From the IMG/VR virus record IMGVR_UViG_3300012030_000004, positions 1 through 63,839 of that record: a stretch of 63,839 nt of DNA. One strand, 5' to 3'. Both the position numbers and the translations under genes were made by a program. Shown piece after piece: positions 1 to 63,839 of this stretch; within the stretch, counting starts at the first letter, position 1; every line of letters starts with the position of its first letter. This stretch comes from a virus. The notes under the pieces are model-generated. The model made no database searches. It was given only the letters and a program-made list of their open reading frames with translations, and was not told the DNA's origin.

Positions 1-541
1 AAGAGGTCAACCACGCTTCCTCAGTGCCTACAAATCCCTCAGCGACAGCTATCTCATATGCTGAGAGGCCTTCGTCTCCCTGAGGTCCCTCCGGACCTGT
101 CTCGCCTTGAGGTCCGGTGTCTCCTGTAGGACCCTGTGGACCCGCCTCACCTTGAGGACCTTCTGGACCAGTTTCACCCTGAGGACCAGTATCCCCCGTA
201 GGACCCTGTGGCCCTTCTGGGCCCGTCTCACCTTGGATACCCTGAGGACCTTCTGGACCAGTTTCACCCTGAGGCCCAGGGTCGCCCTCGGGGCCTTGCG
301 GACCTCCTGTAGGACCCTGTGGACCCGCCTCACCTTGAGGACCTTCTGGACCTGTCTCACCCTGGGGTCCGGTGTCTCCTGTAGGACCCTGTGGACCCGC
401 CTCACCTTGGATACCCTGAGGTCCCTGTGGCCCTGTGGCCCCCATAGCGGTGACCACTTCAATAACAGAAGTTTCCTCAGAGATAACCTCAACAATAACA
501 GAAGTTTCCTCAGAGATAACCTCAACAACTTCGTCAGACAC
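1..541 (-). CDS. Collagen-like tail fibre protein, 3' end cut by window edge
   Basis: Reads from a GTG at 541 leftward; 180 codons are visible and the gene runs off base 1. After a short acidic N-terminus with an 11-residue duplication ([11 protein letters not shown] twice) come about 40 Gly-X-Y triplets ([12 protein letters not shown] type), then [19 protein letters not shown]. That last motif commonly joins collagen blocks to the next module in phage fibres. The start overlaps the stop of the upstream LtfC-like gene by one base and has a GGGAGG ribosome site. A collagen triple helix implies a trimeric fibre, probably for host attachment (inference). Other reading frames through this low-complexity stretch also stay open but are artefacts. 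Confidence 0.85.
62..443 (-). repeat. Collagen Gly-X-Y repeat block
   Basis: Degenerate 9- and 18-bp repeats coding for Gly-X-Y triplets ([18 protein letters not shown]). Such blocks expand and contract by recombination, so fibre length probably varies between relatives. Confidence 0.85.
462..527 (-). repeat. 33-bp tandem duplication in fibre gene
   Basis: Two adjacent 33-bp copies (462-494 and 495-527) encode the repeated peptide [11 protein letters not shown] at the N-terminus of the collagen-like fibre protein. The duplication is in frame and adds eleven residues. Confidence 0.85.
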
Positions 542-951
542 TAGACCTCCCTAGTGACATCGTGGTCCACTGTGACTGTACCCCGGGCAAGGCGAATTTT
601 TGCGCCTGTGTCGGTTGTCAGCTCTACATCATAATAGCCAAAGTTATAAGCGTTCCAGGATTCTACCTCGGTGGTGTCGTGTGGGAGAATTACCCTCACA
701 TACCCGTCATCATCAAGCTCAATGCGGGGACCTGAAAGGTCAGTGCTGTCAAAGGTCACCCAAATGTCGCCCCCGACAGCCGATCTGATCTGAGCTTTCG
801 CACTCCAGCCATCCGTGGCCAGGGCGGGATACACCACGGGGTCTGAGCCCGACGCTTTGGTGCCATAGCGGAACGGGTTCGTCGTATCAGCACCTTGAGG
901 GATCACCCAATCCCGCTCCACCTTGGCGGTGTAGCCAGCGTTCGTAGCCAT
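541..951 (-). CDS. LtfC-like minor tail beta-sandwich protein
   Basis: 136 residues, ATG at 951 behind AGGAG. The pattern ([15 protein letters not shown] near the start, then [19 protein letters not shown], and a C-terminal GTVTVDHDV) is that of small beta-rich proteins encoded beside tail fibres in actinobacteriophages (LtfC/p132/Gp6-type). It is the first gene of the only leftward operon and is followed directly by the collagen-like fibre, which fits a fibre-attachment or fibre-capping role. A GGACGATAGTA element lies about 40 nt upstream on the same strand. Confidence 0.65.
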
Positions 952-988
952 GAATTTCTCCTGCGTGTGAAGGGACTGAGTCTCATTC

Positions 989-999
989 TACTATCGTCC
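989..999 (-). promoter_or_regulatory. GGACGATAGTA element upstream of leftward tail-fibre operon
   Basis: Exact copy of the dispersed GG(A/C)CGATAGTA element, read on the minus strand, the direction of the fibre genes. It lies about 40 nt before the ATG at 951. I propose it is the -10 element of a late promoter used by the phage sigma factor at 41495; an operator role is the alternative. Confidence 0.6.
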
Positions 1000-1270
1000 C
1001 GAGCCTATATGCTACACTCTACGTTACTCCTTGAGTGGGGGGCGCATCTACGGATGCTCCAGCCTCTCCCGAAGCGACGGTCGCCATACCTGAAGCCCCC
1101 CGGGATGTTGGTTGGGTCCTCGGACCACCAGAGACAACGGCGTCTCAACAGGTCACGAGCTACACCCGAGTCTGTTTTTCAGGCTGTGGGGGTAGGGGGG
1201 CCTGTCCAACATCCCTCGCTCTGGATCACCTCCCTGAACAGGGGGCGGGCGCGTACCCGGGATCCCCTCC

Positions 1271-1299
1271 TTGACAAACACCTCCTGATGGAGGAGGAT
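1271..1299 (+). promoter_or_regulatory. Possible rightward promoter
   Basis: TTGACA at 1271 is followed after 17 nt by GAGGAT, which matches the -10 consensus poorly. The region also overlaps the ribosome site of the gene at 1304, so this is a weak candidate. Confidence 0.25.
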
Positions 1300-1303
1300 T
1301 CTC

Positions 1304-1630
1304 TTGACGAACCAATCTGCTATCGAAAGGATGAATACTATGCACTCCGAAGCCCACCCCCTTGCTGGGAAGACCGTTCACCTCAAGGATCTTCGAGAGG
1401 ATCCCTCGGGCGAGACTCTTGCCAGCGATGTCTATCAGATTGAAGACTGGTGGGATCGTCTCACTGGAGGGTCTTGGATGGACGCCGCTGGCAACCCTGC
1501 CGCCTTGGGTTATGTCGTGCGGGCGGGCAGTGTCCACCTGCCTCTTGACAACGAGGTGGTTTATGGCAAGGTTGGGGCCTTTGGTCACCTTATGCACGTG
1601 TCTGAGCTTGGGTCGGAGGTTAACTCCTAG
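1304..1630 (+). CDS. Conserved phage protein of unknown function
   Basis: 108 residues from TTG at 1304, chosen because GGAGGAGG sits 6 nt upstream; ATGs at 1331 and 1340 are possible alternatives. Contains HLKDLREDPSGE, then WWDRLTGGSWMDAAGNPAALGY and a charged C-terminus. I have seen WWDRLTGGSWM-type proteins in other actinobacteriophages but know no function. First of a rightward series of short, tightly packed genes: its stop overlaps the next GTG. Confidence 0.75.
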   Translation: MTNQSAIERMNTMHSEAHPLAGKTVHLKDLREDPSGETLASDVYQIEDWWDRLTGGSWMDAAGNPAALGYVVRAGSVHLPLDNEVVYGKVGAFGHLMHVSELGSEVNS

Positions 1631-1887
1631 TGCCTAAGGATGAAGTTGAACTTGCTGAAGAGTTTATGGACAGAGTCCGAGCTGTCTACCGAGAAACCTT
1701 TGGGGGTATGCTCACGGAGTTTGTCTTGGTTTCTAAAAACATGGAGGAAGACGGATCCATGAACTCTTCTGTGTTTGCTCCTATCGAGCAGGATGTTACA
1801 ACCTCAGCCGGGTTGATGCGTCTGGGGTCGTTGACTGTTGACGAGTGGATGTTGGGTGTCTTGTCTGACATGGATGATGAGGATTAG
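1630..1887 (+). CDS. Small acidic hypothetical protein
   Basis: 85 residues, GTG at 1630 overlapping the previous stop by one base. Acidic, with an N-terminal predicted helix (ELAEEFMDRVRAVYRETFGG) and a very acidic end (SDMDDED). No family recognised. The translational coupling suggests it is made together with the 1304 gene. Confidence 0.7.
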   Translation: MPKDEVELAEEFMDRVRAVYRETFGGMLTEFVLVSKNMEEDGSMNSSVFAPIEQDVTTSAGLMRLGSLTVDEWMLGVLSDMDDED

Positions 1888-1896
1888 GAGAAGCTT

Positions 1897-2163
1897 ATGA
1901 GAAAGAAACCGGACGTGCTCGGGCAGGGAGAAGAGGTCAGGGTAACCCTGGAGGCCGCGATCCATTTGGAGTGGGACACTGGTGGGAGTTGGGAAAGCCC
2001 GGAGGTGGAGAACTACCTGGCCGTGCGAGGCGTGAAGGTCTTGTCAGTTGTTGGACGCGATCTCGGGAACTACCCCAGAGAACTTCTTGAGGACGTGGAC
2101 CCCGGCATGCTGGTATCAGAAGCCATTGTCCGCGCCATCCTCGACCGGGCGGAGGTTGAGTGA
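1897..2163 (+). CDS. Small hypothetical protein
   Basis: 88 residues, ATG at 1897 behind TAGGAGAAG. The order looks like beta-rich N-terminus (EEVRVTLEAAIHLEWDTGG) followed by a helical C-terminal half (LVSEAIVRAILDRAEVE). No domain recognised. Its stop overlaps the next ATG (TGATG). Confidence 0.7.
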   Translation: MRKKPDVLGQGEEVRVTLEAAIHLEWDTGGSWESPEVENYLAVRGVKVLSVVGRDLGNYPRELLEDVDPGMLVSEAIVRAILDRAEVE

Positions 2164-2309
2164 TGTCAGTTTGTGATCATGAGTGGTTTGTTGAGGGACC
2201 TGGGGTCTCAGCCTCTCAGCTCTTAATCGCCTGTGGTGTGTGCGGTGTGTTGGGCGAGGCTCAGGTCACTGCTATCCTTGAGGGGGACGAAGGAGAAGAC
2301 GATGACTGA
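2163..2309 (+). CDS. Tiny cysteine-containing protein
   Basis: 48 residues. ATG overlaps the preceding stop, with GGAGG just upstream, and the 3' end overlaps the peptidyl-tRNA hydrolase gene by 8 bases. Residues CDHEW near the start and a later CGVCG could form a small zinc site. The overlap at both ends supports it as a real gene, although it is short. Confidence 0.6.
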   Translation: MSVCDHEWFVEGPGVSASQLLIACGVCGVLGEAQVTAILEGDEGEDDD

Positions 2310-2616
2310 AGATAAGATCGTTATTTACATGAATGACTCTTTGGGAAAGCGATGGTCCCGGGGGAAGTACGCCGCACATGCGGTTCACGCCGCTCTTGAG
2401 GCTTTTGGGGTCCATCCGGGACTGCCCGTGGTGGTGTTGGGGTCCAAGCCCCGAGCCATCAAGCGTATGCGTGTGTTTATCCGTGATGAGGGACGCACTG
2501 AGCTGGAGCCTGGCACCCTGACCGCAGGTACTGACTATAACCCTCCTTCTTCCCGACCTCAAATTTGCAATGACCCCGACTGCCACTTCGACAGAGAGCA
2601 TCCTGAACATGACTGA
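2302..2616 (+). CDS. Peptidyl-tRNA hydrolase, Pth2 family-like
   Basis: 104 residues from ATG 2302 (AAGGAGAAGACG upstream). Starts with a beta strand (KIVIYMNDSLG), then RGKYAAHAVHAALEAFG, matching the Pth2 helix that carries the catalytic Lys and the conserved A-x-x-x-H-A-A pattern. Later IRDEGRTELEPGTLTAGTD matches the family's RDAGRTQIAPG..T signature. Pth2 enzymes cleave the ester between peptide and tRNA on drop-off peptidyl-tRNAs. The C-terminal tail with CNDPDCHFDREH may bind metal. A phage copy may keep tRNA supply up late in infection (inference). Confidence 0.75.
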   Translation: MTEDKIVIYMNDSLGKRWSRGKYAAHAVHAALEAFGVHPGLPVVVLGSKPRAIKRMRVFIRDEGRTELEPGTLTAGTDYNPPSSRPQICNDPDCHFDREHPEHD

Positions 2617-3262
2617 CCTTGATAGCTTGACTCTTCGAGCCAAAAGACGGAGACGAGAACTTGACCAGAAGTCTGGTGAGGCTCACGCTCTAGCAAGCTT
2701 GAAGACTAGAACCGAGGAAGAGATCGTTCACCTTAAGTCAGAGATTGTTGAACTGGAAAAAGTCTCGATGTTGCTCACTTCTATTGCAGAAGACCAGCAG
2801 TTTAAAGCTCAAGAGGCTATTGAGACTTTGGTTACCGAGGGTCTACAGACTATTTTTGATGACTCTCTGTCCTTCCATATTCTGCAAAAAGTTTCTGGAA
2901 AGTCGGCAACTGTGGAGTTTGTTATACGCACCACCACAGTTGAAGGCAGGGTCTTTGATACCTCGGTTCTCGACGCTAGAGGCGGTGGGCTGGCCGCTGT
3001 AGTGGGATTCCTACTTCGTCTTGTGGTTCTTTTGTTGAGACATGACCATGACAAAGATAACGTCCTGGTTCTGGACGAGACTTTTGCTCACGTTTCCGAC
3101 GAGTATCTTCCAGGTCTAGGAGAGTTTCTGCGTCAGCTGGTTGACAAGACAGGAGTTCAAGTTATCCTAGTTACCCACCAAAGCGAGTTCATGGAGTTTT
3201 CGGACAGAGTATATCGCTTTGCCCTCAAAGACGGTGTCACTCAAGTTCGAAAGGAGAAGTAG
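2609..3262 (+). CDS. SbcC/Rad50-like ATPase, C-terminal half
   Basis: 217 residues from ATG 2609, overlapping the previous gene (ATGACTGA). N-terminal coiled coil (residues about 5-60), then an ABC-type C-lobe: signature-like DARGGGLAAVVGFLLRL, Walker B VLVLDETFAHVS and an H-loop region VILVTHQSEF. There is no Walker A. The matching N-lobe with Walker A and a CPTC hook is encoded separately at 56600. Together they would make a complete Rad50/SbcC-type ATPase that handles DNA ends. No partner nuclease (SbcD/Mre11) is seen. An upstream in-frame ATG at 2570 is possible but overlaps the hydrolase gene more. Confidence 0.75.
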   Translation: MTDLDSLTLRAKRRRRELDQKSGEAHALASLKTRTEEEIVHLKSEIVELEKVSMLLTSIAEDQQFKAQEAIETLVTEGLQTIFDDSLSFHILQKVSGKSATVEFVIRTTTVEGRVFDTSVLDARGGGLAAVVGFLLRLVVLLLRHDHDKDNVLVLDETFAHVSDEYLPGLGEFLRQLVDKTGVQVILVTHQSEFMEFSDRVYRFALKDGVTQVRKEK

Positions 3263-3628
3263 GTGAGGCTATTAGTTACTGGCTCAAGAGAACCCTCTGA
3301 TCCTGGGTATGTCAGAGCCGCCCTTTTGTTAGTGGCTTCATTCCATCACCCTAACGTGACCTTAGTTCATGGAGGAGCGAGAGGTGTGGATACGCTCGCT
3401 GGGGAAGTAGCTAACGAGAAGCAATGGAAGGTGGAGCCTCATCCCGTGACCCCCGAAGACTTTTCTTTACACGGCAAAAGAGCCTACTTTCTGAGGAATA
3501 AGAAGATGGTTGACCTTGGAGCAGATCTGTGCTTTGCTTTCCCTCAAGGGGCTAGTCCCGGCACCCGTATGACCATAAGATTAGCCGAAGAGGCCGGAAT
3601 TGAGACGCGGGTGTTCGAGCTCCAGTGA
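3263..3628 (+). CDS. SLOG-family (DUF2493-like) nucleotide-binding protein
   Basis: 121 residues, GTG at 3263 abutting the previous stop, GGAGAAG upstream. Rossmann-like start MRLLVTGSRE, then LVHGGARGVDTLAGEVA and a later FPQGASPGTRMTIRLAEEAG. These are hallmarks of the SLOG/DprA-like fold of YspA/DUF2493 proteins, thought to bind nucleotides or nucleotide-derived ligands. Exact role unknown. Confidence 0.75.
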   Translation: MRLLVTGSREPSDPGYVRAALLLVASFHHPNVTLVHGGARGVDTLAGEVANEKQWKVEPHPVTPEDFSLHGKRAYFLRNKKMVDLGADLCFAFPQGASPGTRMTIRLAEEAGIETRVFELQ

Positions 3629-3637
3629 CCGATGGTA
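3627..3637 (+). promoter_or_regulatory. Variant GACCGATGGTA element
   Basis: Differs from the dispersed GG(A/C)CGATAGTA element at two positions (A for G at position 2, G for A at position 8) and is followed by ACC, as at 20739. It overlaps the stop of the SLOG gene and lies before the small gene at 3662. Weak evidence on its own. Confidence 0.3.
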
Positions 3638-3661
3638 ACCCAGAGGGCGAGGAGGAGAACT

Positions 3662-3883
3662 GTGAACTATCCGGATCTTCTCCTCGCACCTCGAAAAGTG
3701 CAGATGAAAGCCCAGACTTTTGGGATCCACGACTTCTGTGCGGCAACTCCGGATGAATCTTGCGCTAGATGCCCTCACCTTATCAAAATGGCTTATGACT
3801 GTTTTTATGGTCACATTACTGACCCAGAGGCTCTTCAGAGAGCCATACGCAACGACATTCGGAGTGAGGCTCGTAAAGGATGA
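3662..3883 (+). CDS. Small cysteine-rich hypothetical protein
   Basis: 73 residues if started at GTG 3662, chosen for the strong GGAGGAG site 4-6 nt upstream; an ATG at 3632 in the same frame would add ten residues. Contains CAATPDESCARCPHLIKMAYDC, whose four cysteines could bind zinc. Its stop overlaps the ATG of the clamp-loader gene, suggesting coupled translation. Confidence 0.65.
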   Translation: MNYPDLLLAPRKVQMKAQTFGIHDFCAATPDESCARCPHLIKMAYDCFYGHITDPEALQRAIRNDIRSEARKG

Positions 3884-4977
3884 ATGAATCTCTTTTCTTG
3901 AAGTATCGGCCCAAGGAGTTCACTGACTTAGTTGGGCAGGATCTCTCCTCTCTGGCCCTTCAGAGAATGATTGAGCTCAACAGAGTTCCCCAAGGATTAC
4001 TTTTTTCGGGGCCCTCAGGGACCGGGAAGACCTCAGCGGCTAGAATTCTTTCTCAGTCGTTTGGGGGGCAGGTAACAGAGATTGATGCCGCCTCTAATCG
4101 GGGCGTTGATCACGTTCGCTCGTTGATCGATTCCCTGCGATACATGTCCGGGTCTCAGGTTACCATCCTAGATGAAGCCCACAATCTTACCCGCGAGGCT
4201 TTCAATGCCTTCTTGAAGACCCTAGAGGAGCCCACCCCCGGGACCATTTTTCTCCTCCTTACTACTGAACCCCACAAAATTCCTGATAGTGTTAAGTCCA
4301 GGCTGATGGAATTTGAGTTTAGGCGAATCTCCTCATCAGAGACCCTGAATCTCTTGATGAAGGTCTCTTCTCTTGAGAATATTGAGGTTCCAGATTCTCT
4401 TCTTAAAGTGTTAGCTGGGGAGGCTCAGGGTAACCTTCGCTCAGCCTTGACTTCTCTGGAATTCATCCAGCTTTCGGGAATTACTTCGGTATCTGACTAT
4501 CTTGAGGTGAACGGAAAAACTGACTTTGCTCCTCAACTAGTCAAGTTGATGTGCTTTGGGGATTATGGCTCGATCCTTTTGGAGTTGGACAGTGTTCTCT
4601 CTACTGTGGCCTCTCCTTCAGTGATCTCCTCAGCCTTGCTTGAACTGTATCGAGATCTTCTGATTCTGAGGTCAGGCGGCTCACTCGACCGAGAAGGCTC
4701 TTCTTATGACATCCGCAAGGAGCTCTCGGTGGAGATTGACAGAGAGCGTCTTCTTTCTGTGGTGAAACTTATGTGGGATCTGAGAACTAAGTTGAGGGTG
4801 TCTGATGACCCTAGAGGGTCTTTGGAGATGGCAGTGATTCTCATGTCAGATGTACTTTCCCAAGGAAAACCTGAGCCTAAAGATACAACTGTGGTAGAAT
4901 CGAGTAAAGTCCCCCGACCCCAGAAAGTGTCAGACTCTTCCGAAAAGATGTCATTGCACGACATACAAATTTCTTGA
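3880..4977 (+). CDS. DnaX-like clamp-loader ATPase (gamma-type)
   Basis: 365 residues. Begins with MNESLFLKYRPKEFTDLVGQ, the classic DnaX N-terminus (YRPxxFxdlvGQ). Walker A GPSGTGKTS at about 44-52, IDAASNRGVD, Walker B-type TILDEAHN at about 94-101, and sensor/arginine-finger DSVKSRLMEFEF (SRL in place of SRC). The four-cysteine zinc module of bacterial DnaX is missing between Walker A and IDAAS. At this length it corresponds to gamma, not tau. It would load a sliding clamp together with the delta' (45005) and delta (45978) homologues encoded 40 kb away. Confidence 0.85.
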   Translation: MNESLFLKYRPKEFTDLVGQDLSSLALQRMIELNRVPQGLLFSGPSGTGKTSAARILSQSFGGQVTEIDAASNRGVDHVRSLIDSLRYMSGSQVTILDEAHNLTREAFNAFLKTLEEPTPGTIFLLLTTEPHKIPDSVKSRLMEFEFRRISSSETLNLLMKVSSLENIEVPDSLLKVLAGEAQGNLRSALTSLEFIQLSGITSVSDYLEVNGKTDFAPQLVKLMCFGDYGSILLELDSVLSTVASPSVISSALLELYRDLLILRSGGSLDREGSSYDIRKELSVEIDRERLLSVVKLMWDLRTKLRVSDDPRGSLEMAVILMSDVLSQGKPEPKDTTVVESSKVPRPQKVSDSSEKMSLHDIQIS

Positions 4978-4999
4978 GGCCTCTTACTAAGGAGAAGCT

Positions 5000-5935
5000 G
5001 TGTCTACTATTCTTGTCACCGGAGGTTCCGGGTTCATCGGGTCCCACACTGTTGAAAGACTTCTTCGGGACGGCCACGAAGTCATTTCTTTTTCTAGGTC
5101 AGTGAAGCCTGCTCCCAGGAAACAAGGACTTCGATCCTTCTTAGGGGATATTCGAGATGAGACATCAGTTTTTGAGGCTATGGCTCATTGTGACGGGTTC
5201 ATTCACCTGGCTGGCATTCTGGGCACCCAAGAGACCATTCAAAATCCGCGCCCTTCTGTAGACACTAATGTCCGAGGGGGCCTCAACGTCCTAGAAGCGG
5301 CGGCTAGATACAAGGTCCCCGGAGTAAACATTGCGGTTGGGAACCACTGGGAGCAAAACCCTTATTCAATATCTAAGTCTACCGTTGAGCGGTTCGCCAA
5401 GATGTATAATCAGTACCGAGGTACGAACGTAGCCGTTGTCCGAGCCTTGAACGCCTATGGCCCGGGGCAGTCTGTCGCCGCCCCTTATGGCACCTCTCAG
5501 GTACGCAAGATCATGCCAAGCTTCGTGATGCGGGCCCTCAGGGGAGACCCCATCGAGATCTATGGAAACGGGAGCCAGGTTATGGACATGATCTACGTCT
5601 CTGACGTGGCAGACATTTTGGTAGACGCTTTGTATTACACCAAGGCCGGAGGTGAGTCGGGGTCAGATTTCTATGAGCCCGCTACGGGTCTGGAAGCTGG
5701 TACCGGAGTTACCACCACAGTGTCTCAGATAGCCCGCTCTGTCTGTGAGGAAGTCGGGGTTGACTCTGGTAGAGCAATTCTACACGTTCCTATGAGAGAC
5801 GGCGAGAAGCCCAACTCTACCGTTCTTGGTGATCCGTCTACGTTATGGCCTGTGTATGGAGACTATCCTAAAGGTTTCATTTCATTAAAGGATGGTGTCA
5901 AGAGAACAGTGGAGTTTTACAAAAATGTCTACTAA
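5000..5935 (+). CDS. NAD-dependent sugar epimerase/dehydratase
   Basis: 311 residues from GTG 5000 (AAGGAGAAGCT upstream). Extended SDR fold: TGGSGFIGSHTVERLL is the NAD-binding glycine motif (GxxGxxG), FIHLAG follows, and the active site YxxxK is seen as YSISK at about 121-125. Resembles UDP-glucose 4-epimerase/UDP-glucuronate dehydratase relatives. Substrate unknown. The two glycosyltransferase genes that follow in the same operon suggest it makes a nucleotide sugar for decorating virion or host surface (inference). Confidence 0.85.
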   Translation: MSTILVTGGSGFIGSHTVERLLRDGHEVISFSRSVKPAPRKQGLRSFLGDIRDETSVFEAMAHCDGFIHLAGILGTQETIQNPRPSVDTNVRGGLNVLEAAARYKVPGVNIAVGNHWEQNPYSISKSTVERFAKMYNQYRGTNVAVVRALNAYGPGQSVAAPYGTSQVRKIMPSFVMRALRGDPIEIYGNGSQVMDMIYVSDVADILVDALYYTKAGGESGSDFYEPATGLEAGTGVTTTVSQIARSVCEEVGVDSGRAILHVPMRDGEKPNSTVLGDPSTLWPVYGDYPKGFISLKDGVKRTVEFYKNVY

Positions 5936-6614
5936 GATCATTCATCGCTTCTGGGCTGGCCCTAAAGAGATCCCAGAAGACTATGCAGAGTTTGGGTTCA
6001 TGTGGGACAAGATGAATCCGGACTGGGAAATCAAGATGTGGACTGAAGAAGACATCAAGGAATTTCCTACTCTGGGCAAGGTTTTCAACGACTTCTATCG
6101 TAGAGACGAGGGACGTCAGGGCATTGAGTTATATGTTCAGATGGCTGATGTAATGGGATATGCTCTCGTTCATAAATTCGGTGGAATGTATGTAAACTGC
6201 GACATCGAACCAATTAGGCCTCTCCCCGAACTCCCTAAGAAGGCTTGGGCTTCATACGAGAATGACATCAATGATGTGGTCAATGCTGTTATTGGAGCTC
6301 CCGCTCCCCGGAATGTCTTTTGGGGCCGTCTCCTGTCGAAGCTTCCAGCCCGCTATTTCTTGAACCCCACCGATGAGATGGTTCATACCACAGGTCCTGG
6401 GCTTTTGACGGACATGGCCCGACGCTTACCAGAAAGGATTCACGTCTTCCCCAAAGAGACTTTCAATCCTGTGCACTGGTCTAAGATCTCGCCAGGAGGA
6501 GATGCTAAAAGCTTCAGAGATTCTCTCCCTCCGGAAACTATAGGGGTGCATCACTGGGGACACAAAAAAGATGGAAGGACCAATTACATTGAATCCGCAA
6601 CCCAGCCGAAGTAG
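5925..6614 (+). CDS. Glycosyltransferase with DxD motif (OCH1/capsular sugar type)
   Basis: 229 residues from ATG 5925, which overlaps the epimerase stop and has GGAG upstream. Features of the DXD-sugar glycosyltransferase family: IPKIIH-like start (TKIIHRFWAG), MNPDWEIKMWTEEDI, and ADVMGYALVHKFGGMYVNCDIEP, where CDIE stands at the DxD metal/nucleotide-sugar site. C-terminal GVHHWGHKK is also typical. Likely transfers one hexose to a protein or glycan acceptor; the acceptor is unknown. Confidence 0.8.
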   Translation: MSTKIIHRFWAGPKEIPEDYAEFGFMWDKMNPDWEIKMWTEEDIKEFPTLGKVFNDFYRRDEGRQGIELYVQMADVMGYALVHKFGGMYVNCDIEPIRPLPELPKKAWASYENDINDVVNAVIGAPAPRNVFWGRLLSKLPARYFLNPTDEMVHTTGPGLLTDMARRLPERIHVFPKETFNPVHWSKISPGGDAKSFRDSLPPETIGVHHWGHKKDGRTNYIESATQPK

Positions 6615-7335
6615 AGCTGTAGCCTTCACCGCCTATGACAGGCCCGGGTATCTTCGGGAATCTCTGGAGTCCTGGCGGAAAGTTCGAGGGATGAATCGGT
6701 GGTACTTCTATCTCACTGTTGACCCTTCTGGGGAAACTCAGGAAGTAGTTGATCTCTTCACGCAGTTTGCCCGAGACATGAGACTTCCTGATTGTGTGGT
6801 GAAAGTTAATCCTAGAAGGTATGGGGTTCTTCATCACCCCTGGGCCTCTTTTGATCATCTCTTTAGTAACTTAGGAGTAGACCAGGTTCTTAGGGCGGAA
6901 GATGATCTTCTCGTTTCTGATGACATTCTAGAGATGTTTGAGTGGATTGACAACACCTACTCTGAAGACACGAGAGTCGCCTCTGGGCACTCCTATTCTG
7001 GGGCACTGGAGGGGGACCCCAGAATTATTTCCAAATCTACTCGTTTCGAGTCCCTTAATTGGTGCACTTGGAGAGATAGATGGAATGACTTTATGCGGGA
7101 CACATGGGATCATGATTACTCGACTTTCAATGGGGTCCCAGGAAGAGAGTCTGGGTGGGATTGGAATTTGAACACCAGAATTTATCCCAAGTTTGGTCTT
7201 CAGGCTGTCCGACCTCAGCTCAGTAGAACTCAGAACATTGGTCTTCAGGGAACCCACTCCACGCCTCAGAACTTTTCACAGAGCCCTTCTTTCAGGGAAG
7301 AGTATGGGGTAGTTTCTTACGCAGAAGGACGATAG
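6571..7335 (+). CDS. Glycosyltransferase, GT-A fold (GNT-I-like)
   Basis: 254 residues, ATG 6571, overlapping the preceding gene by 44 bases. Starts RAVAFTAYDRPGYLRESLES, the usual opening of GT-A enzymes. RAEDDLLVSDDILEMFEW gives the E-D-D metal site and resembles the GNT-I family. Later SLNWCTWRDRWNDF and a C-terminal block RTQNIGLQGTHST fit the same group. It ends just before the packaging operon. With the epimerase and the gene before it this forms a glycosylation cassette next to head genes. Confidence 0.75.
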   Translation: MEGPITLNPQPSRSRAVAFTAYDRPGYLRESLESWRKVRGMNRWYFYLTVDPSGETQEVVDLFTQFARDMRLPDCVVKVNPRRYGVLHHPWASFDHLFSNLGVDQVLRAEDDLLVSDDILEMFEWIDNTYSEDTRVASGHSYSGALEGDPRIISKSTRFESLNWCTWRDRWNDFMRDTWDHDYSTFNGVPGRESGWDWNLNTRIYPKFGLQAVRPQLSRTQNIGLQGTHSTPQNFSQSPSFREEYGVVSYAEGR

Positions 7336-7337
7336 TA
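7327..7337 (+). promoter_or_regulatory. GGACGATAGTA element at start of packaging operon
   Basis: Exact copy of the dispersed element. The ATG of the first packaging gene (7343) lies 7 nt after its GATAG core, the same distance as at 17859. If it is a -10 element, transcription would start at or beside the A of the ATG, giving a leaderless mRNA; indeed no ribosome site is well placed for this gene. Confidence 0.65.
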
Positions 7338-7342
7338 GCACT

Positions 7343-7795
7343 ATGTCAGATAGCGCAGATCGAAGAGACCTTCAGGTTGAGGATACCCTTGACCTGGCTT
7401 TTGACCTGCCACAGGAGTTTGAGGATGACCCTTACCTGTCCTCCCTGTATCGGGAAATCATTGCTCGGTTGAGGGTTGAGGCAAACGGCCTTCCTATGAA
7501 CACTGTTCAGACTCTTCTTCTAGAGCGCATTGCTTTCTTCTACATTAATCTAAAGAGGTCAGAGAGGTCTGAAGCTCTCAGCCCAACCAGACACAAGGAC
7601 TTAGTCTCGTTCTGGCTTAATATGACCTCAGAGTTCAACAAGCAGTTAGCCGCAGGACATGAGCAGTTAAGAGACGCTCTTCTGTTGTCTATCTCTAAGA
7701 TGGTAATGAGCAAGATTGATGAGATCGAGGACCAGGAAACCCGCCAGCAGTTGAGAATCCTTCTCTCTGAGGGATTCGCAGAGATGGGGCTCTGA
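7343..7795 (+). CDS. Possible small terminase subunit
   Basis: 150 residues, ATG 7343. Mostly helical and charged (LEVEDTLDLAFDLPQEFEDD, later LLLERIAFFYINLKRSERSE). It is the first gene of the packaging operon, two genes ahead of the large terminase, where the small subunit is usually found. I see no clear helix-turn-helix, so the name rests on position. No Shine-Dalgarno at a normal distance; probably translated leaderless. Confidence 0.45.
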   Translation: MSDSADRRDLQVEDTLDLAFDLPQEFEDDPYLSSLYREIIARLRVEANGLPMNTVQTLLLERIAFFYINLKRSERSEALSPTRHKDLVSFWLNMTSEFNKQLAAGHEQLRDALLLSISKMVMSKIDEIEDQETRQQLRILLSEGFAEMGL

Positions 7796-8499
7796 TGATG
7801 GACTCTGATGACAGAGATCTGATTGTTCTTTTAGCCAGTAGCTCTGCCAGCCTTGCCGTGGCCCCGGGCAACAAGGATAATTGGGTGGAGCGTGCTGGTC
7901 CTGGAGGTCAGGGCGGCGAGCTCCCCCGCTATGTCCGAAAGATCGCCAGAGGGATAATGAAGTCAGGGAAGAGCAAGTCTCAGGCTATTGCTATTGCTAT
8001 TAGCCGTATCAAGAGATGGGCCCGGGGCGGCGAGGATGTCAAGGCGGACACACGAATCAAGGCCGCAAAGGCGTTGGCAGAGTGGACCGCTCTAAAGGCC
8101 AAGAACAAGAGAAATCAGATCGTTAAAGCCTCAAACTCCGAGGGAGAGTATTTCATGCTCTCATACTCTGGTGAGTTTAATACTGACCTTGTTCGCAGAG
8201 CCTGGAATAAGTTCCAGTCTGATCTCAGCAAGAAAACCTTTTCTGGGGACACCCCTGAAGAGGACATTCCTGTTTTCTGGATTGTCGAGCTATGGACCTC
8301 TCATATCATTGTTGAAAAGTCTACTTATGGCGAATATGATCAGTCTGAGCACTTCAAGATCCCTTATACAGTAGAGGGTTCTCAGGTCAACTTCGGGGTT
8401 CCAGAACCAGTGAAGTCTGCCTATGTCCCCGTTGAGTCAGACTTGACCTCGAATGAGAAGATCTTACTTTCTGATTTGCTGACTTCTTCTAAGGAGTAG
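7795..8499 (+). CDS. Head-associated protein with KxxRAIAIA-type domain
   Basis: 234 residues, ATG at 7795 overlapping the previous stop. Residues about 27-105 hold NWVERAGPGGQGGELPRYVR, then GKSKSQAIAIAISRIKRWARG and KAAKALAEWTALKAK. This block (unstructured start, N-W-V-E-x-A-G, a helix with A-I-A-I-A, a basic helix and an A-x-A-x-W end) recurs in phage head and protease-associated proteins. The C-terminal half has no recognised family. Function unknown. Confidence 0.6.
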   Translation: MMDSDDRDLIVLLASSSASLAVAPGNKDNWVERAGPGGQGGELPRYVRKIARGIMKSGKSKSQAIAIAISRIKRWARGGEDVKADTRIKAAKALAEWTALKAKNKRNQIVKASNSEGEYFMLSYSGEFNTDLVRRAWNKFQSDLSKKTFSGDTPEEDIPVFWIVELWTSHIIVEKSTYGEYDQSEHFKIPYTVEGSQVNFGVPEPVKSAYVPVESDLTSNEKILLSDLLTSSKE

Positions 8500-8502
8500 C
8501 AT

Positions 8503-10362
8503 ATGAGAAGACTTTCGGATGAATTTCTCTTAGCTGGAGATGATCCTAACAGAAGCACTCTTAGTCAGGTCTTTGACGAGGAACCTGTCTCCCTAGACGT
8601 GTTTGTGCAGGATCAAAAGTTTCTTAATAACCCTCCCCTGTCGGACATCCAGTTTGAGCTTGTGCGTCATATTGAGCGTGTCTATCTTCCAGAGCTCTAC
8701 CCTGCCATGGCTGACGAATTCGGAGGCTACTGGGAGGACACCTTAGACACCCCGATGCGGAACCTTATCACCGCACAGTGGGGCAAGGGTGGCGGAAAGG
8801 ACATGACTGTTGGAGTGGCCTCTCTGAGAGTTGCCTACTTGCTGATGTGTCTGAAGTCTCCACAACAGCACTTTGGCATGACTTCCTCCAGCTCGATCCA
8901 CCTCCTCAACATTGCCGCTAACGCTCCGCAGGCCCACCGTGCTTTCTTCGTGCCTCTAACCCGAGCCGTGAAGAGAGGATGGTTTAAGGACCGAGCTGAG
9001 CCCAAGATGAACACCATCATCTATGACAAGAACATCGAGGCTATTTCGGGACACTCTGACGCTGAGGGCCAAGAGGGTTTGAACCTGATCCTCGGGGTTG
9101 CAGATGAGATCGATGCTTTCAAGGCTCGCAATGAGCTCGTAGGCGGCGGAAGGAAGGCTCGCGAGGCCTCCACTACCGCTGAGGGTATTTTGGAGATGCT
9201 TAAGACATCTGCGTCTACTCGGTTCCCTCAGACCTATAAGCGCGTGGCCATTTCCTACCCGCGCTACCTGGGATCCACGATCCAAAAGCTGACGGAAGAG
9301 GCCAAGGTCAATGTTGAGCGTTCTCCATCAACCTCGATCTATTTTGCCTCTGGTCCCTATGCCACCTGGGAAGTAAACCCTCTTCGTAAAGGCAAGCAAG
9401 AGTTTGCATCTGACTATGAAGAGGACCCAGTGGAAGCGGCGGCTAAGTATGAATGCAAGCCTGCCCGGGCCACTAACCCCTACTACCGAAACTTCTACAT
9501 CTTCAAGCAGGCTGTAGACAGGGATACGCAACCCCTTTCTGTAGGATATAAGCGACGCATGGTGGAATCCGAGGTTACCAAAGAGAAGACTTTGGGGTGG
9601 GAGCCGGTTTTCACTCTCTCTCCCGGCTTCAAGCCGATCCAGGGGGCTCGCTATGCTATGCACGGGGATCTCGCTATTTCAGGTGACCGTGCCGGAGTTG
9701 CGATGTCTCACATCTCTCACTATGAAGAGCGAGAAGAGGTTGTCGCTTCTGGAAAGGACGGAGAGCAAGTCACTCAGAAGACTTCAGTTCCTGTGATCCG
9801 CAATGACTTCACAGTGACGTTCGAGGCAGACTCCGGAGCTGAGCCTGCCCGAGAGATTCAAGTTCGGTGGGCCCGAGAGCTGGCTTTTGAGCTAGTTAAG
9901 CGTGGGTTCCCTATTGTGTCTTATACGTTTGACTCATTTCAATCAGCAGACAACATTCAGATCCTTCAACAGCACGGGATCCCTTCTGACAAGCTCAGTC
10001 CTGACCGAGACCAGAGCATTTGGCGGACCCTGAAAGATATTGCCTCCGAAGGAAGACTTCGAATGTCTTTTAATCAGTTGTTGCTCAACGAGCTTGAGGC
10101 CCTGTCTGTTTTCGGTAAGAAGGTAGACCACCCTCCTAACGGCAGTAAAGACGCCGCCGATGCTTTTGCTTGCTCCGTGGTGGGGGCCTTGGTCGCGGGG
10201 GGCGAAGAGGACCCTGACGGGACGATGGTAAACATGGGAGACACCATTTTTGAGGTCGGAGATGAGATACACTTAGCTGATGGGCTGGGTTCTCTTAGCC
10301 CGATAGGAATGGAGTCTATACTCTCTCTACCTTCTGGATTTGAGGAATACAGTAATGGCTAA
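8503..10362 (+). CDS. terL: Terminase large subunit
   Basis: 619 residues, ATG 8503. ATPase part: Walker A AQWGKGGGKDM at about 91-101 and Walker B LNLILGVADEID at about 193-204. Nuclease part: acidic residues in MHGDLAISGDRAG (Asp389), SYTFDSFQSADN (about 477) and SKDAADAFACSVV (about 555), the usual three positions of the RNase H-like cutting domain. It pumps DNA into the prohead and cuts at packaging ends. The portal gene overlaps its last codons. Confidence 0.92.
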   Translation: MRRLSDEFLLAGDDPNRSTLSQVFDEEPVSLDVFVQDQKFLNNPPLSDIQFELVRHIERVYLPELYPAMADEFGGYWEDTLDTPMRNLITAQWGKGGGKDMTVGVASLRVAYLLMCLKSPQQHFGMTSSSSIHLLNIAANAPQAHRAFFVPLTRAVKRGWFKDRAEPKMNTIIYDKNIEAISGHSDAEGQEGLNLILGVADEIDAFKARNELVGGGRKAREASTTAEGILEMLKTSASTRFPQTYKRVAISYPRYLGSTIQKLTEEAKVNVERSPSTSIYFASGPYATWEVNPLRKGKQEFASDYEEDPVEAAAKYECKPARATNPYYRNFYIFKQAVDRDTQPLSVGYKRRMVESEVTKEKTLGWEPVFTLSPGFKPIQGARYAMHGDLAISGDRAGVAMSHISHYEEREEVVASGKDGEQVTQKTSVPVIRNDFTVTFEADSGAEPAREIQVRWARELAFELVKRGFPIVSYTFDSFQSADNIQILQQHGIPSDKLSPDRDQSIWRTLKDIASEGRLRMSFNQLLLNELEALSVFGKKVDHPPNGSKDAADAFACSVVGALVAGGEEDPDGTMVNMGDTIFEVGDEIHLADGLGSLSPIGMESILSLPSGFEEYSNG

Positions 10363-11833
10363 TACCAACCGAGCTCGTGGTGGAATGAGCGAGCCTGTTA
10401 AGATTGATGAGTCTAGGTATGACATCACTTTTGGTGTTGATGCCCAGCTTCCTTTCTCTACCCCATACTCCCCTACCACGATCCGGCCCCCTAAGCTTCG
10501 GGACGATACCCTCTATGAGGTCTCTCCTCTTGACTATGACCATAATGGGCCAACTATTCGCGAGCTTGAAATCATGCGAATGCGTGATGGCCAGGCCCAG
10601 GCTCTTCACCGCCTTCTCACTCTTCCTATTCGGTCTTCGCTCAAGACCTCTTCTATCGTCCCCGCAGAGGGAGGAGAGAAAGAGGCGAAGTTCATTGAGG
10701 ATGTCTTCTATACCTCCCCATCTAACGGGGGAATGAGCGTCCCCTTCTCCCGTGTTATGGCTCAAATCCTTGAGGGGCTGTTCACCGGGTTCTCTGCTTT
10801 CGAGAAGGTCTTTTGGAAGCCCAAGCAGGGACCTCTGAAGGGTAAGATCGCCCTGAAGAAGTTGGCGTACCGCCCTTGCTCTACTGTTACGTTTGTGACG
10901 GACGACCATGGAGGTTTCGCAGGGTTCCGTCAGAGGGTTTGGAAGGGGCCACACCAGATTGACGTGTTCATTGAGCCCAAGTACGCGATGTACTACGCCG
11001 CCCAAGAGGAGCTTAGGAAGTTCTATGGAGTAAGCTTCTTCAACGCCGCCTTCTACCACTATGACAAGAAGTCCAAGCTCTACTACACAGGCCATCTTGC
11101 CGGTCAGCGTTCTGCTGTAGGAACTCGCCTTGGTACAGTGCCTCCGGGAGCTTCGAGGTCTCAGAAGGAAGAATTCTCTAGAGCTCTGGCTAATATGTCT
11201 CTCGCTCAGTATCTGGCAATCCCTGAGGGGTTCGAGGTTGAGGTTCTCAAGGAGGGTGGGAACTTTGATTACCTTGATCTAATTAACCACCACAATTCTC
11301 AGATGTCCAAGAGTGTGTTGGCTAACTTCTTTGACAAGGATCAGGGGAGTGGATCCTCTGGAGGCTCGGCAATAAGCTTTGCCGAACCCGGGGATGACAT
11401 GTTCGTTTTGATGCTCAAGGCAATTATGGACGACATTGCCGATGCCATCAACAACTTCTTGATTCCTCAGCTAATTGAGCTCAACTTTTCTAAGGGTAGA
11501 TACCCCCAGTTCACGTGGGGAACTCTTACTGACGCTCAGAAGGAGGCCATCAGTGCCACCTTTGATAAGCTCGCCACTGCTGGCCAGTCTCTTGCCATTA
11601 CCCCTGAGTTCATGCGATCTCTTGAGGAGACCATGGCAGATGAGATGGGTCTTGATGTAGACTATACTGAGGTAGAAGCCCGGGAGCAGGAAGAGCAAGC
11701 GATGGCAGAAGCTCAGTTTGCTCTTGAGCAGGGTGAAGACCCTCAAGGGGGAGACCCTGAAGCTCCCCCCATAGACCCAGAAGCTGACGCTGAAGCTCTC
11801 GCAGAACTCGAAGCTCAAGCTCTAGCCGTTTAA
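10355..11833 (+). CDS. Portal protein
   Basis: 492 residues from ATG 10355 (TGAGGA 8 nt upstream); a TTG at 10340 is a weaker alternative. Sequence features of the DUF935/SPP1-like portal group: ELEIMRMRDGQAQALHRLLT, then a long core with VLANFFDKDQGSGSSGG and a helical stem region (FVLMLKAIMDDIADAINNFL). A Glu/Ala-rich acidic tail ends the protein. Directly follows terL. Forms the dodecameric vertex ring through which DNA is packaged. Confidence 0.88.
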   Translation: MANTNRARGGMSEPVKIDESRYDITFGVDAQLPFSTPYSPTTIRPPKLRDDTLYEVSPLDYDHNGPTIRELEIMRMRDGQAQALHRLLTLPIRSSLKTSSIVPAEGGEKEAKFIEDVFYTSPSNGGMSVPFSRVMAQILEGLFTGFSAFEKVFWKPKQGPLKGKIALKKLAYRPCSTVTFVTDDHGGFAGFRQRVWKGPHQIDVFIEPKYAMYYAAQEELRKFYGVSFFNAAFYHYDKKSKLYYTGHLAGQRSAVGTRLGTVPPGASRSQKEEFSRALANMSLAQYLAIPEGFEVEVLKEGGNFDYLDLINHHNSQMSKSVLANFFDKDQGSGSSGGSAISFAEPGDDMFVLMLKAIMDDIADAINNFLIPQLIELNFSKGRYPQFTWGTLTDAQKEAISATFDKLATAGQSLAITPEFMRSLEETMADEMGLDVDYTEVEAREQEEQAMAEAQFALEQGEDPQGGDPEAPPIDPEADAEALAELEAQALAV

Positions 11834-11846
11834 GGAGAAACATCTC

Positions 11847-12239
11847 ATGGCTCTCAATTCTTCTAGTGAGCGTAAGGTAGCCACCAAGGCGGGGGCTGAT
11901 TACTTCGGCAAGCCGGTGGGGTCTGTGATCACAGCCAATGATCGAATGACGGCCAAAAACCGCAGGGCTCCCGTGACCATGGACCGCCTGCGTTCTCTGC
12001 GACGTCAGTTTGTTCAGGCGAAGCGTGTCGGAAGTAAGCCCATCATGGCGGCGGTCAACAAGCAGTTCCAGGAAGAGATCCGCATCTTTTCAGATACGGG
12101 AGGCAGGGACATCAAGGGTATTCTGGACGAGATGGACGCCAATCTCACGGATGGAATGAAAGATTCTACTGAATTGAATGATACTGATGTTGAAGACGGG
12201 AACAAGGAAGAATCCCCCGAACAAGCGCCCGAAGACTAG
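11847..12239 (+). CDS. Small head-region protein
   Basis: 130 residues, ATG 11847, AAGGAGAAAC upstream. N-terminal KAGADYFGKPVGSVITAND resembles the EGARHFGQPVGTLITADM stretch at the start of the 1770-residue protein that follows, so both probably share a short binding motif for the same partner, perhaps capsid or portal (inference). C-terminus is acidic and probably disordered. Confidence 0.6.
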   Translation: MALNSSSERKVATKAGADYFGKPVGSVITANDRMTAKNRRAPVTMDRLRSLRRQFVQAKRVGSKPIMAAVNKQFQEEIRIFSDTGGRDIKGILDEMDANLTDGMKDSTELNDTDVEDGNKEESPEQAPED

Positions 12240-12253
12240 GCAATTTCCCTCAG

Positions 12254-12264
12254 GGACGATAGTA
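12254..12264 (+). promoter_or_regulatory. GGACGATAGTA element upstream of giant head protein
   Basis: Exact copy of the dispersed element in the 60-bp gap before the GTG at 12299. The gene has its own ribosome site (TAGGGAG), so here the proposed transcript would carry a leader of about 30 nt. Confidence 0.6.
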
Positions 12265-12298
12265 TCCACATCAGTAGAATCTTTTAGGGAGCCCTTCC

Positions 12299-15200
12299 GT
12301 GTCAGCACCTCTTGATGATCCCCAAGAGCTCGATGAGCTCGTTGCCTTAGCCGCCCGCAGGCTGAGGAACTTGGGCGGTAGCAAGAGTCGGGGAGGCCGC
12401 TATGTTCGAACTCCCGAGGGGGCCCGACACTTCGGCCAGCCTGTAGGTACTCTCATCACCGCTGACATGGAAGCGGCGGCTGAGAGGCGTTCCGGTACCA
12501 AGGCCCCAAAGAATGCTCTGTCTTACGCGAAGCCCAAGCCTCAGACATCGGCACCCGGCTCTCGTCCTTTTGCAATGGGGGATCCCAAGAAGGATGGGCC
12601 TCATGTAGTCCAGCCTGTAAACAATCAGCCCGGCAACTCTTCGAAGTCTCAGAGCGTGGCTTCCAAGAAGGCGTCCACTCCTAGAGATGTTAATGCAGAC
12701 AAGCCGAAGTTCGATGTTCCCACCAGGCTTAAGGAAACGCCATCTCTCCAGGGAGACAAGAAGTTTCGAGTAGGTAAGAAGGCTTACGATGCTCCAGAGG
12801 GTTCTCGCCTTATCAAGACCAAGGATGGTAAACTGGCTTATGTCATTGACCCCTCTGGTCGTCCCCACCTCTTCAATGAGCGTGGTGAGGTAGAGCTCTC
12901 CCTGGAAAATGAGAACCGTATTGCTCGACTGTTCACTGAAGACTTCTCTGAGGACGAAAAGTACTCTGTTGAGGAGTTTGAGGAAGGAGGCACTAACCTA
13001 GGTCAGGTTGGTGACTCTGTCCCCGGCCGGGATTGGCTAAAGAATACTGACCCCGGTTCTGTCATTTCTTTTGGCGAGGGGGAAAAGGTCCGCTGGAAGA
13101 AGGGCTCTGATGGAAACTGGCGTCGTGAGGAGGATGGAGACTCTGGCCCGCATTTTGAGTCTGAGGTTATGCCCTTTGACGAGAATACGAAGATCGAAGA
13201 AGTTCCCGAAGTCAGGTCCGACCAGGCCTTCGACCCAGCCATTGATGAAGTTGATGATACTGACCTTGATGAGCTGAACGCGGAAATAGAAGAGTCCATG
13301 GAGCGACTATCTCCTGAGGACCAAGATCTTGTTCGAGCCATGACATTCCAGATGCGCAGTATGGTCGCGGGTCGTTCCCTGGGATCTCCCGAGGGTGGGG
13401 ACCGATCTGAAAGCGAAGACACGCGACAGCCCTCTGTCGGGGGGCCAGTAGATCGAGAGACTCTCAGTTCATCTAAGCCGGGCACTACAGTGTCTGAGGA
13501 AGACCCTGTCGAGAACCGAAAGATTCGTTGGACGAAGAACGAGGATGGCAAGTGGTACACCCGAGGGTCTGACGAGGGGGTTGAGGATGACTACTTCGAT
13601 GAGTCCTCCTCTGCAACCTTTACGTCGGTCCCCGATTCCTCCCCCGAGGGTCAGTCAGATTCTCGGCCTGCTTCCGAGAGCTCCTCTTCTGCTGGGAAAG
13701 ACTCCACAGAATTCGTGCCTGGTGATTCAGAAGCCGGTACTACGGTCACTGTCCCGGAGGGGGATTCTGGCCGCGTCTTCGTGAAGGTAGGGGATAACCA
13801 GTGGGTCTCCCCCTCCCCCGATGGGTCCAATGTTGACAGCTTCACTGATGACGACATGAAGGATAGGGACGTAACTGTCCTGCCTTCCTCTGACAGGCGC
13901 GCCGCCTCCGGGAGGCGCATGGCAGAACGCCGTAGTCGTGAGGCTTCCCCTCTTCCCTCAGCTGAGTCGGTTGAAGCTAACCAGCGCGCCCGCCGCGAGG
14001 CTTCCGAAGAAGCTAGCCGTCGAGGTCGCGAGCTTATGAAGGCTGACGAGAGGCGCAGGGCTGATGAGGCTAGAAAGAACCCAGCTGAGGTCTCTGATTT
14101 GGATGGGGCTGGGGCCGGAGAATCCGTGACTGTGGTTGACCCTGACGGTTCTGTCAAGAGTTGGAAAAAGTCCGAGCAGACGGGCAATTGGCACGACTGG
14201 GACCGAGACAAGATCAGTCCTTTCTCCGAGGCGTTGAACGGCACGTCAGACAGAGAGAAGAGGGGCCTTTCTTCAGAAGAGCTTCTTGAGGAAAGTGAGG
14301 CTGTCTCCAAGCCCGCTTCCCGTCGAGGTCGGGGTACTTCGGAGGGAGAGAGTGCTCGCCCAACTCCCCAGCCTGACCCCAACAACCCCAATGATCTTTC
14401 CAACGCCGAAGAGGGCGATGTTGCCTATGCTCAGGATGAAGATGGCAACGACCGAGAGTTCTTGAAGTCTCCTAATGGATCTTGGATGTCTGCTCCTGAG
14501 GGTAAGGACACCTTTGAAGAGTGGTCTGATGATGAGTTGAGAGAGCTCGGTGGGGAGCTCGATCCTACTCGCACTTCTGTAGACTTCCCCAACGCTTACG
14601 GATCTCACACCAATCAGGTCCAGCCTAATGAGGAGGCCGCTCCTACTAGCCCTGAAGGTGCTGAGTCTTCTCCCCGCCCTCGGAGGAGGAGAGGGCGTAG
14701 AAAGTCCGTCCCTGGATTTGATGAAATAGATACGGGGGATTCAGGGGCTAATGACGAGCTCTTCGACCCTGACGCTGAGCCTCAGGATCTTCCTGAAGGA
14801 GAAGATGTCATCCCCAAGGCCAATGAGTTTGAAGAGGTTGACCAGCCGGGAGATGAGGCTCGTAAGCGCCCTGGAGGCAAGATGCCCCAGCGCAAGCCTT
14901 CGCCAGATCTTCCTGATACCGACACTCTCGGGAACCCTGATGGCTTCTCTCCCACTCCAGTGGGTGCCGAAAATCAGGAGTGGTCACTTCAGCCTAAGGA
15001 CACCATTACCCGTGAATGGTTCCGTAACGCCCCTGCCGGTTCTCAGATCACTGCCCCCGATCCGACCTCTGCACGCGGAGAGTCCATCTGGGAGAAGGAT
15101 CTCAACGGAGAGTGGAACCGAGTTGTCGGTCGTGCCGGTCACTTCAGTCCGCGCTCAACTGGTGGGGCCGGTAACGAGGGCCCGGGTCACAACTTCAACA

Positions 15201-17611
15201 TTTTCGAGCCCGATGGGTCCCTTTCTGAGGAGTTCGGGGATTACAAGGTTGGTAAGTCGGGAGACGATTCTTATCGACCAGAGTTTATTCCAAATCGGTA
15301 TAACAGGATCATTGCTCGTGAAGCTGACCTCGATGCCATGTTGGAGAATGACGGCAATGTAGTTGTTGTTCACGACCCCTCGAACAGCATTCGAGTCAAT
15401 AACGTCACGAAGAACCTCACTGTTGTGTCGAAAGACGGCAAGTGGTTTGGAGTTACTTCGGACGGTCTTGAGTTCATTGGAACCACCCAAGAAGTCGGAT
15501 TTGATAAGGGTCACCTTTTTAAGGCCCCCGGAGACGACTACACCGATGTCATTCCTCCGGATCTCAAGAACTTCAGGCACCCTGGAATGTCTCCAACTTC
15601 CGTTTATCACGGGCGGGACATTGAAGTAGGAGAGTTCCCCACGGGGGCTATTGTCTATAGAGTTCGAACCGATAAGGAATCTAACACCACCGGAGAAAAG
15701 CTTTACGCTTACCGACAGATCGGTCCCGGTCAGTGGGTGGGAAATGAGTTTGGTGAGGGATCTATATACTCTACTGAGCGCCTGAACACTACTCTCGGAG
15801 GGGAGTTCTTTGTGGATGACTCTCCAAGGATCTTGGAGAGGTACAACGCAAGATTGGATGAGTACGGTCGTCCTCTATACCACCACCTGGACGATCCTGA
15901 CATCTCTCCACAGTTCCACCCCGAGGCTGACCTCCCTGAGGCTCTCGACTACAGTGCTGGTGAGACCATTGCTCGGTTCTCGCACATCCTTGAGCACCCT
16001 GAAGGTACTGTACTTCGAGTACGGGGTACCAGTGTTACCCCTGATGTGTATATCCGTCGTGAGTCTGACGGGTGGCATGAGATGAATGGTCCTGATTCTG
16101 TATCTCCTCGTGTTTCTTCTCTCGGTGAGTACACAGATGCGTTCTCGGACCCGAACCGGGGGATTTCCTTCGTTTCCTTCGGGGGTTCGTATGATGACTC
16201 GTTCCAGGGGGTTGACCTCTATCCTGGAGGTCCTTCGGTTTCAGCTGGGGACGTTAGATCTGTCATCGACGCCTTAGACAGCTACAGTGGCCCTCACGTG
16301 GCCTCCGCCTTGCGCCCCCTTGAGGGGTCCGGTAATCCGATTCTTGATGCAGATACACTGGCGGTTCTCCAGTCGAGGGCCGCTAGAGCTTTCCCCAACA
16401 ATGACCGAAAGCGTCAGCTTTCCAACTACCTTCGTCAGCAGTTGGGCGAAACCCCACAAGATATTCAAACTCGGGACTCTTCTGTCCCCCGAATTGCTTT
16501 CGGGGACCCGCAAGGAAGAAGAGTATCCGGTAGCAATGGACTGAACGGAATGCAGGTTTCGGCTGAGGAGCTTGACGAGGCTATCACTATCTTGGAAGAG
16601 ACTCGCCTTTCCACAGCTAAGCGTGCCTTGATGGAGGCTGACAGTCCCCTGAGCTCTCTAGATCCCAACAAGGTGCTAGAGTATAGGAATGGGGGGCCCA
16701 TCTCGGTTCCCGAGGGAGAGAAGCCTTCTGAGTACAAGAAGCGTAAGTTCGTGGACTACTTGAAGGCGACCAGAGCATCTTTCGAAGATATGGAAGAGCC
16801 TACTCCGACTCCTGAGCCTACTCCAACCCCTGAGTCCGCTCCGACTCCTGAGCCTACTCCAACCCCTGAGTCCGCTCCGACTCCTGAGACCACTCCCGCT
16901 CCTGAGGTAACGGAGGACCGAAGCCCCGGACCCTCTTCTGTTTCTCCTGAGAGGCAGGCATTGAATTCTGCTGTTGCTTCCGCCCTCAATGCCAGAGAAC
17001 TGAGGGATGCTCTTTCAGCCAGGTTCCCTGGGGTGGAGATCAAGGGCCTTGACTCTCAGAGGTCTGACGTCTTCCCTGACTTCAAGGCTAAGGCAGTTCA
17101 CTTCGCTGAACAGTCGAGCGATTTCGAGTTCGGAGACCTTCGAAGCATCTCCCTTTCAGTTCACAGTTCTGGGAAGAAGTCCCACGCTGGGGGGTGGGTG
17201 CAGTTCAGCTACTATGGGAGAGGGAACAAGATTACGCTCAACGCGGGGGCCCACTTCACCCAGTATGATTTTGACGGAATGTTAAATGATGGCGATTTCC
17301 GAGCACCCAGAGGGGCAGATGTTCATCAGTACACAGCCACCCACGAAATGGGTCACCTCCTGCACACAAACTTTGGTCCCGAGGAGGCTAATGCCCTCAG
17401 CGCACGGGTCCAGGCTGTCCTCAGAGAAGACAACAGTGTGGTCAATGGGGATGTAACCCGTGAAGGTCTGATTTCTAAATATGCCGCTTCTAACGTTTAT
17501 GAGATGGTGGCGGAAGCTTTTGCCATGACCCGTCTTTATCCGGACATAGCGTCTAGAATTGAGAAGAGAATCCATGATTTGCTCATGGAAATGTATGAGA
17601 GGAATTCGTAG
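12299..17611 (+). CDS. Giant multi-repeat head-region protein with C-terminal HExxH metalloprotease-like domain
   Basis: 1770 residues, GTG 12299. N-terminus has EGARHFGQPVGTLITADM, shared with the preceding small protein. Residues about 240-1330 hold roughly nine degenerate beta repeats, each with a pattern like G-x-x-V...W-x-K...D-G-x-W (examples IRWTKNEDGKWY, SIWEKDLNGEWNR, YAYRQIGPGQWVG), separated by charged low-complexity linkers. A Pro-Thr-Glu linker (about 1500-1535) leads to a C-terminal domain with ATHEMGHLLHT (HExxH, His1682/Glu1683/His1686) and a downstream VYEMVAEAFAMTRL that may supply the third zinc ligand. Lying between portal and scaffold genes, it is probably a minor capsid or internal protein; the zincin-like domain could process head proteins or act in the host after ejection (both inference). 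Confidence 0.7.
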   Translation: MSAPLDDPQELDELVALAARRLRNLGGSKSRGGRYVRTPEGARHFGQPVGTLITADMEAAAERRSGTKAPKNALSYAKPKPQTSAPGSRPFAMGDPKKDGPHVVQPVNNQPGNSSKSQSVASKKASTPRDVNADKPKFDVPTRLKETPSLQGDKKFRVGKKAYDAPEGSRLIKTKDGKLAYVIDPSGRPHLFNERGEVELSLENENRIARLFTEDFSEDEKYSVEEFEEGGTNLGQVGDSVPGRDWLKNTDPGSVISFGEGEKVRWKKGSDGNWRREEDGDSGPHFESEVMPFDENTKIEEVPEVRSDQAFDPAIDEVDDTDLDELNAEIEESMERLSPEDQDLVRAMTFQMRSMVAGRSLGSPEGGDRSESEDTRQPSVGGPVDRETLSSSKPGTTVSEEDPVENRKIRWTKNEDGKWYTRGSDEGVEDDYFDESSSATFTSVPDSSPEGQSDSRPASESSSSAGKDSTEFVPGDSEAGTTVTVPEGDSGRVFVKVGDNQWVSPSPDGSNVDSFTDDDMKDRDVTVLPSSDRRAASGRRMAERRSREASPLPSAESVEANQRARREASEEASRRGRELMKADERRRADEARKNPAEVSDLDGAGAGESVTVVDPDGSVKSWKKSEQTGNWHDWDRDKISPFSEALNGTSDREKRGLSSEELLEESEAVSKPASRRGRGTSEGESARPTPQPDPNNPNDLSNAEEGDVAYAQDEDGNDREFLKSPNGSWMSAPEGKDTFEEWSDDELRELGGELDPTRTSVDFPNAYGSHTNQVQPNEEAAPTSPEGAESSPRPRRRRGRRKSVPGFDEIDTGDSGANDELFDPDAEPQDLPEGEDVIPKANEFEEVDQPGDEARKRPGGKMPQRKPSPDLPDTDTLGNPDGFSPTPVGAENQEWSLQPKDTITREWFRNAPAGSQITAPDPTSARGESIWEKDLNGEWNRVVGRAGHFSPRSTGGAGNEGPGHNFNIFEPDGSLSEEFGDYKVGKSGDDSYRPEFIPNRYNRIIAREADLDAMLENDGNVVVVHDPSNSIRVNNVTKNLTVVSKDGKWFGVTSDGLEFIGTTQEVGFDKGHLFKAPGDDYTDVIPPDLKNFRHPGMSPTSVYHGRDIEVGEFPTGAIVYRVRTDKESNTTGEKLYAYRQIGPGQWVGNEFGEGSIYSTERLNTTLGGEFFVDDSPRILERYNARLDEYGRPLYHHLDDPDISPQFHPEADLPEALDYSAGETIARFSHILEHPEGTVLRVRGTSVTPDVYIRRESDGWHEMNGPDSVSPRVSSLGEYTDAFSDPNRGISFVSFGGSYDDSFQGVDLYPGGPSVSAGDVRSVIDALDSYSGPHVASALRPLEGSGNPILDADTLAVLQSRAARAFPNNDRKRQLSNYLRQQLGETPQDIQTRDSSVPRIAFGDPQGRRVSGSNGLNGMQVSAEELDEAITILEETRLSTAKRALMEADSPLSSLDPNKVLEYRNGGPISVPEGEKPSEYKKRKFVDYLKATRASFEDMEEPTPTPEPTPTPESAPTPEPTPTPESAPTPETTPAPEVTEDRSPGPSSVSPERQALNSAVASALNARELRDALSARFPGVEIKGLDSQRSDVFPDFKAKAVHFAEQSSDFEFGDLRSISLSVHSSGKKSHAGGWVQFSYYGRGNKITLNAGAHFTQYDFDGMLNDGDFRAPRGADVHQYTATHEMGHLLHTNFGPEEANALSARVQAVLREDNSVVNGDVTREGLISKYAASNVYEMVAEAFAMTRLYPDIASRIEKRIHDLLMEMYERNS
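16796..16902 (+). repeat. Pro-Thr-Glu coding tandem repeat (36-bp unit)
   Basis: Near-identical 36-bp units encode alternating Pro-Thr-Pro-Glu and Ser-Ala-Pro-Thr residues. They form the flexible linker ahead of the HExxH domain of the giant protein. Confidence 0.8.
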
Positions 17612-17833
17612 ATGTTTAACCCACACTATTTAATGACTAGAGAAGACATTGAAGAACTAGTTGATGAGACCGTAGAGGAAGGTTTTATTTCTTTAGGGCC
17701 CTGGCCGAAAGAATTGATGGAAAAGTTGGCTTCTCTTCTCAATGAAGACATTACCCGGGACGAAGTTTTGTCTTATGCCGATCAAGTTTTAGTGGGTAAG
17801 CCTCTCTCCTCTTTGCCCAGCCCTTTGCTCTAA
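17612..17833 (+). CDS. Small helical protein, unknown function
   Basis: 73 residues, ATG 17612 immediately after the giant gene's stop; an in-frame ATG at 17633 is also possible. Acidic helices (REDIEELVDETVEEGF, ELMEKLASLLNEDITRDEV). No family recognised. It sits between a structural gene and a late-element site, and its stop is followed within 10 bp by that element. Confidence 0.6.
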   Translation: MFNPHYLMTREDIEELVDETVEEGFISLGPWPKELMEKLASLLNEDITRDEVLSYADQVLVGKPLSSLPSPLL

Positions 17834-17842
17834 AGGCTTTCT

Positions 17843-17853
17843 GGCCGATAGTA
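17843..17853 (+). promoter_or_regulatory. GGCCGATAGTA element at start of scaffold/protease gene
   Basis: Exact copy of the dispersed element, containing GCCGATAG, one base from the FliA-type -10 consensus GCCGATAA. The ATG at 17859 follows its GATAG core after 7 nt and has no ribosome site, which fits a promoter giving a leaderless mRNA. Confidence 0.65.
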
Positions 17854-17858
17854 GACCC

Positions 17859-18953
17859 ATGAACACTTTTGCCATTGTTCCCTCAAGTTCGGATAGTGAC
17901 GGGTTTGTCGAGCTATCTAGAACGAAGAAGGGGAGACTCTTTGAGAAGCACATCCTCAGCTATGGGGACCTTCTTTATAACGGGCGAAAGATCACTATTG
18001 ACGATGAATTTTATCAAACTCTAGAGCGTAACTTCAAGAACAATGTTTGCGGGATTGTACAGATTCCCAAGGTTGACGACAAGAACCGTCACACCGAAGA
18101 TCCTGACCGTAACATAGGTGAGGTCATTGGCCTTTCCCAAAGAGAAGGCAAGATCTACGCTCAGCTTGATGCAAGAAACGAAGCAGACGCCGATAAGCTA
18201 GGTAAGACCCTTTTGGGGGCCTCTGCTCTTTTCCACACTGATTACTTGGACACTAGAACCCAAGAACGTGTGGGACCTACTCTAGTTCATGTGGCAGTAA
18301 CAAATCGGCCTTATGTAAATGAGCTGGATGACTACCAGGAAATCCTACTTTCTGGAATGGCCGATGGTAACGACGAAGCTGTTTTACTTACAGCCGCCCC
18401 TAAGGAGAATACCCCTATGCAACTCGATGATCTTCTTGCCACATTGAAGGCAGACCATAACATCGATGTCCCTGCGCTTCAAGAAGCCGCAGGAAAGGTT
18501 GACAAGGCTGTAGCTTTGACTGCCCGAATTCAGCAGGACCTCTCTGACGCGGGGTTCATTGCTCTTTCTGACACTGACGACGGACTCGCTTCCGCTGAAG
18601 AACTTTCTTCGGTCATTGAGGAGGCGGGAGCTCAGGTTGTTTCTTTGACTGCTCAGGTTGAAGAAATGCAAACTGCCACCGCCCGCAAGGAAGCAGAGTC
18701 TAAGGTTCAGAAGCTAGTTGACGATGCCTTCATTCTTGAGGACAAGTTTGACGCTTATGTCAAGCTCGCCATGAACGACCCCGAGACTTTCGAGGAGATC
18801 GTTCCAGATTCCGCACTTGTCTCCCTCTCTGACGAGCAGGGCAGTGAGCAAGAAGAGGAAGACCCCGATCCCACCGAACTAGAAGCTGAGGACGAGGACG
18901 TGGCAGTTGAGCGTATTACTTCCTACCCAGGCTTCAACTTCGCTTCCGCATAA
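17859..18953 (+). CDS. Prohead protease fused to scaffold (Mu I-like)
   Basis: 364 residues, ATG 17859, apparently leaderless. N-terminal half (about 1-165) resembles capsid maturation proteases of the Mu I type: EKHILSYGDLLYNGRKITID, IVQIPKV, GEVIGLSQREGKIYAQLDAR, SALFHTDYLD, and THVAVTNRP-like LVHVAVTNRPYVNEL. The C-terminal half is helical and coiled (about 230-300) with a very acidic tail and a final short ordered end, as in scaffolding proteins. Position before decoration and capsid genes agrees. Catalytic residues are not certain by eye. Confidence 0.7.
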   Translation: MNTFAIVPSSSDSDGFVELSRTKKGRLFEKHILSYGDLLYNGRKITIDDEFYQTLERNFKNNVCGIVQIPKVDDKNRHTEDPDRNIGEVIGLSQREGKIYAQLDARNEADADKLGKTLLGASALFHTDYLDTRTQERVGPTLVHVAVTNRPYVNELDDYQEILLSGMADGNDEAVLLTAAPKENTPMQLDDLLATLKADHNIDVPALQEAAGKVDKAVALTARIQQDLSDAGFIALSDTDDGLASAEELSSVIEEAGAQVVSLTAQVEEMQTATARKEAESKVQKLVDDAFILEDKFDAYVKLAMNDPETFEEIVPDSALVSLSDEQGSEQEEEDPDPTELEAEDEDVAVERITSYPGFNFASA

Positions 18954-18987
18954 GCGCATCAGCACCCGATAGGAGACAGTAACGACC

Positions 18988-19386
18988 ATGGCAGAATATG
19001 TAGGCAACACCAGCCCTCAGCCTCAGTTCAATGGAGCGCTTGAGTTTAACCTCAATGAAGAGCTTCTCTACTCGACTAAGGATGGGTACGTCCAGAAGGG
19101 CGTTTCCCTTAAGTCCGGTCAGGGAGTCCTTCCTCTTGGTACTTTCCTTAAGAAGGATAGCGGTACCAACTACTACGTCAAGGCCGATGATGCCGCTGAC
19201 GTTGTGGGAGTCCTTCGACAGACCACCGATACTGGAACCGACGCCGCCGCCAGTGCTTGGCAGGCCAACATTCTTTTCGGTGGAACCCTGAAGCACGCTC
19301 ACGTTTCGAACGCCAACTCTGGAGTCACTCTAGGTGACGTTCTCAACGCACAAGTTAATGAAGTGGTTGGATTCTTCCGCTTCTAA
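18988..19386 (+). CDS. Head decoration protein (gpD-like)
   Basis: 132 residues, ATG 18988 with TAGGAGACAG upstream. Small, beta-rich, with VLPLGTFLKKDSGTNYYV and ADVVGVLRQTTDTG and Gly/Ala-rich turns, as in lambda gpD-type head stabilisers. Lies between scaffold and major capsid genes, the standard position. Would bind the expanded capsid lattice as trimers. Confidence 0.7.
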   Translation: MAEYVGNTSPQPQFNGALEFNLNEELLYSTKDGYVQKGVSLKSGQGVLPLGTFLKKDSGTNYYVKADDAADVVGVLRQTTDTGTDAAASAWQANILFGGTLKHAHVSNANSGVTLGDVLNAQVNEVVGFFRF

Positions 19387-19572
19387 GTTTCACAGTCGGG
19401 ATGCTGAAGGTGAAGCTCGGACGTTTACTCCGAGCTGATCCTTGAGTCGCTCAACGAGAACTCAATAAGGCCAGCCAAGTGACCACTCTAGCGGTGGGGT
19501 GCAGGCCGGGCATCAAGTTTGATGTCGCTGATCCTGATGTAAGTATAGGCAACGACCAAAAGGAGACATACG
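19387..19572 (+). other. Structured intergenic leader of the capsid gene
   Basis: 186 bp without an open frame. Holds a perfect 8-bp hairpin (19414-19421 with 19429-19436, 7-nt loop) and a second small one (19442-19446 with 19450-19454). No T run follows, so this is not a typical terminator. It may tune capsid mRNA level or stability. The ribosome site AAGGAGA lies just before the GTG at 19573. Confidence 0.45.
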
Positions 19573-20625
19573 GTGCCTGACATTTCGATTCTACAGCCCA
19601 CAGTGCTGAGACGAGTGGTCGAGAAGTTCACGGCCCCTGAGAAGATGACCATGCTCAACATGGTTCCTCAGTCTCAGCACCCATTCCCCTCTGCTCAGTG
19701 GGAAGTCGTCCAGGGGTCGCGTGCTATTGCTCGTCCTAACATCCCCAACTCTGAGGCAAACATTGTTCCTCAGCGTGGTCGAGCTTCTCAGAGCCACACC
19801 TTCATCTACCTTCGAGAGAAGAAGATCTTCACTCCTACCACGCTTCTGTGGATGCGTAAGGTAGCTGAGAGCACTGGCGACCTTGCGGTTCTTCAGAACG
19901 CTGAACAGCATGTAACCCGCGAGATTGAGGACCTCAGCTCTCGTGCGGACAACTTCGCTGAGTGGGCTCTCTGGCAGTCCTTGACTGGTACCCTCCAGTA
20001 TGACAACCCAGAGACCGGCGTCATCGCTGACGTTGACTACATGATTCCTACCGCGCACAAGCCTACTCCTGGCACCGGCTGGGACTCGGCCGGACCTACT
20101 TCTATCGTGGATGACATCCGCGCGTGGAAGAAGTTGATTCGACGTAACGGTATGGTTGAGCCCACTGATGCTTTCGTGACAGAGGCAACTCTGACGAAGA
20201 TCTTCAATTCCTTCGTCACCGCAGGAAGCTCTGCCGGGGGACTTCTGTCCGACCGCATGAAGGACGAGTACTACACTACTGGTGTTCTCCCCGGCTTCAT
20301 GAAGATGAACTGGCGGATCCAGGAGTCCACCTATGACGGGGCGGATGCTACTTACTCAAGCACTTCTCTCCGCTACCCCAGCGAGGACACTCCATTCCTC
20401 GCTGAGGATGCTCTAGTCATGGGTAACTTCAGTGCCAACCGTCCCATTGAGCTCATGGTTGGACCCACTGCCGACCTTGAGGCCCCCAAGAACTACACCG
20501 GCAAGTTCGTGAAGACTTGGCAGGAGAAGGACCCCTCGGGCCGACAGGCTCTGCTTGAGTGGAACATCATGCCAGTTATCACTCGACCCGAGCAGTTCGT
20601 CTACGTGGCTGACGTTACGGCCTAA
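19573..20625 (+). CDS. Major capsid protein (lambda gpE-like)
   Basis: 350 residues, GTG 19573, AAGGAGACATAC upstream. Size, position after the decoration gene and motifs such as PQRGRASQSHTFIYLREKK, DAFVTEATLTKIFNSF and the C-terminal LLEWNIMPVITRPEQFVYV fit the phage major capsid protein E group. It assembles the icosahedral shell. A strong terminator follows 23 bp after the stop, suggesting separate control of this highly expressed gene. Confidence 0.85.
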   Translation: MPDISILQPTVLRRVVEKFTAPEKMTMLNMVPQSQHPFPSAQWEVVQGSRAIARPNIPNSEANIVPQRGRASQSHTFIYLREKKIFTPTTLLWMRKVAESTGDLAVLQNAEQHVTREIEDLSSRADNFAEWALWQSLTGTLQYDNPETGVIADVDYMIPTAHKPTPGTGWDSAGPTSIVDDIRAWKKLIRRNGMVEPTDAFVTEATLTKIFNSFVTAGSSAGGLLSDRMKDEYYTTGVLPGFMKMNWRIQESTYDGADATYSSTSLRYPSEDTPFLAEDALVMGNFSANRPIELMVGPTADLEAPKNYTGKFVKTWQEKDPSGRQALLEWNIMPVITRPEQFVYVADVTA

Positions 20626-20647
20626 GCCTAATTCCCTAGGCTCACTC

Positions 20648-20681
20648 AAGAAGCCCGGCTCCTTTTGGGGTCGGGCTTCTT
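20648..20681 (+). terminator. Rho-independent terminator after capsid gene
   Basis: Perfect 10-bp stem (20648-20657 with 20672-20681) with a TTTT-containing loop and a T-rich trailer (TGCTTTGTCT). Lies 23 bp after the major capsid stop. Confidence 0.85.
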
Positions 20682-20715
20682 GCTTTGTCTGAAAGGGCTC
20701 GAACCCTCTAATCCT

Positions 20716-20763
20716 AGGTTATAATAACTAGGAGAGCAGGCCGATGGTAACCATACAGTTACC
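20716..20763 (+). promoter_or_regulatory. Regulatory cluster: TATAAT in a dyad, variant late element, GGTAAC dyad
   Basis: TATAAT sits in an inverted repeat with arms GTTAT and ATAAC inside CCTA/TAGG. It is followed by GGCCGATGGTA (20739-20749, one base from the dispersed element), which overlaps a perfect inverted repeat GGTAAC-N6-GTTACC (20746-20763). No good -35 is seen. This looks like a promoter and operator region for the neck genes after the capsid terminator. Confidence 0.45.
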
Positions 20764-20787
20764 CTGACGATCATGAGGGAATGATTC

Positions 20788-21048
20788 TTGAGCTCACTAG
20801 AAGAAGCAGAAACGTCCCTGACCAGTCCCCCTCCCCCTGAGCCTTGTAGTGTTGGTGAGTGGGTCTCTAAACAGCGCGACTCTCTCCAGAAAGCCATCAG
20901 AGAGGCTGAGGAGATGGACCCCAAGAAGAAGACTTCAATGGCGATCTATGAGACGCTGAAGAAGCTTGAGGGAGTGGATCCCTTCCCGGTCAAATACAAC
21001 CAGTACCGCAAGCATAGGGTGAGGAAGTGTGGTTGCTATGAGTCCTGA
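20788..21048 (+). CDS. Small basic/helical protein of head region
   Basis: 86 residues, TTG 20788 with GAGGGA about 8 nt upstream. Proline-rich start, central helices (VGEWVSKQRDSLQKAIREAE), and a basic end KYNQYRKHRVRKCGCYES. First gene after the capsid terminator, overlapping the next gene. The basic tail may touch nucleic acid. No family recognised. Confidence 0.55.
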   Translation: MSSLEEAETSLTSPPPPEPCSVGEWVSKQRDSLQKAIREAEEMDPKKKTSMAIYETLKKLEGVDPFPVKYNQYRKHRVRKCGCYES

Positions 21049-22315
21049 GGAAGAGTTGCTGAAAGAGCAGGAAGTCCCCGAAGAGGACGACTTCGAAGAC
21101 ATCAAGCCTCCCAAGCTGAAAGTAGACGCTTCTGCTGAAGAAGGGACGTTTGAAGGCTTTGCGTCTCCGAATCCTCTAGCTCCTGATGAGTATGAAGACG
21201 CTTTTCAGAAAGTCTATAAGCTAGCAGGTCTTGATCCCGAGCAATATCGAATTGTCGAAGATACTGTCCGCTTCTCGGTATGGCAACAGTCAGCTAAGCC
21301 CAAAGGGGCAAAGAAGCGCGACCTCGTCACCCTGTACTCTTATAGGGCCCGCTTCAGGAGAGTCTCTGCTGTTGATCGCAAGACCGAGAAGTTGGTCGCG
21401 GAGCTTGCTGAGAGCGCCCGTAAGCGGCGTAAGCTAGCCAAGAGAACTCCTGGGACGGGTCTTGGTCCACCTTGTTCCTATACAGCCCTTCCCTCAGACT
21501 GGCAATTCGGAAAGAACGAAGTTCGAGAGCAGGATCTGGCTCATGGGGCAACGGGGGTGGAACAGACTACATGGAGGATTGAGAGATTCCTCGATTCTTC
21601 GGCTAAGCGGATTAAGGACCTTCGCCGCTTGGGAAGAAACATTGAGAGCGTTTCAATTGGGTTCATGGGAGATCCTACAGAAAATATTGCTGACTCTTAT
21701 CCTAATCAAACTCATATCATTGAACTCAATTTGAATGATCAAATCATGAGGGCTTTGGATATGATGACTTTGGTCTGTGAAGAGCTATTGCCTCTATCCC
21801 AGGAAGATCCTAACGTCTTTGCTGTTCTGTGTAACCACGGACAGCTTGCACGCCGGGGAACAAAGACCAATGTGACAGATGATGCGGACAATGTCCAGAA
21901 TCTTTTGATGTCTTTGTTGAGGAATCGCATCATTGGCCCTTCGTTTCCAGGAACGAACTGGTACCTGCCAGAAGAGAAAATGATCACGACTCTTGATATT
22001 GCAGGTATCCCCGTGGCGTCGGCACACGGGCACAAGATCCCTAGTGGGGCTAATGGCGAGGCAAAGTGGCTTTCTGCTCAAACGGCGGCTCTCGCAGACA
22101 AGCGCGGTTTCAAGCCTAAGCTCTGGCTTACCGCCCACCGACACAGTCATGATGCAAAGGACTACGGCCCTTATCACCGTCTTCAGGCGGCTACTGCTGA
22201 TGGGGGATCTAAGCACTTCGAGGACGGCACTGGAACTTACTCCACCCCCGGAACTTCAGTCCTTGTCATAGGCCCGCACAATGAGCGTGGCTTCACCGAC
22301 TGGGAGCTCCTGTGA
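21038..22315 (+). CDS. Calcineurin-like metallophosphoesterase family protein
   Basis: 425 residues from ATG 21038; an in-frame GTG at 21029 is possible. After an acidic, probably disordered N-terminus comes a core with a spaced set resembling metallophosphoesterase metal ligands: ALPSDWQFGK (DxH position as DWQ), SIGFMGDPTEN (GD), FAVLCNHGQLARRG (GNHD position as CNHG), ASAHGHKIPSG (H) and WLTAHRHSHDAK (GHxH position). The missing first His suggests altered metal binding. Sits among head and neck genes, but a structural role is not evident. It could process DNA ends, nucleotides or phosphoproteins (inference). Confidence 0.6.
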   Translation: MSPEEELLKEQEVPEEDDFEDIKPPKLKVDASAEEGTFEGFASPNPLAPDEYEDAFQKVYKLAGLDPEQYRIVEDTVRFSVWQQSAKPKGAKKRDLVTLYSYRARFRRVSAVDRKTEKLVAELAESARKRRKLAKRTPGTGLGPPCSYTALPSDWQFGKNEVREQDLAHGATGVEQTTWRIERFLDSSAKRIKDLRRLGRNIESVSIGFMGDPTENIADSYPNQTHIIELNLNDQIMRALDMMTLVCEELLPLSQEDPNVFAVLCNHGQLARRGTKTNVTDDADNVQNLLMSLLRNRIIGPSFPGTNWYLPEEKMITTLDIAGIPVASAHGHKIPSGANGEAKWLSAQTAALADKRGFKPKLWLTAHRHSHDAKDYGPYHRLQAATADGGSKHFEDGTGTYSTPGTSVLVIGPHNERGFTDWELL

Positions 22316-22322
22316 CTTTGCA

Positions 22323-22333
22323 GGACGATAGTA
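22323..22333 (+). promoter_or_regulatory. GGACGATAGTA element before neck/tail genes
   Basis: Exact copy of the dispersed element, in the 46-bp gap between the phosphoesterase gene and the ATG at 22362. It starts 8 bp after the previous stop codon. Confidence 0.6.
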
Positions 22334-22361
22334 AAACTAGAGAATAGGAAGGTATCCCTCC

Positions 22362-22673
22362 ATGGCACGACGCAAAACCACGGACGCACCAGATCTTGGC
22401 ACAGTAATGGAAACCGCCGAAGAGTCCCAAAAGTCAGGAGAAACTAAGCCTGGAGTGATCAAGGTTTACTTCCTGCAAGATGGATTTACAGCTCTTGGAG
22501 AAGTTTGGTATAGAGGCCAAGACACTGAAGTTGTTGTAGGGTCAGAGGATTACGAAAAGACTAAAAATAGCCAGGGAGACTCCTGGTTAGATTTGATCTC
22601 TAATCCAGCGGCCCAGAAGAAGAAGTATGGGAAGGTCATGTTCTCGGAGAACATTGATGACTTGAATATCTAG
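22362..22673 (+). CDS. Small neck-region protein
   Basis: 103 residues, ATG 22362, AGGAAGG upstream. Charged N-terminus, then VIKVYFLQDGFTALGEVWYRGQDTEVVVG, a beta hairpin-like segment. First in a run of neck and tail-completion genes. No family recognised; possibly a head-tail joining component by position. Confidence 0.55.
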   Translation: MARRKTTDAPDLGTVMETAEESQKSGETKPGVIKVYFLQDGFTALGEVWYRGQDTEVVVGSEDYEKTKNSQGDSWLDLISNPAAQKKKYGKVMFSENIDDLNI

Positions 22674-22690
22674 AAAAAGGAACCTATTTC

Positions 22691-23215
22691 ATGGCAGAGT
22701 ATCCAGCCTTGGCCGTCAATGATTTGTCTGTGTTTTCGGGACGCCCAATCTCGGACTACCCAATGCCCTACTCATTGACTGCTCTGTCACAAGCGACTCT
22801 TCTTTTCAAGATTGCTTCTTGCCTTAAGACTTCTCTCCCTGATGATGAGATTTATATAGATCTGGCTAAACATGCGATTCTGTCTCTAGCTGACTACGCT
22901 GTTCTTTCTCAGCCCTACCAAAAGGCCGGAGCTAGCCCATTCAGTAGCGAGTCTATCGGGTCCTATTCATACTCTAAGATGGCCGCGAAGGCCCGGGCCG
23001 GACAAGAGCTGGGGGTCCCCTGGTTTGACTTGGCCATCCAAGAGATGGGCGTGTGTAATGAGAAAGATGATGCCTTCGCCTATGGGGGTATCGAGATGAT
23101 GGAACACGACGGAGTTCTGGTTGATGGAGCTAGTCAAGGAAACCAGAGATTTATCTCCCCCCAGGACCATCTTCTTGCGCAAAGCTATGGGGTTGACCCA
23201 GAAGATCTACATTAG
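22691..23215 (+). CDS. Head-to-tail adaptor-like protein
   Basis: 174 residues, ATG 22691, AAAAAGGAACC upstream. Mostly helical, with ATLLFKIASCLKTSLPDDEIYIDLAKHAILSLADYAV, as in adaptor proteins that sit on the portal (gp6/gp15-like). Position after the capsid and before stopper, gp10-like and terminator genes supports this. Called by order more than by sequence. Confidence 0.55.
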   Translation: MAEYPALAVNDLSVFSGRPISDYPMPYSLTALSQATLLFKIASCLKTSLPDDEIYIDLAKHAILSLADYAVLSQPYQKAGASPFSSESIGSYSYSKMAAKARAGQELGVPWFDLAIQEMGVCNEKDDAFAYGGIEMMEHDGVLVDGASQGNQRFISPQDHLLAQSYGVDPEDLH

Positions 23216-23224
23216 GAGAGGGAC

Positions 23225-23614
23225 ATGGATCATCTCTATCCCTCGGGAGTAGTTGTGGAGAGGCCTACCATTACTAATGTCAATGGTAGAGCTAGGAACA
23301 CTTACTCAGAGGTGTCGATACCCGGAGGGGGTCCTCTTAAGTGTCGTCTCGATCTCCAGTTTGTGCGTGTGGGAGACGTTCAGCCCGCGCTCGTGGCTGG
23401 CAGGGCCCCTGACCGCTACGGAATTATGTTCTGCTCGTCTTCTTCCCCTATCAAAGCGGGCGATAGGATTCGAACAGTTTCTGGCCCCGTCGATGGGATC
23501 TTCGAAATCAGGACCATTCCTGACATGGCCGTGGACTTTGCTTCCATGCACCACATTGAAGTTCAGGTGTGGGAGTCTCACCGAGACCTTGATGAACTCT
23601 GGCCTGGGGAGTGA
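23225..23614 (+). CDS. Head-tail stopper-like protein
   Basis: 129 residues, ATG 23225, AGGAGAGG upstream. Beta-rich: GVVVERPTITNVNGRARNTY, RTVSGPVDGIFEIRTIPD and HHIEVQVWE, the layout of SPP1 gp16/lambda FII-type closure proteins that carry a sugar- or antigen-like beta barrel. Lies second in the neck series. The product probably closes the portal channel after packaging. Confidence 0.6.
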   Translation: MDHLYPSGVVVERPTITNVNGRARNTYSEVSIPGGGPLKCRLDLQFVRVGDVQPALVAGRAPDRYGIMFCSSSSPIKAGDRIRTVSGPVDGIFEIRTIPDMAVDFASMHHIEVQVWESHRDLDELWPGE

Positions 23615-23616
23615 TT

Positions 23617-23988
23617 ATGATTCATATCACTAGCGACTTCTCGGCAATTGATCGTGAGATTGACCGAATAACTAATCGCCAGCCAACTCGAAAGATGAAG
23701 AGAAATCTTGATGCCGTGCTGGAGCTGGGTTTTGCTCAGACTCAAGCTGTGGTTCACGTAGAAACAGGTTCACTTAAGTCTTCCGGGAATTCTTCTTCAA
23801 AGAGTGACAGACTAACTAAGAGGTGGGAAGGAGAGATCCAGTATGGTGGTCCTTCCACCAGCATTAACAATCCAGTGGACTATGCCATCTATGAGAAGAG
23901 GCGGGATGGGGCGCACGATTTCTTTGCACCCCTTCATCTCCTCCACCCACTTTACGTCTCGGCTATCTTGAGAGGACTTGAGAAGTGA
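23617..23988 (+). CDS. HK97 gp10-like neck/tail-completion protein
   Basis: 123 residues from ATG 23617; a GTG at 23611 in the same frame overlaps the previous stop. The pattern IDREIDRITNRQPTRKMKRN, then HVETGSLKSSG and YAIYEKRRDGAHDFF fits the gp10/minor tail U-associated family (V..TG.L..S, then Y..Y.E.G). Third of the neck genes and directly before the tail terminator. Confidence 0.65.
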   Translation: MIHITSDFSAIDREIDRITNRQPTRKMKRNLDAVLELGFAQTQAVVHVETGSLKSSGNSSSKSDRLTKRWEGEIQYGGPSTSINNPVDYAIYEKRRDGAHDFFAPLHLLHPLYVSAILRGLEK

Positions 23989-24551
23989 GTAAGCTTTCCT
24001 TGGCCGCACGCAATATGCTGGTACAGACTCCCGAGGTTCAGAGCCTCGTCTCTAGCGGGTTGATCGCAAGTGACTCTGAATGGGACAATGGGTGGGTTTT
24101 TGACAATTACATCATTCCCAGAGCTCTTGATGACAAGTCATACACCACAGCGGTCGTTGTTTCAGAGCGTGTCTGGCAGGATCCTAATCCACACAATACG
24201 ATGAAGTTTCCCCTGCTGGAGGTCGATATTTGGGCGGCTCCTACGAGAGATAGTTCTGGTTCCATCATAGAGAGGGACGCCGACGACCTCATTGAGGAGG
24301 TAATGGCTGGGATAATGCCTTATTTCCACGCTATTGATCGAGGCGTCCCCGGCAGATCTGGAGACCCTCATATCTCCTACATGGGCTCACCCGGAGAGGT
24401 GAGATATTGGGGAACAGAAGATGAGATTCTCAATCATACAGGGGTTCCTATTTTCGACTCCACCCATATCAGCACAGAAGACTTCAGGGATGTTGAAGGC
24501 GGTAATGGGGTAAGGTACCGATCTTACCGCTTTGGCATCGAAACAGCTTAA
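23985..24551 (+). CDS. Tail terminator-like protein
   Basis: 188 residues, GTG 23985, overlapping the previous gene (GTGA). Alpha/beta composition with FPLLEVDIWAAPTRDSSG and a C-terminal VRYRSYRFGIETA resembles proteins that cap the tail tube (lambda gpU type). Order supports it: after the gp10-like gene and before the tail tube gene, with a glycosyltransferase and a zinc ribbon inserted between. Confidence 0.6.
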   Translation: MSKLSLAARNMLVQTPEVQSLVSSGLIASDSEWDNGWVFDNYIIPRALDDKSYTTAVVVSERVWQDPNPHNTMKFPLLEVDIWAAPTRDSSGSIIERDADDLIEEVMAGIMPYFHAIDRGVPGRSGDPHISYMGSPGEVRYWGTEDEILNHTGVPIFDSTHISTEDFRDVEGGNGVRYRSYRFGIETA

Positions 24552-24579
24552 TCCAATAACTCACAGAGGACTTGATCCC

Positions 24580-25704
24580 ATGAAAGTATTGCTAACAATC
24601 CCACTCTCTCGTTTTTCAGGTTATGGGAATGACGGAATTGGACTTACCCGAGCCTTAGTACGTGCGGGGGCAGATGTATATATCCGTCCGAAGGTGGTGC
24701 AGGCTCCCCTTCCTGCTGACATTGCCCAGCTTCTGACAAAGGGGCTTCGAGCCCCTTTCGATCTCACCATCACCCACTTGGACCCAGCGGCCTTACAGCT
24801 ACCCCCCGACACCCGCGCCTCCAGTAAGATCTGCATCGCCTGGAGCATGTGGGAGTACACAGACTTTAGCTTCATGAGAGGTCGATCTAAACTCCGCGAG
24901 AATCTGCGAGACTACGATGCTGTAGTTGGGTATGACGAGGTTACTAACGAGTGTTTCCGCCCTTATTATCGGGGTCCTATCCTGAAGCAACAAGGTGGAT
25001 ATGAGCCGGAAGGTTGGGAGTATTTAGAGCGGAATTGGAATTCGGAAGACTTCTATTTCTCCATGGTTGGGGCTCCCCTTTCTATCAGGAAGAATCCATT
25101 GTCTGCTGTGAAGGCATTTGGCGAACTCAAGAACGAGAACTCCGAGTTTGACAAACATGCTAGGTTGATGTTGAAAACTACCCCTGACGACAAAGGACTT
25201 AGCCCCAAGATGGAGGATGTGTATCCGGGTCTGAGGGTGTTCGCGGATACTTGGACCCCTGACATTCTCAAAGAGTTCTATCGGAACACCCACGTACTTC
25301 TGGCCCCCTCCCGGGGGGAAGGGAAGCACATGCCTTCTCTGGAGATCCAAAGCACTGGAGCTCCGGTCATCGCTACCAACTGGGGTGGCATGACTGAATG
25401 GCTTAGCCCTGAGTATTCCTACCCAGTGGACTACCGGCTGTCCCTTCAAGACCCTATCAACAAGTCTATGACTAACGCTGAAGTCTCGGTCCCTCATCTC
25501 AAAGAGCTTATGCTTCATGCGTTCCAGAATCGAGATGAAGTGAGGCACAAGGGGTTCGTAGCTTCGCAGATTATCCCTCAACTTTGCTCCTGGGAGAATG
25601 TTGTAGGTAGGTTGATGGGCAAATTGAGGGATCTCGAAGGTGGAGAGGAACTGTGGGCCCGTTACCAGATAGCTCTTTCGGAGGCTGAAGATGGAGACGA
25701 CTGA
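24580..25704 (+). CDS. Glycosyltransferase, GT-B (GT4-like)
   Basis: 374 residues from ATG 24580 (AGAGGA upstream). N-lobe opens KVLLTIPLSRFSGYGNDGIG, matching the G-x-G-x-G-x-x loop of GT-B enzymes; C-lobe has VLLAPSRGEGKHMPSLEIQSTGAPVIATNWGG, the classic G-E-G...E...S-G-x-P-V-I-A-T motif of GT4 members. The position between tail terminator and tail tube genes suggests it modifies a tail or capsid protein (inference). GT genes among structural genes are known from phages with glycosylated virions. Confidence 0.85.
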   Translation: MKVLLTIPLSRFSGYGNDGIGLTRALVRAGADVYIRPKVVQAPLPADIAQLLTKGLRAPFDLTITHLDPAALQLPPDTRASSKICIAWSMWEYTDFSFMRGRSKLRENLRDYDAVVGYDEVTNECFRPYYRGPILKQQGGYEPEGWEYLERNWNSEDFYFSMVGAPLSIRKNPLSAVKAFGELKNENSEFDKHARLMLKTTPDDKGLSPKMEDVYPGLRVFADTWTPDILKEFYRNTHVLLAPSRGEGKHMPSLEIQSTGAPVIATNWGGMTEWLSPEYSYPVDYRLSLQDPINKSMTNAEVSVPHLKELMLHAFQNRDEVRHKGFVASQIIPQLCSWENVVGRLMGKLRDLEGGEELWARYQIALSEAEDGDD

Positions 25705-25936
25705 AGTCCGCTGTCCTGTAGGCCCCCGAAGATTGTTCACTAAACTCCTTAGCGATGGAAAAAAACCTACCATCACCGCATCCAACCTAATTGAGTTTTC
25801 TTGCCCAGAGTGTAAGAAGCTTTTTAGGACGCAACACAATATCTATTGCTCTAGAGTTTTACACCGCTATGATTTAGCCGGAGAATTGGTTGAGTCAGTT
25901 CTTGAGGATGCTCAAGTTCGACCTCGTGGCCGATAG
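25691..25936 (+). CDS. Small zinc-ribbon protein
   Basis: 81 residues, ATG 25691 overlapping the end of the glycosyltransferase gene, GGAGG upstream. CPVGPRRLF near the start and SCPECKKLF with a later YCSRVLHRYD give four cysteines in ribbon spacing, somewhat like Com-type proteins. Function unknown. The late element at 25928 overlaps its 3' end. Confidence 0.6.
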   Translation: METTEVRCPVGPRRLFTKLLSDGKKPTITASNLIEFSCPECKKLFRTQHNIYCSRVLHRYDLAGELVESVLEDAQVRPRGR

Positions 25937-25938
25937 TA
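25928..25938 (+). promoter_or_regulatory. GGCCGATAGTA element before tail tube gene
   Basis: Exact copy of the dispersed element, overlapping the last codons of the zinc-ribbon gene and 54 bp before the tail tube GTG. As a -10 element it would give a leader of about 50 nt. Confidence 0.6.
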
Positions 25939-25991
25939 GAAATAGCCGCTGTAAAGCGCGTTTCATTTGACCTACCCTAAGGAGAAACACT

Positions 25992-26570
25992 GTGGCTACC
26001 AAGAACGTTGAGGGGTTTTCTATCTCTCACGCCGCGATTCTCGACGGCCAGACTGGACTTGAAGAAGAGTTCGGTGATCTGTATGGTATCCGCTCCGGTT
26101 CTCTAGAGCTTGATCAGGATAGCTACGACAACACTGGTGACGACGGAATCCTCAGTACCTGGTACTGGGCTAACAAAGTGAACGTCACCATTCAGTCTGG
26201 GTACATCCCGTTCCAGACCTGGTCTCTGATTTCCGGCTCGAAGGTTACCTCTTCCGGGTCGGGAGCTAGCGAGATTCTGGAAGCCCCCCTTTGGGAGCAG
26301 AGGCAGATGAACACTCAGCCTCGACCTATGCTTGTGCGAGTCCCTTCTAAGGACTCTGCGGGTGCGGTTCGCCTTCTGGACTTTATCCTGTTCAAGGTTC
26401 AGTTCCAGCCTTTCAGCTTCGACGGACCTTCTTACAAGGAAGGTCTTCTGGTTAACTACAATGGATCCGCCTTGTTCTCGGACACTGACCACGAAGGCAA
26501 CCAAGTAGTTGACTCTCAGACTGGGGATCCAACGACTGCCATTGGAAAGCTTATTTCCAAGGGAGTTTAA
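25992..26570 (+). CDS. Major tail (tube) protein
   Basis: 192 residues, GTG 25992, TAAGGAGAAACACT upstream. Beta-rich with ISHAAILDGQTGLEEEFGDLYGIRSGSLEL, VNVTIQSGYIPFQTWSLISG and FILFKVQFQPFSFDGPSYKEG, in the style of siphovirus tube subunits. Located before the tail assembly chaperones and tape measure, the standard place. Hexamers stack to form the tail tube. Confidence 0.8.
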   Translation: MATKNVEGFSISHAAILDGQTGLEEEFGDLYGIRSGSLELDQDSYDNTGDDGILSTWYWANKVNVTIQSGYIPFQTWSLISGSKVTSSGSGASEILEAPLWEQRQMNTQPRPMLVRVPSKDSAGAVRLLDFILFKVQFQPFSFDGPSYKEGLLVNYNGSALFSDTDHEGNQVVDSQTGDPTTAIGKLISKGV

Positions 26571-26622
26571 GTAGAACACGGAGCTAAGTTAGAGCTTCTT
26601 CAACAAATACAAGGAGAGTCGC

Positions 26623-27159
26623 GTGACGACCGCAGAAACAGATACAGATGCAATTGTAACCGAACCTCGTGCCCTCACACTAGAGAATGGCGTTGAGGTT
26701 CGAGTAGAACGAATTCGACTAAGACAGTTGATGAGGTTCTTGAAGATTCTCACTAGAGGTGCTGGAGGAGCCCTTAGCTCTCTCAGCCTTTCTGAGGACA
26801 GTTCTCAGGAAGAGTTTGCTACAAACATCTTAATGGCTACAATTCTTGCTTTCCCTGAGGCTGAGGATGAGTCGGTTGACTTCCTCACCTCCATGGTCTC
26901 CCCTGCTGGTCTTATCGAGGGCAAGAAGCTCTCTAAGGCTGAGATGGAGATCAACGACGGGAAGTACCAGGCTGTCATTGAGGCTCTACACAATCCAGAG
27001 TTGGATGACACTGTTGCCATCATCACAGCGATTGTTGAGGTCGAGGGGCCCCACATCCGTTCCTTGGGAAAACAACTAGCGACCCTGCTGAAGGCACAGA
27101 AGAAGTCAGAGGTCGCAAAGAAGCCCAACGCCTCCTCCAAGAAAACCTCGAACGCCTAG
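26623..27159 (+). CDS. Tail assembly chaperone, G-type (upstream product)
   Basis: 178 residues, GTG 26623, AAGGAGAGTC upstream. Acidic N-terminus, then ENGVEVRVERIRLRQLMRFLKIL and helices; basic Lys/Ser tail. It is the short product of a frameshifted pair ahead of the tape measure, like lambda gpG. It binds tape measure protein during tail assembly. Confidence 0.8.
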   Translation: MTTAETDTDAIVTEPRALTLENGVEVRVERIRLRQLMRFLKILTRGAGGALSSLSLSEDSSQEEFATNILMATILAFPEAEDESVDFLTSMVSPAGLIEGKKLSKAEMEINDGKYQAVIEALHNPELDDTVAIITAIVEVEGPHIRSLGKQLATLLKAQKKSEVAKKPNASSKKTSNA

Positions 27160-27545
27160 ACCCCCAGGGGCTCTTAGGAGGGTTCAGTGTTGCCTATGAC
27201 TTGGTTGCCGCAGAGTACGGATGGTCCGACGAGTACATCAATAACCTCCCGCTTGTTCGGCTTCATCAGATCGTTGCGGCAATCAGGACGAGAAAGTACT
27301 TTGAGTCCAGAGAAGAGGGACAACGCTTCTCCTGGTTGGCAAGGACGCTTGCTGCGTACGTTGCCGCTGGGTACATGGTCGAGGGAGATAACCCAGCCCT
27401 AGAGAAGGCTGGGACGATTGCCTATGACGACATTGAAGCCGCACTGCTTGGAGACCTACCTGAGAAAGAGGCAGAGAACAAGCCGGGTTCCTATGAGCGC
27501 CTACACATGCTCTTAGCCGGAGGCCCTAAGAGGGCGATTCAGTAG
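26623..27545 (+). CDS. Tail assembly chaperone GT fusion by -1 frameshift
   Basis: The reading frame of the downstream segment stays open from the heptamer G GGA AAA at 27066-27072, which is in correct phase (TTG GGA AAA in the G frame). A -1 slip there joins 150 codons of G to 157 codons ending at 27545 (about 307 residues), continuing GRKEAQRLLQENLERLDPQG and VAAEYGWSDEYINNLPLVRL. The segment at 27201-27545 has no ribosome site of its own. G:GT ratio usually controls tape-measure loading. Confidence 0.8.
27066..27072 (+). promoter_or_regulatory. Programmed -1 frameshift slippery site
   Basis: GGGAAAA, phased G GGA AAA, a close match to lambda's GGGAAAG. It lies about 90 bases before the G stop codon, leaving room for the T-domain frame to overlap. 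Confidence 0.8.
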
Positions 27546-27557
27546 TAAGGGGAGAGC

Positions 27558-30500
27558 ATGGAGAGAAACGAGACGAGGGTACTCTACAAAGCCCTTGCTG
27601 ACTTCTCGGCTCTTTCCAACGCCGCCCGAAAGGCCCGCAAGGAAATCGCGGACCTCAAGAAGGAAGAGCGGGATCTCAACCGAGAGTCTGCCCGAGGCTC
27701 TAATGGCGCTGATAATAGGAGGAAGAACGAAGGAAAGCTCATTCAAGAGCAGATTCATTCTCTTCGTCAGCTCAACAGAGAACTTCGTGACACCTCCACG
27801 TCTGTCAAGGGCTTCAAGTCCCGCTTGGATGAGTCAAACACATCCCTGAATAGGGTTGGTTCCTCCACCCAACGGACCACTGAGCATCACCGCAACTACC
27901 GGCGAGAAACAGACCGGACAAGCCTTGTTGTCGCTAAGCTGAGGACTCAGCTTGATGGACTAGCCAAGGGCTTCAACGCCCTTCGTAACTGGCGTCCTCG
28001 GCTGATTCCTCCTTTCATTGCGCTAGTTCCTATCGTGGGAGGTTTGCTGGCTCTTATTAATCCTTTGGTTGCGGGTATTGGAGCTTTGGGTGTTGCTACC
28101 TTTGGCTTCGCCTCTAGTTTGGTATCCCTGTCAGGAGCCGCCCTCTCGGTGATTCCGGGCTTGACGGCTATCCTTACCTTGGTGGCCTCTCTGAAGACCG
28201 CATTCGGTGGGATTGGAACCGTCTTCCAGCGCTACAACGCTATGAAGGAAGCCTCTGGCGGCGGAGGAGGCTCGGCCCAAGCTGAGCTAACCCGGGCGGA
28301 GGAGCTGGAGCGGGCGAACATTAGGTATGCCCGAGCGCTTGAGAATGTCCGCTGGGCTCAAGAGGACCTCAACAAAGCCCGCGAGGATTACATTCAGCTT
28401 CTTAAGGACTTAGAGAAGGCCGTCAACGACGCTTCTAAGGCCGAGGGCATAGCTCGGGACAACGCCCGATTTTCTCAGGAGTACGCCACCGAGATCGCCG
28501 GAGATCCGAACGTTTCCGAGGCTGATCAGGTTGCCGCCCAAGAGTACGCTGACTATCTCAAGGAGCAGGCGGAAGAGGCCCGCGAGATCCGCATTGAGAC
28601 TGAGAAGGAGCTCAAGGAAGCCGAGAGAGGCGGAGTAGACAATAATCGCCAGGTGATTCAGGCTCAGCGTCGTCTTGAGGATGCTACCTGGGCTGTTCGC
28701 GATGCCCAGTTAGCTCTCACCAACACTCAGAATGGAACTGCGGGAGCGGCCTCTGCCGCCGCCTCAGCTGAGGCCGCGTTCCGGAAGGCACTAGACAAGC
28801 TTTCTCCTTCTGCCCGCTCAGTGGTTGAGACCCTCATTGCTCTGAAGGAGGAGTGGGAGGATGTTCAGCGAACTGTTCAGGAGTCGTTCTTCAAGGAGAT
28901 TGTAGACGACGCTAAGTTGTTGTTCGATCTTCTTCCTAGCCTGACTATTCTCTTGAGTTCTGCCGCTGGAGCCGCAGGTAGAGTCACTTCTGACCTTCTT
29001 CAGCAAATCACCTCTGACGAGTGGCTCGAAGATATTGCGTCTATTGCTGGTCAGAACGTTGCCCTCATTGAAAACTATGGGGACGCGCTTGGAAGTATTC
29101 TTGACATCTTCAGGAATATCACTGTAGCGGCTGGCCCCTTCGCTGTGGCATTGAGTGAGACCGTTGCTGATGGATTGGCTAGTCTCAGTGAGATTACGGC
29201 AACTGCTCGTGACGATGGATCCCTAGCAGAGTGGCTAGAGACCGTTGCCGATAGACTTGGCATGTGGTGGAGAATCATCAAGAATATCGGGAAGACCCTC
29301 TTCAATTATGGAGCGGCTTCCGCTGAATTTGGTGAGTGGCTCACTGGTAGTTTTGAAGAACAAACAGAGCGCTGGTTAGAGGCTTCTGAAAGAGCTCGGG
29401 AGGAAGACTCCAGGTTCAAGCAGTATCTTGAGGACCTCAAGCCTCTACTCAGTGAGCTGGCAGATCTGGCAGGAGCTTTCTTCGGCTGGTTTGCTGGGGT
29501 CTCCGCTGACGAAGACAACATTCAGAACATGAAGGATCTCTCTGAGTTGTTGCGTACTGATCTCGGCCCCGCTCTAGGTGAGCTTCTGGATCTACTCGCG
29601 GACTCAGAAATAGGCGAGAAGCTGATTGGAGCCCTTACAGACCTTGTCGAGTTGATTATTGACTTCCTAGAAAAGGGAGGCCTAGAGGGATTCGAGGAGT
29701 TCTATTCTGTCCTCTCCAGCATTTTCAATTTCTTCTCTGATCTCATTGCACTAACCCCAGAACCTGTTCTAAAGACTCTAGCCGTCACCCTAGGTGCTCT
29801 CTCAGCTATGACCTTCCTTGGTCTTGGCCGCATACTGAGTCTGCTTAGCCTTGTCCTTGGTAAGAAGCTGGCAATGGGAGCGCTCACTAAGCTCCTAGGA
29901 GCTTTTGGTTTGCTTGGAGGAGCGGCCACTCCTGTTCGTCCCCCCGGAGCCCCTCCTGTTCGTCCCCCCGGAGCCCCTCCTATTCTTCCCCCCGGAGGGG
30001 GTTTGAAGCCCGGAAAGCCTGCTGGCGGAGGCGTTGGCGGTTTCTTCGGTCGAGTAGTCAAGAGTCCTGTCGGTAAGGCTGGGTTAGTTGGCCTTATAGC
30101 GACTGCTGCTACTGAGGGTCTTGCTACGTTAATTGAAGACGGAGAGGGTACCAAGAGAGATCTAGCGGCGGCTGCAATTCGGGGCGCTCTCCTGGGTATT
30201 CCGGGGCAGATTTTCTCTATTGCTAATAGCGACATCGACTTCCAAAAGATCTGGGATGAAGCTATCGAAGGAGGGGAAGAGTTCCTTGATTGGGTAAAGG
30301 ATCTCCCTCGTAGTATCGGTGTGCTTGTTGGAAATCTATGGAACGGTATCAAGTCCATAGGGTCTTGGCTTTCAGAGCAATGGGAAAAGTTCACCTCTTG
30401 GCTTTCGGAACTTCCTTTCAAGATTGGAGAATACGCCGGTAACGCCTGGAACCGTATGAAGGGCATTGGCTCATGGTTAGGGGAGCAATGGGAAAAGTTC

Positions 30501-31373
30501 ACCTCTTGGCTTTCGGAACTTCCTTTCAAGATTGGAGAATACGCCGGTAACGCCTGGAACCGTATGATGGGCATTGGCCCATGGTTAGGGGAGCAATGGG
30601 AAAAGTTCACCTCTTGGCTTTCGAACCTCCCCAGTGATATTTCAAAAACAGCTGGGAACGTTTGGCGCTTTATTCAGGGCATCGGGGGATGGCTCTCCCA
30701 GCGGTGGGTCGAGTTTGCTGGCTGGCTCACTAGACTCCCTGGGATGGTGAAGGCGCGAGCCGGAGACATCTGGAAGTCTATGAAGGGCATCGGGGGATGG
30801 CTGGGAGATCAGCTGGTTAGGATAAAGAACTGGTTCACAGCTCTTCCGAGAAGGATTAATGATTGGGCTAGTTCAGCCTGGGATGGTCTAAGCGGTTGGG
30901 CAAAGGAGATCTTTGGCGACTTCAAGGAAGGGTTTGACTCCACTCAACGGGGCGAGGGAAGAGGCAGTGTAAGAAACAACAGCACTGGTGGCTCAGTTCC
31001 TGGCTACGGAACCAACGATACAGTTCCTTCGATGCTTACCCCCGGAGAATTCGTCCTGAGGAAGTCGATTGTGAGGAAGATTGGAACTGATAACCTAAAC
31101 AGAGTAAACGCTGGCATCATGTCTTTGTCAGAGGCCATGAACAGCTCTACTTCTTCTCGCCCAGAATCTCAGCTCTCTTTCTTCCAGAATGGCGGAGAGG
31201 TAGGAAAGATGGTAGGATCTTCCCGGGCCTACAAGCCTACTTCCATGGGAACAACCATCGTGAACAACTACACCATGGAGAATGTCAACATCAACAACCC
31301 AGTAGGAGAGCCCTCCGAGGAGTCCATTATTCAATCTGGACAGGAACTGGCCTTTGTAAATGGATGGGTGTAA
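27558..31373 (+). CDS. Tape measure protein
   Basis: 1271 residues, ATG 27558, GGGGAGAGC upstream. N-terminal coiled coil (about 20-130), a hydrophobic block around 150-215 (FIALVPIVGGLLALINPLVA), further long helices (about 250-430), a second hydrophobic part with a Pro-Gly linker near 790-815 (RPPGAPPVRPPG), then three Trp-rich 36-residue repeats near 940-1025 (EQWEKFTSWLSELP). The C-terminus has TPGEFVLRKSIVRKIGTDNLN, a common tape-measure ending. Sets tail length and is ejected ahead of DNA. Confidence 0.92.
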   Translation: MERNETRVLYKALADFSALSNAARKARKEIADLKKEERDLNRESARGSNGADNRRKNEGKLIQEQIHSLRQLNRELRDTSTSVKGFKSRLDESNTSLNRVGSSTQRTTEHHRNYRRETDRTSLVVAKLRTQLDGLAKGFNALRNWRPRLIPPFIALVPIVGGLLALINPLVAGIGALGVATFGFASSLVSLSGAALSVIPGLTAILTLVASLKTAFGGIGTVFQRYNAMKEASGGGGGSAQAELTRAEELERANIRYARALENVRWAQEDLNKAREDYIQLLKDLEKAVNDASKAEGIARDNARFSQEYATEIAGDPNVSEADQVAAQEYADYLKEQAEEAREIRIETEKELKEAERGGVDNNRQVIQAQRRLEDATWAVRDAQLALTNTQNGTAGAASAAASAEAAFRKALDKLSPSARSVVETLIALKEEWEDVQRTVQESFFKEIVDDAKLLFDLLPSLTILLSSAAGAAGRVTSDLLQQITSDEWLEDIASIAGQNVALIENYGDALGSILDIFRNITVAAGPFAVALSETVADGLASLSEITATARDDGSLAEWLETVADRLGMWWRIIKNIGKTLFNYGAASAEFGEWLTGSFEEQTERWLEASERAREEDSRFKQYLEDLKPLLSELADLAGAFFGWFAGVSADEDNIQNMKDLSELLRTDLGPALGELLDLLADSEIGEKLIGALTDLVELIIDFLEKGGLEGFEEFYSVLSSIFNFFSDLIALTPEPVLKTLAVTLGALSAMTFLGLGRILSLLSLVLGKKLAMGALTKLLGAFGLLGGAATPVRPPGAPPVRPPGAPPILPPGGGLKPGKPAGGGVGGFFGRVVKSPVGKAGLVGLIATAATEGLATLIEDGEGTKRDLAAAAIRGALLGIPGQIFSIANSDIDFQKIWDEAIEGGEEFLDWVKDLPRSIGVLVGNLWNGIKSIGSWLSEQWEKFTSWLSELPFKIGEYAGNAWNRMKGIGSWLGEQWEKFTSWLSELPFKIGEYAGNAWNRMMGIGPWLGEQWEKFTSWLSNLPSDISKTAGNVWRFIQGIGGWLSQRWVEFAGWLTRLPGMVKARAGDIWKSMKGIGGWLGDQLVRIKNWFTALPRRINDWASSAWDGLSGWAKEIFGDFKEGFDSTQRGEGRGSVRNNSTGGSVPGYGTNDTVPSMLTPGEFVLRKSIVRKIGTDNLNRVNAGIMSLSEAMNSSTSSRPESQLSFFQNGGEVGKMVGSSRAYKPTSMGTTIVNNYTMENVNINNPVGEPSEESIIQSGQELAFVNGWV
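29931..29993 (+). repeat. 24-bp tandem repeat in tape measure
   Basis: Two identical 24-bp units (29931-29954, 29955-29978) and a diverged third encode VRPPGAPP in a proline-rich linker. Confidence 0.8.
30375..30630 (+). repeat. 108-bp tandem repeats in tape measure
   Basis: Period 108 bp (36 codons): units begin at 30375, 30483 and 30591. The first two are almost identical at DNA level and the third diverges after about 40 bp. Each encodes EQWEKFTSWLSELP followed by IGEYAGNAWNRM. The near-identity points to a recent duplication that would lengthen the tail. Confidence 0.85.
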
Positions 31374-31376
31374 CTC

Positions 31377-32186
31377 ATGGTAAATACTACACAGACCTAT
31401 TGGGAAGTGAACGGGGTCTCCCTCAACACTTACGCACACAACATCTCAACTCTAGGTGGAGGAAGGACGAATGTTCCTCTGACGAGAGGCTCGAATATTC
31501 TCGTCCCTTATCGCCGAGGTGAGGTCTACATTCCGAAGATCGCCACCTCTCGCGACATCACCTTGGCTATGTGGGTAGCTGGTGTTGATGCGGATGGCAA
31601 GCCTGAAGGGTCGTTTGAGGCCAGATGGCAGGACAACTTTGACACCCTCAGGAGATTGCTGTGGCGAGAGAATGAGACCGTTACGCTCACGAAGAGATTC
31701 TGGCGCAGGGTGCTGACTTCAGCCCCGGGTGACCCGGAGGTGTATGAGGACCAGATCGTGACAGCCTCCGCAGAAGCCGAATTTGTGAGGGGGTTGGAGC
31801 CTTCAATGTCAGCTCCGGGGTTGGCCCGCACTACGGTGACCTTCACACTTCCAGACCCGTTCTTCTATGGAGCAGAGGAGACCGTGGAGTTTTCCTCAGA
31901 CTCTGATACGATAGATGTGGCCGGGGACGTGCCAACGCAGAACATTGAAGTGGACCTAGGAGCCGGAGTCAGGATTGTGAACTCTTCTTATTCACCAACC
32001 CTATCGTTGAGAAGCAGTGTTGAGGCTTCTGTTGATGTTTTTAATAGAACTGTCTCTGGCCAGTCAGCGAACGCTCTCATCCAGTACTCCGGATCTGACA
32101 GCTGGTTCGAGCTCAATACCGGAGAAAATGACCTTGTTGTCACTGGTGGGGATGCCACCCTCCGCTACCGGCCTGCATACTTCTAA
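31377..32186 (+). CDS. Distal tail protein (Dit-like)
   Basis: 269 residues, ATG 31377 directly after the tape measure. WEVNGVSLNTYAHNISTLGG and VPYRRGEVYIPKIATSRDITLAMWVAG match the N-terminal hub domain of Dit proteins; the second half (TVTFTLPDPFFYGAEE, then ALIQYSGSDSWFELNTGENDL) is the galectin-like beta part. Forms the ring joining the tail tube to the tip. Confidence 0.8.
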   Translation: MVNTTQTYWEVNGVSLNTYAHNISTLGGGRTNVPLTRGSNILVPYRRGEVYIPKIATSRDITLAMWVAGVDADGKPEGSFEARWQDNFDTLRRLLWRENETVTLTKRFWRRVLTSAPGDPEVYEDQIVTASAEAEFVRGLEPSMSAPGLARTTVTFTLPDPFFYGAEETVEFSSDSDTIDVAGDVPTQNIEVDLGAGVRIVNSSYSPTLSLRSSVEASVDVFNRTVSGQSANALIQYSGSDSWFELNTGENDLVVTGGDATLRYRPAYF

Positions 32187-32197
32187 GGAGAACGACA

Positions 32198-32992
32198 GTG
32201 GCTTTATTGAATGAGCTTACTAGATCAAAGATCATGCTTAAACAGTTTGGCGGGGAAGACTACACTCCCACTGCCTCGTGGAAACTTGCCGCTGTCACTA
32301 GCGCCCCTGACGAGGAGGACGGCTCTGGTCTTGAAGAGCCTCTAGCTTCATCTTACGGTCGAGTCACTGTCCCTAACGACCTCACTACCTTTGAGCTGTC
32401 GCTAGAAGGAACTGAAGTGGTTAACTCTGAACAGTGGGTTTTCGGGCCAGCTACAGATGAATCCTGGGGTCCCATTTTGGGGATCGCCTTGTTTGATGCT
32501 TCCGATGAGTACATGGGGTACGCTCCTTTCTCTTCCCCTAGAATTGTCAACAAGAACGACCGGCTCTTAATAAAGCCAAAGTCATTTATTGTGGCTATGG
32601 AAACAACTCCCCTTTCCGTCTATGTAGAGGAAGCCCCTGTGCCTACGATCAAAACATCCCCTGACAACACTCGTTTCATTCTCTCCGTGGACGATGCAGG
32701 AGCAACGGTATGGACTGAAACTACCGCCTTTGGGCCTCCTACTTCTCCCACCTCCCTTACAGACACCGCTGGTGTTCTTTCTTGGACCGCATCTTCCGGC
32801 GACGGTGGCACTCCGATCAACTCATATACCGTATGGCACTACGACTCGGATAGTCTTCTTCAGAATTATGAGGTGCTTTCCTCCTCTGAGCTCTCGTACG
32901 AGATCCCCCTAGATGAAGTAGGGACCTTCTTTGTCACCGCCGAGAACATTGTAGGGGCCAGTGATCCTAGTAATGAAGTGATCGTTTCCTAA
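32198..32992 (+). CDS. Minor tail protein with fibronectin III-like domain
   Basis: 264 residues, GTG 32198, AAGGAGAACGAC upstream. The N-terminal half is beta-rich (FELSLEGTEVVNSEQWVFG). The C-terminal part, from PPTSPTSLTDTAGVLSWTAS to YTVWHYDSDS and FFVTAENIVGASDPSN, is a typical FN3 module. Such domains on tail proteins often bind surface sugars. Confidence 0.7.
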   Translation: MALLNELTRSKIMLKQFGGEDYTPTASWKLAAVTSAPDEEDGSGLEEPLASSYGRVTVPNDLTTFELSLEGTEVVNSEQWVFGPATDESWGPILGIALFDASDEYMGYAPFSSPRIVNKNDRLLIKPKSFIVAMETTPLSVYVEEAPVPTIKTSPDNTRFILSVDDAGATVWTETTAFGPPTSPTSLTDTAGVLSWTASSGDGGTPINSYTVWHYDSDSLLQNYEVLSSSELSYEIPLDEVGTFFVTAENIVGASDPSNEVIVS

Positions 32993-35724
32993 TGTCCTCT
33001 CTTCACTATGGCCTATCCACGGCAGAAACTCCGCCCAACCTGAAAGCCGCGTCGGCCTCAGTTCTTGGTCTCTCTTTTGGCGTTTCTGCTGAGGTTGAGT
33101 CAGCTCCGGCTTATGTTGTCAGTGCAGAGGACACCAATGGGCTTGAGTTCCGGGTCTATGACCCAACGGGATCTACTTTCTTAGGTTCTGTTGCTAAGAG
33201 GAGTGTTGCTAAGTGGTCTGATGAGTTGAATGGCAAGGGTTCCGGTACCCTTGAAATTAACCTCACTGACCCCGCTGTTCAGGCTAACCCTAAGATCATT
33301 GCTGATGACAATATCATCAAGGCCCGTTTTCTTGGGGAAGACAGGTTTGCTTGGAGGGTTAAGAACGGAAGCACTACCCTCATCAGTGAAAGAGAGACAG
33401 AGGACGATAAGTCCGAGTTGAGTGGGCCCGGAATCCTTTCCGTTCTATCAGAGGGAATTCTTCGCCCTGAGTACCCAATTTCTGGGGATCCTACACGAGA
33501 ATCTAGAGAACGTTACTTTGGCTACATGTCGAAGCATGACTCGGTTGAACTTACTAGTACTGTGGGCTGGATCGAAGAGGTCAATGAATTAACTTCTCCT
33601 TTGATTACGCAACTCACTGACTGGGAAATTATTCAAGGCTCTTCCGTGGTGACAAAGTCTCTGGGGCCCGCTTCGGTGGGGAGCTACTATGAATCTATGG
33701 AGTTCACATATAGCTCTTCCGGATCTACCGAAGTTGAATGTCGAGAGGCTTCCTCGGATGACATTTCTGTGAACCCGGGGGAGGTTCTTTCGGCGGGTCT
33801 TCTCTACTCTACCCTGCTAGGTGGGTCAGCTCGGGTAGGCTTGGAGTTTGATTCGGGTGGGTCTGTGTACGGGGATTGGTCGGTTACAGAAGCCGAATCC
33901 TCTTCTAATCTGAGTTTAGAGGGAGCTTTAGCTCCCGAAGGGAGTTCGTCTGCTCGCCTGGTCATTCAGCTCTCTTCAGATGAGCACGCTGATGGTAATG
34001 TTGTTTCCTTAAGTTCTCCAATTGTCAGTAGAACTGAGTCTGCTCTTTCCTTTTTCTCAGGCAATTCTGACACTACGGCCTCCTATTCACGAGAGTGGAC
34101 TGGGTCGGAGAATGACTCCACCTCCATTCGATATGAGCGAATGCTGGTCACCTCTGATCGTCAAGCCAGTTGGTATGACGAAGATGACTGGACCCGAGAT
34201 TTTGAGGCAATAAGGAAGCAAGACGCCAAAGGAGGGACAGGAGAGAATAGCCCTCCAGATTGGCCCGACCCCACAGCTTATTTGGTGTGGCCTTCAAAAC
34301 CAACACGGCCTTCGAACCCAGGCGCTGTTTATTGGAGGAATGAGTTCTATGCCACTGAGCGGATGAGCGTGTTCGTTCAGGCGGCGGCGGACAACCGAAT
34401 GCGTGTCTGGCTAGATGGAGCGGAAATTATCACGGCTGGGTTCAACGGCGACGCCACCGAAATCACTTCTTCTTGGGATGGGGTGATTTCTGAGGGTACT
34501 CATCTTCTCGCCGCAGAGACAACCAACTTTCAAAGCCCCACCCCGGGAGATAACTATGGGTGGTTCCTTTGCACTGTTATGAAGAAGATCTTGAATAAGC
34601 CTGTTGGTGTTGTAACGCATACCGACTCCTCTTGGTATGCCTACTACAAGGGAGACGCTAACGTTCCTTACAGGGACGAAGTCACTACAGGAACGAAGAC
34701 AGTCACAACCGAAAAGAAGGTCTCGGTTAAGTACAAGGTACGAAGTGGGGACACTCTAAGTGCTATTGGTCGTAAATACGGGGTCCCTTGGCGGAAGATC
34801 TATAAAGCCAACAAGAAAAAGATTGATGATCGGGCGGCTCGGAGTGGTCTCCCTAATAATGGCCCTGGGTGGTGGATCTTCCCCGGACAGATCCTAGTTA
34901 TCCCCGGAAAGTATAAGACCACAAGCTCAACGGCCTCGGTGCCCTCCACCAGCACTAAGCGTGTCTGGAGCGCGGGGGAGGCCTTGAGCACCAAGCGTCC
35001 CGGTTGGTACCCTCATCAGATTCTGGCCAAGGTTTTCTCTGAGGCGAAGAGTCGGGGAGTGCGCTCTTTAGCCTCTACCGAGTTGGGGTTCGCTTTCGGC
35101 TTTGACTCTGAAGGAGAGTCCTGGCCGACAGGACACGAAGAGGTCGTGGAGCGGTCCTTCCGCATCGCCTCCAGTGTGTATGAGGTCGCCCAGGAGCTTG
35201 TAGAGGGCGGGATTGACATTAGGATGGGCCCCGACCTTGTCTTGAGGGCCTACAACCAGCTCGGATCTTATCGAGGTATTGGGGTAGCCAGAGAAGATAG
35301 GTTCCACCTTCTAGATGTTGGGAACAGCACTCTCAAGTATAAGATCGGGCGCAGTACTGACCTCTACAACTCTCTTTTGATCGACACGGAACTTGGGTGG
35401 AGAAACTTTTCTACCCCCAACGGGGATGAGATCGGACTGTCTGAGGGAGGAGCCTCTCTGGGGGGGATGAACGCTGATAGGATTGCTCACGCAATTGGAG
35501 CCGAGCTTGAAGAGCTCTCTCGAAGGACAAAGACAGTTTCCACTACATTCAGGATTGTTCCCGGACGCCTCCCTTATGTCGATTTCGACCTAGGGGATAT
35601 TGTTGTCGGTCATGATGAACAAGGCAATGTATTCGATGCTAGAATTACAGCAATAGGCATTGAAGAGAAGAGTGAATATGACATTCGGTGTGAGGTTGAG
35701 GCCTCAGGAGAAGGTTTATCATGA
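32992..35724 (+). CDS. Large baseplate/tail-tip protein with PA14-like and LysM domains
   Basis: 910 residues, ATG 32992 overlapping the previous stop. The N-terminal block (FRVYDPTGSTFLGSVAKRSV ... SGTLEINLTD) resembles Gp37-like siphovirus tip proteins. A middle part has ATERMSVFVQAAADNRMRVWLDGAEIITAG, PA14-like. At about 582-645 lies a LysM module (VRSGDTLSAIGRKYGVPWRK ... FPGQILVIPGK), which binds peptidoglycan. The C-terminal third (about 670-905) returns to the tip fold. It probably contacts the cell wall during injection. Confidence 0.75.
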   Translation: MSSLHYGLSTAETPPNLKAASASVLGLSFGVSAEVESAPAYVVSAEDTNGLEFRVYDPTGSTFLGSVAKRSVAKWSDELNGKGSGTLEINLTDPAVQANPKIIADDNIIKARFLGEDRFAWRVKNGSTTLISERETEDDKSELSGPGILSVLSEGILRPEYPISGDPTRESRERYFGYMSKHDSVELTSTVGWIEEVNELTSPLITQLTDWEIIQGSSVVTKSLGPASVGSYYESMEFTYSSSGSTEVECREASSDDISVNPGEVLSAGLLYSTLLGGSARVGLEFDSGGSVYGDWSVTEAESSSNLSLEGALAPEGSSSARLVIQLSSDEHADGNVVSLSSPIVSRTESALSFFSGNSDTTASYSREWTGSENDSTSIRYERMLVTSDRQASWYDEDDWTRDFEAIRKQDAKGGTGENSPPDWPDPTAYLVWPSKPTRPSNPGAVYWRNEFYATERMSVFVQAAADNRMRVWLDGAEIITAGFNGDATEITSSWDGVISEGTHLLAAETTNFQSPTPGDNYGWFLCTVMKKILNKPVGVVTHTDSSWYAYYKGDANVPYRDEVTTGTKTVTTEKKVSVKYKVRSGDTLSAIGRKYGVPWRKIYKANKKKIDDRAARSGLPNNGPGWWIFPGQILVIPGKYKTTSSTASVPSTSTKRVWSAGEALSTKRPGWYPHQILAKVFSEAKSRGVRSLASTELGFAFGFDSEGESWPTGHEEVVERSFRIASSVYEVAQELVEGGIDIRMGPDLVLRAYNQLGSYRGIGVAREDRFHLLDVGNSTLKYKIGRSTDLYNSLLIDTELGWRNFSTPNGDEIGLSEGGASLGGMNADRIAHAIGAELEELSRRTKTVSTTFRIVPGRLPYVDFDLGDIVVGHDEQGNVFDARITAIGIEEKSEYDIRCEVEASGEGLS

Positions 35725-37280
35725 CAGCTAGAAGACCCCAACAGCCCACAGGAAACAGGTTAATCCGGGCCCAGCAATCTACTTTCGACGGGACCCTGGG
35801 AGGGCGGCTTAGATCCGCTCGTCCTGTGGACCGCCAGGCCCCCGCTGAGCGCCTAAGTACCTCTCAGAGTGCGGTCGGTGGAGGTCAGATCTATCACTCC
35901 GTTAATGTAGGTCGAGTAGGAGAGAACGACTTTCTCATTGACCGTAATGGAATGCCTTGGTGGCCAACATTATCCGGATGGACTAGACTCTTCTCCCACT
36001 GGGGGAACGCCTATCCTTTAGCAGATAACCCTCCCCCTTGGTTTTCGGGTAACGATCCTATGGTTATGTTTGGCCTAGACGTGGCGACAGTGACAGATCC
36101 GGATACGGGAGGAATGTCTACCAACTCAACCATGATTGGGTCAGGAGTCCGCATGAGCTCCTATGGGTCCATAGCGATGGGCCTTGTAGTTGAGGCGATG
36201 TGCAACGAAGGGGTGGTGGCCTTAGGAAACACTATTGGGTTGGGAGTAGAGAATCTACAGTCCTTCGACTCTAAAGGACGTCCCACCGCTACTCCGGGGA
36301 GTCGTGCAAATATTGTTGCTATCGGATCAGATCTAAAAGCTCTTAGATCGGTTAATCAAGCCATTCTGATTGGAGTAGGACACCGTTACGATGCTCTCGA
36401 TGACTCAGACGCGAGCGATGGTGTCTTTAGTATAGGAATGGCCAACTCTGTGCTAGGAGTTGCGAAAAATATCTTACAGCTAGGCACGAACAATCAGTTT
36501 GATAGTTCTAGTGGTGTCGGGCCTTCTGACCTTACCCAAATTGGAACTTCTAATGAGATTACTCTAACTGACAGCGCTATACCTAGAGATGTTCTTATGT
36601 TTGGTACGGGAAATACCTTAACCACGCAGGAAGATGACTGGAGAGAGAGCAGTCAAAGTTTTCTGATTGGAGTGGCGAACTCTACTGACTCCGGTAACTC
36701 TCTTGCTATTGGACTAGACAACAATATATCAAATGCTCATGGGGTTGTTGCTATAGGAACTAATTCTGACGTCACTGGGGCCCCTCAGTCTGTGGCTCTG
36801 GGGTTCAGCGTACTCATTGAAGGAACTTCAGAGTTCTCTGACTATTCTTCAGCGCAGGCTAGCTCAGCCAACGGGGGAAATGCTGTTGGGTTGGGAACAG
36901 CTATTGCTCTCAATAAGTACCAGACCATTGGGATCGGAACGGCCTTAGATCTTTCCGGGATTAAGTCTCACGTTCTAGGGAATGGTGTGGGGATCACAGG
37001 AGAAAGGTCTTGGGTGATTGGCTCCGACGTCTACCCGGCCCAAGACTATCTTCCGGACGGATGGGATCCTGTGGACGAGCTCCCTGCCAGCCCCCTGGCC
37101 GAGGACGAGTGGGGAGTCTTAGTAGGTCGAAGGGTCGAGATCAAAAGGTCTCCCCATACCATCCCTGATGTTTCTCCAGTGGGAGACGAGTCTACAGGCA
37201 TCATTCTTCATTCTCCTGACGGCTCATCCTTTGTTATCACTGTAGATAATGCCGGAACTTTGGCTACCACAGCTTTGTAG
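35721..37280 (+). CDS. Tail fibre/adhesin with YadA head-like repeats
   Basis: 519 residues, ATG 35721 overlapping the previous gene. From about residue 120 to 435 it carries short degenerate repeats of the form xxAIGxx, e.g. GSIAMGLVVEA, VVALGNTIGLG, NIVAIGSDLKAL, NSLAIGLDNNIS, GVVAIGTNSDVTG and QSVALGFS. This is the left-handed beta-roll pattern of YadA/Hia trimeric adhesin heads. The C-terminus has TGIILHSPDGSSFVITVDNAG. Likely a trimeric receptor-binding fibre. Confidence 0.7.
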   Translation: MTARRPQQPTGNRLIRAQQSTFDGTLGGRLRSARPVDRQAPAERLSTSQSAVGGGQIYHSVNVGRVGENDFLIDRNGMPWWPTLSGWTRLFSHWGNAYPLADNPPPWFSGNDPMVMFGLDVATVTDPDTGGMSTNSTMIGSGVRMSSYGSIAMGLVVEAMCNEGVVALGNTIGLGVENLQSFDSKGRPTATPGSRANIVAIGSDLKALRSVNQAILIGVGHRYDALDDSDASDGVFSIGMANSVLGVAKNILQLGTNNQFDSSSGVGPSDLTQIGTSNEITLTDSAIPRDVLMFGTGNTLTTQEDDWRESSQSFLIGVANSTDSGNSLAIGLDNNISNAHGVVAIGTNSDVTGAPQSVALGFSVLIEGTSEFSDYSSAQASSANGGNAVGLGTAIALNKYQTIGIGTALDLSGIKSHVLGNGVGITGERSWVIGSDVYPAQDYLPDGWDPVDELPASPLAEDEWGVLVGRRVEIKRSPHTIPDVSPVGDESTGIILHSPDGSSFVITVDNAGTLATTAL

Positions 37281-37288
37281 GAAATCTT

Positions 37289-38452
37289 ATGAAAAATTAC
37301 CCTTTATACGCTGTTATACCCTGTCACAATGATTGTGAGCTTTCTAATTGGGCAGTAAGAGCTTTACTTTTCTCTGAGGCAAAGTTTGAGAAAATTATTG
37401 TTGTTGCAGACAGATGTTTTAGCCATGTCAATTCTTGGAAGTATGATGAAGTCTCTGTTATTTTCCTGGAGGATAATTCCGAAGGAAAGTCCGGAGCCCT
37501 GAACAAAGCTTTAACTCTCCTCTCTCTCTCCAGTCCTTCTGGCTTTTACATTCTATTTTGCGATGCTGATACCGTCATAGATCTTAGTCAGGTTCGGTTT
37601 CTACAGTCGGAGATCTCTGCTTCAGGAGTCAAAGCAGTGATGGCTCAAGTCTCGATTCTGAGTTCTGACAGTCTTCTTGTTGGATTCCAGAGGCTAGAAC
37701 TACAAAACCAAATTTTGGACCATAAAAGAAATAGCTATCGGTCTGACATAATTACAGGCCAGGCTTCTATTGTGGACATGACAGAGGGCAGTTACTTTTT
37801 TGACAGTGGCTCTCTGGTAGAAGATCAAAGGCTCACCTATCAGCTGAGGGCTGAGTTTGGGGACGCTTCTTGCTTGGTCTCTCGCCACACGGGAGCAGTT
37901 ACGGATCCTATGACCTCTTGGAAAGGGTGGTGGGCCCAGCGCCGAAAATGGAACACGGGCTCTCTCAATGAGGTGCTCGCCCAGCCTTTCTCACTGACCA
38001 AGCGTTACTGGCGGCGTCTTTTTAGTACCCTCTTCGACTTGAGTTTGAGGACCTCGGTCCTTCTTGGGGTCATTCTCTTCCCAAGCTTTTGGTGGGTGGG
38101 TCTTCTCCTTGTGGCCGTTGGCATGGTAGTATCAACCCCCTGGGGCTCAGTAAGAGTTCGAAGTGACCACAGGCCCGTACTTTTGTGGGAGCTCTACCAA
38201 TGGGCTTTGTGGGCTAACCTGGGAGCCAGCTTGGTAAAACGAGGACAGCAGGGGTTATGGGAGAAGCAACGAGAAGCCGAGTCTAGGACGGGACAAAGTA
38301 GAGATCTCCTGGCCTCGATTGCGGGCTTGGGTCTGCTCTCCTTTGTTTCCTTGCTCCTGGCCCCTTTAACTATCCCTGTACTAGTTTTTAGACAGATCAA
38401 TCGATTAAGGAGAAAACAAGATGAATCTGGACATAAATTTAGAAACAGCTAA
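37289..38452 (+). CDS. Membrane-bound GT2 glycosyltransferase
   Basis: 387 residues, ATG 37289. GT-A N-lobe: YPLYAVIPCHND, then SGALNKAL and YILFCDADTVID (DxD). Later SLVEDQRLTYQL (ED catalytic position) and WWAQRRKWNTGS (Q-R-R-x-W), the hallmarks of processive GT2 enzymes such as hyaluronan synthase-like proteins. Hydrophobic segments around 255-285 and 345-370 anchor it in the membrane. Probably modifies a surface or lipid-linked glycan of the host; fourth glycosyltransferase in the window. Confidence 0.8.
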   Translation: MKNYPLYAVIPCHNDCELSNWAVRALLFSEAKFEKIIVVADRCFSHVNSWKYDEVSVIFLEDNSEGKSGALNKALTLLSLSSPSGFYILFCDADTVIDLSQVRFLQSEISASGVKAVMAQVSILSSDSLLVGFQRLELQNQILDHKRNSYRSDIITGQASIVDMTEGSYFFDSGSLVEDQRLTYQLRAEFGDASCLVSRHTGAVTDPMTSWKGWWAQRRKWNTGSLNEVLAQPFSLTKRYWRRLFSTLFDLSLRTSVLLGVILFPSFWWVGLLLVAVGMVVSTPWGSVRVRSDHRPVLLWELYQWALWANLGASLVKRGQQGLWEKQREAESRTGQSRDLLASIAGLGLLSFVSLLLAPLTIPVLVFRQINRLRRKQDESGHKFRNS

Positions 38453-38681
38453 GGCAATTATTGGAGAACAGCAGATTGCCCTCTCTCTTCTCAATAGAAA
38501 ACTCTCTACTGCCTATATCCCGAACGAGTTAGGTCAGTTGCTTCATGGGGCCTGCGGGGAAGTTGGTTTAACCCGATCTGGAGATGAATTTCTAAGGTGT
38601 TGCTCTTGCTTCCCTTCTTCTGATCAGGCCGATAGTAACCAAGAAGAGACTCCCGAAAAAGACACTTCTGATTTGTCCTAG
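38421..38681 (+). CDS. Small hypothetical protein between GT2 and lysis genes
   Basis: 86 residues, ATG 38421 inside the end of the GT2 gene, TAAGGAGAAAAC upstream. Helical start (ETAKAIIGEQQIALSLLNRK), then Cys-rich HGACGEV...RCCSC and an acidic tail. Its 3' end contains a copy of the late element. Function unknown. Confidence 0.6.
   Translation: MNLDINLETAKAIIGEQQIALSLLNRKLSTAYIPNELGQLLHGACGEVGLTRSGDEFLRCCSCFPSSDQADSNQEETPEKDTSDLS
38627..38637 (+). promoter_or_regulatory. GGCCGATAGTA element before lysis-type genes
   Basis: Exact copy of the dispersed element, inside the last codons of the 38421 gene and 90 bp before the membrane-protein gene at 38727. Position fits a promoter for the putative lysis cassette. 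Confidence 0.55.
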
Positions 38682-38726
38682 TGTCTGTATGGGTCACATT
38701 TTTACCGACCTTTAGGAGACAAGGAT

Positions 38727-39062
38727 ATGCAGGGATGGGACACATTTACGGCCTCAATTCCCGCAGACCAGGTTTCCTTCGGGGCACTGATCGGTTTTGT
38801 AGTGCTCAGTATCTTCCGAGGTTGGCTCGTACCGGGAAACCTTGCCAAAGACAGAATTCGAGATAAAGACACTCAGATCGAGTTAACCGCTCAGGAAAGA
38901 GATGACTGGAAAGCCGCGTACTACTCTAAGTCAGAGGAGTGCACGGAGTTGTCTCGCCAGAACGGAGAACTCATTGATGGTGGACGAACCACAAAATCTG
39001 TCCTTGAGGCCCTTAGAGCTCAAGCTACCCAAGGCCCACATACGGGGGGTCCAGATGTTTAA
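38727..39062 (+). CDS. Single-span membrane protein, possible holin
   Basis: 111 residues, ATG 38727, AGGAGACAAGGAT upstream. One hydrophobic segment (FGALIGFVVLSIFRGWLVPG, about 18-37) followed by a charged coiled tail (KDRIRDKDTQIELTAQERDD). This arrangement is common in actinobacteriophage holin-type proteins located after tail genes. No endolysin gene is nearby, so the lysis role is inferred from position. Confidence 0.5.
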   Translation: MQGWDTFTASIPADQVSFGALIGFVVLSIFRGWLVPGNLAKDRIRDKDTQIELTAQERDDWKAAYYSKSEECTELSRQNGELIDGGRTTKSVLEALRAQATQGPHTGGPDV

Positions 39063-39285
39063 GAGCTTTTTCAACAGAGCTTTACCGACTCACCCCTCCT
39101 CCAGTGGTCTCTCTACCGAAGAAAGCCGCGAAGAGGCTAAAAAGGCCTTTCTGTCTTCAGCTACTTCAGCCCTTCACACTAGGAGTAAGGCTGGCGAGGT
39201 CTCCTCTCTGACAAAGGACCTAGCTGAGCTCAAGCTCCAGAATAACTTTGCCAAGATGATCAATTCTTCAATAAGGAGGACTTAG
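39055..39285 (+). CDS. Small charged helical protein
   Basis: 76 residues, ATG 39055, overlapping the end of the previous gene. MFKSFFNRALPTHPSSS then charged helices (EESREEAKKAFLSSATSAL, LTKDLAELKLQNNFAKMI). No membrane segment. Sandwiched between two membrane-protein genes, so a lysis-related role is possible but not shown. Confidence 0.55.
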   Translation: MFKSFFNRALPTHPSSSGLSTEESREEAKKAFLSSATSALHTRSKAGEVSSLTKDLAELKLQNNFAKMINSSIRRT

Positions 39286-39286
39286 T

Positions 39287-39592
39287 ATGACTTGGGTGGA
39301 AATCCTCACCAGAGGGGCCGCTCTTTCAGCATTACTGGGAGCGGCCCTTTTTGTGGGGTTCTATTTCAAGAGATCCCCTTGGGACAGTAACCGGGTAGGT
39401 AGATCTCTAATGCTTTTTCTTACTTCTGTAGTGGCAATGCTCCTGGTCAGCACAGTGTCCCTGTTTACAGGCGGAGACATCTCTGGGTATGATTACCTCA
39501 GACTAGTTACTTATGGAGCTGTCAGCTACTCCATCTGGAATCTATTCTTTACCCTTGTCTCTATTCAGAACTCTCCCACACCTAAAAGGTAA
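39287..39592 (+). CDS. Three-span membrane protein, possible holin
   Basis: 101 residues, ATG 39287, AGGAGGAC upstream. Three predicted membrane segments: ALSALLGAALFVGFYF, LMLFLTSVVAMLLVSTVSLF and YGAVSYSIWNLFFTLVSI. Size, topology and place at the end of the structural region fit a class I holin. It ends the rightward late region. Confidence 0.55.
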   Translation: MTWVEILTRGAALSALLGAALFVGFYFKRSPWDSNRVGRSLMLFLTSVVAMLLVSTVSLFTGGDISGYDYLRLVTYGAVSYSIWNLFFTLVSIQNSPTPKR

Positions 39593-39622
39593 AAAACCCT
39601 AAATTAGTCGTTTCTCTCGTGA

Positions 39623-39628
39623 TATACT
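39623..39628 (+). promoter_or_regulatory. -10 element of a leaderless early-type promoter
   Basis: TATACT with the ATG of the next small gene 6 nt downstream and no ribosome site, as expected for a leaderless transcript. No clear -35 hexamer is seen. It marks the switch from late genes to the replication region. Confidence 0.45.
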
Positions 39629-39634
39629 TCTAGC

Positions 39635-39784
39635 ATGAGTGGATTAGATCTGGAGAAGGGTCTCTCGGAATTCCTTGAAAAAGCGAAAGCATCTTTTCTG
39701 GCCGACCCCGGGTATGCGGAAAAGATTGCTCAGCAGGCGGGGGCTCTGCGAGTTAGGCGAGAGCCCGAGAATGAGGTAGACTAG
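39635..39784 (+). CDS. Small hypothetical protein, probably leaderless
   Basis: 49 residues, ATG 39635. Helical: SGLDLEKGLSEFLEKAKASF, then DPGYAEKIAQQAGALRV and an acidic end. No Shine-Dalgarno; a TATACT -10 element ends 6 nt before the ATG. First gene of the replication block, ahead of the helicase gene. Confidence 0.6.
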   Translation: MSGLDLEKGLSEFLEKAKASFLADPGYAEKIAQQAGALRVRREPENEVD

Positions 39785-39807
39785 GCCCTTCAAGACTTGG
39801 AGGGTAA

Positions 39808-41493
39808 GTGCCTAAATTTGACGTCCGGGGGCTGACAGACCGCCACCGTGAAGAGCTCGCTTGGAAGATCCATGAGATGGATGACTTCAATCTTCCCGAG
39901 CTAAAGGCGTGGAACTACGAGCTCTGCCGCCAACACAGAAATGGCTGGGAAGAGCCCTATTGGGACCCAGATTCTCAGCAGGAGCGCCATCATCTGATCA
40001 TCACTCGACCCAAACCTGGGTGTCGCAAGTGTGGACTCAGATTTCGCAAGCATCAGCGAGTGGGAGTGGCCTGGTTATACCTCAAGAAGAGGGCCCTTCT
40101 CGCGGACACAATGGGTGCGGGGAAGACCACTACAGTTGGTGGTCTCATCGCCCTCCTCTTGGAAACAGGGGAACTACCCCAAAAGGGAAGAGTCATCATT
40201 GTGCCTCGGTCCCCGGCATTAATGCAGTGGTACACCGAGCTTCTCAGAATGATGCCTAATCTCAATGTGGTGGTGGCGACAGGAACAAAAACTCAGCGTT
40301 CTAATCTGTATGTTCAGAGTTGGGATGTTCTTCTTATCGGCCCCGAGATGATTAGAAATGACCAGGATGCCTTATCTAGATTCCCTCTAGCCGCCTTGGT
40401 AACAGACGACATCGACCCCCTACGAAATGACACCACAGACACTTCCATTTGCTTAGATTCTTTAGGTAGAAAAGCAGATAGATATGTCATTGTCTCTGGT
40501 ACTCCTCTTCAAAAGCGCCTCCCTGAGATCTACAACATTCTTGATGGTGTGGGTGGTGAAATGATCTTTGGATCATTAGATCAGTTCATGAGCCGCTACG
40601 TCCGAAGCGAGCTTGTCACTGAGTACAACGTCAAGGACCATCGCCAAGAGACCAAGAGAAAGATCGTAGGTTATCGAAACCTCAATGACCTGAAAAGGCG
40701 TATGGCTCCTCTGGTCCTTCGCCGGACGGCGGCTGACCTGGATGACATCACCCTACCCACTATCAACTCTGATGACATCTTCCTCAAGCTCTACCCCTCT
40801 CAGCAGAAGCGCTATGACGATCTCAGACGAGAAGTTGTTCGCCTCTTGAAGGAGGGAGGAGAGGAGATTGAGAAGCACGTCAACGCCTTGTCCAAGATTC
40901 ATTATGGAGCCGCGATTTGTGCAGGTCTCGCGGCTCTGGACGGGCCTGAGTTCGACGCCCCTGGAACCTCGGTGAAGTTGGACTGGATCATGGAGAAGAT
41001 CGGGGAAGACGGCGATCTCGGAGAAGAGAAGGTGGTCATCTTTGCTAACCTGAAGAACACCGTTCGGGCCTTGCAAGACCGCCTTCGCACAGAGGGTATC
41101 GGGTTTGTGACCGTGTGGGGTGAGGAGGCCAACAAGTCCAAGCGGGCAGAGTCTCAAGAGCGTTTTTGGCAGGATCCCAAGTGCCGTGTACTCATTGGAA
41201 CTCGGGCTATCGAGCAGTCACTTAACCTTCAGGTAGCTCGCCACCTCATCAATGTGGATATGATTCTCAACCCCGCGAGGATGGAGCAGTTGGCTGGTAG
41301 AATCAGAAGAGACGGCTCCGCTTATCAGCACGTTTTCGTTCACAACCTTTTGGCGGCAGATACCCAAGAACAGAGATATATGGCAATGATTGAGAGAGAA
41401 GCCGCCCTCTCTTCTCACGTTTGGGATGAGAACTCTGAGCTATTCAAGGCTCTCAGCCCCCTTGACCTTCTACATCTCATTAGTGGAGATTGA
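39808..41493 (+). CDS. SNF2-like superfamily 2 DNA helicase/translocase
   Basis: 561 residues, GTG 39808, GGAGGGTAA upstream. Includes a Cys pair (GCRKCG) and then RKHQRVGVAWLYLKKRALLADTMG (SNF2 motif Q and start of I), Walker A DTMGAGKTTT at about 100-109, motif II as TDDIDPL instead of DEAH, motif III VIVSGTPLQKR, and in the C-lobe VVIFANLKNTVRALQDRL, LIGTRAIEQSLNLQ and LAGRIRRDGS (motif VI). DNA translocase, likely in replication or recombination. The DDID motif II is unusual but keeps the metal-binding acid. Confidence 0.85.
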   Translation: MPKFDVRGLTDRHREELAWKIHEMDDFNLPELKAWNYELCRQHRNGWEEPYWDPDSQQERHHLIITRPKPGCRKCGLRFRKHQRVGVAWLYLKKRALLADTMGAGKTTTVGGLIALLLETGELPQKGRVIIVPRSPALMQWYTELLRMMPNLNVVVATGTKTQRSNLYVQSWDVLLIGPEMIRNDQDALSRFPLAALVTDDIDPLRNDTTDTSICLDSLGRKADRYVIVSGTPLQKRLPEIYNILDGVGGEMIFGSLDQFMSRYVRSELVTEYNVKDHRQETKRKIVGYRNLNDLKRRMAPLVLRRTAADLDDITLPTINSDDIFLKLYPSQQKRYDDLRREVVRLLKEGGEEIEKHVNALSKIHYGAAICAGLAALDGPEFDAPGTSVKLDWIMEKIGEDGDLGEEKVVIFANLKNTVRALQDRLRTEGIGFVTVWGEEANKSKRAESQERFWQDPKCRVLIGTRAIEQSLNLQVARHLINVDMILNPARMEQLAGRIRRDGSAYQHVFVHNLLAADTQEQRYMAMIEREAALSSHVWDENSELFKALSPLDLLHLISGD

Positions 41494-41494
41494 C

Positions 41495-42229
41495 ATGAAC
41501 CCACCCTTGAATGACACGCAGAGAAAACTTGTCGAAGATAACATCGACCTAGCCCGTCATCTTGCCCACACTTCGTGGAGGCGAATGACAGCTGGAGTGG
41601 AACTAGACGAAGTCCTCTCTGCCGCCTACCATGGGCTGACTATTGCCGCCCGTAACTACGACCCCATGGCCTTTGATAGATCCCAGGAGTCTATTGACAG
41701 CGGGGTGGCGTTCTCTTCCTACGCCAGGAGAAGGATTCTAGGGTCAATCCTGGACTGGCAAAGGTCTCAAGACCATGTCCCTAGAAGACAGCGCAAGGTC
41801 TATAAAGAGATTCAGGAACTTGGATACGAGTCGGGCGTGCCTTTAGAGACTATTTCTTCGAAGCTGGATCTTCCTCTAGAGAAAGTTAAGTCTATCATTT
41901 CTCGTGTGGAGAGTTCCCCGGTTTCTTTTGACAACCATATTCCTAATTCAGACGAGAACTCAGGAGGGGACTTAGGGTTCCAGGTCGAGGACCAGAATGA
42001 TTTGGAATCTTCTTCGTTGGTTAAGTTGATCTCTAAGACTATGACTGAGGCATGGGAATCTCTTCCTCATGAGCAAAGATTGATTGTGGCCCTTCGCTAC
42101 TATGCGGAAATTGACCTCTCTGCTATTGCCAGCCTGCTTGACTCCTCGTTGGAGTCCGTGCGCTCTTCCCATGCCCTGGCCGTGGAAGCCTTGCACCAAG
42201 CCATGCTGTCTGAAGTCTCGGGAGAATAG
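41495..42229 (+). CDS. Sigma-70 family RNA polymerase sigma factor, FliA/WhiG-like
   Basis: 244 residues from ATG 41495 (GGAG upstream), just after the helicase. Region 2: VEDNIDLARHLAHTSWRRM, LDEVLSAAYHGLTIAARNYD, and AFSSYARRRILGSILDWQRS followed by QDHVPRRQRK. That last stretch is close to the FliA/WhiG pattern F-S-x-Y-A-x-x-R-I-x-G-A-I-L-D-x-x-R-x-x-D-x-V-P-R. Region 3 (KEIQELGYESGVPLETISSK) and region 4 (LPHEQRLIVALRYYAEIDLS, then a helix-turn-helix) complete it. FliA-type factors use a GCCGATAA -10, so the GG(A/C)CGATAGTA sites in this phage are candidate targets. Made with replication genes, it would switch on late genes. Confidence 0.85.
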   Translation: MNPPLNDTQRKLVEDNIDLARHLAHTSWRRMTAGVELDEVLSAAYHGLTIAARNYDPMAFDRSQESIDSGVAFSSYARRRILGSILDWQRSQDHVPRRQRKVYKEIQELGYESGVPLETISSKLDLPLEKVKSIISRVESSPVSFDNHIPNSDENSGGDLGFQVEDQNDLESSSLVKLISKTMTEAWESLPHEQRLIVALRYYAEIDLSAIASLLDSSLESVRSSHALAVEALHQAMLSEVSGE

Positions 42230-42231
42230 CT

Positions 42232-43686
42232 ATGGCTGACCCTGTCGAGCACGCAGAGATTGTTCTCTCAGCCATCATCCCTGGACGTCAAGATCTTCTG
42301 GAGAAGGCTCTCACTCGCCTATCAGGTGAGCACTTTGTTGATCAAACTCACCGGACCCTGTTCCTCGTTTTGGAGAGGTACTATCACAGCACCGCGCAGG
42401 TCATTCCTCTCCACTATCTGGACGATCAGGTCTCGGGGAAGGGGGACCCCGCTAAGAGGGCTCTCTTCTTAGAGACCTATCAGACCCTTGAGTCTCGCTC
42501 GGTCTCCGATGCCGAGTTCATTTGGTCCACAGAGCAACTCCGTGAACTCGCGGCTCACCGGGCTACTGGTAACAGTCTGACGGAGGCAATGGGGATCCTC
42601 CGTCAAGGCAAGACTCTTTCTAACGGTGATACTCTCCGAGGGGCTGAAGATGCCCGCGATTTTCTGTTGTCTTCTCTGTCTCAAATCGATAAGGAGCTGA
42701 AGCTTCAGTCTGCCCCTGAGGGGGACATCAGAACTGAGACAGACGCATTGCTCGATGAGTATGCAGAGCGCAAACGTTCCTTGAAGGAGGGACGCTCCGA
42801 GGGAATCAGGTTCGGGATCCCCGAGCTAGACGCCAAGGTGGGCGGGATGCAGAATGGAGAGCTGATTCTTCTAGCGGGGTACTCCAGTGATGGAAAAACG
42901 AGCCTTGCGGTGCAGGCGGCTTGGAGTGCGGCCATTGAGCAGAAGAAGAACGTCGTTTTTCTGACGACTGAGACTCTCCGTCCTCAGGTGGCCCGCAAGG
43001 TTATCGCCCGCCACTCGAAGATGAGTCTTTTTGACCTCCCGATGGGTCTTAACACTCGTGACCTGAAGGCAGGAACTCTCTCTCCAGCCCATGAGGAGAA
43101 GTACACAGAGGTGGTCAGGGAGTTTGGGTCGAACCCAGAGTACGGGAAGGTGTATGTGGCTCAAGTTCCCCGAGGATCCTCCATTGCTTCCATTGAGCAG
43201 ACCCTCTACCGGGTCCAGCGTCAATTTCACATTGACTTTGTGGTTATGGACTACCTTGCCCTTCTCCGCTCGGATAGCAAGCGTCCGACGACTCGGGAAG
43301 AGCTGGCGGCGATCATGAAGGAAGCCAAACAGGTATCTACCACGTTTGATGATGGGCGCGGGGTTCCTTTCCTCTCCCCCTGGCAGGTCTCTCGGCTGTC
43401 TCGGGAGAACGCTGAGAAAATTGGAATGTACACCAGTGCGAGTCTTTCTGAGACTGCTGAGGCCACCAACTCAGCTGACGTGATCGTTTCTTTGTTGGCT
43501 CCTACCGACAACACTGATAGGCACGCTGAAGTGACGATGCAGGTGCTGAAGAACCGAGACGGGGAGACAGCTAACGGCATCATCGTTGAGGTAGATTACG
43601 CCACCAGCAGTTTCCGGGGGAGGAACTCCGTCCCCACCTCGTTTGGTGGGGGGTCCTCCCAAGGCGGTCTGGGGAGCCTACTTTAG
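42232..43686 (+). CDS. dnaB: Replicative DNA helicase, DnaB-like
   Basis: 484 residues, ATG 42232. N-terminal domain (HAEIVLSAIIPGRQDLLEKA ... HFVDQTHRTLFLVLERYY), then a RecA-type core with GIRFGIPELDAKVGGMQNGE, Walker A GYSSDGKTS at about 216-224, FLTTETLRPQVARKVIAR, Walker B DFVVMDYLALL, and SPWQVSRLSRENAEK (arginine-rich loop). Opens the replication fork; the zinc-finger primase-like protein at 44436 may be its partner. Confidence 0.88.
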   Translation: MADPVEHAEIVLSAIIPGRQDLLEKALTRLSGEHFVDQTHRTLFLVLERYYHSTAQVIPLHYLDDQVSGKGDPAKRALFLETYQTLESRSVSDAEFIWSTEQLRELAAHRATGNSLTEAMGILRQGKTLSNGDTLRGAEDARDFLLSSLSQIDKELKLQSAPEGDIRTETDALLDEYAERKRSLKEGRSEGIRFGIPELDAKVGGMQNGELILLAGYSSDGKTSLAVQAAWSAAIEQKKNVVFLTTETLRPQVARKVIARHSKMSLFDLPMGLNTRDLKAGTLSPAHEEKYTEVVREFGSNPEYGKVYVAQVPRGSSIASIEQTLYRVQRQFHIDFVVMDYLALLRSDSKRPTTREELAAIMKEAKQVSTTFDDGRGVPFLSPWQVSRLSRENAEKIGMYTSASLSETAEATNSADVIVSLLAPTDNTDRHAEVTMQVLKNRDGETANGIIVEVDYATSSFRGRNSVPTSFGGGSSQGGLGSLL

Positions 43687-43687
43687 C

Positions 43688-43716
43688 TTGACCCTTGGGG
43701 GTCTTGGTGGTAGAGT
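43688..43716 (+). promoter_or_regulatory. Sigma-70-type promoter
   Basis: TTGACC-17-TAGAGT between dnaB and the small membrane-protein gene. The transcript would start about 43723 and read through the primase and clamp-loader genes. Confidence 0.7.
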
Positions 43717-43741
43717 GGCCAGACACCGATAAGGAGATCAC

Positions 43742-43837
43742 ATGTCTAAGTTCTATGACAATTTCGACAAGATGTTCGTTACAGCCTGGGTTATATCTGT
43801 AATAGCTAGTCTCACGATGCTGGGAGTTGTTGTGTGA
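43742..43837 (+). CDS. 31-residue membrane peptide
   Basis: ATG 43742, behind AAGGAGATCAC and under a good promoter. Short charged N-terminus (MSKFYDNFDK) and one hydrophobic span (AWVISVIASLTMLGVVV). Too short for usual gene finders. Function unknown. Confidence 0.55.
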   Translation: MSKFYDNFDKMFVTAWVISVIASLTMLGVVV

Positions 43838-43877
43838 GACATTGTCACTCTCGTCACCCATTTCACAGGATAGTTCG

Positions 43878-44432
43878 ATGTCTAAAAAAGTGAAGCACGA
43901 GTCCTTTGAGGCCTGGGAACAGGAAGATGACGAGGGGTGCTTGATTTGCCCCCTTTGTCTGAAGAATAGGAATCACCCAGGTGATTGTGACTGCGGGTGT
44001 GAGCTCGCTCGAACCTATTGGTTTTCCAAAGACTTGGGTATTAAGGACGAACCCATCATCCCTTCTCTCTTCCGATACAGGCAAAGTGAGAATAGGGAGC
44101 AGGTTAGCCGGATAGCTGATGGAGCTAATCTTGTATCTAGTAAGACTCGCGGAGGGAAGCACCTTCCAATCATCGATCTTGACTTCCCTCACAGATACTT
44201 TCCTTCATCTACCCCTGGGCATGGGCATCTTTACCTCAATCGTCCTATCTCAAAGTGGCGTTGGTTGGTGCTGATGTGGGCCCTTCGCTACGCCAAGGTT
44301 CTCAACCGAGGGGGCTTCCTTTGGTCTCTGCGTAGAGGATCTAACTTTGCCCGTCTTCCCGGGTACTCCAAGGGTGAGTCGGAAGAAGTATTCCATTACA
44401 CATATGGGTGGTTCTTCAAGAGAAAGAGGTAG
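43878..44432 (+). CDS. Cysteine-rich protein upstream of primase
   Basis: 184 residues from ATG 43878, ACAGGA upstream. CLICPLCLKNRNHPGDCDCG near residues 20-40 offers several Cys/His ligands for zinc. The C-terminal half is aromatic and basic (WRWLVLMWALRYAKVLNRGG, ending FFKRKR). It abuts the primase zinc-finger gene, so a nucleic-acid role is likely, but no family is recognised. Confidence 0.6.
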   Translation: MSKKVKHESFEAWEQEDDEGCLICPLCLKNRNHPGDCDCGCELARTYWFSKDLGIKDEPIIPSLFRYRQSENREQVSRIADGANLVSSKTRGGKHLPIIDLDFPHRYFPSSTPGHGHLYLNRPISKWRWLVLMWALRYAKVLNRGGFLWSLRRGSNFARLPGYSKGESEEVFHYTYGWFFKRKR

Positions 44433-44435
44433 GCA

Positions 44436-45002
44436 ATGGCTGACATGAAGTTCTCTGAAAAGAGAGAGATCGCCAATAAGCTTATGTCTATCTTTGAGGC
44501 CTACACATTATCCTCTGGAATTTATGTGGGGGAGTTTGAATACGGGTCCCCTAAGATGTCCTGCCCGTTCACTGGAATCTATCATAATGACGCTCGTTCT
44601 TTTAGGATCTACCCACAGTCTAATAGTGCCTATTGTTTTGCTTGCTCCATCTACTATACCCCTGTCAAGCTCATCTCGATGTCTAAGGACCTATCTGACT
44701 CTGAGGCTGTAGAGTGGATTCTCGAACACAAAGGGTATGTTGAGCCGAACTTCGAAGATGTCTGGGACTCCATCACTTCTGATGACGACGAGGAGATGAC
44801 AACTTCTTATCTAGCAGAAGCTCTCAAAACTGCGTGTGCTAGGATGGATAATGACTGGAACCAAAAGCAATTTGAACCTGAAGTGTCTGGAATGCTGAAT
44901 CGTTGTTTATCGCTTCTTCCAAGGGTCCAGAATGCGCAGGACAGTGAGAAATGGTTAGGGGCCTCAAAGGTCGCCATGTCAAGAACCCTGAGAGGAGGTT
45001 AA
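44436..45002 (+). CDS. CHC2-type primase zinc-finger protein without catalytic domain
   Basis: 188 residues, ATG 44436. CPFTGIYHNDARSFRIYPQS followed by AYCFACSIYYTPVKLI reproduces the DnaG/T7 primase zinc fold (C-x-H..C-x-x-C: C at about 43, H, then CFAC), which reads DNA templates and delivers primers. The rest is helical and acidic; no TOPRIM catalytic domain is present here or elsewhere in the window. It may work with the host DnaG or with DnaB. Confidence 0.7.
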   Translation: MADMKFSEKREIANKLMSIFEAYTLSSGIYVGEFEYGSPKMSCPFTGIYHNDARSFRIYPQSNSAYCFACSIYYTPVKLISMSKDLSDSEAVEWILEHKGYVEPNFEDVWDSITSDDDEEMTTSYLAEALKTACARMDNDWNQKQFEPEVSGMLNRCLSLLPRVQNAQDSEKWLGASKVAMSRTLRGG

Positions 45003-45004
45003 CC

Positions 45005-45793
45005 TTGGTTATTGGTCATTCTGTTGTGGTTTCTGAACTTGAGGTAGACCTTCCTAGGGTGTCCCTTTTCTTGGGGCCGAAGTCTGTGGGAAAAACTACT
45101 GTCGCTCAACACCTCAAAGGATTCTACGGGGTCTCGGGCTCTGACTACCTCCATGTAGAACATCTTGATGCTGAGTCAGTGCAGAGAGTAGTAGGATTTG
45201 CTCGGACCCACCCCTCTAGAGATAAGAAGCTGATCGTCTTACAGATGGACGGCTCTTCGAGGATTACTCAAGATGCCCTACTCCTCACTTTAGAAGAGAC
45301 CCCGCCAGACGTTCACTTTATCTTGGTTTCCTCTGAGTCTCTTGTTCCTACCTTGAGCTCTAGAGCAAAGGTCTTTCATTTTCCCTTCCTTCAGGAGGAG
45401 GAAGTAGAAGAGGTGCTTCGAGAGGTTCTTTCTGATGCGGCAAATGTGTCCCGCTTGGCCAAAGCTTCTGGCGGGCAGATCTTTCGAGCCTTCACGGCTT
45501 CTAAGCTTTCAGAGAAGAGGTCTGAAGTTCTAAGAGCCCTGCACGCCTTCTACGCGAGGGATGCTACGATCTTGGAGAAGATAGCCCCCTCGTGGACTGC
45601 TGACCATACTTCCTTGCTGGAGATTTGGTGCCAGGAGCTCATCACAGGGAGATGGCGACTGTTCGAGCCAGCCGAAGCAGGACTATCTGACCGCAAGCTG
45701 GCGATCCGCCTCCTCATTGCCATTAGGTCGGGGATTCGACCCCGCTTAGTGGTGAGGTCTAGTATCATGGATGTATGGAGAGATTACATATGA
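45005..45793 (+). CDS. Clamp-loader delta'-like ATPase
   Basis: 262 residues from TTG 45005, chosen because GAGGAGG lies 6 nt upstream and the previous gene stops at 45002. LPRVSLFLGPKSVGKTT carries Walker A (about 24-32), LIVLQMDGSSRITQDALLLT replaces Walker B, and LEETPPDVHFILVSSESL and TLSSRAKVFHF (SRC position as SRA) follow the delta'/gamma pattern. C-terminal helical collar domain. Would join the DnaX-like (3880) and delta-like (45978) proteins. Confidence 0.78.
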   Translation: MVIGHSVVVSELEVDLPRVSLFLGPKSVGKTTVAQHLKGFYGVSGSDYLHVEHLDAESVQRVVGFARTHPSRDKKLIVLQMDGSSRITQDALLLTLEETPPDVHFILVSSESLVPTLSSRAKVFHFPFLQEEEVEEVLREVLSDAANVSRLAKASGGQIFRAFTASKLSEKRSEVLRALHAFYARDATILEKIAPSWTADHTSLLEIWCQELITGRWRLFEPAEAGLSDRKLAIRLLIAIRSGIRPRLVVRSSIMDVWRDYI

Positions 45794-45978
45794 GAACCTA
45801 CGAAGACTATGAACGAAATGGTCCTAGATTTGAAGCAAAATTTTCTAGCACCTGTACTATAGACCGGAGCCATAAGATCAGGAAGAAAGATACAGTGTCT
45901 CATGTGAGATTGAAGGAGAACCCTTTGATTCCTATTCAGGGTATTGCCTGTTCCTCCTGCATTATGTTCATGGACTGA
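45790..45978 (+). CDS. Small zinc-ribbon-like protein
   Basis: 62 residues, ATG 45790 overlapping the preceding stop (ATGA), GGAGAG upstream. RFEAKFSSTCTIDRSHKIRK then GIACSSC, giving C..H..C-x-x-C as in small zinc ribbons that start with F-x-A-x-F-x-S-x-C. Encoded between two clamp-loader genes; its role is unknown. Confidence 0.6.
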   Translation: MRTYEDYERNGPRFEAKFSSTCTIDRSHKIRKKDTVSHVRLKENPLIPIQGIACSSCIMFMD

Positions 45979-46946
45979 TGGCAACCTTCAGTCAGTGGTG
46001 GAAGAGTTTCTCCATTAAGGGAGAGGTGCGCCAACTCACGTGGGTATGTGGCTCAGAGTTGGTTCTAGTGGACGAGGTAGTGCGGTCTATACGAGAGTCT
46101 TTAGACCCTGACCCCTGGGATTACGTTCCTTTGAACGCCGAAGAGATGTCAGAGGATGAGATTTGGTCCAACATCCTTCAGTATCCAATCAGCGCAAGCC
46201 CTAGACTCGTTGTTGTGCGTGAGGCCCAATCCTTGAAAGACACGTCACGGATTACTGACCTTGTCAAGAAGAGACGACTCCTCCCTAACACTTATGTGAT
46301 CTTTGTCTCTTCAGACTCTTCCCTGCCGAAGGGAGAGGATGGAAAGGAAAGGGCGTCTCACGTCAAGGCATTCTCTGGTAAGGGTTATGTGATTGAATGC
46401 AAGCCCTTCACCCAAGCCACCGCTAAGTATGCCGTTTCTTGGGTTCAAGGAAAGAAGCAAATGCGATCCGGGGTGGCGGCCCACCTTTTGAGTCGAGCCA
46501 ATGGGGATCTCCGCCTCACTAGGGATCTTTGTCACAAGCTGGCTTTGTTCCCTCAGGAGCCCACAATGACCATGGTGAACGAACTGTTACGCGAGCACCC
46601 CCGGGACTCTCTCACCAACGCACTCCTGGCGCTGGATCGGAAGACTGCCCTCTTGGCTCTTGAGGTCCTGGATCCCGGCGACTACAGTGCGGTAATAGGC
46701 TCTCTTGATGCTAACTTGGAGTTGGCCGGTCTGGTCCATGATATGCTGGTAGCTCACAAGCCTACGGCGGAAATATCTAAGGCGGCGGGGAGTCGGAGAT
46801 TCCTTGTTCCGGACCTCCTTCCGGTGGCCCGCCACTATGGACCTAAGAGGCGAGCTTCGATCAGACGCTCGCTGGCAGAGGCTGATGAGGCTCTCCAGCG
46901 AGGAGAAAAAACAGCAATCCTGGAAAGTGTCATCACTTTCTGGTAA
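45978..46946 (+). CDS. Clamp-loader delta-like subunit (HolA-type)
   Basis: 322 residues, ATG 45978 overlapping the previous stop. SIKGEVRQLTWVCGSELVLV and VVRSIRESLDPDPWDYVPLN resemble the start of HolA (Y-l-l-x-G-x-E..l). ASPRLVVVREAQSLKDTSRI and RRLLPNTYVIFVSSDSSLP follow, then a helical half (AVSWVQGKKQMRSGVAAHLL, LSRANGDLRLTRDLCHKLAL). No Walker A, as expected: delta opens the clamp but does not hydrolyse ATP. Confidence 0.75.
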   Translation: MATFSQWWKSFSIKGEVRQLTWVCGSELVLVDEVVRSIRESLDPDPWDYVPLNAEEMSEDEIWSNILQYPISASPRLVVVREAQSLKDTSRITDLVKKRRLLPNTYVIFVSSDSSLPKGEDGKERASHVKAFSGKGYVIECKPFTQATAKYAVSWVQGKKQMRSGVAAHLLSRANGDLRLTRDLCHKLALFPQEPTMTMVNELLREHPRDSLTNALLALDRKTALLALEVLDPGDYSAVIGSLDANLELAGLVHDMLVAHKPTAEISKAAGSRRFLVPDLLPVARHYGPKRRASIRRSLAEADEALQRGEKTAILESVITFW

Positions 46947-46955
46947 GGAGTAATT

Positions 46956-47123
46956 ATGGAATGGCCACTCTTTTGGACAATCATCAGTCAGATTGTTCTT
47001 TCGCTATTGATTTTAGGATTTCCGGTGTCGATTATTCTATTCTTGTGCGCTTCGGCAATTAAGACAGGGTCTCAGTCCGGAAAGGACAAATTATCTTCCC
47101 AGGGGAACAGGATCGGTCGATGA
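46956..47123 (+). CDS. Small membrane protein
   Basis: 55 residues, ATG 46956, TAAGGAGTAATT upstream. A long hydrophobic stretch (WTIISQIVLSLLILGFPVSI and on) then a basic cytoplasmic tail ending GNRIGR. Its stop overlaps the DNA polymerase ATG (ATGA), so the two are translationally coupled. Function unknown. Confidence 0.6.
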   Translation: MEWPLFWTIISQIVLSLLILGFPVSIILFLCASAIKTGSQSGKDKLSSQGNRIGR

Positions 47124-49600
47124 CAGATTTCAACTATGGAGCTCTCCGAAGCGCGGCAGAGTTCGAAGAGTTCGTAGAAAGAATCCTTGAGGCAAAAAAG
47201 CCGTTCGGGTTTGACGTAGAGGCGGGGTATTTTGGGGACCCCCCAGAAAAAGACGTGGCTTTGAAGCCTTACCACCCCAACTGGCTCCTTGCCGGGTTCT
47301 CTTTTACCAACTCCGTTGAATGGGCACGCTATGTTCCGGTGGCTCACGATGCGGGGGACAATGTCGATGACCCCGTGAGGACAGCCAAAGCTCTGTGGAG
47401 GCTGTTAAATTCTGGACTTGGGGTTGCGCACAATGCCATGTACGAGCTCAATGCTTTGGGCCGATGGTTCCGAGAGACCCTTTCAAATGACCCCGAAGTC
47501 GGGGAAGATGTCATCGCCTCAAAAGGGTTCTTCCCTATCTTCTCGGATTCTATGATCGAGTCCTTCCTTGTGGCAGTCTACGACCCAATTCGAGTAGGGC
47601 AGAACTTGAAAGGGCTAACCAAGCACATCTTCAACCACCAGATGATCACTTTTGACGAGCTTTTTGAGGAGCTTGTTGCTTCTAAGAAGATCAAGACCTC
47701 TCAGAAGAGATTCAACATTCTTCCTCTCGACCTGAAAGTCGTCACATATGCCTGTGAGGACGCTCTCTGGTGTTTGGCTCTCCACCGTAAGCACCACCCC
47801 ATGCTGAAGGCAATGCCCGTTTATAACACGGTCTATCGAGCAGAAATCGCTCTTCTCCGGGTCGTGGCTGAGATGGAAAAGGAGGGGATTCTACTCAACT
47901 GGGGCGCTATATCCTCGAAAGCCCGTGAAGTCGAAGAGTTGAAGACTCTCATGAACGAAGAGATTCAGCAAGAGCTTTCAGACAGGCTTGGGGAGCTAGT
48001 CAATATCAACCTTGCATCAGTCCCTCAACTTTCAGAAATTCTGTTCAACCGCTTGGGATTGACTGTGACAGAGCGTAGCGAAAAGACCGGGAAGCCCAGT
48101 ACATCTGAGCCAGCCCTTCGGGCCATTGCTAAGGAAGATGTCATTGTTCAGAAGATCCTCCGCTACCGAGAGGTAAACAAACTTCTTGGAAGTTACTTGA
48201 AGAAATATGAGGAACAGCTCAACTACGCTGGAGATGGGAGAGCTTATCCCAACCATAAGCAGACTGGAACTGTCACCGGACGTTTCTCTGTTGACGGGGT
48301 GAGCTACCAGCAATGGCCTAAGCCCTATCACTATGAACTGAACTCGGGTAAGGTATTCGACTTAAACTTTCGAGACCTGCTTATTTCTCCTCCAGAGTAT
48401 CGAATTGTCGGGTTCGACTTTTCCCAAGTTGAGCTGAGAGTCCTCGCCGGGGTGGCCCAGGAGAGTGTGATGATTCGCGCCTTTGAGGAGGGAGAAGACA
48501 TTCACAAGGCTACGGCCTCCAAAATGCTTGGGCTCCCCCTAGAGGAGGTCGGACCCAAAGAGCGTCAGTTGGGTAAGACCATTAACTTCGCAGTGGTCTA
48601 TGGAAGTGGTTCCGATGGGCTCGCCAACCTCATTGGAAGTACAAAGGATGAGGCTCAGGAGAAGTTGAAGCAGTACTTTGAGGCTTTCCCTGGGATCCGG
48701 GGCTGGATGGACGAGCAAATCAGACTAGGTCATGAAAACGGCTACATCGAGAACTTCTTTGGACGCCGGATTAAGGTCTGGGAGTTCCTGGACAACCGAT
48801 CCTGGGTGGTAGCTAAGGGTGAGCGCTTCTGCGGTAACGCTCCCATCCAAGGTGGAGCCGGTGACTATTTGAAAATTGGCATGGTGCGCGTCCATAAGGC
48901 CATCCGGGACGCTGGGCTAGAAGATAAGGTCCGCATGATCGTAACTTTCCATGACGCCTTAGAGTTCTATGTCCATGACTCTGTCACTACCCAGGAAGTC
49001 ATCGACGTTGTGGGGCCCGCTGTGAGTTTCCCTCTCCCCGGAATGCCGGAAATTACGGCAGATTGGCACGAAGGGTATCAGTGGGGGACTCTCGCAGAGA
49101 TCTCCCTGGAGGATGGTGTCATTTCTCGATATGAGATCGGAACTACCCTCCCAGACGGGGAAAAGTTTGAATGGTCAGGGAGTGACCTTCACGATGTCCT
49201 GAACCCTTATTATTTCTGGAACCGAGAGTACTACGGTGAGACGTATCTTGATCGGGATTACTACCTGAGCAAGTATCCGCAAGGTAGGAATTTTCAGCCG
49301 AAGCCTCAGGAAGAGACAGTAGAGGAAGCCACTGAAGACGTTGAAGCCCCAGATAAGGCCGTTGTCACTATGCCGGACATGCCTCTCAGGAGTGCATGGG
49401 ACAAATTCAAGGGGTTCCTGTCTGAACGTCCCGGACAGACCGAGCTTACGGTGGTCACCCCAGAAGGGCCCGTGACCTTTGACGAGCGGTATGAGATCTC
49501 TCCTCAGGATCAGGGGAAGATCAATCTCATCCTGGGAGGAGCCTCTCTTTCGTTCCCTTCAGGCTCCACTGAAGACCTGTTTGAGGGGATGGAGCTGTGA
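47120..49600 (+). CDS. polA: Family A DNA polymerase with 3'-5' exonuclease and DnaE-like C-terminal extension
   Basis: 826 residues, ATG 47120. Exonuclease: FDVEA at about 31-35 (D-x-E) and later ACEDALWCLAL. Polymerase: motif A VGFDFSQVELRVLAG (Asp433), motif B RQLGKTINFAVVYGSG, motif C TFHDALEFYV (Asp612; the usual HDE is HDA). After an acidic linker, residues about 754-826 (LRSAWDKFKGFLSERPGQTE ... GPVTFDERYEISPQDQG ... LILGGASL) resemble the C-terminal domain of bacterial DnaE, which binds tau. The last residues include STEDLFEG, which may be a clamp-binding motif. Main replicative polymerase of the phage. Confidence 0.9.
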   Translation: MTDFNYGALRSAAEFEEFVERILEAKKPFGFDVEAGYFGDPPEKDVALKPYHPNWLLAGFSFTNSVEWARYVPVAHDAGDNVDDPVRTAKALWRLLNSGLGVAHNAMYELNALGRWFRETLSNDPEVGEDVIASKGFFPIFSDSMIESFLVAVYDPIRVGQNLKGLTKHIFNHQMITFDELFEELVASKKIKTSQKRFNILPLDLKVVTYACEDALWCLALHRKHHPMLKAMPVYNTVYRAEIALLRVVAEMEKEGILLNWGAISSKAREVEELKTLMNEEIQQELSDRLGELVNINLASVPQLSEILFNRLGLTVTERSEKTGKPSTSEPALRAIAKEDVIVQKILRYREVNKLLGSYLKKYEEQLNYAGDGRAYPNHKQTGTVTGRFSVDGVSYQQWPKPYHYELNSGKVFDLNFRDLLISPPEYRIVGFDFSQVELRVLAGVAQESVMIRAFEEGEDIHKATASKMLGLPLEEVGPKERQLGKTINFAVVYGSGSDGLANLIGSTKDEAQEKLKQYFEAFPGIRGWMDEQIRLGHENGYIENFFGRRIKVWEFLDNRSWVVAKGERFCGNAPIQGGAGDYLKIGMVRVHKAIRDAGLEDKVRMIVTFHDALEFYVHDSVTTQEVIDVVGPAVSFPLPGMPEITADWHEGYQWGTLAEISLEDGVISRYEIGTTLPDGEKFEWSGSDLHDVLNPYYFWNREYYGETYLDRDYYLSKYPQGRNFQPKPQEETVEEATEDVEAPDKAVVTMPDMPLRSAWDKFKGFLSERPGQTELTVVTPEGPVTFDERYEISPQDQGKINLILGGASLSFPSGSTEDLFEGMEL

Positions 49601-50130
49601 GTCTTTCCGCCTATGATCTCCCGTTTACGGAGCTTGAGTCAAAAGTCATTGACTGGGCCCAGGAGTGCCTAGAGCTTAGGCACGGGGAAGCCGGGGATCC
49701 CGAGGGGAAGCTACGAGAGCCTGACCCCTCTTCAGGAATATCCGGAGTCATGACCACACTTCGCCGGGTGCGCAGTCGCTCGGATCGAGTAGAAGAGTTT
49801 CTGGCTAAGGCAACTCAGGCCCGGGCCCGTGCCAGACGAGCCCGCGACGAGGCCGCGTTTGCATCAGAGATTGCTTATGATGAAGCGGCCCTCATTCGAG
49901 CGGCGCGTCGGCACCCCGACTTATTTTCTTCGGGCAAAGAGCGCCACGCGGAGGCTTCTACAGACTCTCTCAATGAGCGGAGAGATGCCCACCAGGCAAG
50001 GCGTCTCGTGTCTGTGACTGAGGAAGCCTATGACGTGATCACGCAAGTCCACTGGCAGTTGGACGCTATTCGCAAGGACCTGCGCGCCTCACTCCACGCC
50101 CTACAATTTGAGTCCGGATTGGAAAGATAG
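49597..50130 (+). CDS. Coiled-coil protein of recombination region
   Basis: 177 residues, GTG 49597 overlapping the polymerase stop. Ala/Arg/Glu-rich helices: RSRSDRVEEFLAKATQARAR and RARDEAAFASEIAYDEAALI are probably coiled coil. No family recognised. Codons are noticeably GC-rich in the central part. It lies between polA and the SSB-like gene; a role in DNA metabolism is likely only by position. Confidence 0.6.
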   Translation: MSLSAYDLPFTELESKVIDWAQECLELRHGEAGDPEGKLREPDPSSGISGVMTTLRRVRSRSDRVEEFLAKATQARARARRARDEAAFASEIAYDEAALIRAARRHPDLFSSGKERHAEASTDSLNERRDAHQARRLVSVTEEAYDVITQVHWQLDAIRKDLRASLHALQFESGLER

Positions 50131-50148
50131 CCCTGGGTATGCTAGAAT
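50119..50148 (+). promoter_or_regulatory. Sigma-70-type promoter for SSB-recA operon
   Basis: TTGGAA-18-TAGAAT in the 87-bp gap before the SSB-like gene. A short dyad (GTAGC CAA GCTAC, 50155-50167) overlaps the expected start of transcription and could bind a repressor or fold in the leader. Confidence 0.65.
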
Positions 50149-50217
50149 AGAGGGGTAGCCAAGCTACGCCGACACTATACAAAAAATCAAGCACTGAGAG
50201 AATAAGAGAGCGCAACT

Positions 50218-51114
50218 ATGCCAAGAGTAGAATTTGATGAAGCGAACAAGGTAGAAAAGGTCAGTTACGATTTTGAGCGTTTGAAGCTCGCCAAGGATGA
50301 GAAGGCCCGTCTGGCCGTTGTCGAGTCCCCACAGATGGAGTACCGACACACTATTGATGCTCCTAAGATTGTCAATGGTCAACCCGAGACTCACATGGTG
50401 GAGAACCCACGCACAAAGGAGAAGGTTGAAGACTACGCCCGTAGCTTCATCTCATCCCCTCTTTGCTCCGGGGATCCTGTCAAGCTCGCTGACACAGGAA
50501 TCGATGCAGAAAACTGTAGGGTATGCGCTTACGCCATGGAGCACTCTGATCGAGTGAAGCCGCCAATGCGGCGATATGCCATGCACGTCATTCGCTACAA
50601 GACGAAGCCTGGTTCATTTGAGATTGCTTCCCCTTTCTCCATTGAGCTTGTCGTGTGGGCTTTCACTGACAGGGTCTTCAACAAGCTCACTGACCTGAAG
50701 AAGGAGTGGGCAGACAACGGTGGGTTCAAGGCTCACGATCTCACCATCACCTGCACCAACGGAACGTTCCAGAACTATGAGTTCGGGATGTCTCCGGACG
50801 CCGCTTTTGCTAAGGATAACGAAACCAAGGCTCTGACCAAGGAAACCTATGAGAACAATCAGATTCCTGACTTGGCTCTCGCGTGTGGTTCCCGTAAGGA
50901 AGAGAACTGGATTGTTGATGATCTCAAGAAGGTCACCGAGGCTTGGGACGCTGTCAACGGCTCGCAGGATGTAGACAGCAGTGACTCAGCCTCCCTAGAT
51001 GAGGGAATCTCGGGTCTCATGGGAGACGATGAGGCACCAGCTGTGGCCGAGGAGTCTGAGACAAAGAAGGATTCTTCCGGAGAGACGACTAGCTTTGATG
51101 ATCTCTTCAGTTAA
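50218..51114 (+). CDS. Single-stranded DNA-binding protein-like (gp32 type)
   Basis: 298 residues, ATG 50218. Central Cys/His set (PLCSGDPVK ... CRVCAYAMEHSD) may bind zinc as in T4 gp32. Core strands RYAMHVIRYKTKPGSFEIAS and LTITCTNGTFQNYEFGM are OB-like. The C-terminus is strongly acidic and ends TTSFDDLFS, as in ssDNA-binding proteins that recruit partners through an acidic tip. First gene of a RuvC-RecA operon. The exact family is uncertain. Confidence 0.6.
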   Translation: MPRVEFDEANKVEKVSYDFERLKLAKDEKARLAVVESPQMEYRHTIDAPKIVNGQPETHMVENPRTKEKVEDYARSFISSPLCSGDPVKLADTGIDAENCRVCAYAMEHSDRVKPPMRRYAMHVIRYKTKPGSFEIASPFSIELVVWAFTDRVFNKLTDLKKEWADNGGFKAHDLTITCTNGTFQNYEFGMSPDAAFAKDNETKALTKETYENNQIPDLALACGSRKEENWIVDDLKKVTEAWDAVNGSQDVDSSDSASLDEGISGLMGDDEAPAVAEESETKKDSSGETTSFDDLFS

Positions 51115-51117
51115 TTC

Positions 51118-51693
51118 ATGATTCTCGGAATCGACCTGGCCGCTAGATTTTCGGCGGCAGTTGCTGTTGATGCTAGCGGCCAGGCCGTTTATCAGTTTGA
51201 TTCGTGGGGAATAGATTCTGACCAGTTTGCCCAAGTAACAGCGGCTTTCTGTGCGGTTCACAACCCTTCTGTTATTGCCATTGAGGATCTTCCTTATGGC
51301 CTATCCCGACAAGCTCAGATTAAGGCCCCACTTAGGGCTCAAGGGATGATGATTTCCCACCTAAGACTGGCGAAGGTCCTTGACCGGGCCTTTTTTATCG
51401 CTCCCGCTTCGTGGCAACGCGGCTTTGAAGGAGTTTGGAAAGGGAAAGCCCCTGGAGCCACCGAGGCGGCGGTCTCCCTAGGCTTTGTTGCTCCTGACCT
51501 ACTTGGGGAGTATGCTGACGATGTACCCCCTCTGGGCAAGGAGCACGCGAAGGAGAGGGCTAAAATCCGAGGTCAGCTAAAGAAGGCCTCTACTGACTAT
51601 AACGATGCGTTCTTGATAGCTGAGTGGGTAAGACGGGGCGTAGAAGCAGGAGACTTCCCCCGCTTGCAGGGCGTTCAGCCGGTGAACCTTTAA
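51118..51693 (+). CDS. RuvC-like Holliday junction resolvase
   Basis: 191 residues, ATG 51118. RNase H-like start MILGIDLAARFSAAVAVD (catalytic Asp5), VIAIEDLPYGLSRQAQIKAP (second acidic residue, Glu) and a final acidic pair in TDYNDAFLIAEW. These are the RuvC active-site positions. Cuts recombination and replication junctions, preparing concatemers for packaging. Encoded just before recA. Confidence 0.75.
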   Translation: MILGIDLAARFSAAVAVDASGQAVYQFDSWGIDSDQFAQVTAAFCAVHNPSVIAIEDLPYGLSRQAQIKAPLRAQGMMISHLRLAKVLDRAFFIAPASWQRGFEGVWKGKAPGATEAAVSLGFVAPDLLGEYADDVPPLGKEHAKERAKIRGQLKKASTDYNDAFLIAEWVRRGVEAGDFPRLQGVQPVNL

Positions 51694-51703
51694 GGAGTAA
51701 GAG

Positions 51704-52939
51704 ATGGCTACAACAAAAAAGCCTAGTTTGGCTCAAGTTCTAGCAGGAGCCCAGAAGAAATACGACATCAAGGCAGGAGCTATGAGCTCCATTGCCGAGG
51801 ATGTTCAGGTCATTCCTTCCAATGTGATTGCCCTCGATGCCGCTACTGGCGTGTGGGGATTGCCGCTTGGGCGTTCCGTTGAGCTCTATGGTCCCCCTAG
51901 CTGTGGGAAGACTACAGTTGCCCTACACACTGCCGCTGAGCTTCAGCGGATTATCAAGGAGGGGGGAGATCCTGAGCGAGGGATCAGCCCCACCGATAAG
52001 ATTGCCTACTTCGATTATGAGTACGCAATGGATCCTTCGTATTCCAGGACTTTAGGATTTGATCCTGACGATGAAGAGACTTGTGTCTTCGCTCAGCCGG
52101 ACTTCCTGGAGACCGGAGCTGATCTCATGATTGAGATGATCGAGAGTGGCGAAGTACGCTTGGTGATCATTGATTCAATTGCCGGTATGACGCCAAAGTC
52201 CATAGAAGAGAACTCGGTAGGTAAGAGTCTGCCCGCTGTTCAGGCAAAGCTCCTGACTACGCTTGGACAGAAGCTCAACCCGATTCTTGCCAAGAACAAT
52301 TGCCTTTTGATCTACCTGAACCACTCCAAGGAAGTCATGGCTATGGGGGGTTATGGGCCTCCCCAAACCTCCACTCCGGGCGGTAAGGCCGTCAAGTACT
52401 TTGCTTCTATGAGAGTTGAGTTCACTCCCCTGAAGAAGCATAAGAGTAAGTTCAAAGACCCTGTGACTCAGGAAGAGGTCGAGCTTCCGACCTCCACGGA
52501 CGTGAAGATCAACATCACTAAGAACAAGGTGGGCCCTCCGTTCAAGCGCGGGGTTGCCCGGGTTCGGTACGGTCGGGGCTTTGACAACTTCTGGACAGCT
52601 CTTCAGGCACTTCTCGCGGCCAAGAAGATTGTCTACAGCGCGGGGAGCTATTACTTTGACCGCTTCGATGAAGAGGACGCTGAGCAGGCCGCGCCCGCCT
52701 GGATGAACCGGGCCAAAACAGGCAAGAACTCAGAGCGTCCGGCTATTCGCGGAGAGGACAACGTCTTCAAGATGGGAGATGCCCACCCCGAGTGGCGAGC
52801 TTTCCTGATCGAGAGGGCGCGAGAGATCATCCACGCCAACCTGGAGGTCCTTGAGGAAGTTCAGGAAAATGAGGATGAAGAGGCTTCAGGACTTGACATT
52901 GAACCGGCGAGCGGGCAGACTAAGCGAGTCAGCCTTTAA
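51704..52939 (+). CDS. recA: RecA-like recombinase
   Basis: 411 residues, ATG 51704, TAAGGAGTAAGAG upstream. Walker A ELYGPPSCGKTT at about 62-71, Walker B RLVIIDSIAGMTPKS, L1/L2 region NHSKEVMAMGGYGPPQ ... STPGGKAVKYFASMR, matching RecA's TPGGxALKFYASxR. Strand exchange protein. The C-terminal part beyond about 300 is phage-specific (SAGSYYFDRFDEEDAEQ, acidic tail). Works with the SSB-like and RuvC-like neighbours. Confidence 0.88.
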   Translation: MATTKKPSLAQVLAGAQKKYDIKAGAMSSIAEDVQVIPSNVIALDAATGVWGLPLGRSVELYGPPSCGKTTVALHTAAELQRIIKEGGDPERGISPTDKIAYFDYEYAMDPSYSRTLGFDPDDEETCVFAQPDFLETGADLMIEMIESGEVRLVIIDSIAGMTPKSIEENSVGKSLPAVQAKLLTTLGQKLNPILAKNNCLLIYLNHSKEVMAMGGYGPPQTSTPGGKAVKYFASMRVEFTPLKKHKSKFKDPVTQEEVELPTSTDVKINITKNKVGPPFKRGVARVRYGRGFDNFWTALQALLAAKKIVYSAGSYYFDRFDEEDAEQAAPAWMNRAKTGKNSERPAIRGEDNVFKMGDAHPEWRAFLIERAREIIHANLEVLEEVQENEDEEASGLDIEPASGQTKRVSL

Positions 52940-52958
52940 CATCGACTAGGAGGCCCCT

Positions 52959-53192
52959 GTGGCTCAATCTTCAAGCTCAGCCCGTTCTAGCTCATCCGGA
53001 GGTATCGGATTTGCGGGGCTTCTGACTATTGCTTTTATCGTGCTCAAGCTTACAGGGGTTATCTCCTGGTCATGGTTGTGGGTACTTTCCCCTCTTTGGA
53101 TCAGCTTCGCTCTTGGCTTGCTTATCCTGACCATCTTTCTTATTTGCGTGTTGTTTTCGGCCATATTCTTGGGAGGTAGTAAGAAGTGGTAA
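52959..53192 (+). CDS. Small two-span membrane protein
   Basis: 77 residues, GTG 52959, TAGGAGGCCC upstream. Ser-rich start, then two hydrophobic spans (GFAGLLTIAFIVLKLTGVI and ISFALGLLILTIFLICVLFS) and a short basic end. No family recognised. Overlaps the next gene's start. Confidence 0.6.
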   Translation: MAQSSSSARSSSSGGIGFAGLLTIAFIVLKLTGVISWSWLWVLSPLWISFALGLLILTIFLICVLFSAIFLGGSKKW

Positions 53193-54430
53193 CCCTAGAG
53201 CAAGTAAAAGAAAACCTCATCACTGAGAATGAGGTAATGGAGCGTCTGGGAAAGTTAGAACCCTTAGGCTCCGTGGCTCTCACCAAAGACAGTAAGGTCA
53301 AGTTTGAAATCGACCCCGAGTGGAGCCTTGACGTAGACACGTTGGAAGACTCCGATCCCGTCAAGGTGCATCTCACTATCGACGGTCAAGAACGCCAGCT
53401 TTCGAAGGAAGCTTTCTTCCAGTCGGCTGTTAACATGGGTCTCCCGATGTCCACTGTGAAGCGCGTTCCTCACGACGCTGTACAGGGGTTCCTCAACAGG
53501 ACTTACAGAGACTCCGGGAAAGAGTACAACGTTCTCTCCGTAGATGGGCTCGCCTCTGCGTTCACTCCCCCCACCATCATCCCCTTCTCAAATCTTGAGC
53601 TGATGGAGCGTGTGCTGGGGTCTATTCGGTCAACCTACGGTTCAGACTCTGAGGTCTATGCTGATTTCAAGTTCAATCACTCGCTGACTCGAACCGATGT
53701 CCGCCTCATTGTTCCAGCCGAGTTCCGCAGAATGCAGGACACCCACATGGATGATGTTCCTCATGGGCAGGAAGATGATTGGGCCGCAGGGATCCACCTG
53801 TCCAACTCTCTCATTGGGAAGTCTCAGACGACTCTCCAGGCCTACATGTTCCGCTGGTGGTGCTCCAACGGGTGCACTACTAAGCTGGAGTCCGTAGGGA
53901 AGTGGGATCGACGCAGTAATGTTCACCGCACGGACGAGGTCTATCGGTGGGCCGCAGAGGCTGTCAATGAAGTTCTGGGTGGGATGGAAGAGCGCTTTGA
54001 CCAGGTTCAAGCCCTGACCTCTCTTGAGGTGCAGGACCCGGCCACTGCCCTGAATGAGGTCTTCGGTCACTACTCGTTACCTGCTCGTCAGCGCAACCGG
54101 ATCCTTGACACGGTCGTTTCCACGTCAGATCTGACAATGTATACGCTCATGCAGGCAGTGACAGAGGCGGCTAATGATCCTGCCCTATCTCCAGGGGACG
54201 TTAACCGACTCCTTCATGTAGGTGGAGACTTTGCAGGAGAGGGAGTCCTCGACCCTATCAAGGCTCGTGTCTTCCGTTCTGGTCAAATGGCTGGCCCTGA
54301 CGCTCCCAACCCCTTTGAGATCTCTACTAGGATCGAAGTAGGCAATCTTATCGGTGGGGCTGATCTCTCGCTCAGGATCTCCCCCCTCCTTGATAATCCG
54401 CTGAAGCTCAGCGGCAGTGTGAGGGACTGA
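53186..54430 (+). CDS. DUF932-like phage/plasmid protein
   Basis: 414 residues, GTG 53186, GGGAGG 9 nt upstream. LSKEAFFQSAVNMGLPMSTV, SVDGLASAFTPPTIIPFSNL, then AAGIHLSNSLIGKSQTTLQA and FRWWCSNGCTT match the order of DUF932 proteins (G..v.NS..G..s......R.vC.NG). Such proteins are common on phages and plasmids, next to recombination genes; their activity is not established. Confidence 0.6.
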   Translation: MVTLEQVKENLITENEVMERLGKLEPLGSVALTKDSKVKFEIDPEWSLDVDTLEDSDPVKVHLTIDGQERQLSKEAFFQSAVNMGLPMSTVKRVPHDAVQGFLNRTYRDSGKEYNVLSVDGLASAFTPPTIIPFSNLELMERVLGSIRSTYGSDSEVYADFKFNHSLTRTDVRLIVPAEFRRMQDTHMDDVPHGQEDDWAAGIHLSNSLIGKSQTTLQAYMFRWWCSNGCTTKLESVGKWDRRSNVHRTDEVYRWAAEAVNEVLGGMEERFDQVQALTSLEVQDPATALNEVFGHYSLPARQRNRILDTVVSTSDLTMYTLMQAVTEAANDPALSPGDVNRLLHVGGDFAGEGVLDPIKARVFRSGQMAGPDAPNPFEISTRIEVGNLIGGADLSLRISPLLDNPLKLSGSVRD

Positions 54431-55029
54431 TGAAATTCAAGCAGGTGAGACACCTCCTTTGGTGTGATTTGGAGACATCAAGCCTCCCAAAAAAGAATGA
54501 CTACTCCGGTGTTCATATTTTGGAAGTTGGAGTTATTCTTACTGATATGTCTCTCAATAAGTTGGGAGGATACAGTGAAGTAATCAAGATGACCGACGAG
54601 GCCGCTGACTCTCTGCGCAAAACCCCTGGAGTTTTGGAGATGCACAAGAGTAGCGGCCTCTTGAAGGACTGCGTCAATGCGACGATGACAGTCCCGGATG
54701 TTGAGTCTGAGATCCTGGCGTTGCTTGATGACAACAACGTCGAGGTCCAAGCGGTAGCCCTTGCAGGCTCGGGAGTGACAGCGTTCGATCATCCCGTGAT
54801 CAAGGAGCATATGCCTCTCCTTGCAGAGGCTCTGACGTACTTCAGTTATGACATTGGCTCTTTCCGCAGAATGTTCAAGCTTGTCAGTGGGGGAACGCCT
54901 ATCGTCAATCCCTCCAACCACAGTTATGGGCCGACCAAGAAGCATCGAGCTATGGAGGACATCAAGGCTCATCTGGAGGAGGCTGAGGAATACATGGAGG
55001 CTGTCAAAAAGCTCCTTCCTCCCTTCTAG
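54430..55029 (+). CDS. DEDDh exonuclease, oligoribonuclease-like
   Basis: 199 residues, ATG 54430 overlapping the previous stop. LLWCDLETSSLPKKNDYSGV (D-x-E), HILEVGVILTDMSLNKLGG, EMHKSSGLLKDCV, GSGVTAFDHPVIKEHMPLL (Asp) and KKHRAMEDIKAHLEEAEEYM (H..D) follow oligoribonuclease (Orn) motif by motif, including the M-H-x-x-S-G-L segment. Orn degrades very short RNAs to nucleotides. In a phage it could recycle host RNA; its presence with a Ro/Y RNA system is notable. Confidence 0.8.
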   Translation: MKFKQVRHLLWCDLETSSLPKKNDYSGVHILEVGVILTDMSLNKLGGYSEVIKMTDEAADSLRKTPGVLEMHKSSGLLKDCVNATMTVPDVESEILALLDDNNVEVQAVALAGSGVTAFDHPVIKEHMPLLAEALTYFSYDIGSFRRMFKLVSGGTPIVNPSNHSYGPTKKHRAMEDIKAHLEEAEEYMEAVKKLLPPF

Positions 55030-55040
55030 CCAGCAGAGGC

Positions 55041-55069
55041 TTGACAGGGGCTCACGGGGCGGGTAGAGT
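55041..55069 (+). promoter_or_regulatory. Sigma-70-type promoter
   Basis: TTGACA-17-TAGAGT, a near-ideal spacing, in the gap after the exonuclease gene. Start expected about 55076, 25 nt before the ATG at 55101. Same -10 as at 43711. Confidence 0.75.
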
Positions 55070-55100
55070 CAAGGGAACTGACTACAAAGAAAGGAACCTC

Positions 55101-55229
55101 ATGGCGCATAACCGAACGGATGTGGGTGGCATGTTTGAATGCACCACCCACGATTGTTTGGGACTGAACTGTTGGCATCACCTCGGAGACTCTGAGGAAA
55201 CAGATGAGGAAGGGCCCCTTCTTGATTGA
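55101..55229 (+). CDS. Small cysteine/histidine protein
   Basis: 42 residues, ATG 55101, AAAGGAACCTC upstream. GGMFECTTHDCLGLNCWHHL gives three Cys and three His in 20 residues, a likely metal site; acidic tail. First gene of a GroES-containing operon; overlaps the next gene. Confidence 0.6.
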   Translation: MAHNRTDVGGMFECTTHDCLGLNCWHHLGDSEETDEEGPLLD

Positions 55230-55854
55230 AGCAAAAGAGAGCCTTGCGAGGATCTCACGTTGGGCTAACGGAGATGTAGTGATCCCTGTTCCTTACATCC
55301 CTATCCCTCACTCCTTTAAGAGGAAGCGGAGATTGATGAAGGCGCGTGCTACAGCTAGGGACCGCCTTTCTTTGATGCAACAGCGAGAAGCCCGATACCA
55401 GGAAAGCCTGGCTGTTAATCCTGAGTTTAAGGACTGGTTCGCCTCTTTGAAGAAAAGGGAGCGAAGGGCCCTTTCGGTTGAGCCTCTAGGGGACTTCTAT
55501 GTGGGCCAGGCGCGAGCCTCTTACGATATAAGGATCCGCCAGTCCCGTTGGGCCCGGGCTAAAAGGAATGCCACAAACAGGTATGCTCAGCTCACTTCTT
55601 TCAGGAGTAATCAGGATCATGTCCTCTCTCAATTAAGGAGTGGTGCTTTCACCAACGAGAACTCCGAACTTGCTGTTGGTCAAACCTGGCACTCTAAGAG
55701 AGATAATAGAACTGTGCAGATTGTCTCTCTTGGAGAGAAAGTTCATGCGGTCTCCTCGGCTGGAAGAGGGACAACCATGTCTTATGACGGATTGAAGAAA
55801 AACTATCTACCCGAGGCCCAGACTCTGTCCGTGCCTCAAGTTTGGAGAAACTGA
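55204..55854 (+). CDS. Basic protein of unknown function
   Basis: 216 residues, ATG 55204, inside the end of the previous gene. Very basic helical middle (KRKRRLMKARATARDRLSLM, RIRQSRWARAKRNATNRYAQ), possibly RNA- or DNA-binding. C-terminal 55 residues (VGQTWHSKRDNRTVQIVSLG, later YDGLKKNYLP) look like a small beta domain found at the ends of phage proteins. No function known. Confidence 0.6.
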   Translation: MRKGPFLIEAKESLARISRWANGDVVIPVPYIPIPHSFKRKRRLMKARATARDRLSLMQQREARYQESLAVNPEFKDWFASLKKRERRALSVEPLGDFYVGQARASYDIRIRQSRWARAKRNATNRYAQLTSFRSNQDHVLSQLRSGAFTNENSELAVGQTWHSKRDNRTVQIVSLGEKVHAVSSAGRGTTMSYDGLKKNYLPEAQTLSVPQVWRN

Positions 55855-56123
55855 TGGCCATGAAAGCTTATGTGGATAAAGTCATTATCAGCCCCATTGA
55901 CCCAGAAGATGTCACTCCTTCAGGGCTTGTTCTGGCCCCAGCCAAAAAGCCCGTCCCAACCAGTGGAAGGGTCGTGTCCGTAGGTCCTAAGGGGGAGTGC
56001 CCAATGGACATTGAAGAGGGTCAAGTGGCGTTCTTCAAAGAATTCGCAGGAGCTGAAGTGGAGCGTGAAGGAGAGAAGTACTATATCCTTCACTACACGG
56101 ACCTGTTGGCGGTGGAGGCATGA
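55854..56123 (+). CDS. GroES-like co-chaperonin
   Basis: 89 residues from ATG 55854, which overlaps the previous stop and has GGAG 6 nt upstream. AYVDKVIISPIDPEDVTPSG is the GroES opening, with the mobile-loop position SGLVLAPAKKPVPTSG, then GRVVSVGPKG, EEGQVAFFKEFAGAEVEREG and a final YYILHYTDLLAVEA. All match GroES order and length (about 95). It would cap host GroEL, probably to fold a phage protein such as the capsid, as T4 gp31 does (known precedent). Confidence 0.85.
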   Translation: MAMKAYVDKVIISPIDPEDVTPSGLVLAPAKKPVPTSGRVVSVGPKGECPMDIEEGQVAFFKEFAGAEVEREGEKYYILHYTDLLAVEA

Positions 56124-56344
56124 GCAGAACAGACTTGGCCCAACAGTATGGACTTCCTGATGTCATGGAGGCCCAAGTGGAACTCCGCTTCCTCGGAGGG
56201 AGAAGAAATGAATGGGAAGTGGGGATCCATCAAGAATCTGACGAGCTAGAAGAAGTTCTACTGCGCGCCTATGCCACTGGAGGCACTCCAGAAGAAGCCT
56301 TCAAGAAAGCGCTCGTAGAGTATAAGGGTCTCCTCGACTTATGA
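56120..56344 (+). CDS. Small hypothetical protein
   Basis: 74 residues, ATG 56120 overlapping the GroES stop (ATGA). ELRFLGGRRNEWEVGIHQES then GGTPEEAFKKALVEYKGLL: one beta hairpin and a helix. No family recognised. Translationally coupled to both neighbours. Confidence 0.6.
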   Translation: MSRTDLAQQYGLPDVMEAQVELRFLGGRRNEWEVGIHQESDELEEVLLRAYATGGTPEEAFKKALVEYKGLLDL

Positions 56345-56607
56345 CCGAGAAGCTGTCCTTCACTCTTGCCCTCAGAGCTATCGAGGAGGTTGCGGAGGAA
56401 ATAGATCAGAAGCAAGATGTCATCTTAGATCTCAAAGAGAAGAGAGATGACATGATTCGTGATGCCCTGAAGGCGGAGATGCCCAAGACAGTCGTATCCC
56501 GCGCGGCGGGCCTGTCGGTGGAGCAGATCCGAAACATTGAAGGATACCGTTACTCCCGAGAGTCTCGCCGTAAGAAGCCAAAGAAGACAGGACCTGAACG
56601 TGATTGA
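56341..56607 (+). CDS. Small helix-turn-helix protein
   Basis: 88 residues, ATG 56341 overlapping the previous stop. Coiled N-terminal half (AIEEVAEEIDQKQDVILDLK), then AEMPKTVVSRAAGLSVEQIR, a probable helix-turn-helix, and a basic tail (RESRRKKPKKTGP). Possibly a DNA-binding regulator. It overlaps the SbcC N-half by 8 bases. Confidence 0.6.
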   Translation: MTEKLSFTLALRAIEEVAEEIDQKQDVILDLKEKRDDMIRDALKAEMPKTVVSRAAGLSVEQIRNIEGYRYSRESRRKKPKKTGPERD

Positions 56608-57535
56608 ACAGATTGAGATCAAGAATTTCCAGTCCCTTCAGTCTGTGTCGCTAGAGCTATCTCCCTTCACAGTTATTGTGGGACAGTCTTCTTCTGGTAA
56701 ATCCGCTTTCATTAGGTCCTTGTCTACCTTGATCTCCAATCGTCGGGGGACAGACTTCATTTCACACGGGACCACTACCTCCGTGATCACTGCTTCCCTT
56801 CCCCAAGGCAAAGTTTCGCTTTCCCGCTCCACTACTGCCTCAAAGAACAAGTACACGGTCATTCCTCCAGGAAAGGATCCAATAGCTTTCACTAAGTTGG
56901 GGGGAGACACACCCCCGGAAGTTTCATCCTTCATGAGGATGTCCCCCAAGGACAGCGTCACTCTGGCTCAACAGTTCGATAAGCCTTACCTTCTCGCAGA
57001 GCCTCCGGGCCAAGCGGCTCAAGCTCTGGGCTCGTTGACCAATGTCCACGTCATCTTTGACTCTGCTCGTGAGGCCAACCGACAGAGACTGTCAGCCTCA
57101 CAGAAACTCAAGACCCGCAGAGAAGACTTAGAGGGAGTAGAAGAAAAACTCACTCTTTTCACTGACCTTGATGGGTTGTTGGCTCACATTGATGTGGCCG
57201 AGGAATGGATCTCTAAGGCCACACGAGCTGAACAGAGGCTTTCTTCCCTCAATGGTCACATTGACACGCTCCGCTCTACTAAAGCCGCTCTTGTCCAGGC
57301 GCAGGCTGTTCTGGATAGGCATGTTCCTGATGACACTCGCATTGTAGAGCTGTCGTCGCGAAGGCAAGAACTGAACCGGCTGATCGGGGATCTTCGTCAG
57401 GCTTCTGCTCAAGTAAAGACCGCCGTCAGCGACCTCAAATCGGCTGAGGCTGAGATAGAATCTCTAGAGGTGGAGTACACCCGGGCCCTGCAAGACATGG
57501 GAACTTGCCCCACCTGCCTTCAAAAAGTCTCTTGA
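56600..57535 (+). CDS. SbcC/Rad50-like ATPase, N-terminal half with zinc-hook motif
   Basis: 311 residues from GTG 56600. IEQIEIKNFQSLQSVSLELS is the SMC/Rad50 opening and VGQSSSGKSAFIRSL the Walker A. A coiled coil runs from about 185 to 300 and the protein ends ALQDMGTCPTCLQKVS, a CxxC as in the zinc hook. It stops where a full SbcC would turn back, and the missing C-lobe is at 2609. The two chains could dock through the ATPase lobes. No SbcD gene seen. Confidence 0.75.
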   Translation: MIEQIEIKNFQSLQSVSLELSPFTVIVGQSSSGKSAFIRSLSTLISNRRGTDFISHGTTTSVITASLPQGKVSLSRSTTASKNKYTVIPPGKDPIAFTKLGGDTPPEVSSFMRMSPKDSVTLAQQFDKPYLLAEPPGQAAQALGSLTNVHVIFDSAREANRQRLSASQKLKTRREDLEGVEEKLTLFTDLDGLLAHIDVAEEWISKATRAEQRLSSLNGHIDTLRSTKAALVQAQAVLDRHVPDDTRIVELSSRRQELNRLIGDLRQASAQVKTAVSDLKSAEAEIESLEVEYTRALQDMGTCPTCLQKVS

Positions 57536-57560
57536 CAGGAGACGACTCTGCCACTGGGCT
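57532..57560 (+). promoter_or_regulatory. Possible promoter before SPFH gene
   Basis: TTGACA overlaps the previous stop; TGGGCT follows after 17 nt, a poor -10. A TACTAT at 57570 is better but has no matching -35. Weak candidate. Confidence 0.3.
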
Positions 57561-57590
57561 TCAGGCACCTACTATAGAAAGGATTCACCC

Positions 57591-58593
57591 ATGTTCGTAT
57601 TGGCATTGATTCTGATCCTTCTGGGAATTGCTGGGCTTTTTGTCTCCCTGGTGCTCCACAAGAAGGTCAAGAATATGATGAGCGCGGAGTCTTCGCGCTA
57701 CTTCAACTCCGATCTGGCAGACGCCAAGTTCGCTAAGAAAACGACTCTGGTCATCTCTTGCATCTTGGGGGCTGTTGGGCCCGTCGTCTTGTTCTTCAGC
57801 TCGTTTTATGTTCAGGATGCTGGTGAGGCAAAGGTTCAGGTTTCGTGGACTGGTGAGCTCATCGGACAGACTACTGAGGAGGGACTGCACTTCAAGGCCC
57901 CTTGGGTCAGTGTCCGTACCTTCGATGTCCGCAACAACATTGCTTCCTTCATTGATGGCGGGGGAGACCACTTATACGGGAGGCAAGGCCACCGGCCCTC
58001 AGATCACCTTCCAGGACCGTGATGGTGTGACGGGTAACCTCGATGTTGTCGTTCGATACTCAGTGGATCCCACCGCTGTATTGGAGATCTATCGAGAGTT
58101 TCAGACCCAGGAAGCCTTTGTTGATCGAGTGATTCTCCAGGGGGTCCGCGAAGAGGCCAGAAATGCTCCTGCTACTCGTGGGACTCTAGAGGTCTACAAC
58201 TCCCGAGCTCAGGTAGCTTTCGAGATCTCGGAGTCCTTGCGCGAGCGCTGGGCTGAGGAAGGTGTCATCGTTGAAGAGGTCACACTCCAGGAGATTCGCT
58301 ACAGCTCCGAAGTGACTGCCCGTTTTGATGACGCACAAGCGGCTCGGATTGCTGTGGACCGGGCTGAGGCTGAGCAGGAAGCGGCTTCGGTTGTTGCTGA
58401 CACCTTGGTGATTGAAGCACAGGGTGTGGCTGATGCGGCTGTGGTTGAGGCCCAGGGGCGGTCTGAGGCAAACGAGATCCTCTCCAGCTCCCTGACTGAG
58501 GAAATTCTTCTCCAACGCTACATCGACGCACTGAATGATGGTACAATCTATGTAGTCCCGGAGGGATCCACTCCCTTCATTGGGACCCGATAG
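57591..58593 (+). CDS. SPFH/prohibitin-like membrane protein, interrupted by a +1 frame change
   Basis: ATG 57591 opens a frame with two hydrophobic spans (FVLALILILLGIAGLFVSLV, then LVISCILGAVGPVVLFFSSF) and VSWTGELIGQTTEEGLHFKA. That frame ends at 58022, while the frame continuing the SPFH domain (TYTGGKATGPQITFQDRDG, DVVVRYSVDPTAVLEIYREF, a long Ala/Glu coiled coil) runs to 58593. The two join cleanly if one G is removed from the GGGGG at 57960-57964 (FIDGGETTYTGG). Either a sequencing error, a true mutation or a slip site. SPFH proteins form membrane rings; phage role unknown. A terminator follows. Confidence 0.7.
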
Positions 58594-58611
58594 GTTCTTA
58601 ACCGACGCACG

Positions 58612-58647
58612 GAAAGGGAGGGGTTCCACTTCGGGACCCTCCCTTTC
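58612..58647 (+). terminator. Rho-independent terminator after SPFH gene
   Basis: 11-bp perfect stem (58612-58622 with 58637-58647) of purine/pyrimidine-rich arms with a 14-nt loop, followed by TCAT. Ends the GroES-SPFH region. Confidence 0.75.
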
Positions 58648-58664
58648 TCATAGGAGATCACGTG

Positions 58665-58868
58665 ATGACACCCCAAGAGCGCTTTGATGCTTTGCTCAGT
58701 ATTCAAGCTCAGATGACTTCCCTCAGAGGAGAGATAGATTCCCTTTCGGACTCCGTCTCCGCTCTCTTATCAGAGAACGTCCCTCAGGCAGAGATTCCTG
58801 AGCCTACTGAGGCCACCCCAGACTGGGCTGAACATCCACTTGACGCGCAGGACCAGCACGACGGATGA
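58665..58868 (+). CDS. Small acidic coiled protein
   Basis: 67 residues from ATG 58665 (TAGGAGAT 8 nt upstream); a GTG at 58662 is equally possible. RFDALLSIQAQMTSLRGEID then an acidic Pro/Glu tail. Heptad pattern suggests a coiled coil. No family recognised. Confidence 0.55.
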   Translation: MTPQERFDALLSIQAQMTSLRGEIDSLSDSVSALLSENVPQAEIPEPTEATPDWAEHPLDAQDQHDG

Positions 58869-59158
58869 CTAAGACAGCTCAAGACTCCGAAGAGCCGGAA
58901 GACCCACGGATGGCCGCTTACCAGGCAATCCAGGACAACCTTACCACTTTGGGTAATATGTCTTCCTTGGCCATCGCTCGCCAGCTTCTGGACGCGGCCA
59001 CGTCTAAGCTTTCCAACACTGAGAAAGATGTGATCAGGCAGATACAGTTAGCTTCTATTTATGCTAATGTTGCCCAAGCGGAAATCCTCGGAAAGTCAAT
59101 TGACAATTTATCTGAGGCTATTTTTAAAAAGAGCTTAGACGAGGAAAAGACAGAATGA
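58865..59158 (+). CDS. Small helical hypothetical protein
   Basis: 97 residues, ATG 58865 overlapping the previous gene. Helices AAYQAIQDNLTTLGNMSSLA, ARQLLDAATSKLSNTEKDVI and an acidic end. No family recognised. The 3' end is AT-richer than its neighbours. Confidence 0.55.
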   Translation: MTKTAQDSEEPEDPRMAAYQAIQDNLTTLGNMSSLAIARQLLDAATSKLSNTEKDVIRQIQLASIYANVAQAEILGKSIDNLSEAIFKKSLDEEKTE

Positions 59159-59298
59159 AAACATTGAAAATCCTCTCATTTACTCTATTAGCTTTAGCCT
59201 CTTTTGGGGCTTTATCTGTCTTTCTCTTTTTACACTTGTTGGACCAGCAAATTAGAATGGAAGAAAGGCAAAAGCATGAATATAGATACCAGCAATAG
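59155..59298 (+). CDS. 47-residue membrane or secreted peptide
   Basis: ATG 59155 overlaps the previous stop. MKTLKILSFTLLALASFGAL is a positively charged start plus hydrophobic core, i.e. a signal anchor; the tail is charged (RMEERQKHEYRYQQ). AT-rich compared with the rest. Overlaps the kinase gene. Confidence 0.5.
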   Translation: MKTLKILSFTLLALASFGALSVFLFLHLLDQQIRMEERQKHEYRYQQ

Positions 59299-59875
59299 TC
59301 TAATTGGTCTCGGGGGTAGACTTCGATCAGGCAAAGACACTGTGGCTGACTACTTGGTGGAGAGCTATGGGTACCGGAAGATTGGTTTTTCGGATGCTCT
59401 CCATGAGATGCTTTTGGTGCTCAACCCCACGGTCAACCTCTCTTTCACCAAATCTTCTTACGCTGATCTCACAACCAAGCTGGGGTACACGGGCGCTAAG
59501 AAGATCCCCGAGGTCCGGAGACTACTTCAAGTGCTGGGCACCGAGGTGGGAAGGAACATGATTGATGAAGATCTGTGGGTCAATCAGGCCGAGAAGAAGA
59601 TTCGAGCTTCTTGGGATGAAGGGTTTCCGGTAGTCATTACTGGAGTTAGATTCCCTAATGAACTCAAGATGATCAGACTTCTGGAAGGCCGATCTGTCTG
59701 GGTCTCTCGTCCTTCTGTGGATGCTCAGACTTCTGCACATTCGTCAGAAAATACATTGCAGCCTGTTTACTTCAATTCCGTAATTCAGAATTCTGGGTCT
59801 CTAGATGATCTTTACGAAAACGTTGACGCCCTTCTTTACCAAAATAACCCCGAACTAAGAAAGTTAGACAATTGA
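59276..59875 (+). CDS. Deoxynucleoside monophosphate kinase
   Basis: 199 residues from ATG 59276, AAAGG upstream. P-loop LIGLGGRLRSGKDTVADYL at about 9-27 with the G-x-x-x-S-G-K-D-T pattern of T4 gp1-type dNMP kinases; YRKIGFSDALHEML follows (typical F-A/S-D-x-L), then RRLLQVLGTEVGRNMIDEDL and WDEGFPVVITGVRFPNE. Converts dNMPs to dNDPs for replication. It overlaps the thymidylate synthase gene. Confidence 0.82.
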   Translation: MNIDTSNSLIGLGGRLRSGKDTVADYLVESYGYRKIGFSDALHEMLLVLNPTVNLSFTKSSYADLTTKLGYTGAKKIPEVRRLLQVLGTEVGRNMIDEDLWVNQAEKKIRASWDEGFPVVITGVRFPNELKMIRLLEGRSVWVSRPSVDAQTSAHSSENTLQPVYFNSVIQNSGSLDDLYENVDALLYQNNPELRKLDN

Positions 59876-60576
59876 CAGAAATTCAGTTCTCAGATATTGC
59901 CGTAAATCTCATTGGCTCTATGGGATCTGACGCTTCTATTGTGCAGGCGGCTCGTGTTTCTCTTTCCGGAGAAAACGAGGTTGAAATGACCTCAAAGGAA
60001 GAGGGTCTTATCAATTATTTGATGAGAAATAAGCACGGGTCTCCCTTTGAACACACTACTCTCAAGTTCTATGTCAAAGCCCCCATCTTTGTGTTCCGTG
60101 AATTCCATAGACACAGGATCGGATTCAGTTACAATGAGATGAGTGGCCGATACACCAAGCTGAAACCAGAGTTCTATCTTCCTTCTTGGGATAGGCCTTT
60201 GATCAATGTGGGGACTAGTGCCTCCCCTGATTTTGCTCCTGGGGATGAGTACCTCGTCACCAAACTTCGAGAGACTCTCGCTTCTCAGTATCGAAGTGCT
60301 TGGAATGATTATGAAGAGCTTATTGCTATGGGGGTTGCCAACGAGGTAGCCAGGGTGCTCCTTCCTGTGGGAATCATGAGCCAGATGTATGTCACGTGTA
60401 ATGTTCGGTCCATGATGAGCTTCCTGTCTCTGCGCACCCAGGATGACCGCGCGGCTCATGTCTCGAAGCCTCAGCTGGAGATCCAGATGGTGGCTCGTCA
60501 GATGGAGGAGGCTTTTGCTGGGCTCTTCCCTGTCACCTACGCCAGCTACAACACCAACCAGCGTGTGGCTCCGTAG
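59872..60576 (+). CDS. thyX: Flavin-dependent thymidylate synthase
   Basis: 234 residues, TTG 59872 overlapping the kinase stop. Carries the ThyX motif RHRIGFSYNEMSGRY at about 80-94, preceded by SPFEHTTLKFYVKAPIFVFR, and a C-terminal RSMMSFLSLRTQDDRAAHVS with the FAD/dUMP-binding residues. Makes dTMP from dUMP using FAD and methylenetetrahydrofolate. With the kinase before it, this ensures thymidine nucleotides for phage DNA. Confidence 0.92.
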   Translation: MTEIQFSDIAVNLIGSMGSDASIVQAARVSLSGENEVEMTSKEEGLINYLMRNKHGSPFEHTTLKFYVKAPIFVFREFHRHRIGFSYNEMSGRYTKLKPEFYLPSWDRPLINVGTSASPDFAPGDEYLVTKLRETLASQYRSAWNDYEELIAMGVANEVARVLLPVGIMSQMYVTCNVRSMMSFLSLRTQDDRAAHVSKPQLEIQMVARQMEEAFAGLFPVTYASYNTNQRVAP

Positions 60577-60577
60577 A

Positions 60578-60588
60578 GGCCGATAGTA
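60578..60588 (+). promoter_or_regulatory. GGCCGATAGTA element upstream of Y RNA locus
   Basis: Exact copy of the dispersed element, 2 bp after the thyX stop and 29 bp before a sigma-70-type -35. The Y RNA locus therefore seems to have both an early/constitutive and a late-type promoter. Confidence 0.6.
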
Positions 60589-60616
60589 GAAAGTTCAAAA
60601 TTTTTGCCCTCTGAGC

Positions 60617-60645
60617 TTGACAAGGGCCCGGAGGGTCTGTAGTGT
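60617..60645 (+). promoter_or_regulatory. Sigma-70-type promoter of the Y RNA/Ro locus
   Basis: TTGACA-17-TAGTGT. Transcription would begin about 60652, just before Y1 (60674), and could run through Y1, Y2, Y3 and the Ro gene. Confidence 0.7.
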
Positions 60646-60673
60646 CATCAACATAACTTAACAGCGCGAGATT

Positions 60674-60757
60674 TACACGAGCCGAAGAGGCAGTCGGTTA
60701 TCATTCAAACTGAAATTATGCCCTCGGGCTATCCGACCCTCACCCCATGTTCGTGTG
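60674..60757 (+). ncRNA. Y RNA 1 (short form, no tRNA-like module)
   Basis: Lower stem 60675-60682 pairs with 60749-60756 (8 bp, one G-U). Then comes the conserved unpaired CGAA facing an ACCCCAU strand, a 4-bp helix (60687-60690 with 60738-60741), a CA bulge, a 5-bp helix (60693-60697 with 60733-60737) and the loop start UUAUC. This is the Ro-binding core of Y RNAs (human: CCGAAGG ... GAGUUAUC). The remaining loop holds only a small GCC/GGC hairpin. Stems match Y2 and Y3 in position but not in sequence. Confidence 0.85.
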
Positions 60758-60764
60758 TTTCTTA

Positions 60765-60875
60765 GAATGAGCCGAAGAGGCATCGGTTATCCCACTGAAA
60801 ATGAGAACCTGGCGGTTCGATTCCGTCATTAGTTGGAACAGGTTATTTTTCCGATCTTCACCCCCATGCTCATTC
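60765..60875 (+). ncRNA. Y RNA 2 (with a T-arm-like branch)
   Basis: Perfect 8-bp lower stem (60765-60772 with 60868-60875), unpaired CGAA facing ACCCCCAU, helix 60777-60780 with 60856-60859, one bulged C, helix 60782-60786 with 60851-60855, then GGUUAUC. The distal part forms an extended stem (60798-60802 with 60845-60849; 60806-60810 with 60840-60844) carrying a tRNA T-arm-like hairpin (60811-60827, 5-bp stem, 7-nt loop UUCGAUU). No D arm or acceptor is seen, so only part of a tRNA-like module is present. Confidence 0.85.
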
Positions 60876-60879
60876 ACTC

Positions 60880-60922
60880 GCCTCTCTTGGAGGTTCATCG
60901 GGTTCGACTCCCGATGGAGGCA
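60880..60922 (+). ncRNA. tRNA acceptor/T-arm minihelix between Y2 and Y3
   Basis: 6-bp acceptor-like helix (60880-60885 with 60916-60921, last pair U-G) stacked on a 6-bp T stem (60897-60902 with 60910-60915) with the 7-nt loop UUCGACU: 12 bp in total, the length of a tRNA acceptor/T stack. No D or anticodon arm; 11 nt link the strands. No CCA encoded. It could be a tRNA relic or a mark recognised by RNase P and RNase Z to separate Y2 from Y3 (inference). Confidence 0.5.
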
Positions 60923-60924
60923 CA

Positions 60925-61058
60925 AAAACTGAACCGAAGAAGTATTGGTTATCCATGCTAAGGAAGAGGTCACGGGTTCGAATCCCGTCATCAGACCTAG
61001 TCTGATGTAGCTCAGAGGCAGAGCGCTTAAACCCAATCTTCACCCCATGTTCAGTTTT
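60925..61058 (+). ncRNA. Y RNA 3 with circularly permuted tRNA-like module (YrlA-type)
   Basis: Perfect 10-bp lower stem (60925-60934 with 61049-61058), unpaired CGAA facing ACCCCAU, helix 60939-60942 with 61038-61041, bulged U, helix 60944-60948 with 61033-61037, then GGUUAUC: the Ro-binding core. The loop holds tRNA parts in permuted order: variable-like GAGGUC, T arm 60972-60988 (loop UUCGAAU), acceptor 3' strand 60989-60995, CCUAG, acceptor 5' strand 61001-61007 (7 perfect pairs), UA, and D arm 61010-61024 (GCUC/GAGC, loop AGAGGCA). A short CUUA/UAAG helix joins it to the Y stem where an anticodon arm would be. This is the layout of bacterial YrlA RNAs. Confidence 0.92.
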
Positions 61059-61060
61059 AC

Positions 61061-61085
61061 CACATGTTCAGAAATACTGAACCGA
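61061..61085 (+). other. Y-like hairpin/remnant just before the Ro gene
   Basis: CACATGTTCAG and ACTGAACCGA copy the 3' and 5' ends of Y3's lower stem in reversed order and form a 6-bp hairpin (61066-61071 with 61077-61082, loop AAAUA). It may be the scar of a lost fourth Y RNA, or a leader element that competes with Y3 pairing or is bound by Ro for self-control. Confidence 0.45.
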
Positions 61086-61103
61086 GAGAAAGGATGAACA
61101 CCT

Positions 61104-62723
61104 ATGGCTAACAATAGCCTCAAGTCCGTCACAACCCGACCCGGAATGACGGCCACTCCTCAGACGCAGAAGGCGGCTAAGGGGCAGAAGGAGAACAACG
61201 CAGGCGGCTACACGTTCACTGTCTCAGACATGGACCGAGCCAAGCGTTTCTTGATCCTTGGATCTGACTCGTCGTTCTACCAGAGCGGCCAGAAGCTCTC
61301 CAAGGACAACGCCAAGAACCTGATCAAGCTTGCGAAGTCTGACCGTGCCCAGGAGCTCACTGACCTGATTGTGGAGATCTCCACTCAGGGTCGTGCGGCC
61401 AAGCAGGACCCCGGTCTGTTTGCACTGGCCGTCGTGGCTTCCCATGGCGCGACTGAGGACAAGCAGTACGCTCTGTCCAAGCTCTCTCAGGTAGCCCGTA
61501 CCGGATCCTCGCTGTTCACGTTCATCACTTACGTGGAGCAGTTCCGAGGGTGGGGGCGTGCCCTGACCAAGGCGGTTTCTTCTTGGTACACGGAGAAGTC
61601 TGTGGACAAGCTCGCCTACCAGACGGTGAAGTACCGTCAGCGTGATGGCTGGACTCACCGGGACGTGTTCCGCAAGGCGCACCCTCAGAAGGGCAAGAAC
61701 GGAATCTCCGAAGGAGAGGATGCTCGTGCTTTTGAGGCGCTGGGTGAGTGGATTCTCCGAGGTGAGTTGTTGGAGAACACTCCTAAGCTTGTTCGCGGCT
61801 TCACGATGGCCCAGACTGCTTCTAAGTCTGAGCTTCCTGCTCTGATCAGGGAGTACGGACTGTCGTGGGAGATGCTTCCTACCGAGGCTCTGAACGACAA
61901 GAAGGTCTGGGAGACGTTGCTTCAGGGCAATGTTCCTCTCGGGGCCCTGTTGCGTCAGCTTCCTCGTTTGACGAAGCTCGGCATCGTCGCGCCTATGGGT
62001 GGAAAGACTGCTGAGATCGCCAAGAGGATCACTGATCCTGAGGAGCTCAAGCGTGCCCGTATCCACCCCTTGAACCTTCTGGTTGCCCAGAAGACCTACG
62101 GGGCGGGGCACAGCCTCCGGGGCAATTCCTCCTGGGCCCCCAACCAGAAGATCGTGGACGCTCTTGACAAGGCCTTCTACCTGTCCTTCAAGACGGTCGA
62201 GCCCGCTGGCAAGCGCACTCTGATTGGGTTGGATGTCTCCGGCTCGATGGGCTGGGCTTCAGTGGCCGGGGTTCCTCTCATGCCTTCCGAGGCAGGAGCG
62301 GCCCTTGCGTTGGTCATTGCCAACACGGAGCCTGAGGCGCACATCTTCGGATTTGCGGACACCTTCCGTGAGTTGGGCCTCTCCCCAGGGATGCGACTTG
62401 ACCAGGCCCTGCGGCAGACAAGTTTAAGGACGTTCGGAGGCACGGACTGTGCTCAGGCCATCGAGTACGCTCGTACTCACAAGTTGGAAGTGGACACGTT
62501 CCTTGTGATCACAGACAACGAAACCTACGGGGGTCGGAGTCACCCACACGAGGCCTTGCAGAGGTACCGTCGAGAGACTGGCATCGATGCGAAGCTCATC
62601 GTGCTGGCGACTACTGCTTCCGAGTTCAGCCTCGCGGATCCCAGTGATGGTGGGATGCTGGACATCGCTGGGTTCGACTCAGCAGTTCCTCAGCTGATCA
62701 ACGAGTTCTCTCGGGGACTCTGA
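61104..62723 (+). CDS. rsr: Ro60-like TROVE-domain RNA-binding protein (Rsr)
   Basis: 539 residues, the size of animal Ro60 and bacterial Rsr. ATG 61104 with GAAAGGA upstream. Residues about 35-365 are the TROVE HEAT-repeat ring: DMDRAKRFLILGSDSSFYQS, ALAVVASHGATEDKQYALSK, FTFITYVEQFRGWGRALTKA, WYTEKSVDKLAYQTVKYRQR and GWTHRDVFRKAHP, all hallmark Ro segments. Residues about 370-539 are a VWA domain with an intact MIDAS: DVSGSMG (Asp377), GGTDC (Thr447) and ITDNE (Asp471). Ro binds misfolded RNA 3' ends in its ring and Y RNA on its outer surface; in bacteria Y RNA tethers Ro to polynucleotide phosphorylase. Directly downstream of three Y RNAs. Confidence 0.95.
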   Translation: MANNSLKSVTTRPGMTATPQTQKAAKGQKENNAGGYTFTVSDMDRAKRFLILGSDSSFYQSGQKLSKDNAKNLIKLAKSDRAQELTDLIVEISTQGRAAKQDPGLFALAVVASHGATEDKQYALSKLSQVARTGSSLFTFITYVEQFRGWGRALTKAVSSWYTEKSVDKLAYQTVKYRQRDGWTHRDVFRKAHPQKGKNGISEGEDARAFEALGEWILRGELLENTPKLVRGFTMAQTASKSELPALIREYGLSWEMLPTEALNDKKVWETLLQGNVPLGALLRQLPRLTKLGIVAPMGGKTAEIAKRITDPEELKRARIHPLNLLVAQKTYGAGHSLRGNSSWAPNQKIVDALDKAFYLSFKTVEPAGKRTLIGLDVSGSMGWASVAGVPLMPSEAGAALALVIANTEPEAHIFGFADTFRELGLSPGMRLDQALRQTSLRTFGGTDCAQAIEYARTHKLEVDTFLVITDNETYGGRSHPHEALQRYRRETGIDAKLIVLATTASEFSLADPSDGGMLDIAGFDSAVPQLINEFSRGL

Positions 62724-62741
62724 GCTCAGCTTCTCCTAGCC

Positions 62742-62788
62742 AAGGCCGGGCGACAACAACTTCAGGGTTGCTTTTGTCGCCCGGCCTT
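62742..62788 (+). terminator. Long perfect hairpin after the Ro gene
   Basis: 15-bp perfect GC-rich stem (62742-62756 with 62774-62788) plus an inner CAAC/GTTG pair, 19 bp after the Ro stop. Only a short T run is present in the loop side and after the stem, but the structure is strong enough to act as a terminator or RNA-stabilising 3' end. Confidence 0.75.
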
Positions 62789-62801
62789 GCTACGCTAGGG
62801 C
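62774..62801 (+). promoter_or_regulatory. Possible promoter overlapping the hairpin
   Basis: TTGTCG-16-TAGGGC, starting inside the right arm of the terminator. Weak match, but the next gene (62833) must be transcribed past the terminator somehow. Confidence 0.3.
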
Positions 62802-62832
62802 CACGACTTACTAAAAAGAAAGGAAATTCACA

Positions 62833-63210
62833 ATGACTAAGACACTTCGAAAAGCACTCCAAGAGGCTGTCGCTGAGCGTGAAGCTGATTACCGTTACAA
62901 GGAACACTTTGCCAATTGCAGGTATCAAGACCAGGGAGAGCCTTCCTGTATTGTAGGTCTTGCTCTATCGAAGATGGGGGTATCTATCGATAAGCTGGCT
63001 GAAATGGATAATAACTGTGACGTTTTCTCAACCTCTGTTGATGCGTTGTGTTCTGCGGAATTGTTCCCAGTGGGGCTGAGCGGGGCTGAGGTACAAGCTT
63101 TGAGTGAGGCGCAAGCTTGCCAGGACCAAGGAGGGACCTGGGGCGAGGCCCTGAAGGCGTATGACCAATCTCTCAAGGCGTCGGAGGCCCTGGGGGCGGT
63201 GACCTCATGA
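62833..63210 (+). CDS. Conserved actinophage-type protein, unknown function
   Basis: 125 residues, ATG 62833, AAAGGAAATTCAC upstream. Begins with a helix (TKTLRKALQEAVAEREADYR), then FANCRYQDQGEPSCIVGLAL and SKMGVSIDKLAEMD. The C-x-Y...G-x-P-S-C-I-V-G signature is shared by many small actinobacteriophage proteins of unknown function. The cysteines may be paired or bind metal. Confidence 0.7.
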   Translation: MTKTLRKALQEAVAEREADYRYKEHFANCRYQDQGEPSCIVGLALSKMGVSIDKLAEMDNNCDVFSTSVDALCSAELFPVGLSGAEVQALSEAQACQDQGGTWGEALKAYDQSLKASEALGAVTS

Positions 63211-63839
63211 CCAACGACGAACAGGTGAAGAATGCAATTCATCGGACGCTTGAGGACGAGGCTGGTCCACTGCTTACCGTCACGGTAAATACAGACTTCG
63301 CAACACGGACCATCGACGCTTGGACATCCAGCATCATCGCCGCCATGCCCACACCCGTTGCGGGGCCTCAACAGGTGGAGACAGTGGAGCAGTTGGAAGC
63401 GTTGCCCTCAGGAACGTCAATCCAGAGCGGTGCGGGGGGTACCTACCAGGGCTTCGATCACCCCTGCGGTCGTCGGCTGTGGTTCATGTGCGGCGTTGAC
63501 ACTGGTGTCGAATCAGCGCGGCTAGTGTCGTGGAGTCCCGCGCCGTTCACCGTCCTGCTCCCCGCACTTCGCCCCGAGCCGACTGCTGACGAGTACACGC
63601 CCAGCATTCGGGACATTCGACGCGCCTGCATTCTTGACGGGTCAGCGATATGCGATGAGGCCGAGTTCGACCGCGCCATTGCCCGTATCAAGGCCGATGC
63701 CCTCCAAGCCTATGCCGACACTCTGGGCGTCAACGTGAACGACGAGGGCACCGAGTGGTGGCGGGGCTATCGACAGGCCCAGCGTGAGTTCATTCACAAG
63801 ACAATCGCCGAGGCTCAGAAGGAGAACCCCGATGGCTAA
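63207..63839 (+). CDS. Hypothetical protein at right edge, GC-rich
   Basis: 210 residues, ATG 63207 overlapping the previous stop; TAA ends at the last base. N-terminal AIHRTLEDEAGPLLTVTVNT; middle EQLEALPSGTSIQSGAGGTY; C-terminal WWRGYRQAQREFIHKTIAEA. Codons are visibly GC-richer than in upstream genes, suggesting a different origin. The final bases ATGGCTAA could also begin a next gene. Confidence 0.65.
   Translation: MTNDEQVKNAIHRTLEDEAGPLLTVTVNTDFATRTIDAWTSSIIAAMPTPVAGPQQVETVEQLEALPSGTSIQSGAGGTYQGFDHPCGRRLWFMCGVDTGVESARLVSWSPAPFTVLLPALRPEPTADEYTPSIRDIRRACILDGSAICDEAEFDRAIARIKADALQAYADTLGVNVNDEGTEWWRGYRQAQREFIHKTIAEAQKENPDG

What the first reader, a model, noticed from the sequence alone, without database searches (positions are those of the whole stretch)
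60577..62723. Phage-encoded Ro60 (Rsr) with three tandem Y RNAs: a complete, possibly undescribed RNP module
Seen: three RNAs, each with CCGAAG and GGUUAUC on the 5' strand and CACCCC-AUG on the 3' strand, followed within 50 bp by a full-length TROVE+VWA Ro protein with intact MIDAS residues. Known: Ro60/Rsr binds Y RNA through this core, and bacterial Y RNAs tether Ro to PNPase to make an RNA-degrading machine. Single Ro homologues have been noted in some mycobacteriophages, but I know of no phage with a tandem Y RNA trio. Inference: the phage builds its own Ro RNP to redirect host RNA decay or quality control, or to shield its RNAs.
Basis: partly seen in the sequence, partly recalled or inferred. 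Interest (0 to 1): 0.96.

Follow-up and report, generated by a model that had tools for sequence, protein, structure and literature searches.

The report
Phage Ro protein with three Y RNAs
A virus of a soil-type actinobacterium carries its own copy of the Ro protein, which patrols RNA quality in human and bacterial cells, and directly before it three small partner RNAs, one of which imitates a transfer RNA; such sets turn out to be common in these viruses, but the Ro messenger RNA here also carries a rearranged copy of the Ro docking site right at its translation start, which suggests self-regulation.

Summary
ORF 61104-62723 is a full-length Ro60/Rsr protein (TROVE plus vWA, intact MIDAS; best solved relatives D. 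radiodurans Rsr and Xenopus Ro60). Exactly three Y RNAs lie upstream, at 60675-60756, 60765-60875 and 60927-61056. A covariance model built from other phages' Y RNAs, without this window, finds the third at 110 bits and the second at 52 bits. A two-block profile finds these three and nothing else. Rfam alone would have missed them: its best hit, YrlA, scores 34.9 bits against a cut-off of 69. The third RNA carries the tRNA-mimicking module; the second keeps only a T-arm.

The novelty claim fails. Phage Ro and phage Y RNAs are published, and tandem arrays are common: 41 of 90 phage Ro loci scanned here have three or more, a mycobacteriophage included.

The Ro mRNA leader (61060-61094) contains a permuted Y lower stem touching the Shine-Dalgarno sequence. 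It recurs in 13 of 89 phage Ro leaders against 0.13-0.36 expected, always followed by CGA or CGG, the Ro-recognition bases. I propose that Ro represses its own translation. No RNA, binding or PNPase link was tested.

The parts
60617..60645 (+). weak candidate promoter (TTGACA, 17 nt, TAGTGT) just upstream of the Y RNA array
   Evidence: read from sequence; below the threshold of the consensus scan, which found none
60675..60756 (+). Y RNA 1: lower stem, CCGAAG/ACCCC bulge, short insert without tRNA mimicry
   Evidence: two-block profile 43.0 bits; fold -29.8 kcal/mol, z -2.5
60765..60875 (+). Y RNA 2: same core; insert keeps a T-arm (GGCGG-TTCGATT-CCGTC) but no recognisable acceptor or D-arm
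   Evidence: CM R1 52.1 bits, E 1.5e-9; profile 44.3 bits
60880..60922 (+). tRNA-like minihelix (acceptor GCCTCT/GGAGGC plus T-arm) between Y2 and Y3; possible RNase P/RNase Z processing site or tRNA remnant
   Evidence: sequence; acceptor-closed fold -17.1 against optimum -18.4 kcal/mol; weak sub-threshold match to the tmRNA tRNA-like end
60927..61056 (+). Y RNA 3: full Y RNA with tRNA-mimicking module
   Evidence: CM R1 110.3 bits, E 2.2e-22, full length; profile 33.5 bits
60964..61030 (+). tRNA-mimic module of Y RNA 3: T-arm, acceptor-like stem, D-arm in permuted order
   Evidence: Rfam YrlA positions 23-87, 34.9 bits, E 6.4e-6, below gathering score 69; fold
61060..61094 (+). permuted Y lower stem in the Ro mRNA leader: ACATG-TTCAG-AAATA-CTGAAC-CGAGAGAAAGGA, running into the Shine-Dalgarno sequence; proposed autoregulatory Ro site
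   Evidence: enriched in Ro leaders, p 2.6e-12; covariation across 17 leaders
61104..62723 (+). Ro60/Rsr protein, 539 aa, TROVE plus vWA domain
   Evidence: Pfam; 2NVO 3.6e-115 and 1YVP 1.9e-110; AF2 model pLDDT 87.7 and Foldseek to Ro60 structures, TM 0.85-0.87
62741..62789 (+). 16-bp inverted repeat without a U tract, possible transcription terminator after Ro
   Evidence: read from sequence; not called by the terminator scan

Best explanation
This is a compact Ro ribonucleoprotein module of an actinobacteriophage. Shown: a full Ro/Rsr protein; three Y RNAs directly upstream on the same strand; one of them with a YrlA-type tRNA mimic; and a Y-type lower stem, in permuted strand order, in the Ro leader against the Shine-Dalgarno sequence. 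Inferred: the spacer and the gene are one transcript; the Y RNAs are cut out of it; each binds Ro by its lower stem and CCGA bulge. Y3 then acts as the effector RNA that brings a tRNA-recognising partner or host PNPase to Ro, as in the RYPER complex. Y1 and Y2 mainly cap the RNA-binding surface of Ro. When Y RNAs run short, free Ro binds its own leader hairpin and blocks translation, so protein and Y RNA stay balanced. The module probably serves surveillance or degradation of structured RNAs, above all tRNAs and their fragments, during infection.
For: Identity: Pfam TROVE and vWA_Ro60; D. radiodurans Rsr and Xenopus Ro60 as best solved relatives; fold match to Ro60. MIDAS residues D377, S379, S381, T447 and D471 are invariant in 20 phage homologues. 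H193 aligns with Ro60 H187, whose H187S mutant loses Y RNA binding (PMC11277228). Y RNAs: CM and profile hits with models that contain no window sequence; acceptor and T stems, not used for selecting the sequences, covary. Conserved 5' placement: 71 of 90 phage loci have a Y RNA within 900 nt upstream of Ro. Leader: 13 of 89 phage Ro leaders have T-G..C hairpins followed by CGA (10) or CGG (3); every other trinucleotide gives at most 1. Other SD leaders in the same loci: 1 of 703, Fisher p 2.6e-12. Stem covariation with flanks kept. PMC11277228 names GGUCCGA as the conserved Ro-critical Y sequence; leader and Y3 here both read GAACCGA. RYPER and YrlA tRNA mimicry: PMC8394870.
Against: No transcript, binding or phenotype data exist for this virus. 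No PNPase or RtcB is encoded in this record, which may be a fragment. About half of the Y-Y junctions in other phages could also pair in this permuted way, with longer loops (33 of 67), so the leader hairpin may have begun as an array junction and could be a relic. Most Ro leaders (76 of 89) lack the strict form of the hairpin. The leader has only the lower stem, not the upper helix of a Y RNA. No promoter passed the scan.
Confidence: 0.6

Rival explanations
1. The Y RNAs serve as tRNA decoys or inhibitors: the tRNA-mimic module engages host anticodon nucleases or other tRNA-targeting defences, with Ro stabilising the RNA.
For: Y3 carries T-, acceptor- and D-arms. For Salmonella YrlA a competitive-inhibitor role toward an anticodon nuclease has been suggested (PMC7790460). 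In related phages Ro/Y loci lie in or beside tRNA gene arrays.
Against: No anticodon loop is present in the mimic; Y1 has no mimic at all; no defence context was found in this window; YrlA was not a substrate of the nuclease in that study.
Confidence: 0.2
2. The leader hairpin is only the relic of an array junction or a truncated fourth Y RNA, whose CCGAAG happened to become part of the Shine-Dalgarno region; it has no regulatory role.
For: Half of Y-Y junctions could form the same permuted pairing; in the window the leader repeats the 3' strand of Y3 (CACATGTTCAG after CCCATGTTCAG).
Against: In L018, L034, L070, L071 and L102 no confident Y RNA lies nearby, yet the hairpin is tight and perfect. 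Stems covary while the flanking T and CGR are kept; the element also occurs in a few bacterial rsr leaders such as Nocardia.
Confidence: 0.3
3. The module is host-derived cargo (a moron) that improves stress survival of the infected or lysogenised host and has no specific role in phage replication.
For: Closely similar Ro proteins (50-53% identity) with upstream Y RNAs occur in actinobacterial genomes; Ro promotes UV survival in D. radiodurans (PMC4726728).
Against: Ro occurs in many unrelated large actinophages, often with tRNA arrays; this window encodes its own polymerase, helicase and ThyX, and no integrase was recognised among the ORFs searched.
Confidence: 0.2

Closest known systems
Phage Ro/Y RNA loci: 'Ro-like RNA binding protein' of actinophages, and Y RNAs reported in mycobacteriophages (Chen et al. 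2014, RNA 20:1715, known here only through papers that cite it)
   Same: Full TROVE+vWA Ro, Y RNAs directly upstream, often at least one with a tRNA-like domain; arrays of 1-6 Y RNAs in 71 of 90 loci
   Different: Closest named-phage Ro protein 53% identical, no nucleotide match in INPHARED; minihelix between Y2 and Y3; strict permuted Y stem in the leader, seen in about one in seven relatives
D. radiodurans Rsr / Y RNA / PNPase (RYPER)
   Same: Ro fold (2NVO E 3.6e-115), Y RNA with tRNA-like effector module
   Different: Three Y RNAs here; no link to PNPase tested; phage-borne
Salmonella rsr-yrlBA-rtcBA RNA repair operon (YrlA, Rfam RF02553)
   Same: tRNA-mimic module aligns to YrlA positions 23-87; Ro and Y RNA genes adjacent
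   Different: Score below the YrlA gathering cut-off; no RtcB in this record
Listeria phage CKA15 Rsr with three highly transcribed putative ncRNAs (PMC12282133)
   Same: Phage Rsr homologue with three putative upstream ncRNAs, suggested to be Y RNAs
   Different: There the RNAs are expressed but not identified as Y RNAs; here they are identified by sequence and covariance, expression unknown
Thermus phage phiLo Ro60 (PDB 9L5Y)
   Same: A phage Ro60 already has a solved structure, found by fold search
   Different: Only 20% identity over the alignment, TM about 0.55; a much more distant Ro

Membership tests
Ro60/Rsr protein family | TROVE domain and C-terminal vWA domain above curated cut-offs | tested here: met
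   PF05731 158.4 bits (cut-off 23) and PF25045 186.4 bits (cut-off 27.7)
Ro60/Rsr protein family | MIDAS motif DxSxS...T...D | tested here: met
   D377, S379, S381, T447 and D471 present and invariant in A1
Ro60/Rsr protein family | HEAT-ring Ro fold | tested here: met
   AF2 pLDDT 87.7, pTM 0.84; Foldseek to 2i91, 1yvp and 9nep at TM 0.85-0.87
Ro60/Rsr protein family | binds Y RNA | not testable with these tools
   only residue conservation: H193 = Ro60 H187
Bacterial/phage Y RNA | lower stem from paired ends with conserved G-N-N-CCGA bulge next to an rsr gene | tested here: met
   three profile hits, two CM hits, 47 nt from rsr
Bacterial/phage Y RNA | at least one Y RNA with tRNA-like domain | tested here: met
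   Y3, CM R1 110 bits over full length
Rfam YrlA (RF02553) | score at or above gathering cut-off of 69 bits | tested here: not met
   34.9 bits for Y3, nothing listed for Y1 and Y2
RYPER (Ro/Y RNA/PNPase machine) | Y RNA tethers Ro to PNPase | not testable with these tools
   no PNPase-type domain (RNase_PH) in this record; a host PNPase would be needed
RNA repair operon (rtcBA-rsr-yrl) | RtcB ligase gene linked to rsr | tested here: not met
   no RtcB in the record

The most novel reading that the evidence does not exclude
Ro proteins of phages and some bacteria control their own translation by binding a circularly permuted Y RNA lower stem placed against the Shine-Dalgarno sequence of their mRNA, so that Y RNA supply sets Ro synthesis; the Y RNAs themselves are cut from mixed Y RNA/tRNA arrays by tRNA-processing enzymes.
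Probability: 0.4. Interest if true: 0.7.

Novelty: new member of a known kind. Interest (0 to 1): 0.5.

Why it matters
Ro60 is a central autoantigen and RNA quality-control protein, yet the purpose of its phage copies is unknown. Showing that phage Ro genes commonly come with arrays of one to six Y RNAs, which Rfam cut-offs can miss and which were not annotated in any of the 17 named loci fetched, gives many tractable laboratory systems (Mycobacterium, Gordonia and Microbacterium phages) in which to test what Ro RNPs do. The permuted Y stem in the Ro leader makes a concrete prediction about Ro autoregulation that can be checked with one gel shift and one reporter. The alternation of Y RNAs with tRNA genes in Gordonia phages offers a simple explanation of how bacterial Y RNAs get their ends.

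Tried and rejected
Rfam at gathering score over the whole window: nothing. Megablast of the locus and of the genome middle against INPHARED: nothing, so the virus has no close named relative. A first loose descriptor produced chance hits elsewhere and was replaced by a two-block profile with a clean background. A second covariance model from the stem arms failed on a wrong structure length and was dropped in favour of the profile. Promoter and terminator scans gave nothing usable. A survey for further T-arm/acceptor minihelices between Y RNAs mostly returned Y RNAs that the first descriptor had missed; the best parallel to the window's minihelix is L002, so the processing-site idea is weak here. 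The Chen et al. 2014 paper is not held and is cited only through others. The 'undescribed trio' claim was rejected. Considered and rejected: the hairpins as ordinary tRNAs (ARAGORN finds none in the window) and as terminators (no U tract, conserved Ro motif instead).

Full report
What is there. The window is an IMG/VR virus record of 63,839 bases. It carries portal, capsid, tail, polymerase, helicase, recombinase and ThyX genes. Its portal is closest to Microbacterium phage Magritte (58% over 83%), so the host is probably an actinobacterium of that kind (inference). No close relative is in INPHARED at the DNA level; one IMG/VR contig (L001) is 100% identical over the Ro protein and is a fragment of the same or a nearly identical virus.

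The protein. ORF 61104-62723 (539 aa) matches TROVE and vWA_Ro60 far above cut-off. Its best solved relatives are D. radiodurans Rsr (2NVO, E 3.6e-115) and Xenopus Ro60 (1YVP, E 1.9e-110). An AlphaFold2 model (pLDDT 87.7, pTM 0.84) superposes on Ro60 structures with TM 0.85-0.87. The MIDAS residues D377, S379, S381, T447 and D471 are invariant in 20 homologues from phages. K176 and R180 are invariant too, and H193 aligns with Ro60 H187, whose H187S mutant does not bind a Y RNA (PMC11277228).

The RNAs. Three copies of a Y-type core lie between thyX and rsr and fold with the common lower stem. Rfam reports nothing at gathering score; in the relaxed search YrlA matches the core of the third RNA (positions 23-87, 34.9 bits, cut-off 69, E 6e-6). 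I therefore built independent models. From 24 Y RNAs with tRNA-mimic inserts of other phages (none from this virus) RNAalifold gave 31 pairs, 23 with changes on both sides. These include acceptor and T-arm pairs that had not been used to select the sequences. The resulting covariance model finds 60927-61056 at 110.3 bits and 60765-60875 at 52.1 bits in the window and nothing else. A two-block profile of the lower stem and bulge finds exactly three places, 60675-60756, 60765-60875 and 60927-61056, scoring 33-44 bits, against a best of 24.4 in 958 kb of shuffled sequence. The lower-stem statistics are partly circular, because the sequences were selected for pairing there. The third RNA has the whole permuted tRNA module (T-arm, acceptor, D-arm); the second keeps a T-arm; the first has a short insert.

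How common this is. 353 INPHARED records hold a Ro homologue, and 17 named loci were fetched together with 80 IMG/VR loci. In 90 non-identical loci, 71 have at least one Y RNA within 900 nt upstream of Ro, 58 at least two and 41 at least three. The background is 17 hits in 256 kb downstream, several of them probably true Y RNAs. Mycobacteriophage LinStu and Microbacterium phages FuzzBuster and Cece have three each. The 90 loci are the best matches to this protein, so the fractions are not an unbiased survey. Phage Y RNAs are described as known in mycobacteriophages and proposed for a Listeria phage with an Rsr and three abundant RNAs (PMC12282133), and a Thermus phage Ro60 structure exists (9L5Y). 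The module is therefore a new member of a known kind.

The leader. Just before the Ro start codon the sequence reads ACATG-TTCAG-AAATA-CTGAAC-CGAGAGAAAGGATG (61062-61096). This is the Y lower stem with strand order reversed: the 3'-strand motif (ATG plus stem) comes first, then a small loop, then the 5'-strand stem followed by CCGA, running into the Shine-Dalgarno sequence. I searched 55 nt upstream of Ro starts for a hairpin of at least 5 bp, loop up to 9, T before it and CGA/CGG after it. It occurs in 13 of 89 phage leaders. It occurs in 1 of 703 other SD-led starts in the same loci (Fisher p 2.6e-12) and in 61 of 15,040 random 58-mers. With the hairpin geometry fixed and the following trinucleotide free, CGA gives 10, CGG 3 and every other at most 1. 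This is the sequence that Ro reads in Y RNAs (GGUCCGA; PMC11277228). Across 17 leaders, phage and bacterial, 98.8% of cells pair, three of five pairs show changes on both sides, and no slid control comes close; selection for pairing again inflates this, and some of the loci are related. Six of 79 bacterial rsr leaders have it too, two of them Nocardia carnea genomes; that excess over chance (0.6-0.75 expected) is modest. The main caveat is that 33 of 67 Y-Y junctions could pair in the same permuted way with longer loops, so the leader may have arisen from an array junction. In at least five phages, however, the tight hairpin stands without a confident neighbouring Y RNA. The simplest functional reading is feedback: Ro not occupied by Y RNA binds its own leader and blocks initiation. 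This is inference.

Processing. Between Y2 and Y3 lies a 43-nt element with a T-arm and a six-pair acceptor-like stem (60880-60922), about four bases from the Y RNA on either side. It can fold as an acceptor-T minihelix at -17.1 kcal/mol, against an optimum of -18.4. In Gordonia phages Sixama and Forza, Y RNAs alternate with tRNA genes at gaps of one to six bases. Over the 36 loci with tRNAs, 18 Y RNAs lie within 25 bases of a tRNA, against a mean of 4.4 and a maximum of 12 in 300 random placements. This suggests that RNase P and RNase Z cuts at tRNAs free the Y RNA ends, and that the minihelix in the window may do the same. It is the weakest link here, since only L002 shows a clear parallel.

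Mechanism and role. By analogy with D. radiodurans, where Y RNA tethers Ro to PNPase, and with Salmonella YrlA, whose tRNA-like domain is modified by tRNA enzymes (PMC8394870), Y3 is the likely effector RNA and Y1/Y2 the capping RNAs. The record has no PNPase domain or RtcB, so a host partner would be needed. Decoy and moron models remain open.

Verdict. Observation confirmed, module identity near certain, originality claim refuted. The leader element and the Y/tRNA alternation are the parts worth following.

Noticed in passing
L016 5028-5750; L017 5032-5519; L184 (reverse strand): In Gordonia phages Sixama and Forza four (Sixama) or three (Forza) Y RNAs alternate with tRNA genes at gaps of 1-6 nt (Y/tRNA-Arg/Y/tRNA-Gln/Y/tRNA-Ile/Y/tRNA-Met in Sixama); unannotated in the records.
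   Followed up: partly
window 60880-60922; L002, T-arm at -275 relative to the Ro start: tRNA-like minihelix (acceptor plus T-arm) sitting between two Y RNAs; possible processing signal or tRNA remnant.
   Followed up: partly
L113, L114, L112, L118, L136, L179 (bacterial rsr leaders): The permuted Y stem before the Shine-Dalgarno region also occurs in some bacterial rsr genes, e.g. Nocardia carnea ATGCCCGG-ATA-CCGGGC-CGAGGGAAGG.
   Followed up: partly
L003 3995-4558: The Ro ORF of this IMG/VR contig has in-frame stops (first ends at 4558), so it is either broken or an assembly error, although its four upstream Y RNAs look intact.
   Followed up: no
window 57775-58593; L009 664-1683: An SPFH/Band-7 membrane protein gene lies close to the Ro locus in the window and in Microbacterium phage Cece.
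   Followed up: no
L017 4483-4886: Gordonia phage Forza encodes a tmRNA just after its Ro gene, inside the Y/tRNA array.
   Followed up: no
window 5000-8499: Cluster of a nucleotide-sugar epimerase and glycosyltransferase-like genes; further glycosyltransferases at 24532-25704 and 37289-38452 suggest glycosylation of virion or DNA.
   Followed up: no
window 3880-4977 and 44951-45793: Two clamp-loader-like (DNA polymerase III delta'/gamma) genes in one phage record.
   Followed up: no
window 41390-42229: Phage sigma factor-like protein (Sigma70 region 4), so the Y array may use a phage-specific promoter not covered by the sigma-70 scan.
   Followed up: no
window 62741-62789: Perfect 16-bp inverted repeat without a U tract directly after the Ro gene.
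   Followed up: no

What the first reader, a model, noticed from the sequence alone, without database searches (positions are those of the whole stretch)
60674..61058. Covarying stems prove selection on the Y RNA fold
The lower stems are ACACGAGC/GUUCGUGU, GAAUGAGC/GCUCAUUC and AACUGAAC/GUUCAGUU. The upper stems are GUCGG/CCGAC, AUCGG/CCGAU and AUUGG/CCAAU. The middle helices are GAGG/CCUC, GAGG/CUUC and GAAG/CUUC. Sequence changes on both sides keep pairing while the loop nucleotides CGAA and ACCCCAU stay fixed. That is strong internal evidence for three functional Ro-binding sites, not a simple repeat.
Basis: seen in the sequence. Interest (0 to 1): 0.85.

Follow-up and report, generated by a model that had tools for sequence, protein, structure and literature searches.

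The report
Phage Y RNA array beside Ro60
A phage carries three small Y RNAs in front of its Ro60 RNA-binding protein gene; more than a hundred relatives show that their shape is under selection, and a rearranged copy of the same Ro60 docking site sits over the start signal of the Ro60 gene itself, which suggests the protein controls its own production.

Summary
Window 60675-61056 holds three tandem folds with the stated lower, middle and upper helices, directly upstream of a Ro60 (TROVE + vWA) gene. Only small corrections are needed: Y2 has ACCCCCAU rather than ACCCCAU, and the loops are not strictly fixed. A covariance model finds 108 such modules beside Ro60 genes of phages and bacteria, all on the Ro60 strand and 90 within 700 nt upstream. 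In a tree-based null test on 101 of them, 14 base pairs covary significantly and all 14 belong to the proposed structure; 26 further modules agree. These are bacterial-type Y RNAs. Phage Y RNAs are already known, so this part is a new member. Y3 carries the YrlA tRNA-like domain but stays below Rfam's YrlA cut-off.

Two further points look new. (1) The Ro60 leader (61059-61086) holds a circularly permuted Ro-site: stem plus CGAG next to the Shine-Dalgarno. A descriptor fixed beforehand hit 14/65 hold-out leaders against 8/422 other gene starts (P = 2e-8). This suggests autogenous translational control. (2) The tRNA mimic includes an anticodon-arm-like hairpin with varying anticodon triplets. 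Ro60 binding, expression and regulation were not tested.

The parts
60675..60756 (+). Y1 RNA: lower/middle/upper helices, short insert with a GCC-stem hairpin, no tRNA-like domain
   Evidence: sequence; CM match 58.8 bits, E 8e-9 (it is in the training set); MFE fold
60765..60875 (+). Y2 RNA: same three helices; insert holds a T-arm-like GCGG-UUCGAUU-CCGU (read from sequence)
   Evidence: (53.2 bits; in the training set)
60880..60923 (+). T-arm plus GCCUC/GAGGC closing stem between Y2 and Y3: minimal tRNA-like element, role unknown (possibly a processing signal or tRNA relic)
   Evidence: fold; the only Rfam match is a weak one on the other strand to Plastid-ycf2
60927..61056 (+). Y3 RNA: three helices plus a permuted tRNA-like insert (YrlA type)
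   Evidence: YrlA RF02553 34.9 bits, E 6.7e-6 in a 581-nt search, below gathering 69; fold
60952..60964 (+). anticodon-arm-like hairpin UCC-AUGCUAA-GGA of Y3 (U33, A37, A38; anticodon position GCU)
   Evidence: family-wide 7-nt loop statistics
60972..61024 (+). T-arm (60972-60988), acceptor stem closed by CUA (60989-61007), D-arm (61010-61024) of Y3
61059..61086 (+). permuted Ro-site in the Ro60 mRNA leader: ACCACAU-GUUCAG-AAAUA-CUGAAC-CGAG, next to the Shine-Dalgarno AAAGGA (61089-61094)
61104..62723 (+). Ro60/Rsr protein, TROVE + Ro60 vWA domain, 539 aa
   Evidence: Pfam E 4e-46 and 5e-55; D. radiodurans Rsr 2nvo E 4e-115, Xenopus Ro60 1yvp E 2e-110

Best explanation
Three tandem phage Y RNAs are encoded on the same strand as, and just upstream of, the phage Ro60 gene. 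Each presents the same Ro-binding core: an 8-bp lower helix, the CGAA / ACCCCAU internal loop, a 4-bp middle helix and a 5-bp upper helix ending in GGUUAUC. The inserts differ, so one Ro60 can be loaded with different effector modules. Y3 carries a full permuted tRNA mimic; by analogy with YrlA/RYPER it most likely tethers or gates a host nuclease such as PNPase on Ro60 (inferred). A fourth, circularly permuted core lies on the Ro60 leader beside the Shine-Dalgarno. Most likely free Ro60 binds it and represses its own translation until Y RNA is present (inferred). Shown here: fold, covariation, location, tRNA-like anatomy, leader element and its enrichment. Not shown: transcription, Ro60 binding, regulation, effector.
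For: Covariation: 14/14 significant pairs in the structure against a tree-simulated null; 26 further modules 93.5% paired, slid controls 31-48%. Pairing-blind extraction: lower stem 6.48/8 pairs against 5.20 +/- 0.20 with partners shuffled. All 108 CM matches on the Ro60 strand, 90 within 700 nt upstream. Y3 insert matches YrlA; the same permuted T-acceptor-D layout occurs upstream of Ro60 in 119/236 loci and in none of the Ro60 coding controls. Ro60 gene intact, aligned over full length with Rsr and vertebrate Ro60. Leader element: hold-out 14/65 against 8/422 other starts, P 2e-8; with Y-type inner stem 12/65 against 1/422.
Against: Rfam's YrlA cut-off is not reached by any of the three, nor in 20 related loci, so family assignment rests on anatomy. 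CM alignments are fitted to the structure, which favours it; the pairing-blind set is small (23). No sigma-70-like promoter passed the scan, so co-transcription is not shown. The leader element is found in a minority of Ro60 loci (about 16-22%), its SD region does not pair with the upstream flank more than by chance, and related loci are not independent.
Confidence: 0.82

Rival explanations
1. The tRNA-like Y RNAs mainly act as decoys or sponges for anticodon nucleases or other tRNA-directed host defences, with Ro60 protecting them; the varied anticodon arms would bait different nucleases.
For: Inserts carry an anticodon-arm-like hairpin with U33/R37 and 27 different triplets; phages often place Y modules among tRNA genes. 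A competitive-inhibitor role for YrlA was raised as a possibility in PMC7790460.
Against: Same paper: YrlA was not cleaved by the anticodon nuclease studied. Y1 has no tRNA-like domain and Y2 only a T-arm; bacterial chromosomes carry the same layout; no defence partner was identified here.
Confidence: 0.15
2. The leader hairpin is only a relic of Y RNA duplication or a general SD-flanking hairpin, without regulatory meaning.
For: In the window its stem repeats the Y3 stem sequence (GUUCAG/CUGAAC), as a partial duplication would; found in a minority of loci.
Against: Enriched 14-fold (odds ratio) over other gene starts of the same loci in a hold-out set and placed at -13 to -23 in all Y-type cases; base -2 is A or T in 35/36 although unconstrained; in most phages its stem differs from that of the neighbouring Y RNA.
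Confidence: 0.35
3. The region is a degenerate tRNA cluster and the stems are chance repeats.
For: T-arm and D-arm sequences are present.
Against: ARAGORN finds no tRNA; strong covariation of the non-tRNA helices; consistent position by Ro60 genes.
Confidence: 0.02

Closest known systems
Bacterial YrlA RNAs (Rfam RF02553; Salmonella, M. smegmatis; Chen et al. 2014, Wang et al. 2018)
   Same: Encoded beside Ro60/Rsr; terminal stem binds Rsr; permuted tRNA-like T, acceptor and D arms, as in Y3 (family description in PMC8394870).
   Different: 34.9 bits against gathering 69; three RNAs in a row, two without a complete tRNA domain; an anticodon-arm-like hairpin in the insert, not mentioned in the description read here. 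Whether it was noted elsewhere could not be checked.
Deinococcus radiodurans Y RNA / RYPER
   Same: Ro60 orthologue with full-length similarity (2nvo); lower-stem Ro-site; effector module on the insert.
   Different: Tethering to PNPase untested in the phage; D. radiodurans Y RNA was not compared by sequence here.
Phage-encoded Ro60 with Y RNAs (mycobacteriophages and others)
   Same: 353 phage records encode a Ro-like protein. Chen et al. 2014 reported likely Y RNAs near Ro60 in bacteria and phages (from memory; paper not held).
   Different: A triple array with three different inserts, plus a permuted core on the Ro60 leader; no report of the latter was found.
Autogenous control by target mimicry (ribosomal protein operons, e.g. 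rpsO)
   Same: An RNA-binding protein's own leader resembles its structural RNA target.
   Different: Here the mimic is circularly permuted, and regulation is only inferred.

Membership tests
Y RNA (bacterial type) | encoded near a Ro60 orthologue | tested here: met
   Ro60 ORF starts 47 nt after the Y3 stem; 90/108 modules within 700 nt upstream
Y RNA (bacterial type) | 5' and 3' ends pair into a conserved bulged or internal-loop stem | tested here: met
Y RNA (bacterial type) | binds Ro60 protein | not testable with these tools
   needs binding assay
Y RNA (bacterial type) | expressed as a stable small RNA | not testable with these tools
   no RNA-seq; promoter scan found none
YrlA (RF02553) | reaches Rfam gathering score 69 | tested here: not met
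   34.9 bits for Y3, nothing for Y1 and Y2
YrlA (RF02553) | tRNA-like T, acceptor and D arms in permuted order | tested here: met
   Y3 only
Ro60/Rsr protein | TROVE and vWA domains with complete MIDAS DxSxS | tested here: met
   D377, S379, S381, T447, D471 invariant in alignment A1
tRNA | recognised cloverleaf gene | tested here: not met
   ARAGORN 0 genes
Autogenous Ro60 leader element | Y-type stem with CGRR beside the SD, more often than at other genes | tested here: met
Autogenous Ro60 leader element | Ro60-dependent translational control | not testable with these tools
   needs reporter assay

The most novel reading that the evidence does not exclude
Ro60 controls its own synthesis: the leader of Ro60 mRNAs in phages (including jumbo phages) and some bacteria carries a circularly permuted Y-RNA core whose single-stranded CGAA abuts the Shine-Dalgarno, so that Ro60 not occupied by Y RNA shuts off its own translation and protein and Y RNA stay in balance.
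Probability: 0.5. Interest if true: 0.75.

Novelty: new variant of a known kind. Interest (0 to 1): 0.6.

Why it matters
The Y RNA array adds a well-supported, Rfam-invisible branch of Y RNAs and gives a model that finds more. The permuted Ro-site on Ro60 leaders, if functional, would be a feedback loop for Ro60, and would give a minimal Ro60 recognition element that is easy to test. Anticodon-arm mimicry in Y RNAs bears on the open question of what bacterial and phage Ro60 RNPs act on.

Tried and rejected
Degenerate tRNA cluster: no tRNA found. Rfam at gathering: nothing. A loose descriptor scan gave too many chance hits and was replaced by sequence anchors and a covariance model. The anchor pattern with 3 mismatches is near chance across the window (20 against 13.5 expected). 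SD sequestration by a middle-helix equivalent in the leader was tested and is not above chance (16/36 against 19.1 shuffled). A raw hairpin-CGA[AG] leader test with 5-bp stems was weak against other gene starts (12% against 5.7%), which led to the stricter descriptor fixed before the hold-out. A search for more Ro60 genomes by phylum gave few loci. Key papers (Chen 2014; Sim and Wolin 2018) are not held.

Full report
OBSERVATION. Small corrections: the 3' loop of Y2 has five C, and the loops vary in relatives. The window is a whole virus record of 63,839 bases, and a second public contig holds the Ro60 gene with 100% identity. Downstream lies a Ro60 gene (TROVE and Ro60 vWA domains) that aligns over its full length with Deinococcus Rsr and vertebrate Ro60.

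COVARIATION. From sequence-only anchors (CGA..GGUUAY and ACCC..A[UC]G), without looking at pairing, 23 candidates were taken upstream of Ro60 genes; their lower stems pair 6.48 of 8 on average, against 5.20 +/- 0.20 with partners shuffled. Thirteen of the well-paired ones were aligned and made into a covariance model. The lower stem of these was part of the choice; the middle and upper helices were not. The model finds 108 modules in 79 of about 179 Ro60 loci of phages and bacteria. All 108 lie on the strand of Ro60 and 90 lie within 700 nt upstream of it. On 101 non-redundant modules a G-test with average-product correction was compared with 300 alignments simulated column by column along the tree: 14 column pairs reach E < 0.05, all 14 are pairs of the structure, and the other three structure pairs are nearly invariant or vary on one side. 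In 26 modules from loci fetched later, 93.5% of cells pair, against 66.4% shuffled and 31-48% slid. The alignments are fitted to the structure, so these figures lean towards it; the pairing-blind set is the control for that.

IDENTITY. Position by Ro60, the terminal stem with its internal loop, GGUUAUC after the upper stem, and the variable inserts identify Y RNAs of the bacterial type. The insert of Y3 matches Rfam YrlA (34.9 bits, E 6.7e-6 in a 581-nt search) but stays below the curated cut-off of 69, as do 20 related loci. The T-arm, acceptor, D-arm order occurs upstream of Ro60 in 119 of 236 loci, 84 of them right behind a Y 5' half, and in none of the Ro60 coding controls. Y1 has no tRNA-like domain and Y2 only a T-arm-like hairpin.

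ANTICODON ARM. Between GGUUAYC and the T-arm, 66 of 91 inserts hold a hairpin with a 7-nt loop at the same place (11-15 for loops of 5, 6 or 8); U33 in 57, purine 37 in 57, A38 in 51. U33 with purine 37 occurs in 51 against 2.9 in shuffles, with 27 different triplets at the anticodon place. In the window this is UCC-AUGCUAA-GGA. The mimic is thus a complete, circularly permuted tRNA. The published description read here mentions D, T and acceptor arms only (PMC8394870); whether the anticodon arm was noted elsewhere could not be checked.

LEADER ELEMENT. The Ro60 leader reads ACCACAU-GUUCAG-AAAUA-CUGAAC-CGAG-AGAAAGGA: the 3' half and then the 5' half of the Y core, closed by a short loop at the outer end, with CGAG beside the Shine-Dalgarno. 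A descriptor was written down before new loci were fetched. It hits 28/171 leaders of the discovery set (2.8 in dinucleotide shuffles) and 14/65 of the hold-out set (0.9 in shuffles; 8/422 other gene starts in the same loci, P 2e-8). Y-type inner stems G[CU][CU]C..G[AG][AG]C, a criterion taken from the Y modules and applied afterwards, occur in 12/65 against 1/422 (P 1e-10). The base two before the stem is A or U in 35 of 36, though unconstrained, as in the Y core. Examples include contigs of 416 and 462 kb (L416, L410). P values ignore relatedness, and starts were called by a simple rule. No extra pairing with the Shine-Dalgarno was found.

MECHANISM. Shown: anatomy, covariation, location. 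Inferred: Ro60 binds the lower stems; Y3 tethers an effector as in RYPER (PNPase in Deinococcus, PMC4726728); Ro60 in excess of Y RNA binds its own leader and blocks ribosome entry.

VERDICT. The finding is right and was under-stated. The Y RNA array is a new member of a known kind; the leader element and the anticodon arm make it a new variant that deserves a bench test.

Noticed in passing
window 61059-61094: Permuted copy of the Y-RNA Ro-site on the Ro60 mRNA leader beside the Shine-Dalgarno, enriched in Ro60 leaders of phages and bacteria.
   Followed up: yes
window 60952-60964 (Y3): Anticodon-arm-like hairpin in the tRNA-like insert, with varying triplets across the family.
   Followed up: yes
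window 60880-60923: T-arm plus closing stem between Y2 and Y3, a minimal tRNA-like element of unknown role, perhaps an RNase P or RNase Z processing signal.
   Followed up: partly
L029 (Microbacterium phage SM23) 1352-1418 and L020 (Rhodococcus phage Trina) 1640-1848: Annotated tRNA-Asn in SM23 overlaps a Y RNA 5' half; the 209-bp pseudo tRNA of Trina just upstream of Ro60 may likewise be a mis-called Y RNA.
   Followed up: partly
L018 (Gordonia phage Sixama) 5036-5672, L026 (Mareelih) 4395-5020, L008 (Cece) 226-414: Further Y modules interleaved with phage tRNA genes, away from Ro60.
   Followed up: partly
L267, L271, L289, L290, L294 (Nocardia Ro60 leaders): The hairpin-CGAA sits at about -35 rather than at the SD and is followed by more sequence; possibly another permuted form.
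   Followed up: no
window 59204-60576: A dNMP kinase-like gene and thyX lie directly upstream of the Y RNA array.
   Followed up: no

What the first reader, a model, noticed from the sequence alone, without database searches (positions are those of the whole stretch)
60698..60850. The three Y RNAs carry different effector modules
All three share the Ro-binding stem, but Y1's loop is a short hairpin, Y2's is an extended stem with a lone T-arm, and Y3's is a full tRNA-like domain. One Ro protein could therefore be tethered to three partners, or Y1 and Y2 could act as gates or decoys. Known Y RNAs use the loop domain to choose partners; three forms in one locus suggests division of labour.
Basis: inference. 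Interest (0 to 1): 0.75.

Follow-up and report, generated by a model that had tools for sequence, protein, structure and literature searches.

The report
Phage Y RNAs and Ro self-switch
A phage encodes the RNA-binding protein Ro with three partner RNAs that share its docking stem but carry different heads, and the ro gene's own ribosome site appears to carry a copy of that docking stem, which suggests that Ro controls its own production.

Summary
Upstream of ro (61104-62723) lie three Y RNAs: Y1 60675-60756 (hairpin head), Y2 60765-60875 (lone T-arm), Y3 60927-61056 (permuted tRNA-like, Rfam YrlA 34.9 bits, below that family's gathering score). Stems match; heads differ. This recurs: in 102 viral ro loci a descriptor finds 141 Y candidates (1.6 expected by shuffling), and 29 of 40 loci with two or more Ys carry more than one head class. 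Microbacterium phage Cece has counterparts of all three.

Following the stem gave a less expected result. The ro leader (61062-61094) holds the same Ro-docking stem in permuted form, a closed hairpin running into CGRR, directly over the ribosome-binding site. It occurs in 33 of 103 viral ro leaders (2.1 expected). A model built on 10 leaders gave 7 hits in 11 held-out phage loci, all 7 at the ro start. Two split ro genes carry it at both start sites. It resembles the locus's own Y RNAs more than others' (10 of 5000 permutations as good, strict set). Best reading: free Ro represses its own translation, and Y RNAs titrate it.

The parts
60617..60645 (+). possible promoter before the Y array: TTGACA, 17 nt, TAGTGT
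   Evidence: read from the sequence; the second hexamer matches only 3 of 6 and the consensus scan reported no promoter in 60400-61200, so weak
60675..60756 (+). Y1: Ro-binding stem with a short hairpin head (short class)
   Evidence: z -1.85 (folded one base later); counterpart in phage Cece L006 4004-4087
60765..60875 (+). Y2: Ro-binding stem with a T-arm and no acceptor or D-arm (lone T-arm class)
   Evidence: z -0.25; counterparts in L006 2161-2268 and L003 3494-3601; T-stem probability about 0.41
60880..60924 (+). tRNA-like minihelix (T-arm plus acceptor-like GCCTC/GAGGC) filling the gap between Y2 and Y3: 4 nt after Y2, 2 nt before Y3; tRNA remnant or processing signal
   Evidence: z -1.95; the minimum-energy fold pairs CCTC with the nearer GGAGG instead; tRNA genes abut Y RNAs with gaps of 1-5 nt in 11 cases elsewhere
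60927..61056 (+). Y3: Ro-binding stem with a permuted tRNA-like head (YrlA class)
   Evidence: z -2.51; Rfam RF02553 YrlA at 60964-61030, 34.9 bits, E 6.4e-6, below gathering score 69; alignment with Cece, Sparky, Cashline
61062..61094 (+). ro leader element: permuted Ro-docking stem, closed hairpin GTTCAG-AAATA-CTGAAC at 61066-61082 followed by CGAGAG and the Shine-Dalgarno AAAGGA (61089-61094)
   Evidence: hairpin z -1.61, probability 0.89-0.93 in the context of Y3
61104..62723 (+). ro: Ro60/Rsr-type protein, 539 aa, TROVE plus Ro60 vWA domain
   Evidence: Pfam TROVE E 4.3e-46, vWA_Ro60 E 4.7e-55; 353 phage records match, best 53% identity

Best explanation
This is a phage Ro ribonucleoprotein locus. 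One Ro protein is supplied with three Y RNAs that share the docking stem and differ in the head. Shown by sequence: the stems, the three heads, their recurrence in other phages, and a fourth copy of the docking stem, permuted into a closed hairpin, lying over the ro ribosome-binding site. Inferred: Ro bound to a Y RNA is either tethered (Y3's tRNA-like head, as YrlA-type heads are reported to hold PNPase) or capped without a tether (Y1, perhaps Y2). Ro without a Y RNA binds the leader hairpin, covers the Shine-Dalgarno sequence and stops further ro translation, so that Ro level follows Y RNA supply. Tandem Ys and the minihelix are perhaps cut apart by tRNA-processing enzymes.
For: Heads differ on one stem; recurrence in 29 of 40 viral and 14 of 22 bacterial multi-Y loci; Cece counterparts; Y3 head is YrlA-like. 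Leader: 33 of 103 viral leaders against 2.1 expected (I judge L033 a chance placement and L080, L081 doubtful). Ten leaders: 98% of cells paired, falling to 43% or less when slid by a column; 13 double-change cells against 4.6 in shuffles, 0 of 500 as high. Model R1 gave 7 hits at E<=1 in 11 held-out phage loci, all on the + strand at the annotated ro start. In 40 further loci 24 of 36 hits at E<=5 lie just before the ro start codon. In the window R1 hits at E<=5 only the ro start (27.7 bits) and the Y1/Y2 junction (16.1 bits). Two split ro genes, L003 and L227, have the element before each half. Leader letters fit the locus's own Y 5' arms better than other loci's: strict set of 16, 6.88 against 6.32 of 9, 10 of 5000 permutations as good; wider set of 25 with by-eye and related rows, 6.89 against 6.07, 0 of 5000. 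In L008, L011 and L055 a TTGACA-17-TAnnnT promoter-like sequence stands directly upstream of the element (read).
Against: No binding, expression or translation data. By the final descriptor 70 of 103 viral leaders lack the element and bacteria show little excess (5 of 69 against 1.9 expected). A looser descriptor gave weaker contrasts (19 of 83 against 4.5; 9 of 69 against 4.4). In one search two measures did not beat shuffles (pairs with a double change 4 against 2.9; further pair types 8 against 7.3). The element's C|CG is required by the descriptors, so its invariance is partly by construction; the unselected set is (10 of 11 by eye). In bacterial loci R1 is not specific: 65 hits at E<=5, 5 of them at the rsr start; many of the others looked at are Y-Y junctions or tRNA-framed Ys, some lie in coding sequence. 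Eight of the 11 held-out phages are Streptomyces phages, and many of the 40 resemble one another. The leader hairpin lacks an obvious helix 2, which Y RNAs have, and the window's is only modestly stable (z -1.61). The promoter before Y1 is weak.
Confidence: 0.6

Rival explanations
1. Y1 and Y2 are decayed copies of a tRNA-like Y RNA and have no separate role; the array only raises Y dosage.
For: Y2's T-stem has probability about 0.41 and its fold is no better than shuffles; the L003 counterpart's T-stem has 0.15-0.16; a truncated tRNA-like minihelix between Y2 and Y3 shows that debris may exist here.
Against: The three head classes differ in length across viral loci (medians 73, 112, 135 nt; only 10 of 141 are T-arm only); the Y1 hairpin is kept in Cece with compensating letters; the Y2 T-arm is kept in Cece with a re-spelled, strongly paired stem.
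Confidence: 0.25
2. The ro leader hairpin is a leftover junction of tandem Y RNAs (3' strand of one, 5' strand of the next) or an ordinary start-site hairpin, not a Ro site.
For: R1 also hits true Y-Y junctions, e.g. window 60745-60784 and L006 4077-4115, and bacterial Y arrays.
Against: Short-loop stems whose partners change together (pairs 3 and 5); in L008, L011 and L055 a promoter-like sequence stands directly upstream of it; repeated at the second start site of two split ro genes; present by eye in 10 of 11 phages chosen only by their Ro protein.
Confidence: 0.17
3. Y RNA strands pair in trans with the ro leader (their strands are nearly the same letters), so the Y RNA itself rather than Ro switches translation.
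For: The window leader repeats Y3 strands (CATGTTCAG and CTGAACCGA), so 6-8 bp of exchange is possible.
Against: Only 6-8 bp; the intramolecular hairpin has probability 0.89-0.93 beside Y3; the unpaired CG after the stem, not needed for pairing, is present in 10 of 11 unselected leaders (by eye).
Confidence: 0.1
4. The Y calls are chance folds.
For: Rfam at gathering thresholds finds nothing in the window; Y2 z -0.25.
Against: 141 against 1.6 expected candidates across viral loci; YrlA match of Y3; 75% DNA match of the Y1 region to Cece.
Confidence: 0.02

Closest known systems
Bacterial Y RNAs, YrlA class (Rfam RF02553; Salmonella YrlA, PDB 6CU1 as named in PMC8394870) and Salmonella YrlA/YrlB next to rsr
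   Same: Ro-binding basal stem; tRNA-like D/T/acceptor head in Y3; more than one Y RNA per rsr locus (rsr-yrlBA-rtcBA, PMC7790460 passages)
   Different: Three head types side by side in a phage, with a lone-T-arm form and a docking stem at the ro start site; no RtcA/RtcB among the 27 window proteins scanned with Pfam
Phage Y RNAs reported before (mycobacteriophages, Chen 2014, not held, cited in a passage of PMC12282133; Listeria phage CKA15 candidates in the same passage)
   Same: Y RNAs beside a phage ro gene
   Different: Head diversity within one locus and the leader element are not mentioned in the passages I read; Chen 2014 and the Sim and Wolin reviews could not be opened
Vertebrate Y RNAs (human Y1, Y3, Y4, Y5; PMC4726728 passages; PMC4030889 listing)
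   Same: Shared Ro-binding stem; other functions mapped to other domains
   Different: Described in the passage as not homologous with the bacterial RNAs
Autoregulatory operators on a protein's own mRNA (ribosomal proteins recalled; E. coli hfq, PMC6348989 title and start of abstract)
   Same: A protein's RNA site placed in its own mRNA near the start codon
   Different: I found no report for Ro/Rsr

Membership tests
Ro60/Rsr protein | TROVE domain plus Ro60-type vWA domain | tested here: met
   PF05731 E 4.3e-46 and PF25045 E 4.7e-55, both above curated cut-offs
Ro60/Rsr protein | binds Y RNA | not testable with these tools
   needs protein and RNA
Bacterial Y RNA | basal two-helix stem with a G-NCGAAG-type bulge motif (motif recalled, not from a call) | tested here: met
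   Y1 and Y2 have GCCGAAGAG; Y3 has ACCGAAGAAG, with A for the first G; stems
Bacterial Y RNA | encoded beside a ro/rsr gene | tested here: met
   ro at 61104-62723 directly downstream
YrlA (Rfam RF02553) | match at or above gathering score 69 | tested here: not met
   Y3 scores 34.9 bits, E 6.4e-6; no YrlA row for Y1 or Y2 at E<=1
YrlA (Rfam RF02553) | tRNA-like T-arm, acceptor and D-arm in permuted order | tested here: met
   Y3 only: model positions 23-87 of 114 aligned, fold
YrlA (Rfam RF02553) | tethers PNPase; modified by TruB/DusA | not testable with these tools
   reported for YrlA in PMC8394870 passages
Autoregulatory translational operator | structured element overlapping the gene's own start site, conserved with changes on both sides of its stem | tested here: met
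   position and covariation
Autoregulatory translational operator | the protein binds it and lowers translation | not testable with these tools
   no wet data

The most novel reading that the evidence does not exclude
The Ro-docking hairpin is a portable module that phages and bacteria plug into several RNAs: minimal Y RNAs, lone-T-arm Ys, permuted tRNA-like Ys, unpermuted tRNAs whose anticodon arm it replaces, and the start site of ro mRNA itself (both start sites when ro is split). Ro thereby senses its own unoccupied pool and represses its own translation, and head-diverse Y RNAs set both Ro level and Ro's partner.
Probability: 0.58. Interest if true: 0.85.

Novelty: new variant of a known kind. 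Interest (0 to 1): 0.72.

Why it matters
Functions of bacterial Ro and Y RNAs had, according to a 2020 paper, been studied only in Deinococcus (PMC7790460 passage). Loci with several head types give a direct test of the tether-and-gate idea. A Ro-binding operator on ro mRNA would be a translational control of Ro of which I found no report, would give a simple reporter for Ro-Y binding in living cells, and would explain how Ro and Y RNA levels could stay matched.

Tried and rejected
Rfam at gathering thresholds and ARAGORN found nothing in the window. Matches of 60889-60993 to tmRNA (18.9 bits, gathering 47), of 60880-60923 (- strand) to Plastid-ycf2 (27.3, gathering 65.7) and of 61036-61096 (- strand) to mir-145 (19.4, gathering 50) were set aside as T-arm similarity or chance. 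A single-protein query found 5 loci; an alignment query found more. Looking for a phage-encoded partner nuclease: 27 of the window's proteins scanned with Pfam gave, among others, replication and recombination proteins, Thy1, Cpn10, band-7 and one RNase_T-type exonuclease (54430-55029), but no PNPase, RtcB or RNA ligase; the other proteins were not scanned. My first leader descriptor (11 of 73 viral, 0.9 expected; 7 of 69 bacterial, 1.6 expected) missed the window itself; it was changed three times with the expectation recomputed each time, so the descriptor was tuned on these data. In one search two of 22 viral rows (L033, L184) are wrong placements. MAFFT alignment A3 of 22 held-out leaders did not keep the stem in register, so pairs were counted hairpin by hairpin (27 hits, 2 without a placement, 25 distinct; its pattern demands CG after the stem). 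In one search, 29 leaders were named, 4 dropped because no Y scored 14.5 or more upstream; L005, L013 and L184-L187 were placed by eye; one search repeats the test without them and with one Streptomyces phage. The attempt to enforce a particular Y2 stem did not take effect and is void. Script-chosen start codons are wrong for some loci (L210 and L224, corrected). Loci left out of counts: duplicates (L001, L018, L019, L022, L024, L030, L045), L017 (distant Ro), L138, L155, L166, L171, L175-L178 (partial or weak), L193 (partial), and near copies removed by shared 15-mers; related loci remain. The native-topology scan (rows in 28 loci, 1 hit in shuffles) contains many chance rows; I name only those with D-arm, acceptor and docking hairpin all clear.

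Full report
1. What is there. The window is a 63,839-base virus record with phage replication and recombination genes. At 61104-62723 is ro, 539 aa, with TROVE and Ro60 vWA domains; 353 of 50,697 phage records encode a relative, the best 53% identical, in a Microbacterium phage. Upstream are three Y-like RNAs: Y1 60675-60756, Y2 60765-60875, Y3 60927-61056. Each starts with a stem followed by GCCGAAGAG (Y1, Y2) or ACCGAAGAAG (Y3), then a second helix ending GGTTATC, and closes with TCACCCC...ATG letters and the return strand. The bacterial bulge motif I compared this with (GNCGAAG) is recalled, not from a call. Folds: Y1 z -1.85, Y2 z -0.25, Y3 z -2.51.

2. The heads. Y1 has a small hairpin; Cece (Ro 52.6% identical) has a counterpart in which the hairpin is respelled but kept. 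Y2 has a T-arm on an irregular stem in its minimum-energy fold; T-stem probability is about 0.41. The Cece counterpart has the same arrangement at 0.97-0.98; the L003 one has the letters but only 0.15-0.16. Y3 has T-arm, acceptor and D-arm in permuted order and matches YrlA (34.9 bits, E 6.4e-6, under the gathering score of 69). Between Y2 and Y3 is a 45-nt tRNA-like minihelix (60880-60924).

3. Is the mixture special? I collected ro loci from IMG/VR, bacterial and archaeal genomes and annotated phages. After removing near copies, 103 viral and 69 bacterial loci remained; related loci are still among them. In the 102 viral loci with at least 400 nt upstream, 141 Y candidates scored 15.5 or more (1.6 expected from dinucleotide shuffles): 74 without a T-arm, 10 with a T-arm only, 57 with T-arm and acceptor, median lengths 73, 112 and 135 nt. 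Of 40 loci with two or more Ys, 29 had more than one class. In 67 bacterial loci: 74 candidates (1.6 expected), 22 loci with two or more, 14 of these mixed. 25 viral and 24 bacterial loci had none at that threshold. The classes are assigned by a mechanical rule, so some are wrong; but mixed heads are the common state of a multi-Y ro locus.

4. The ro leader. Reading the ro leaders side by side showed the Y stem again with its strands in the opposite order: the 3' strand (T-GYYC), a short loop, then the 5' strand (GRRC) running into CGRR and the Shine-Dalgarno sequence. In the window: 61062-61094, stem 61066-61071/61077-61082, start codon 61104. Counts: 22 of 83 viral leaders against 0.77 expected, 4 of 69 bacterial against 1.2 (two viral rows are wrong placements); on the final set 33 of 103 viral against 2.1 and 5 of 69 bacterial against 1.9. 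Elsewhere in the same viral loci the descriptor fires in 214 of 8,139 60-nt stretches, i.e. 2.2 expected in 83. Ten leaders show covariation on three of five measures. A covariance model of those ten was run on loci it had not seen. In 11 annotated phage loci it gave 7 hits at E<=1, all at the ro start; by eye 10 of 11 have the element and Myrna does not. In 40 more loci it gave 36 hits at E<=5, 24 just before the ro start codon and one before the second half of a split ro; the other 11 lie elsewhere, four of them (L199, L200, L202, L203) in the first codons of ro. Some of these 40 repeat phages already seen (L223 has Comrade's record length; L190 is the contig of L062). In 74 bacterial loci it gave 65 hits of which 5 are at the rsr start (L116, L133, L134, L142, L161), so there the model mostly finds other things, Y junctions among them.

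5. Two natural tests. In L003 and L227 ro is split at the same conserved place (...KYRSRVV and ...KYRSRTV, then MTNTAWTHRDV and MSNTWRHADL). Both halves have their own start codon, and the element stands before each. And the leader's 9 letters around the stem end fit the locus's own Y 5' arms better than those of other loci: in a strict set of 16 loci 6.88 against 6.32, 10 of 5000 permutations as good; in a wider set of 25, including rows placed by eye and related phages, 6.89 against 6.07, 0 of 5000. Examples: L031 has AGAC|CG in its Ys and leader, L013 AGGCTGA in both, Lululemon GGGTCGAAA in both.

6. How it most likely works. Shown: anatomy and conservation. Established elsewhere: a YrlA-type head is reported to hold PNPase and to be a TruB and DusA substrate (PMC8394870 passages). 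Inferred: Y3 tethers Ro to PNPase or another tRNA-binding partner; Y1 caps Ro; Y2 is intermediate; free Ro binds the leader and stops ro translation; the Ys compete with the leader. This links the heads (what Ro does) with the dose of all Ys (how much Ro is made).

7. Known or new. Phage Y RNAs and multi-Y loci are known (passage; passages), so the three RNAs are new members in an uncommon mixture. For the leader element I found no report in searches (listings); the main papers on bacterial Y RNAs (Chen 2014; Sim and Wolin 2018; Sim 2020) were not held, so a prior mention cannot be excluded.

8. Verdict. Observation confirmed, with Y2's head the weakest part; interpretation partly supported; the stronger result is the docking stem on ro's own start site.

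Noticed in passing
L003 3995-5695; L227 1447-3246: ro is split into two ORFs at the same conserved site in two distant phages, and each half has the docking hairpin over its own start site.
   Followed up: partly
L158 1523-1633; L059 3532-3659 and 3671-3804; also L134 2265, L169 2444, L124 2694, L137 2836: Y RNAs with unpermuted tRNA order: acceptor, D-arm, Ro-docking hairpin in place of the anticodon arm, T-arm, acceptor (L158 ends GCCA and follows a TTGACA-18-TACGAT promoter-like sequence). Reverse of the YrlA layout (L059 3671-3804 read by eye).
   Followed up: partly
L031 2660-2792: A Y RNA whose head looks like a whole unpermuted tRNA; ARAGORN calls tRNA-??? at 2686-2760 with a two-letter anticodon.
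   Followed up: no
L013 2476-2552 (Magritte 76028-76104): The annotated tRNA-Arg(tct) gene 117 of Microbacterium phage Magritte coincides with the 5' part of a tRNA-like Y RNA (2479-2612), so probably a misannotation.
   Followed up: partly
window 60876-60926; one search list: Y RNAs abut tRNA genes with gaps of 1-5 nt in 11 cases among 152 Ys of 123 viral loci, related loci included (7 of the 11 are similar tRNA-Asp cases); in the window a minihelix fills that position. No chance control was run. Suggests tRNA enzymes cut the array.
   Followed up: partly
L199 1471-1503, L202 1471-1503 (also L200, L203): The docking-hairpin model hits the first codons of ro rather than the leader (15.2 bits); perhaps the same control inside the coding start, perhaps chance.
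   Followed up: no
L187 1640-1848 (Trina): Annotated as pseudo tRNA-OTHER; it overlaps two Y RNA candidates at 1561-1699 and 1775-1909.
   Followed up: no
window 1-63839: ARAGORN finds no tRNA gene in the window, whereas 65 of the 123 viral loci examined carry at least one in the stretch held.
   Followed up: no
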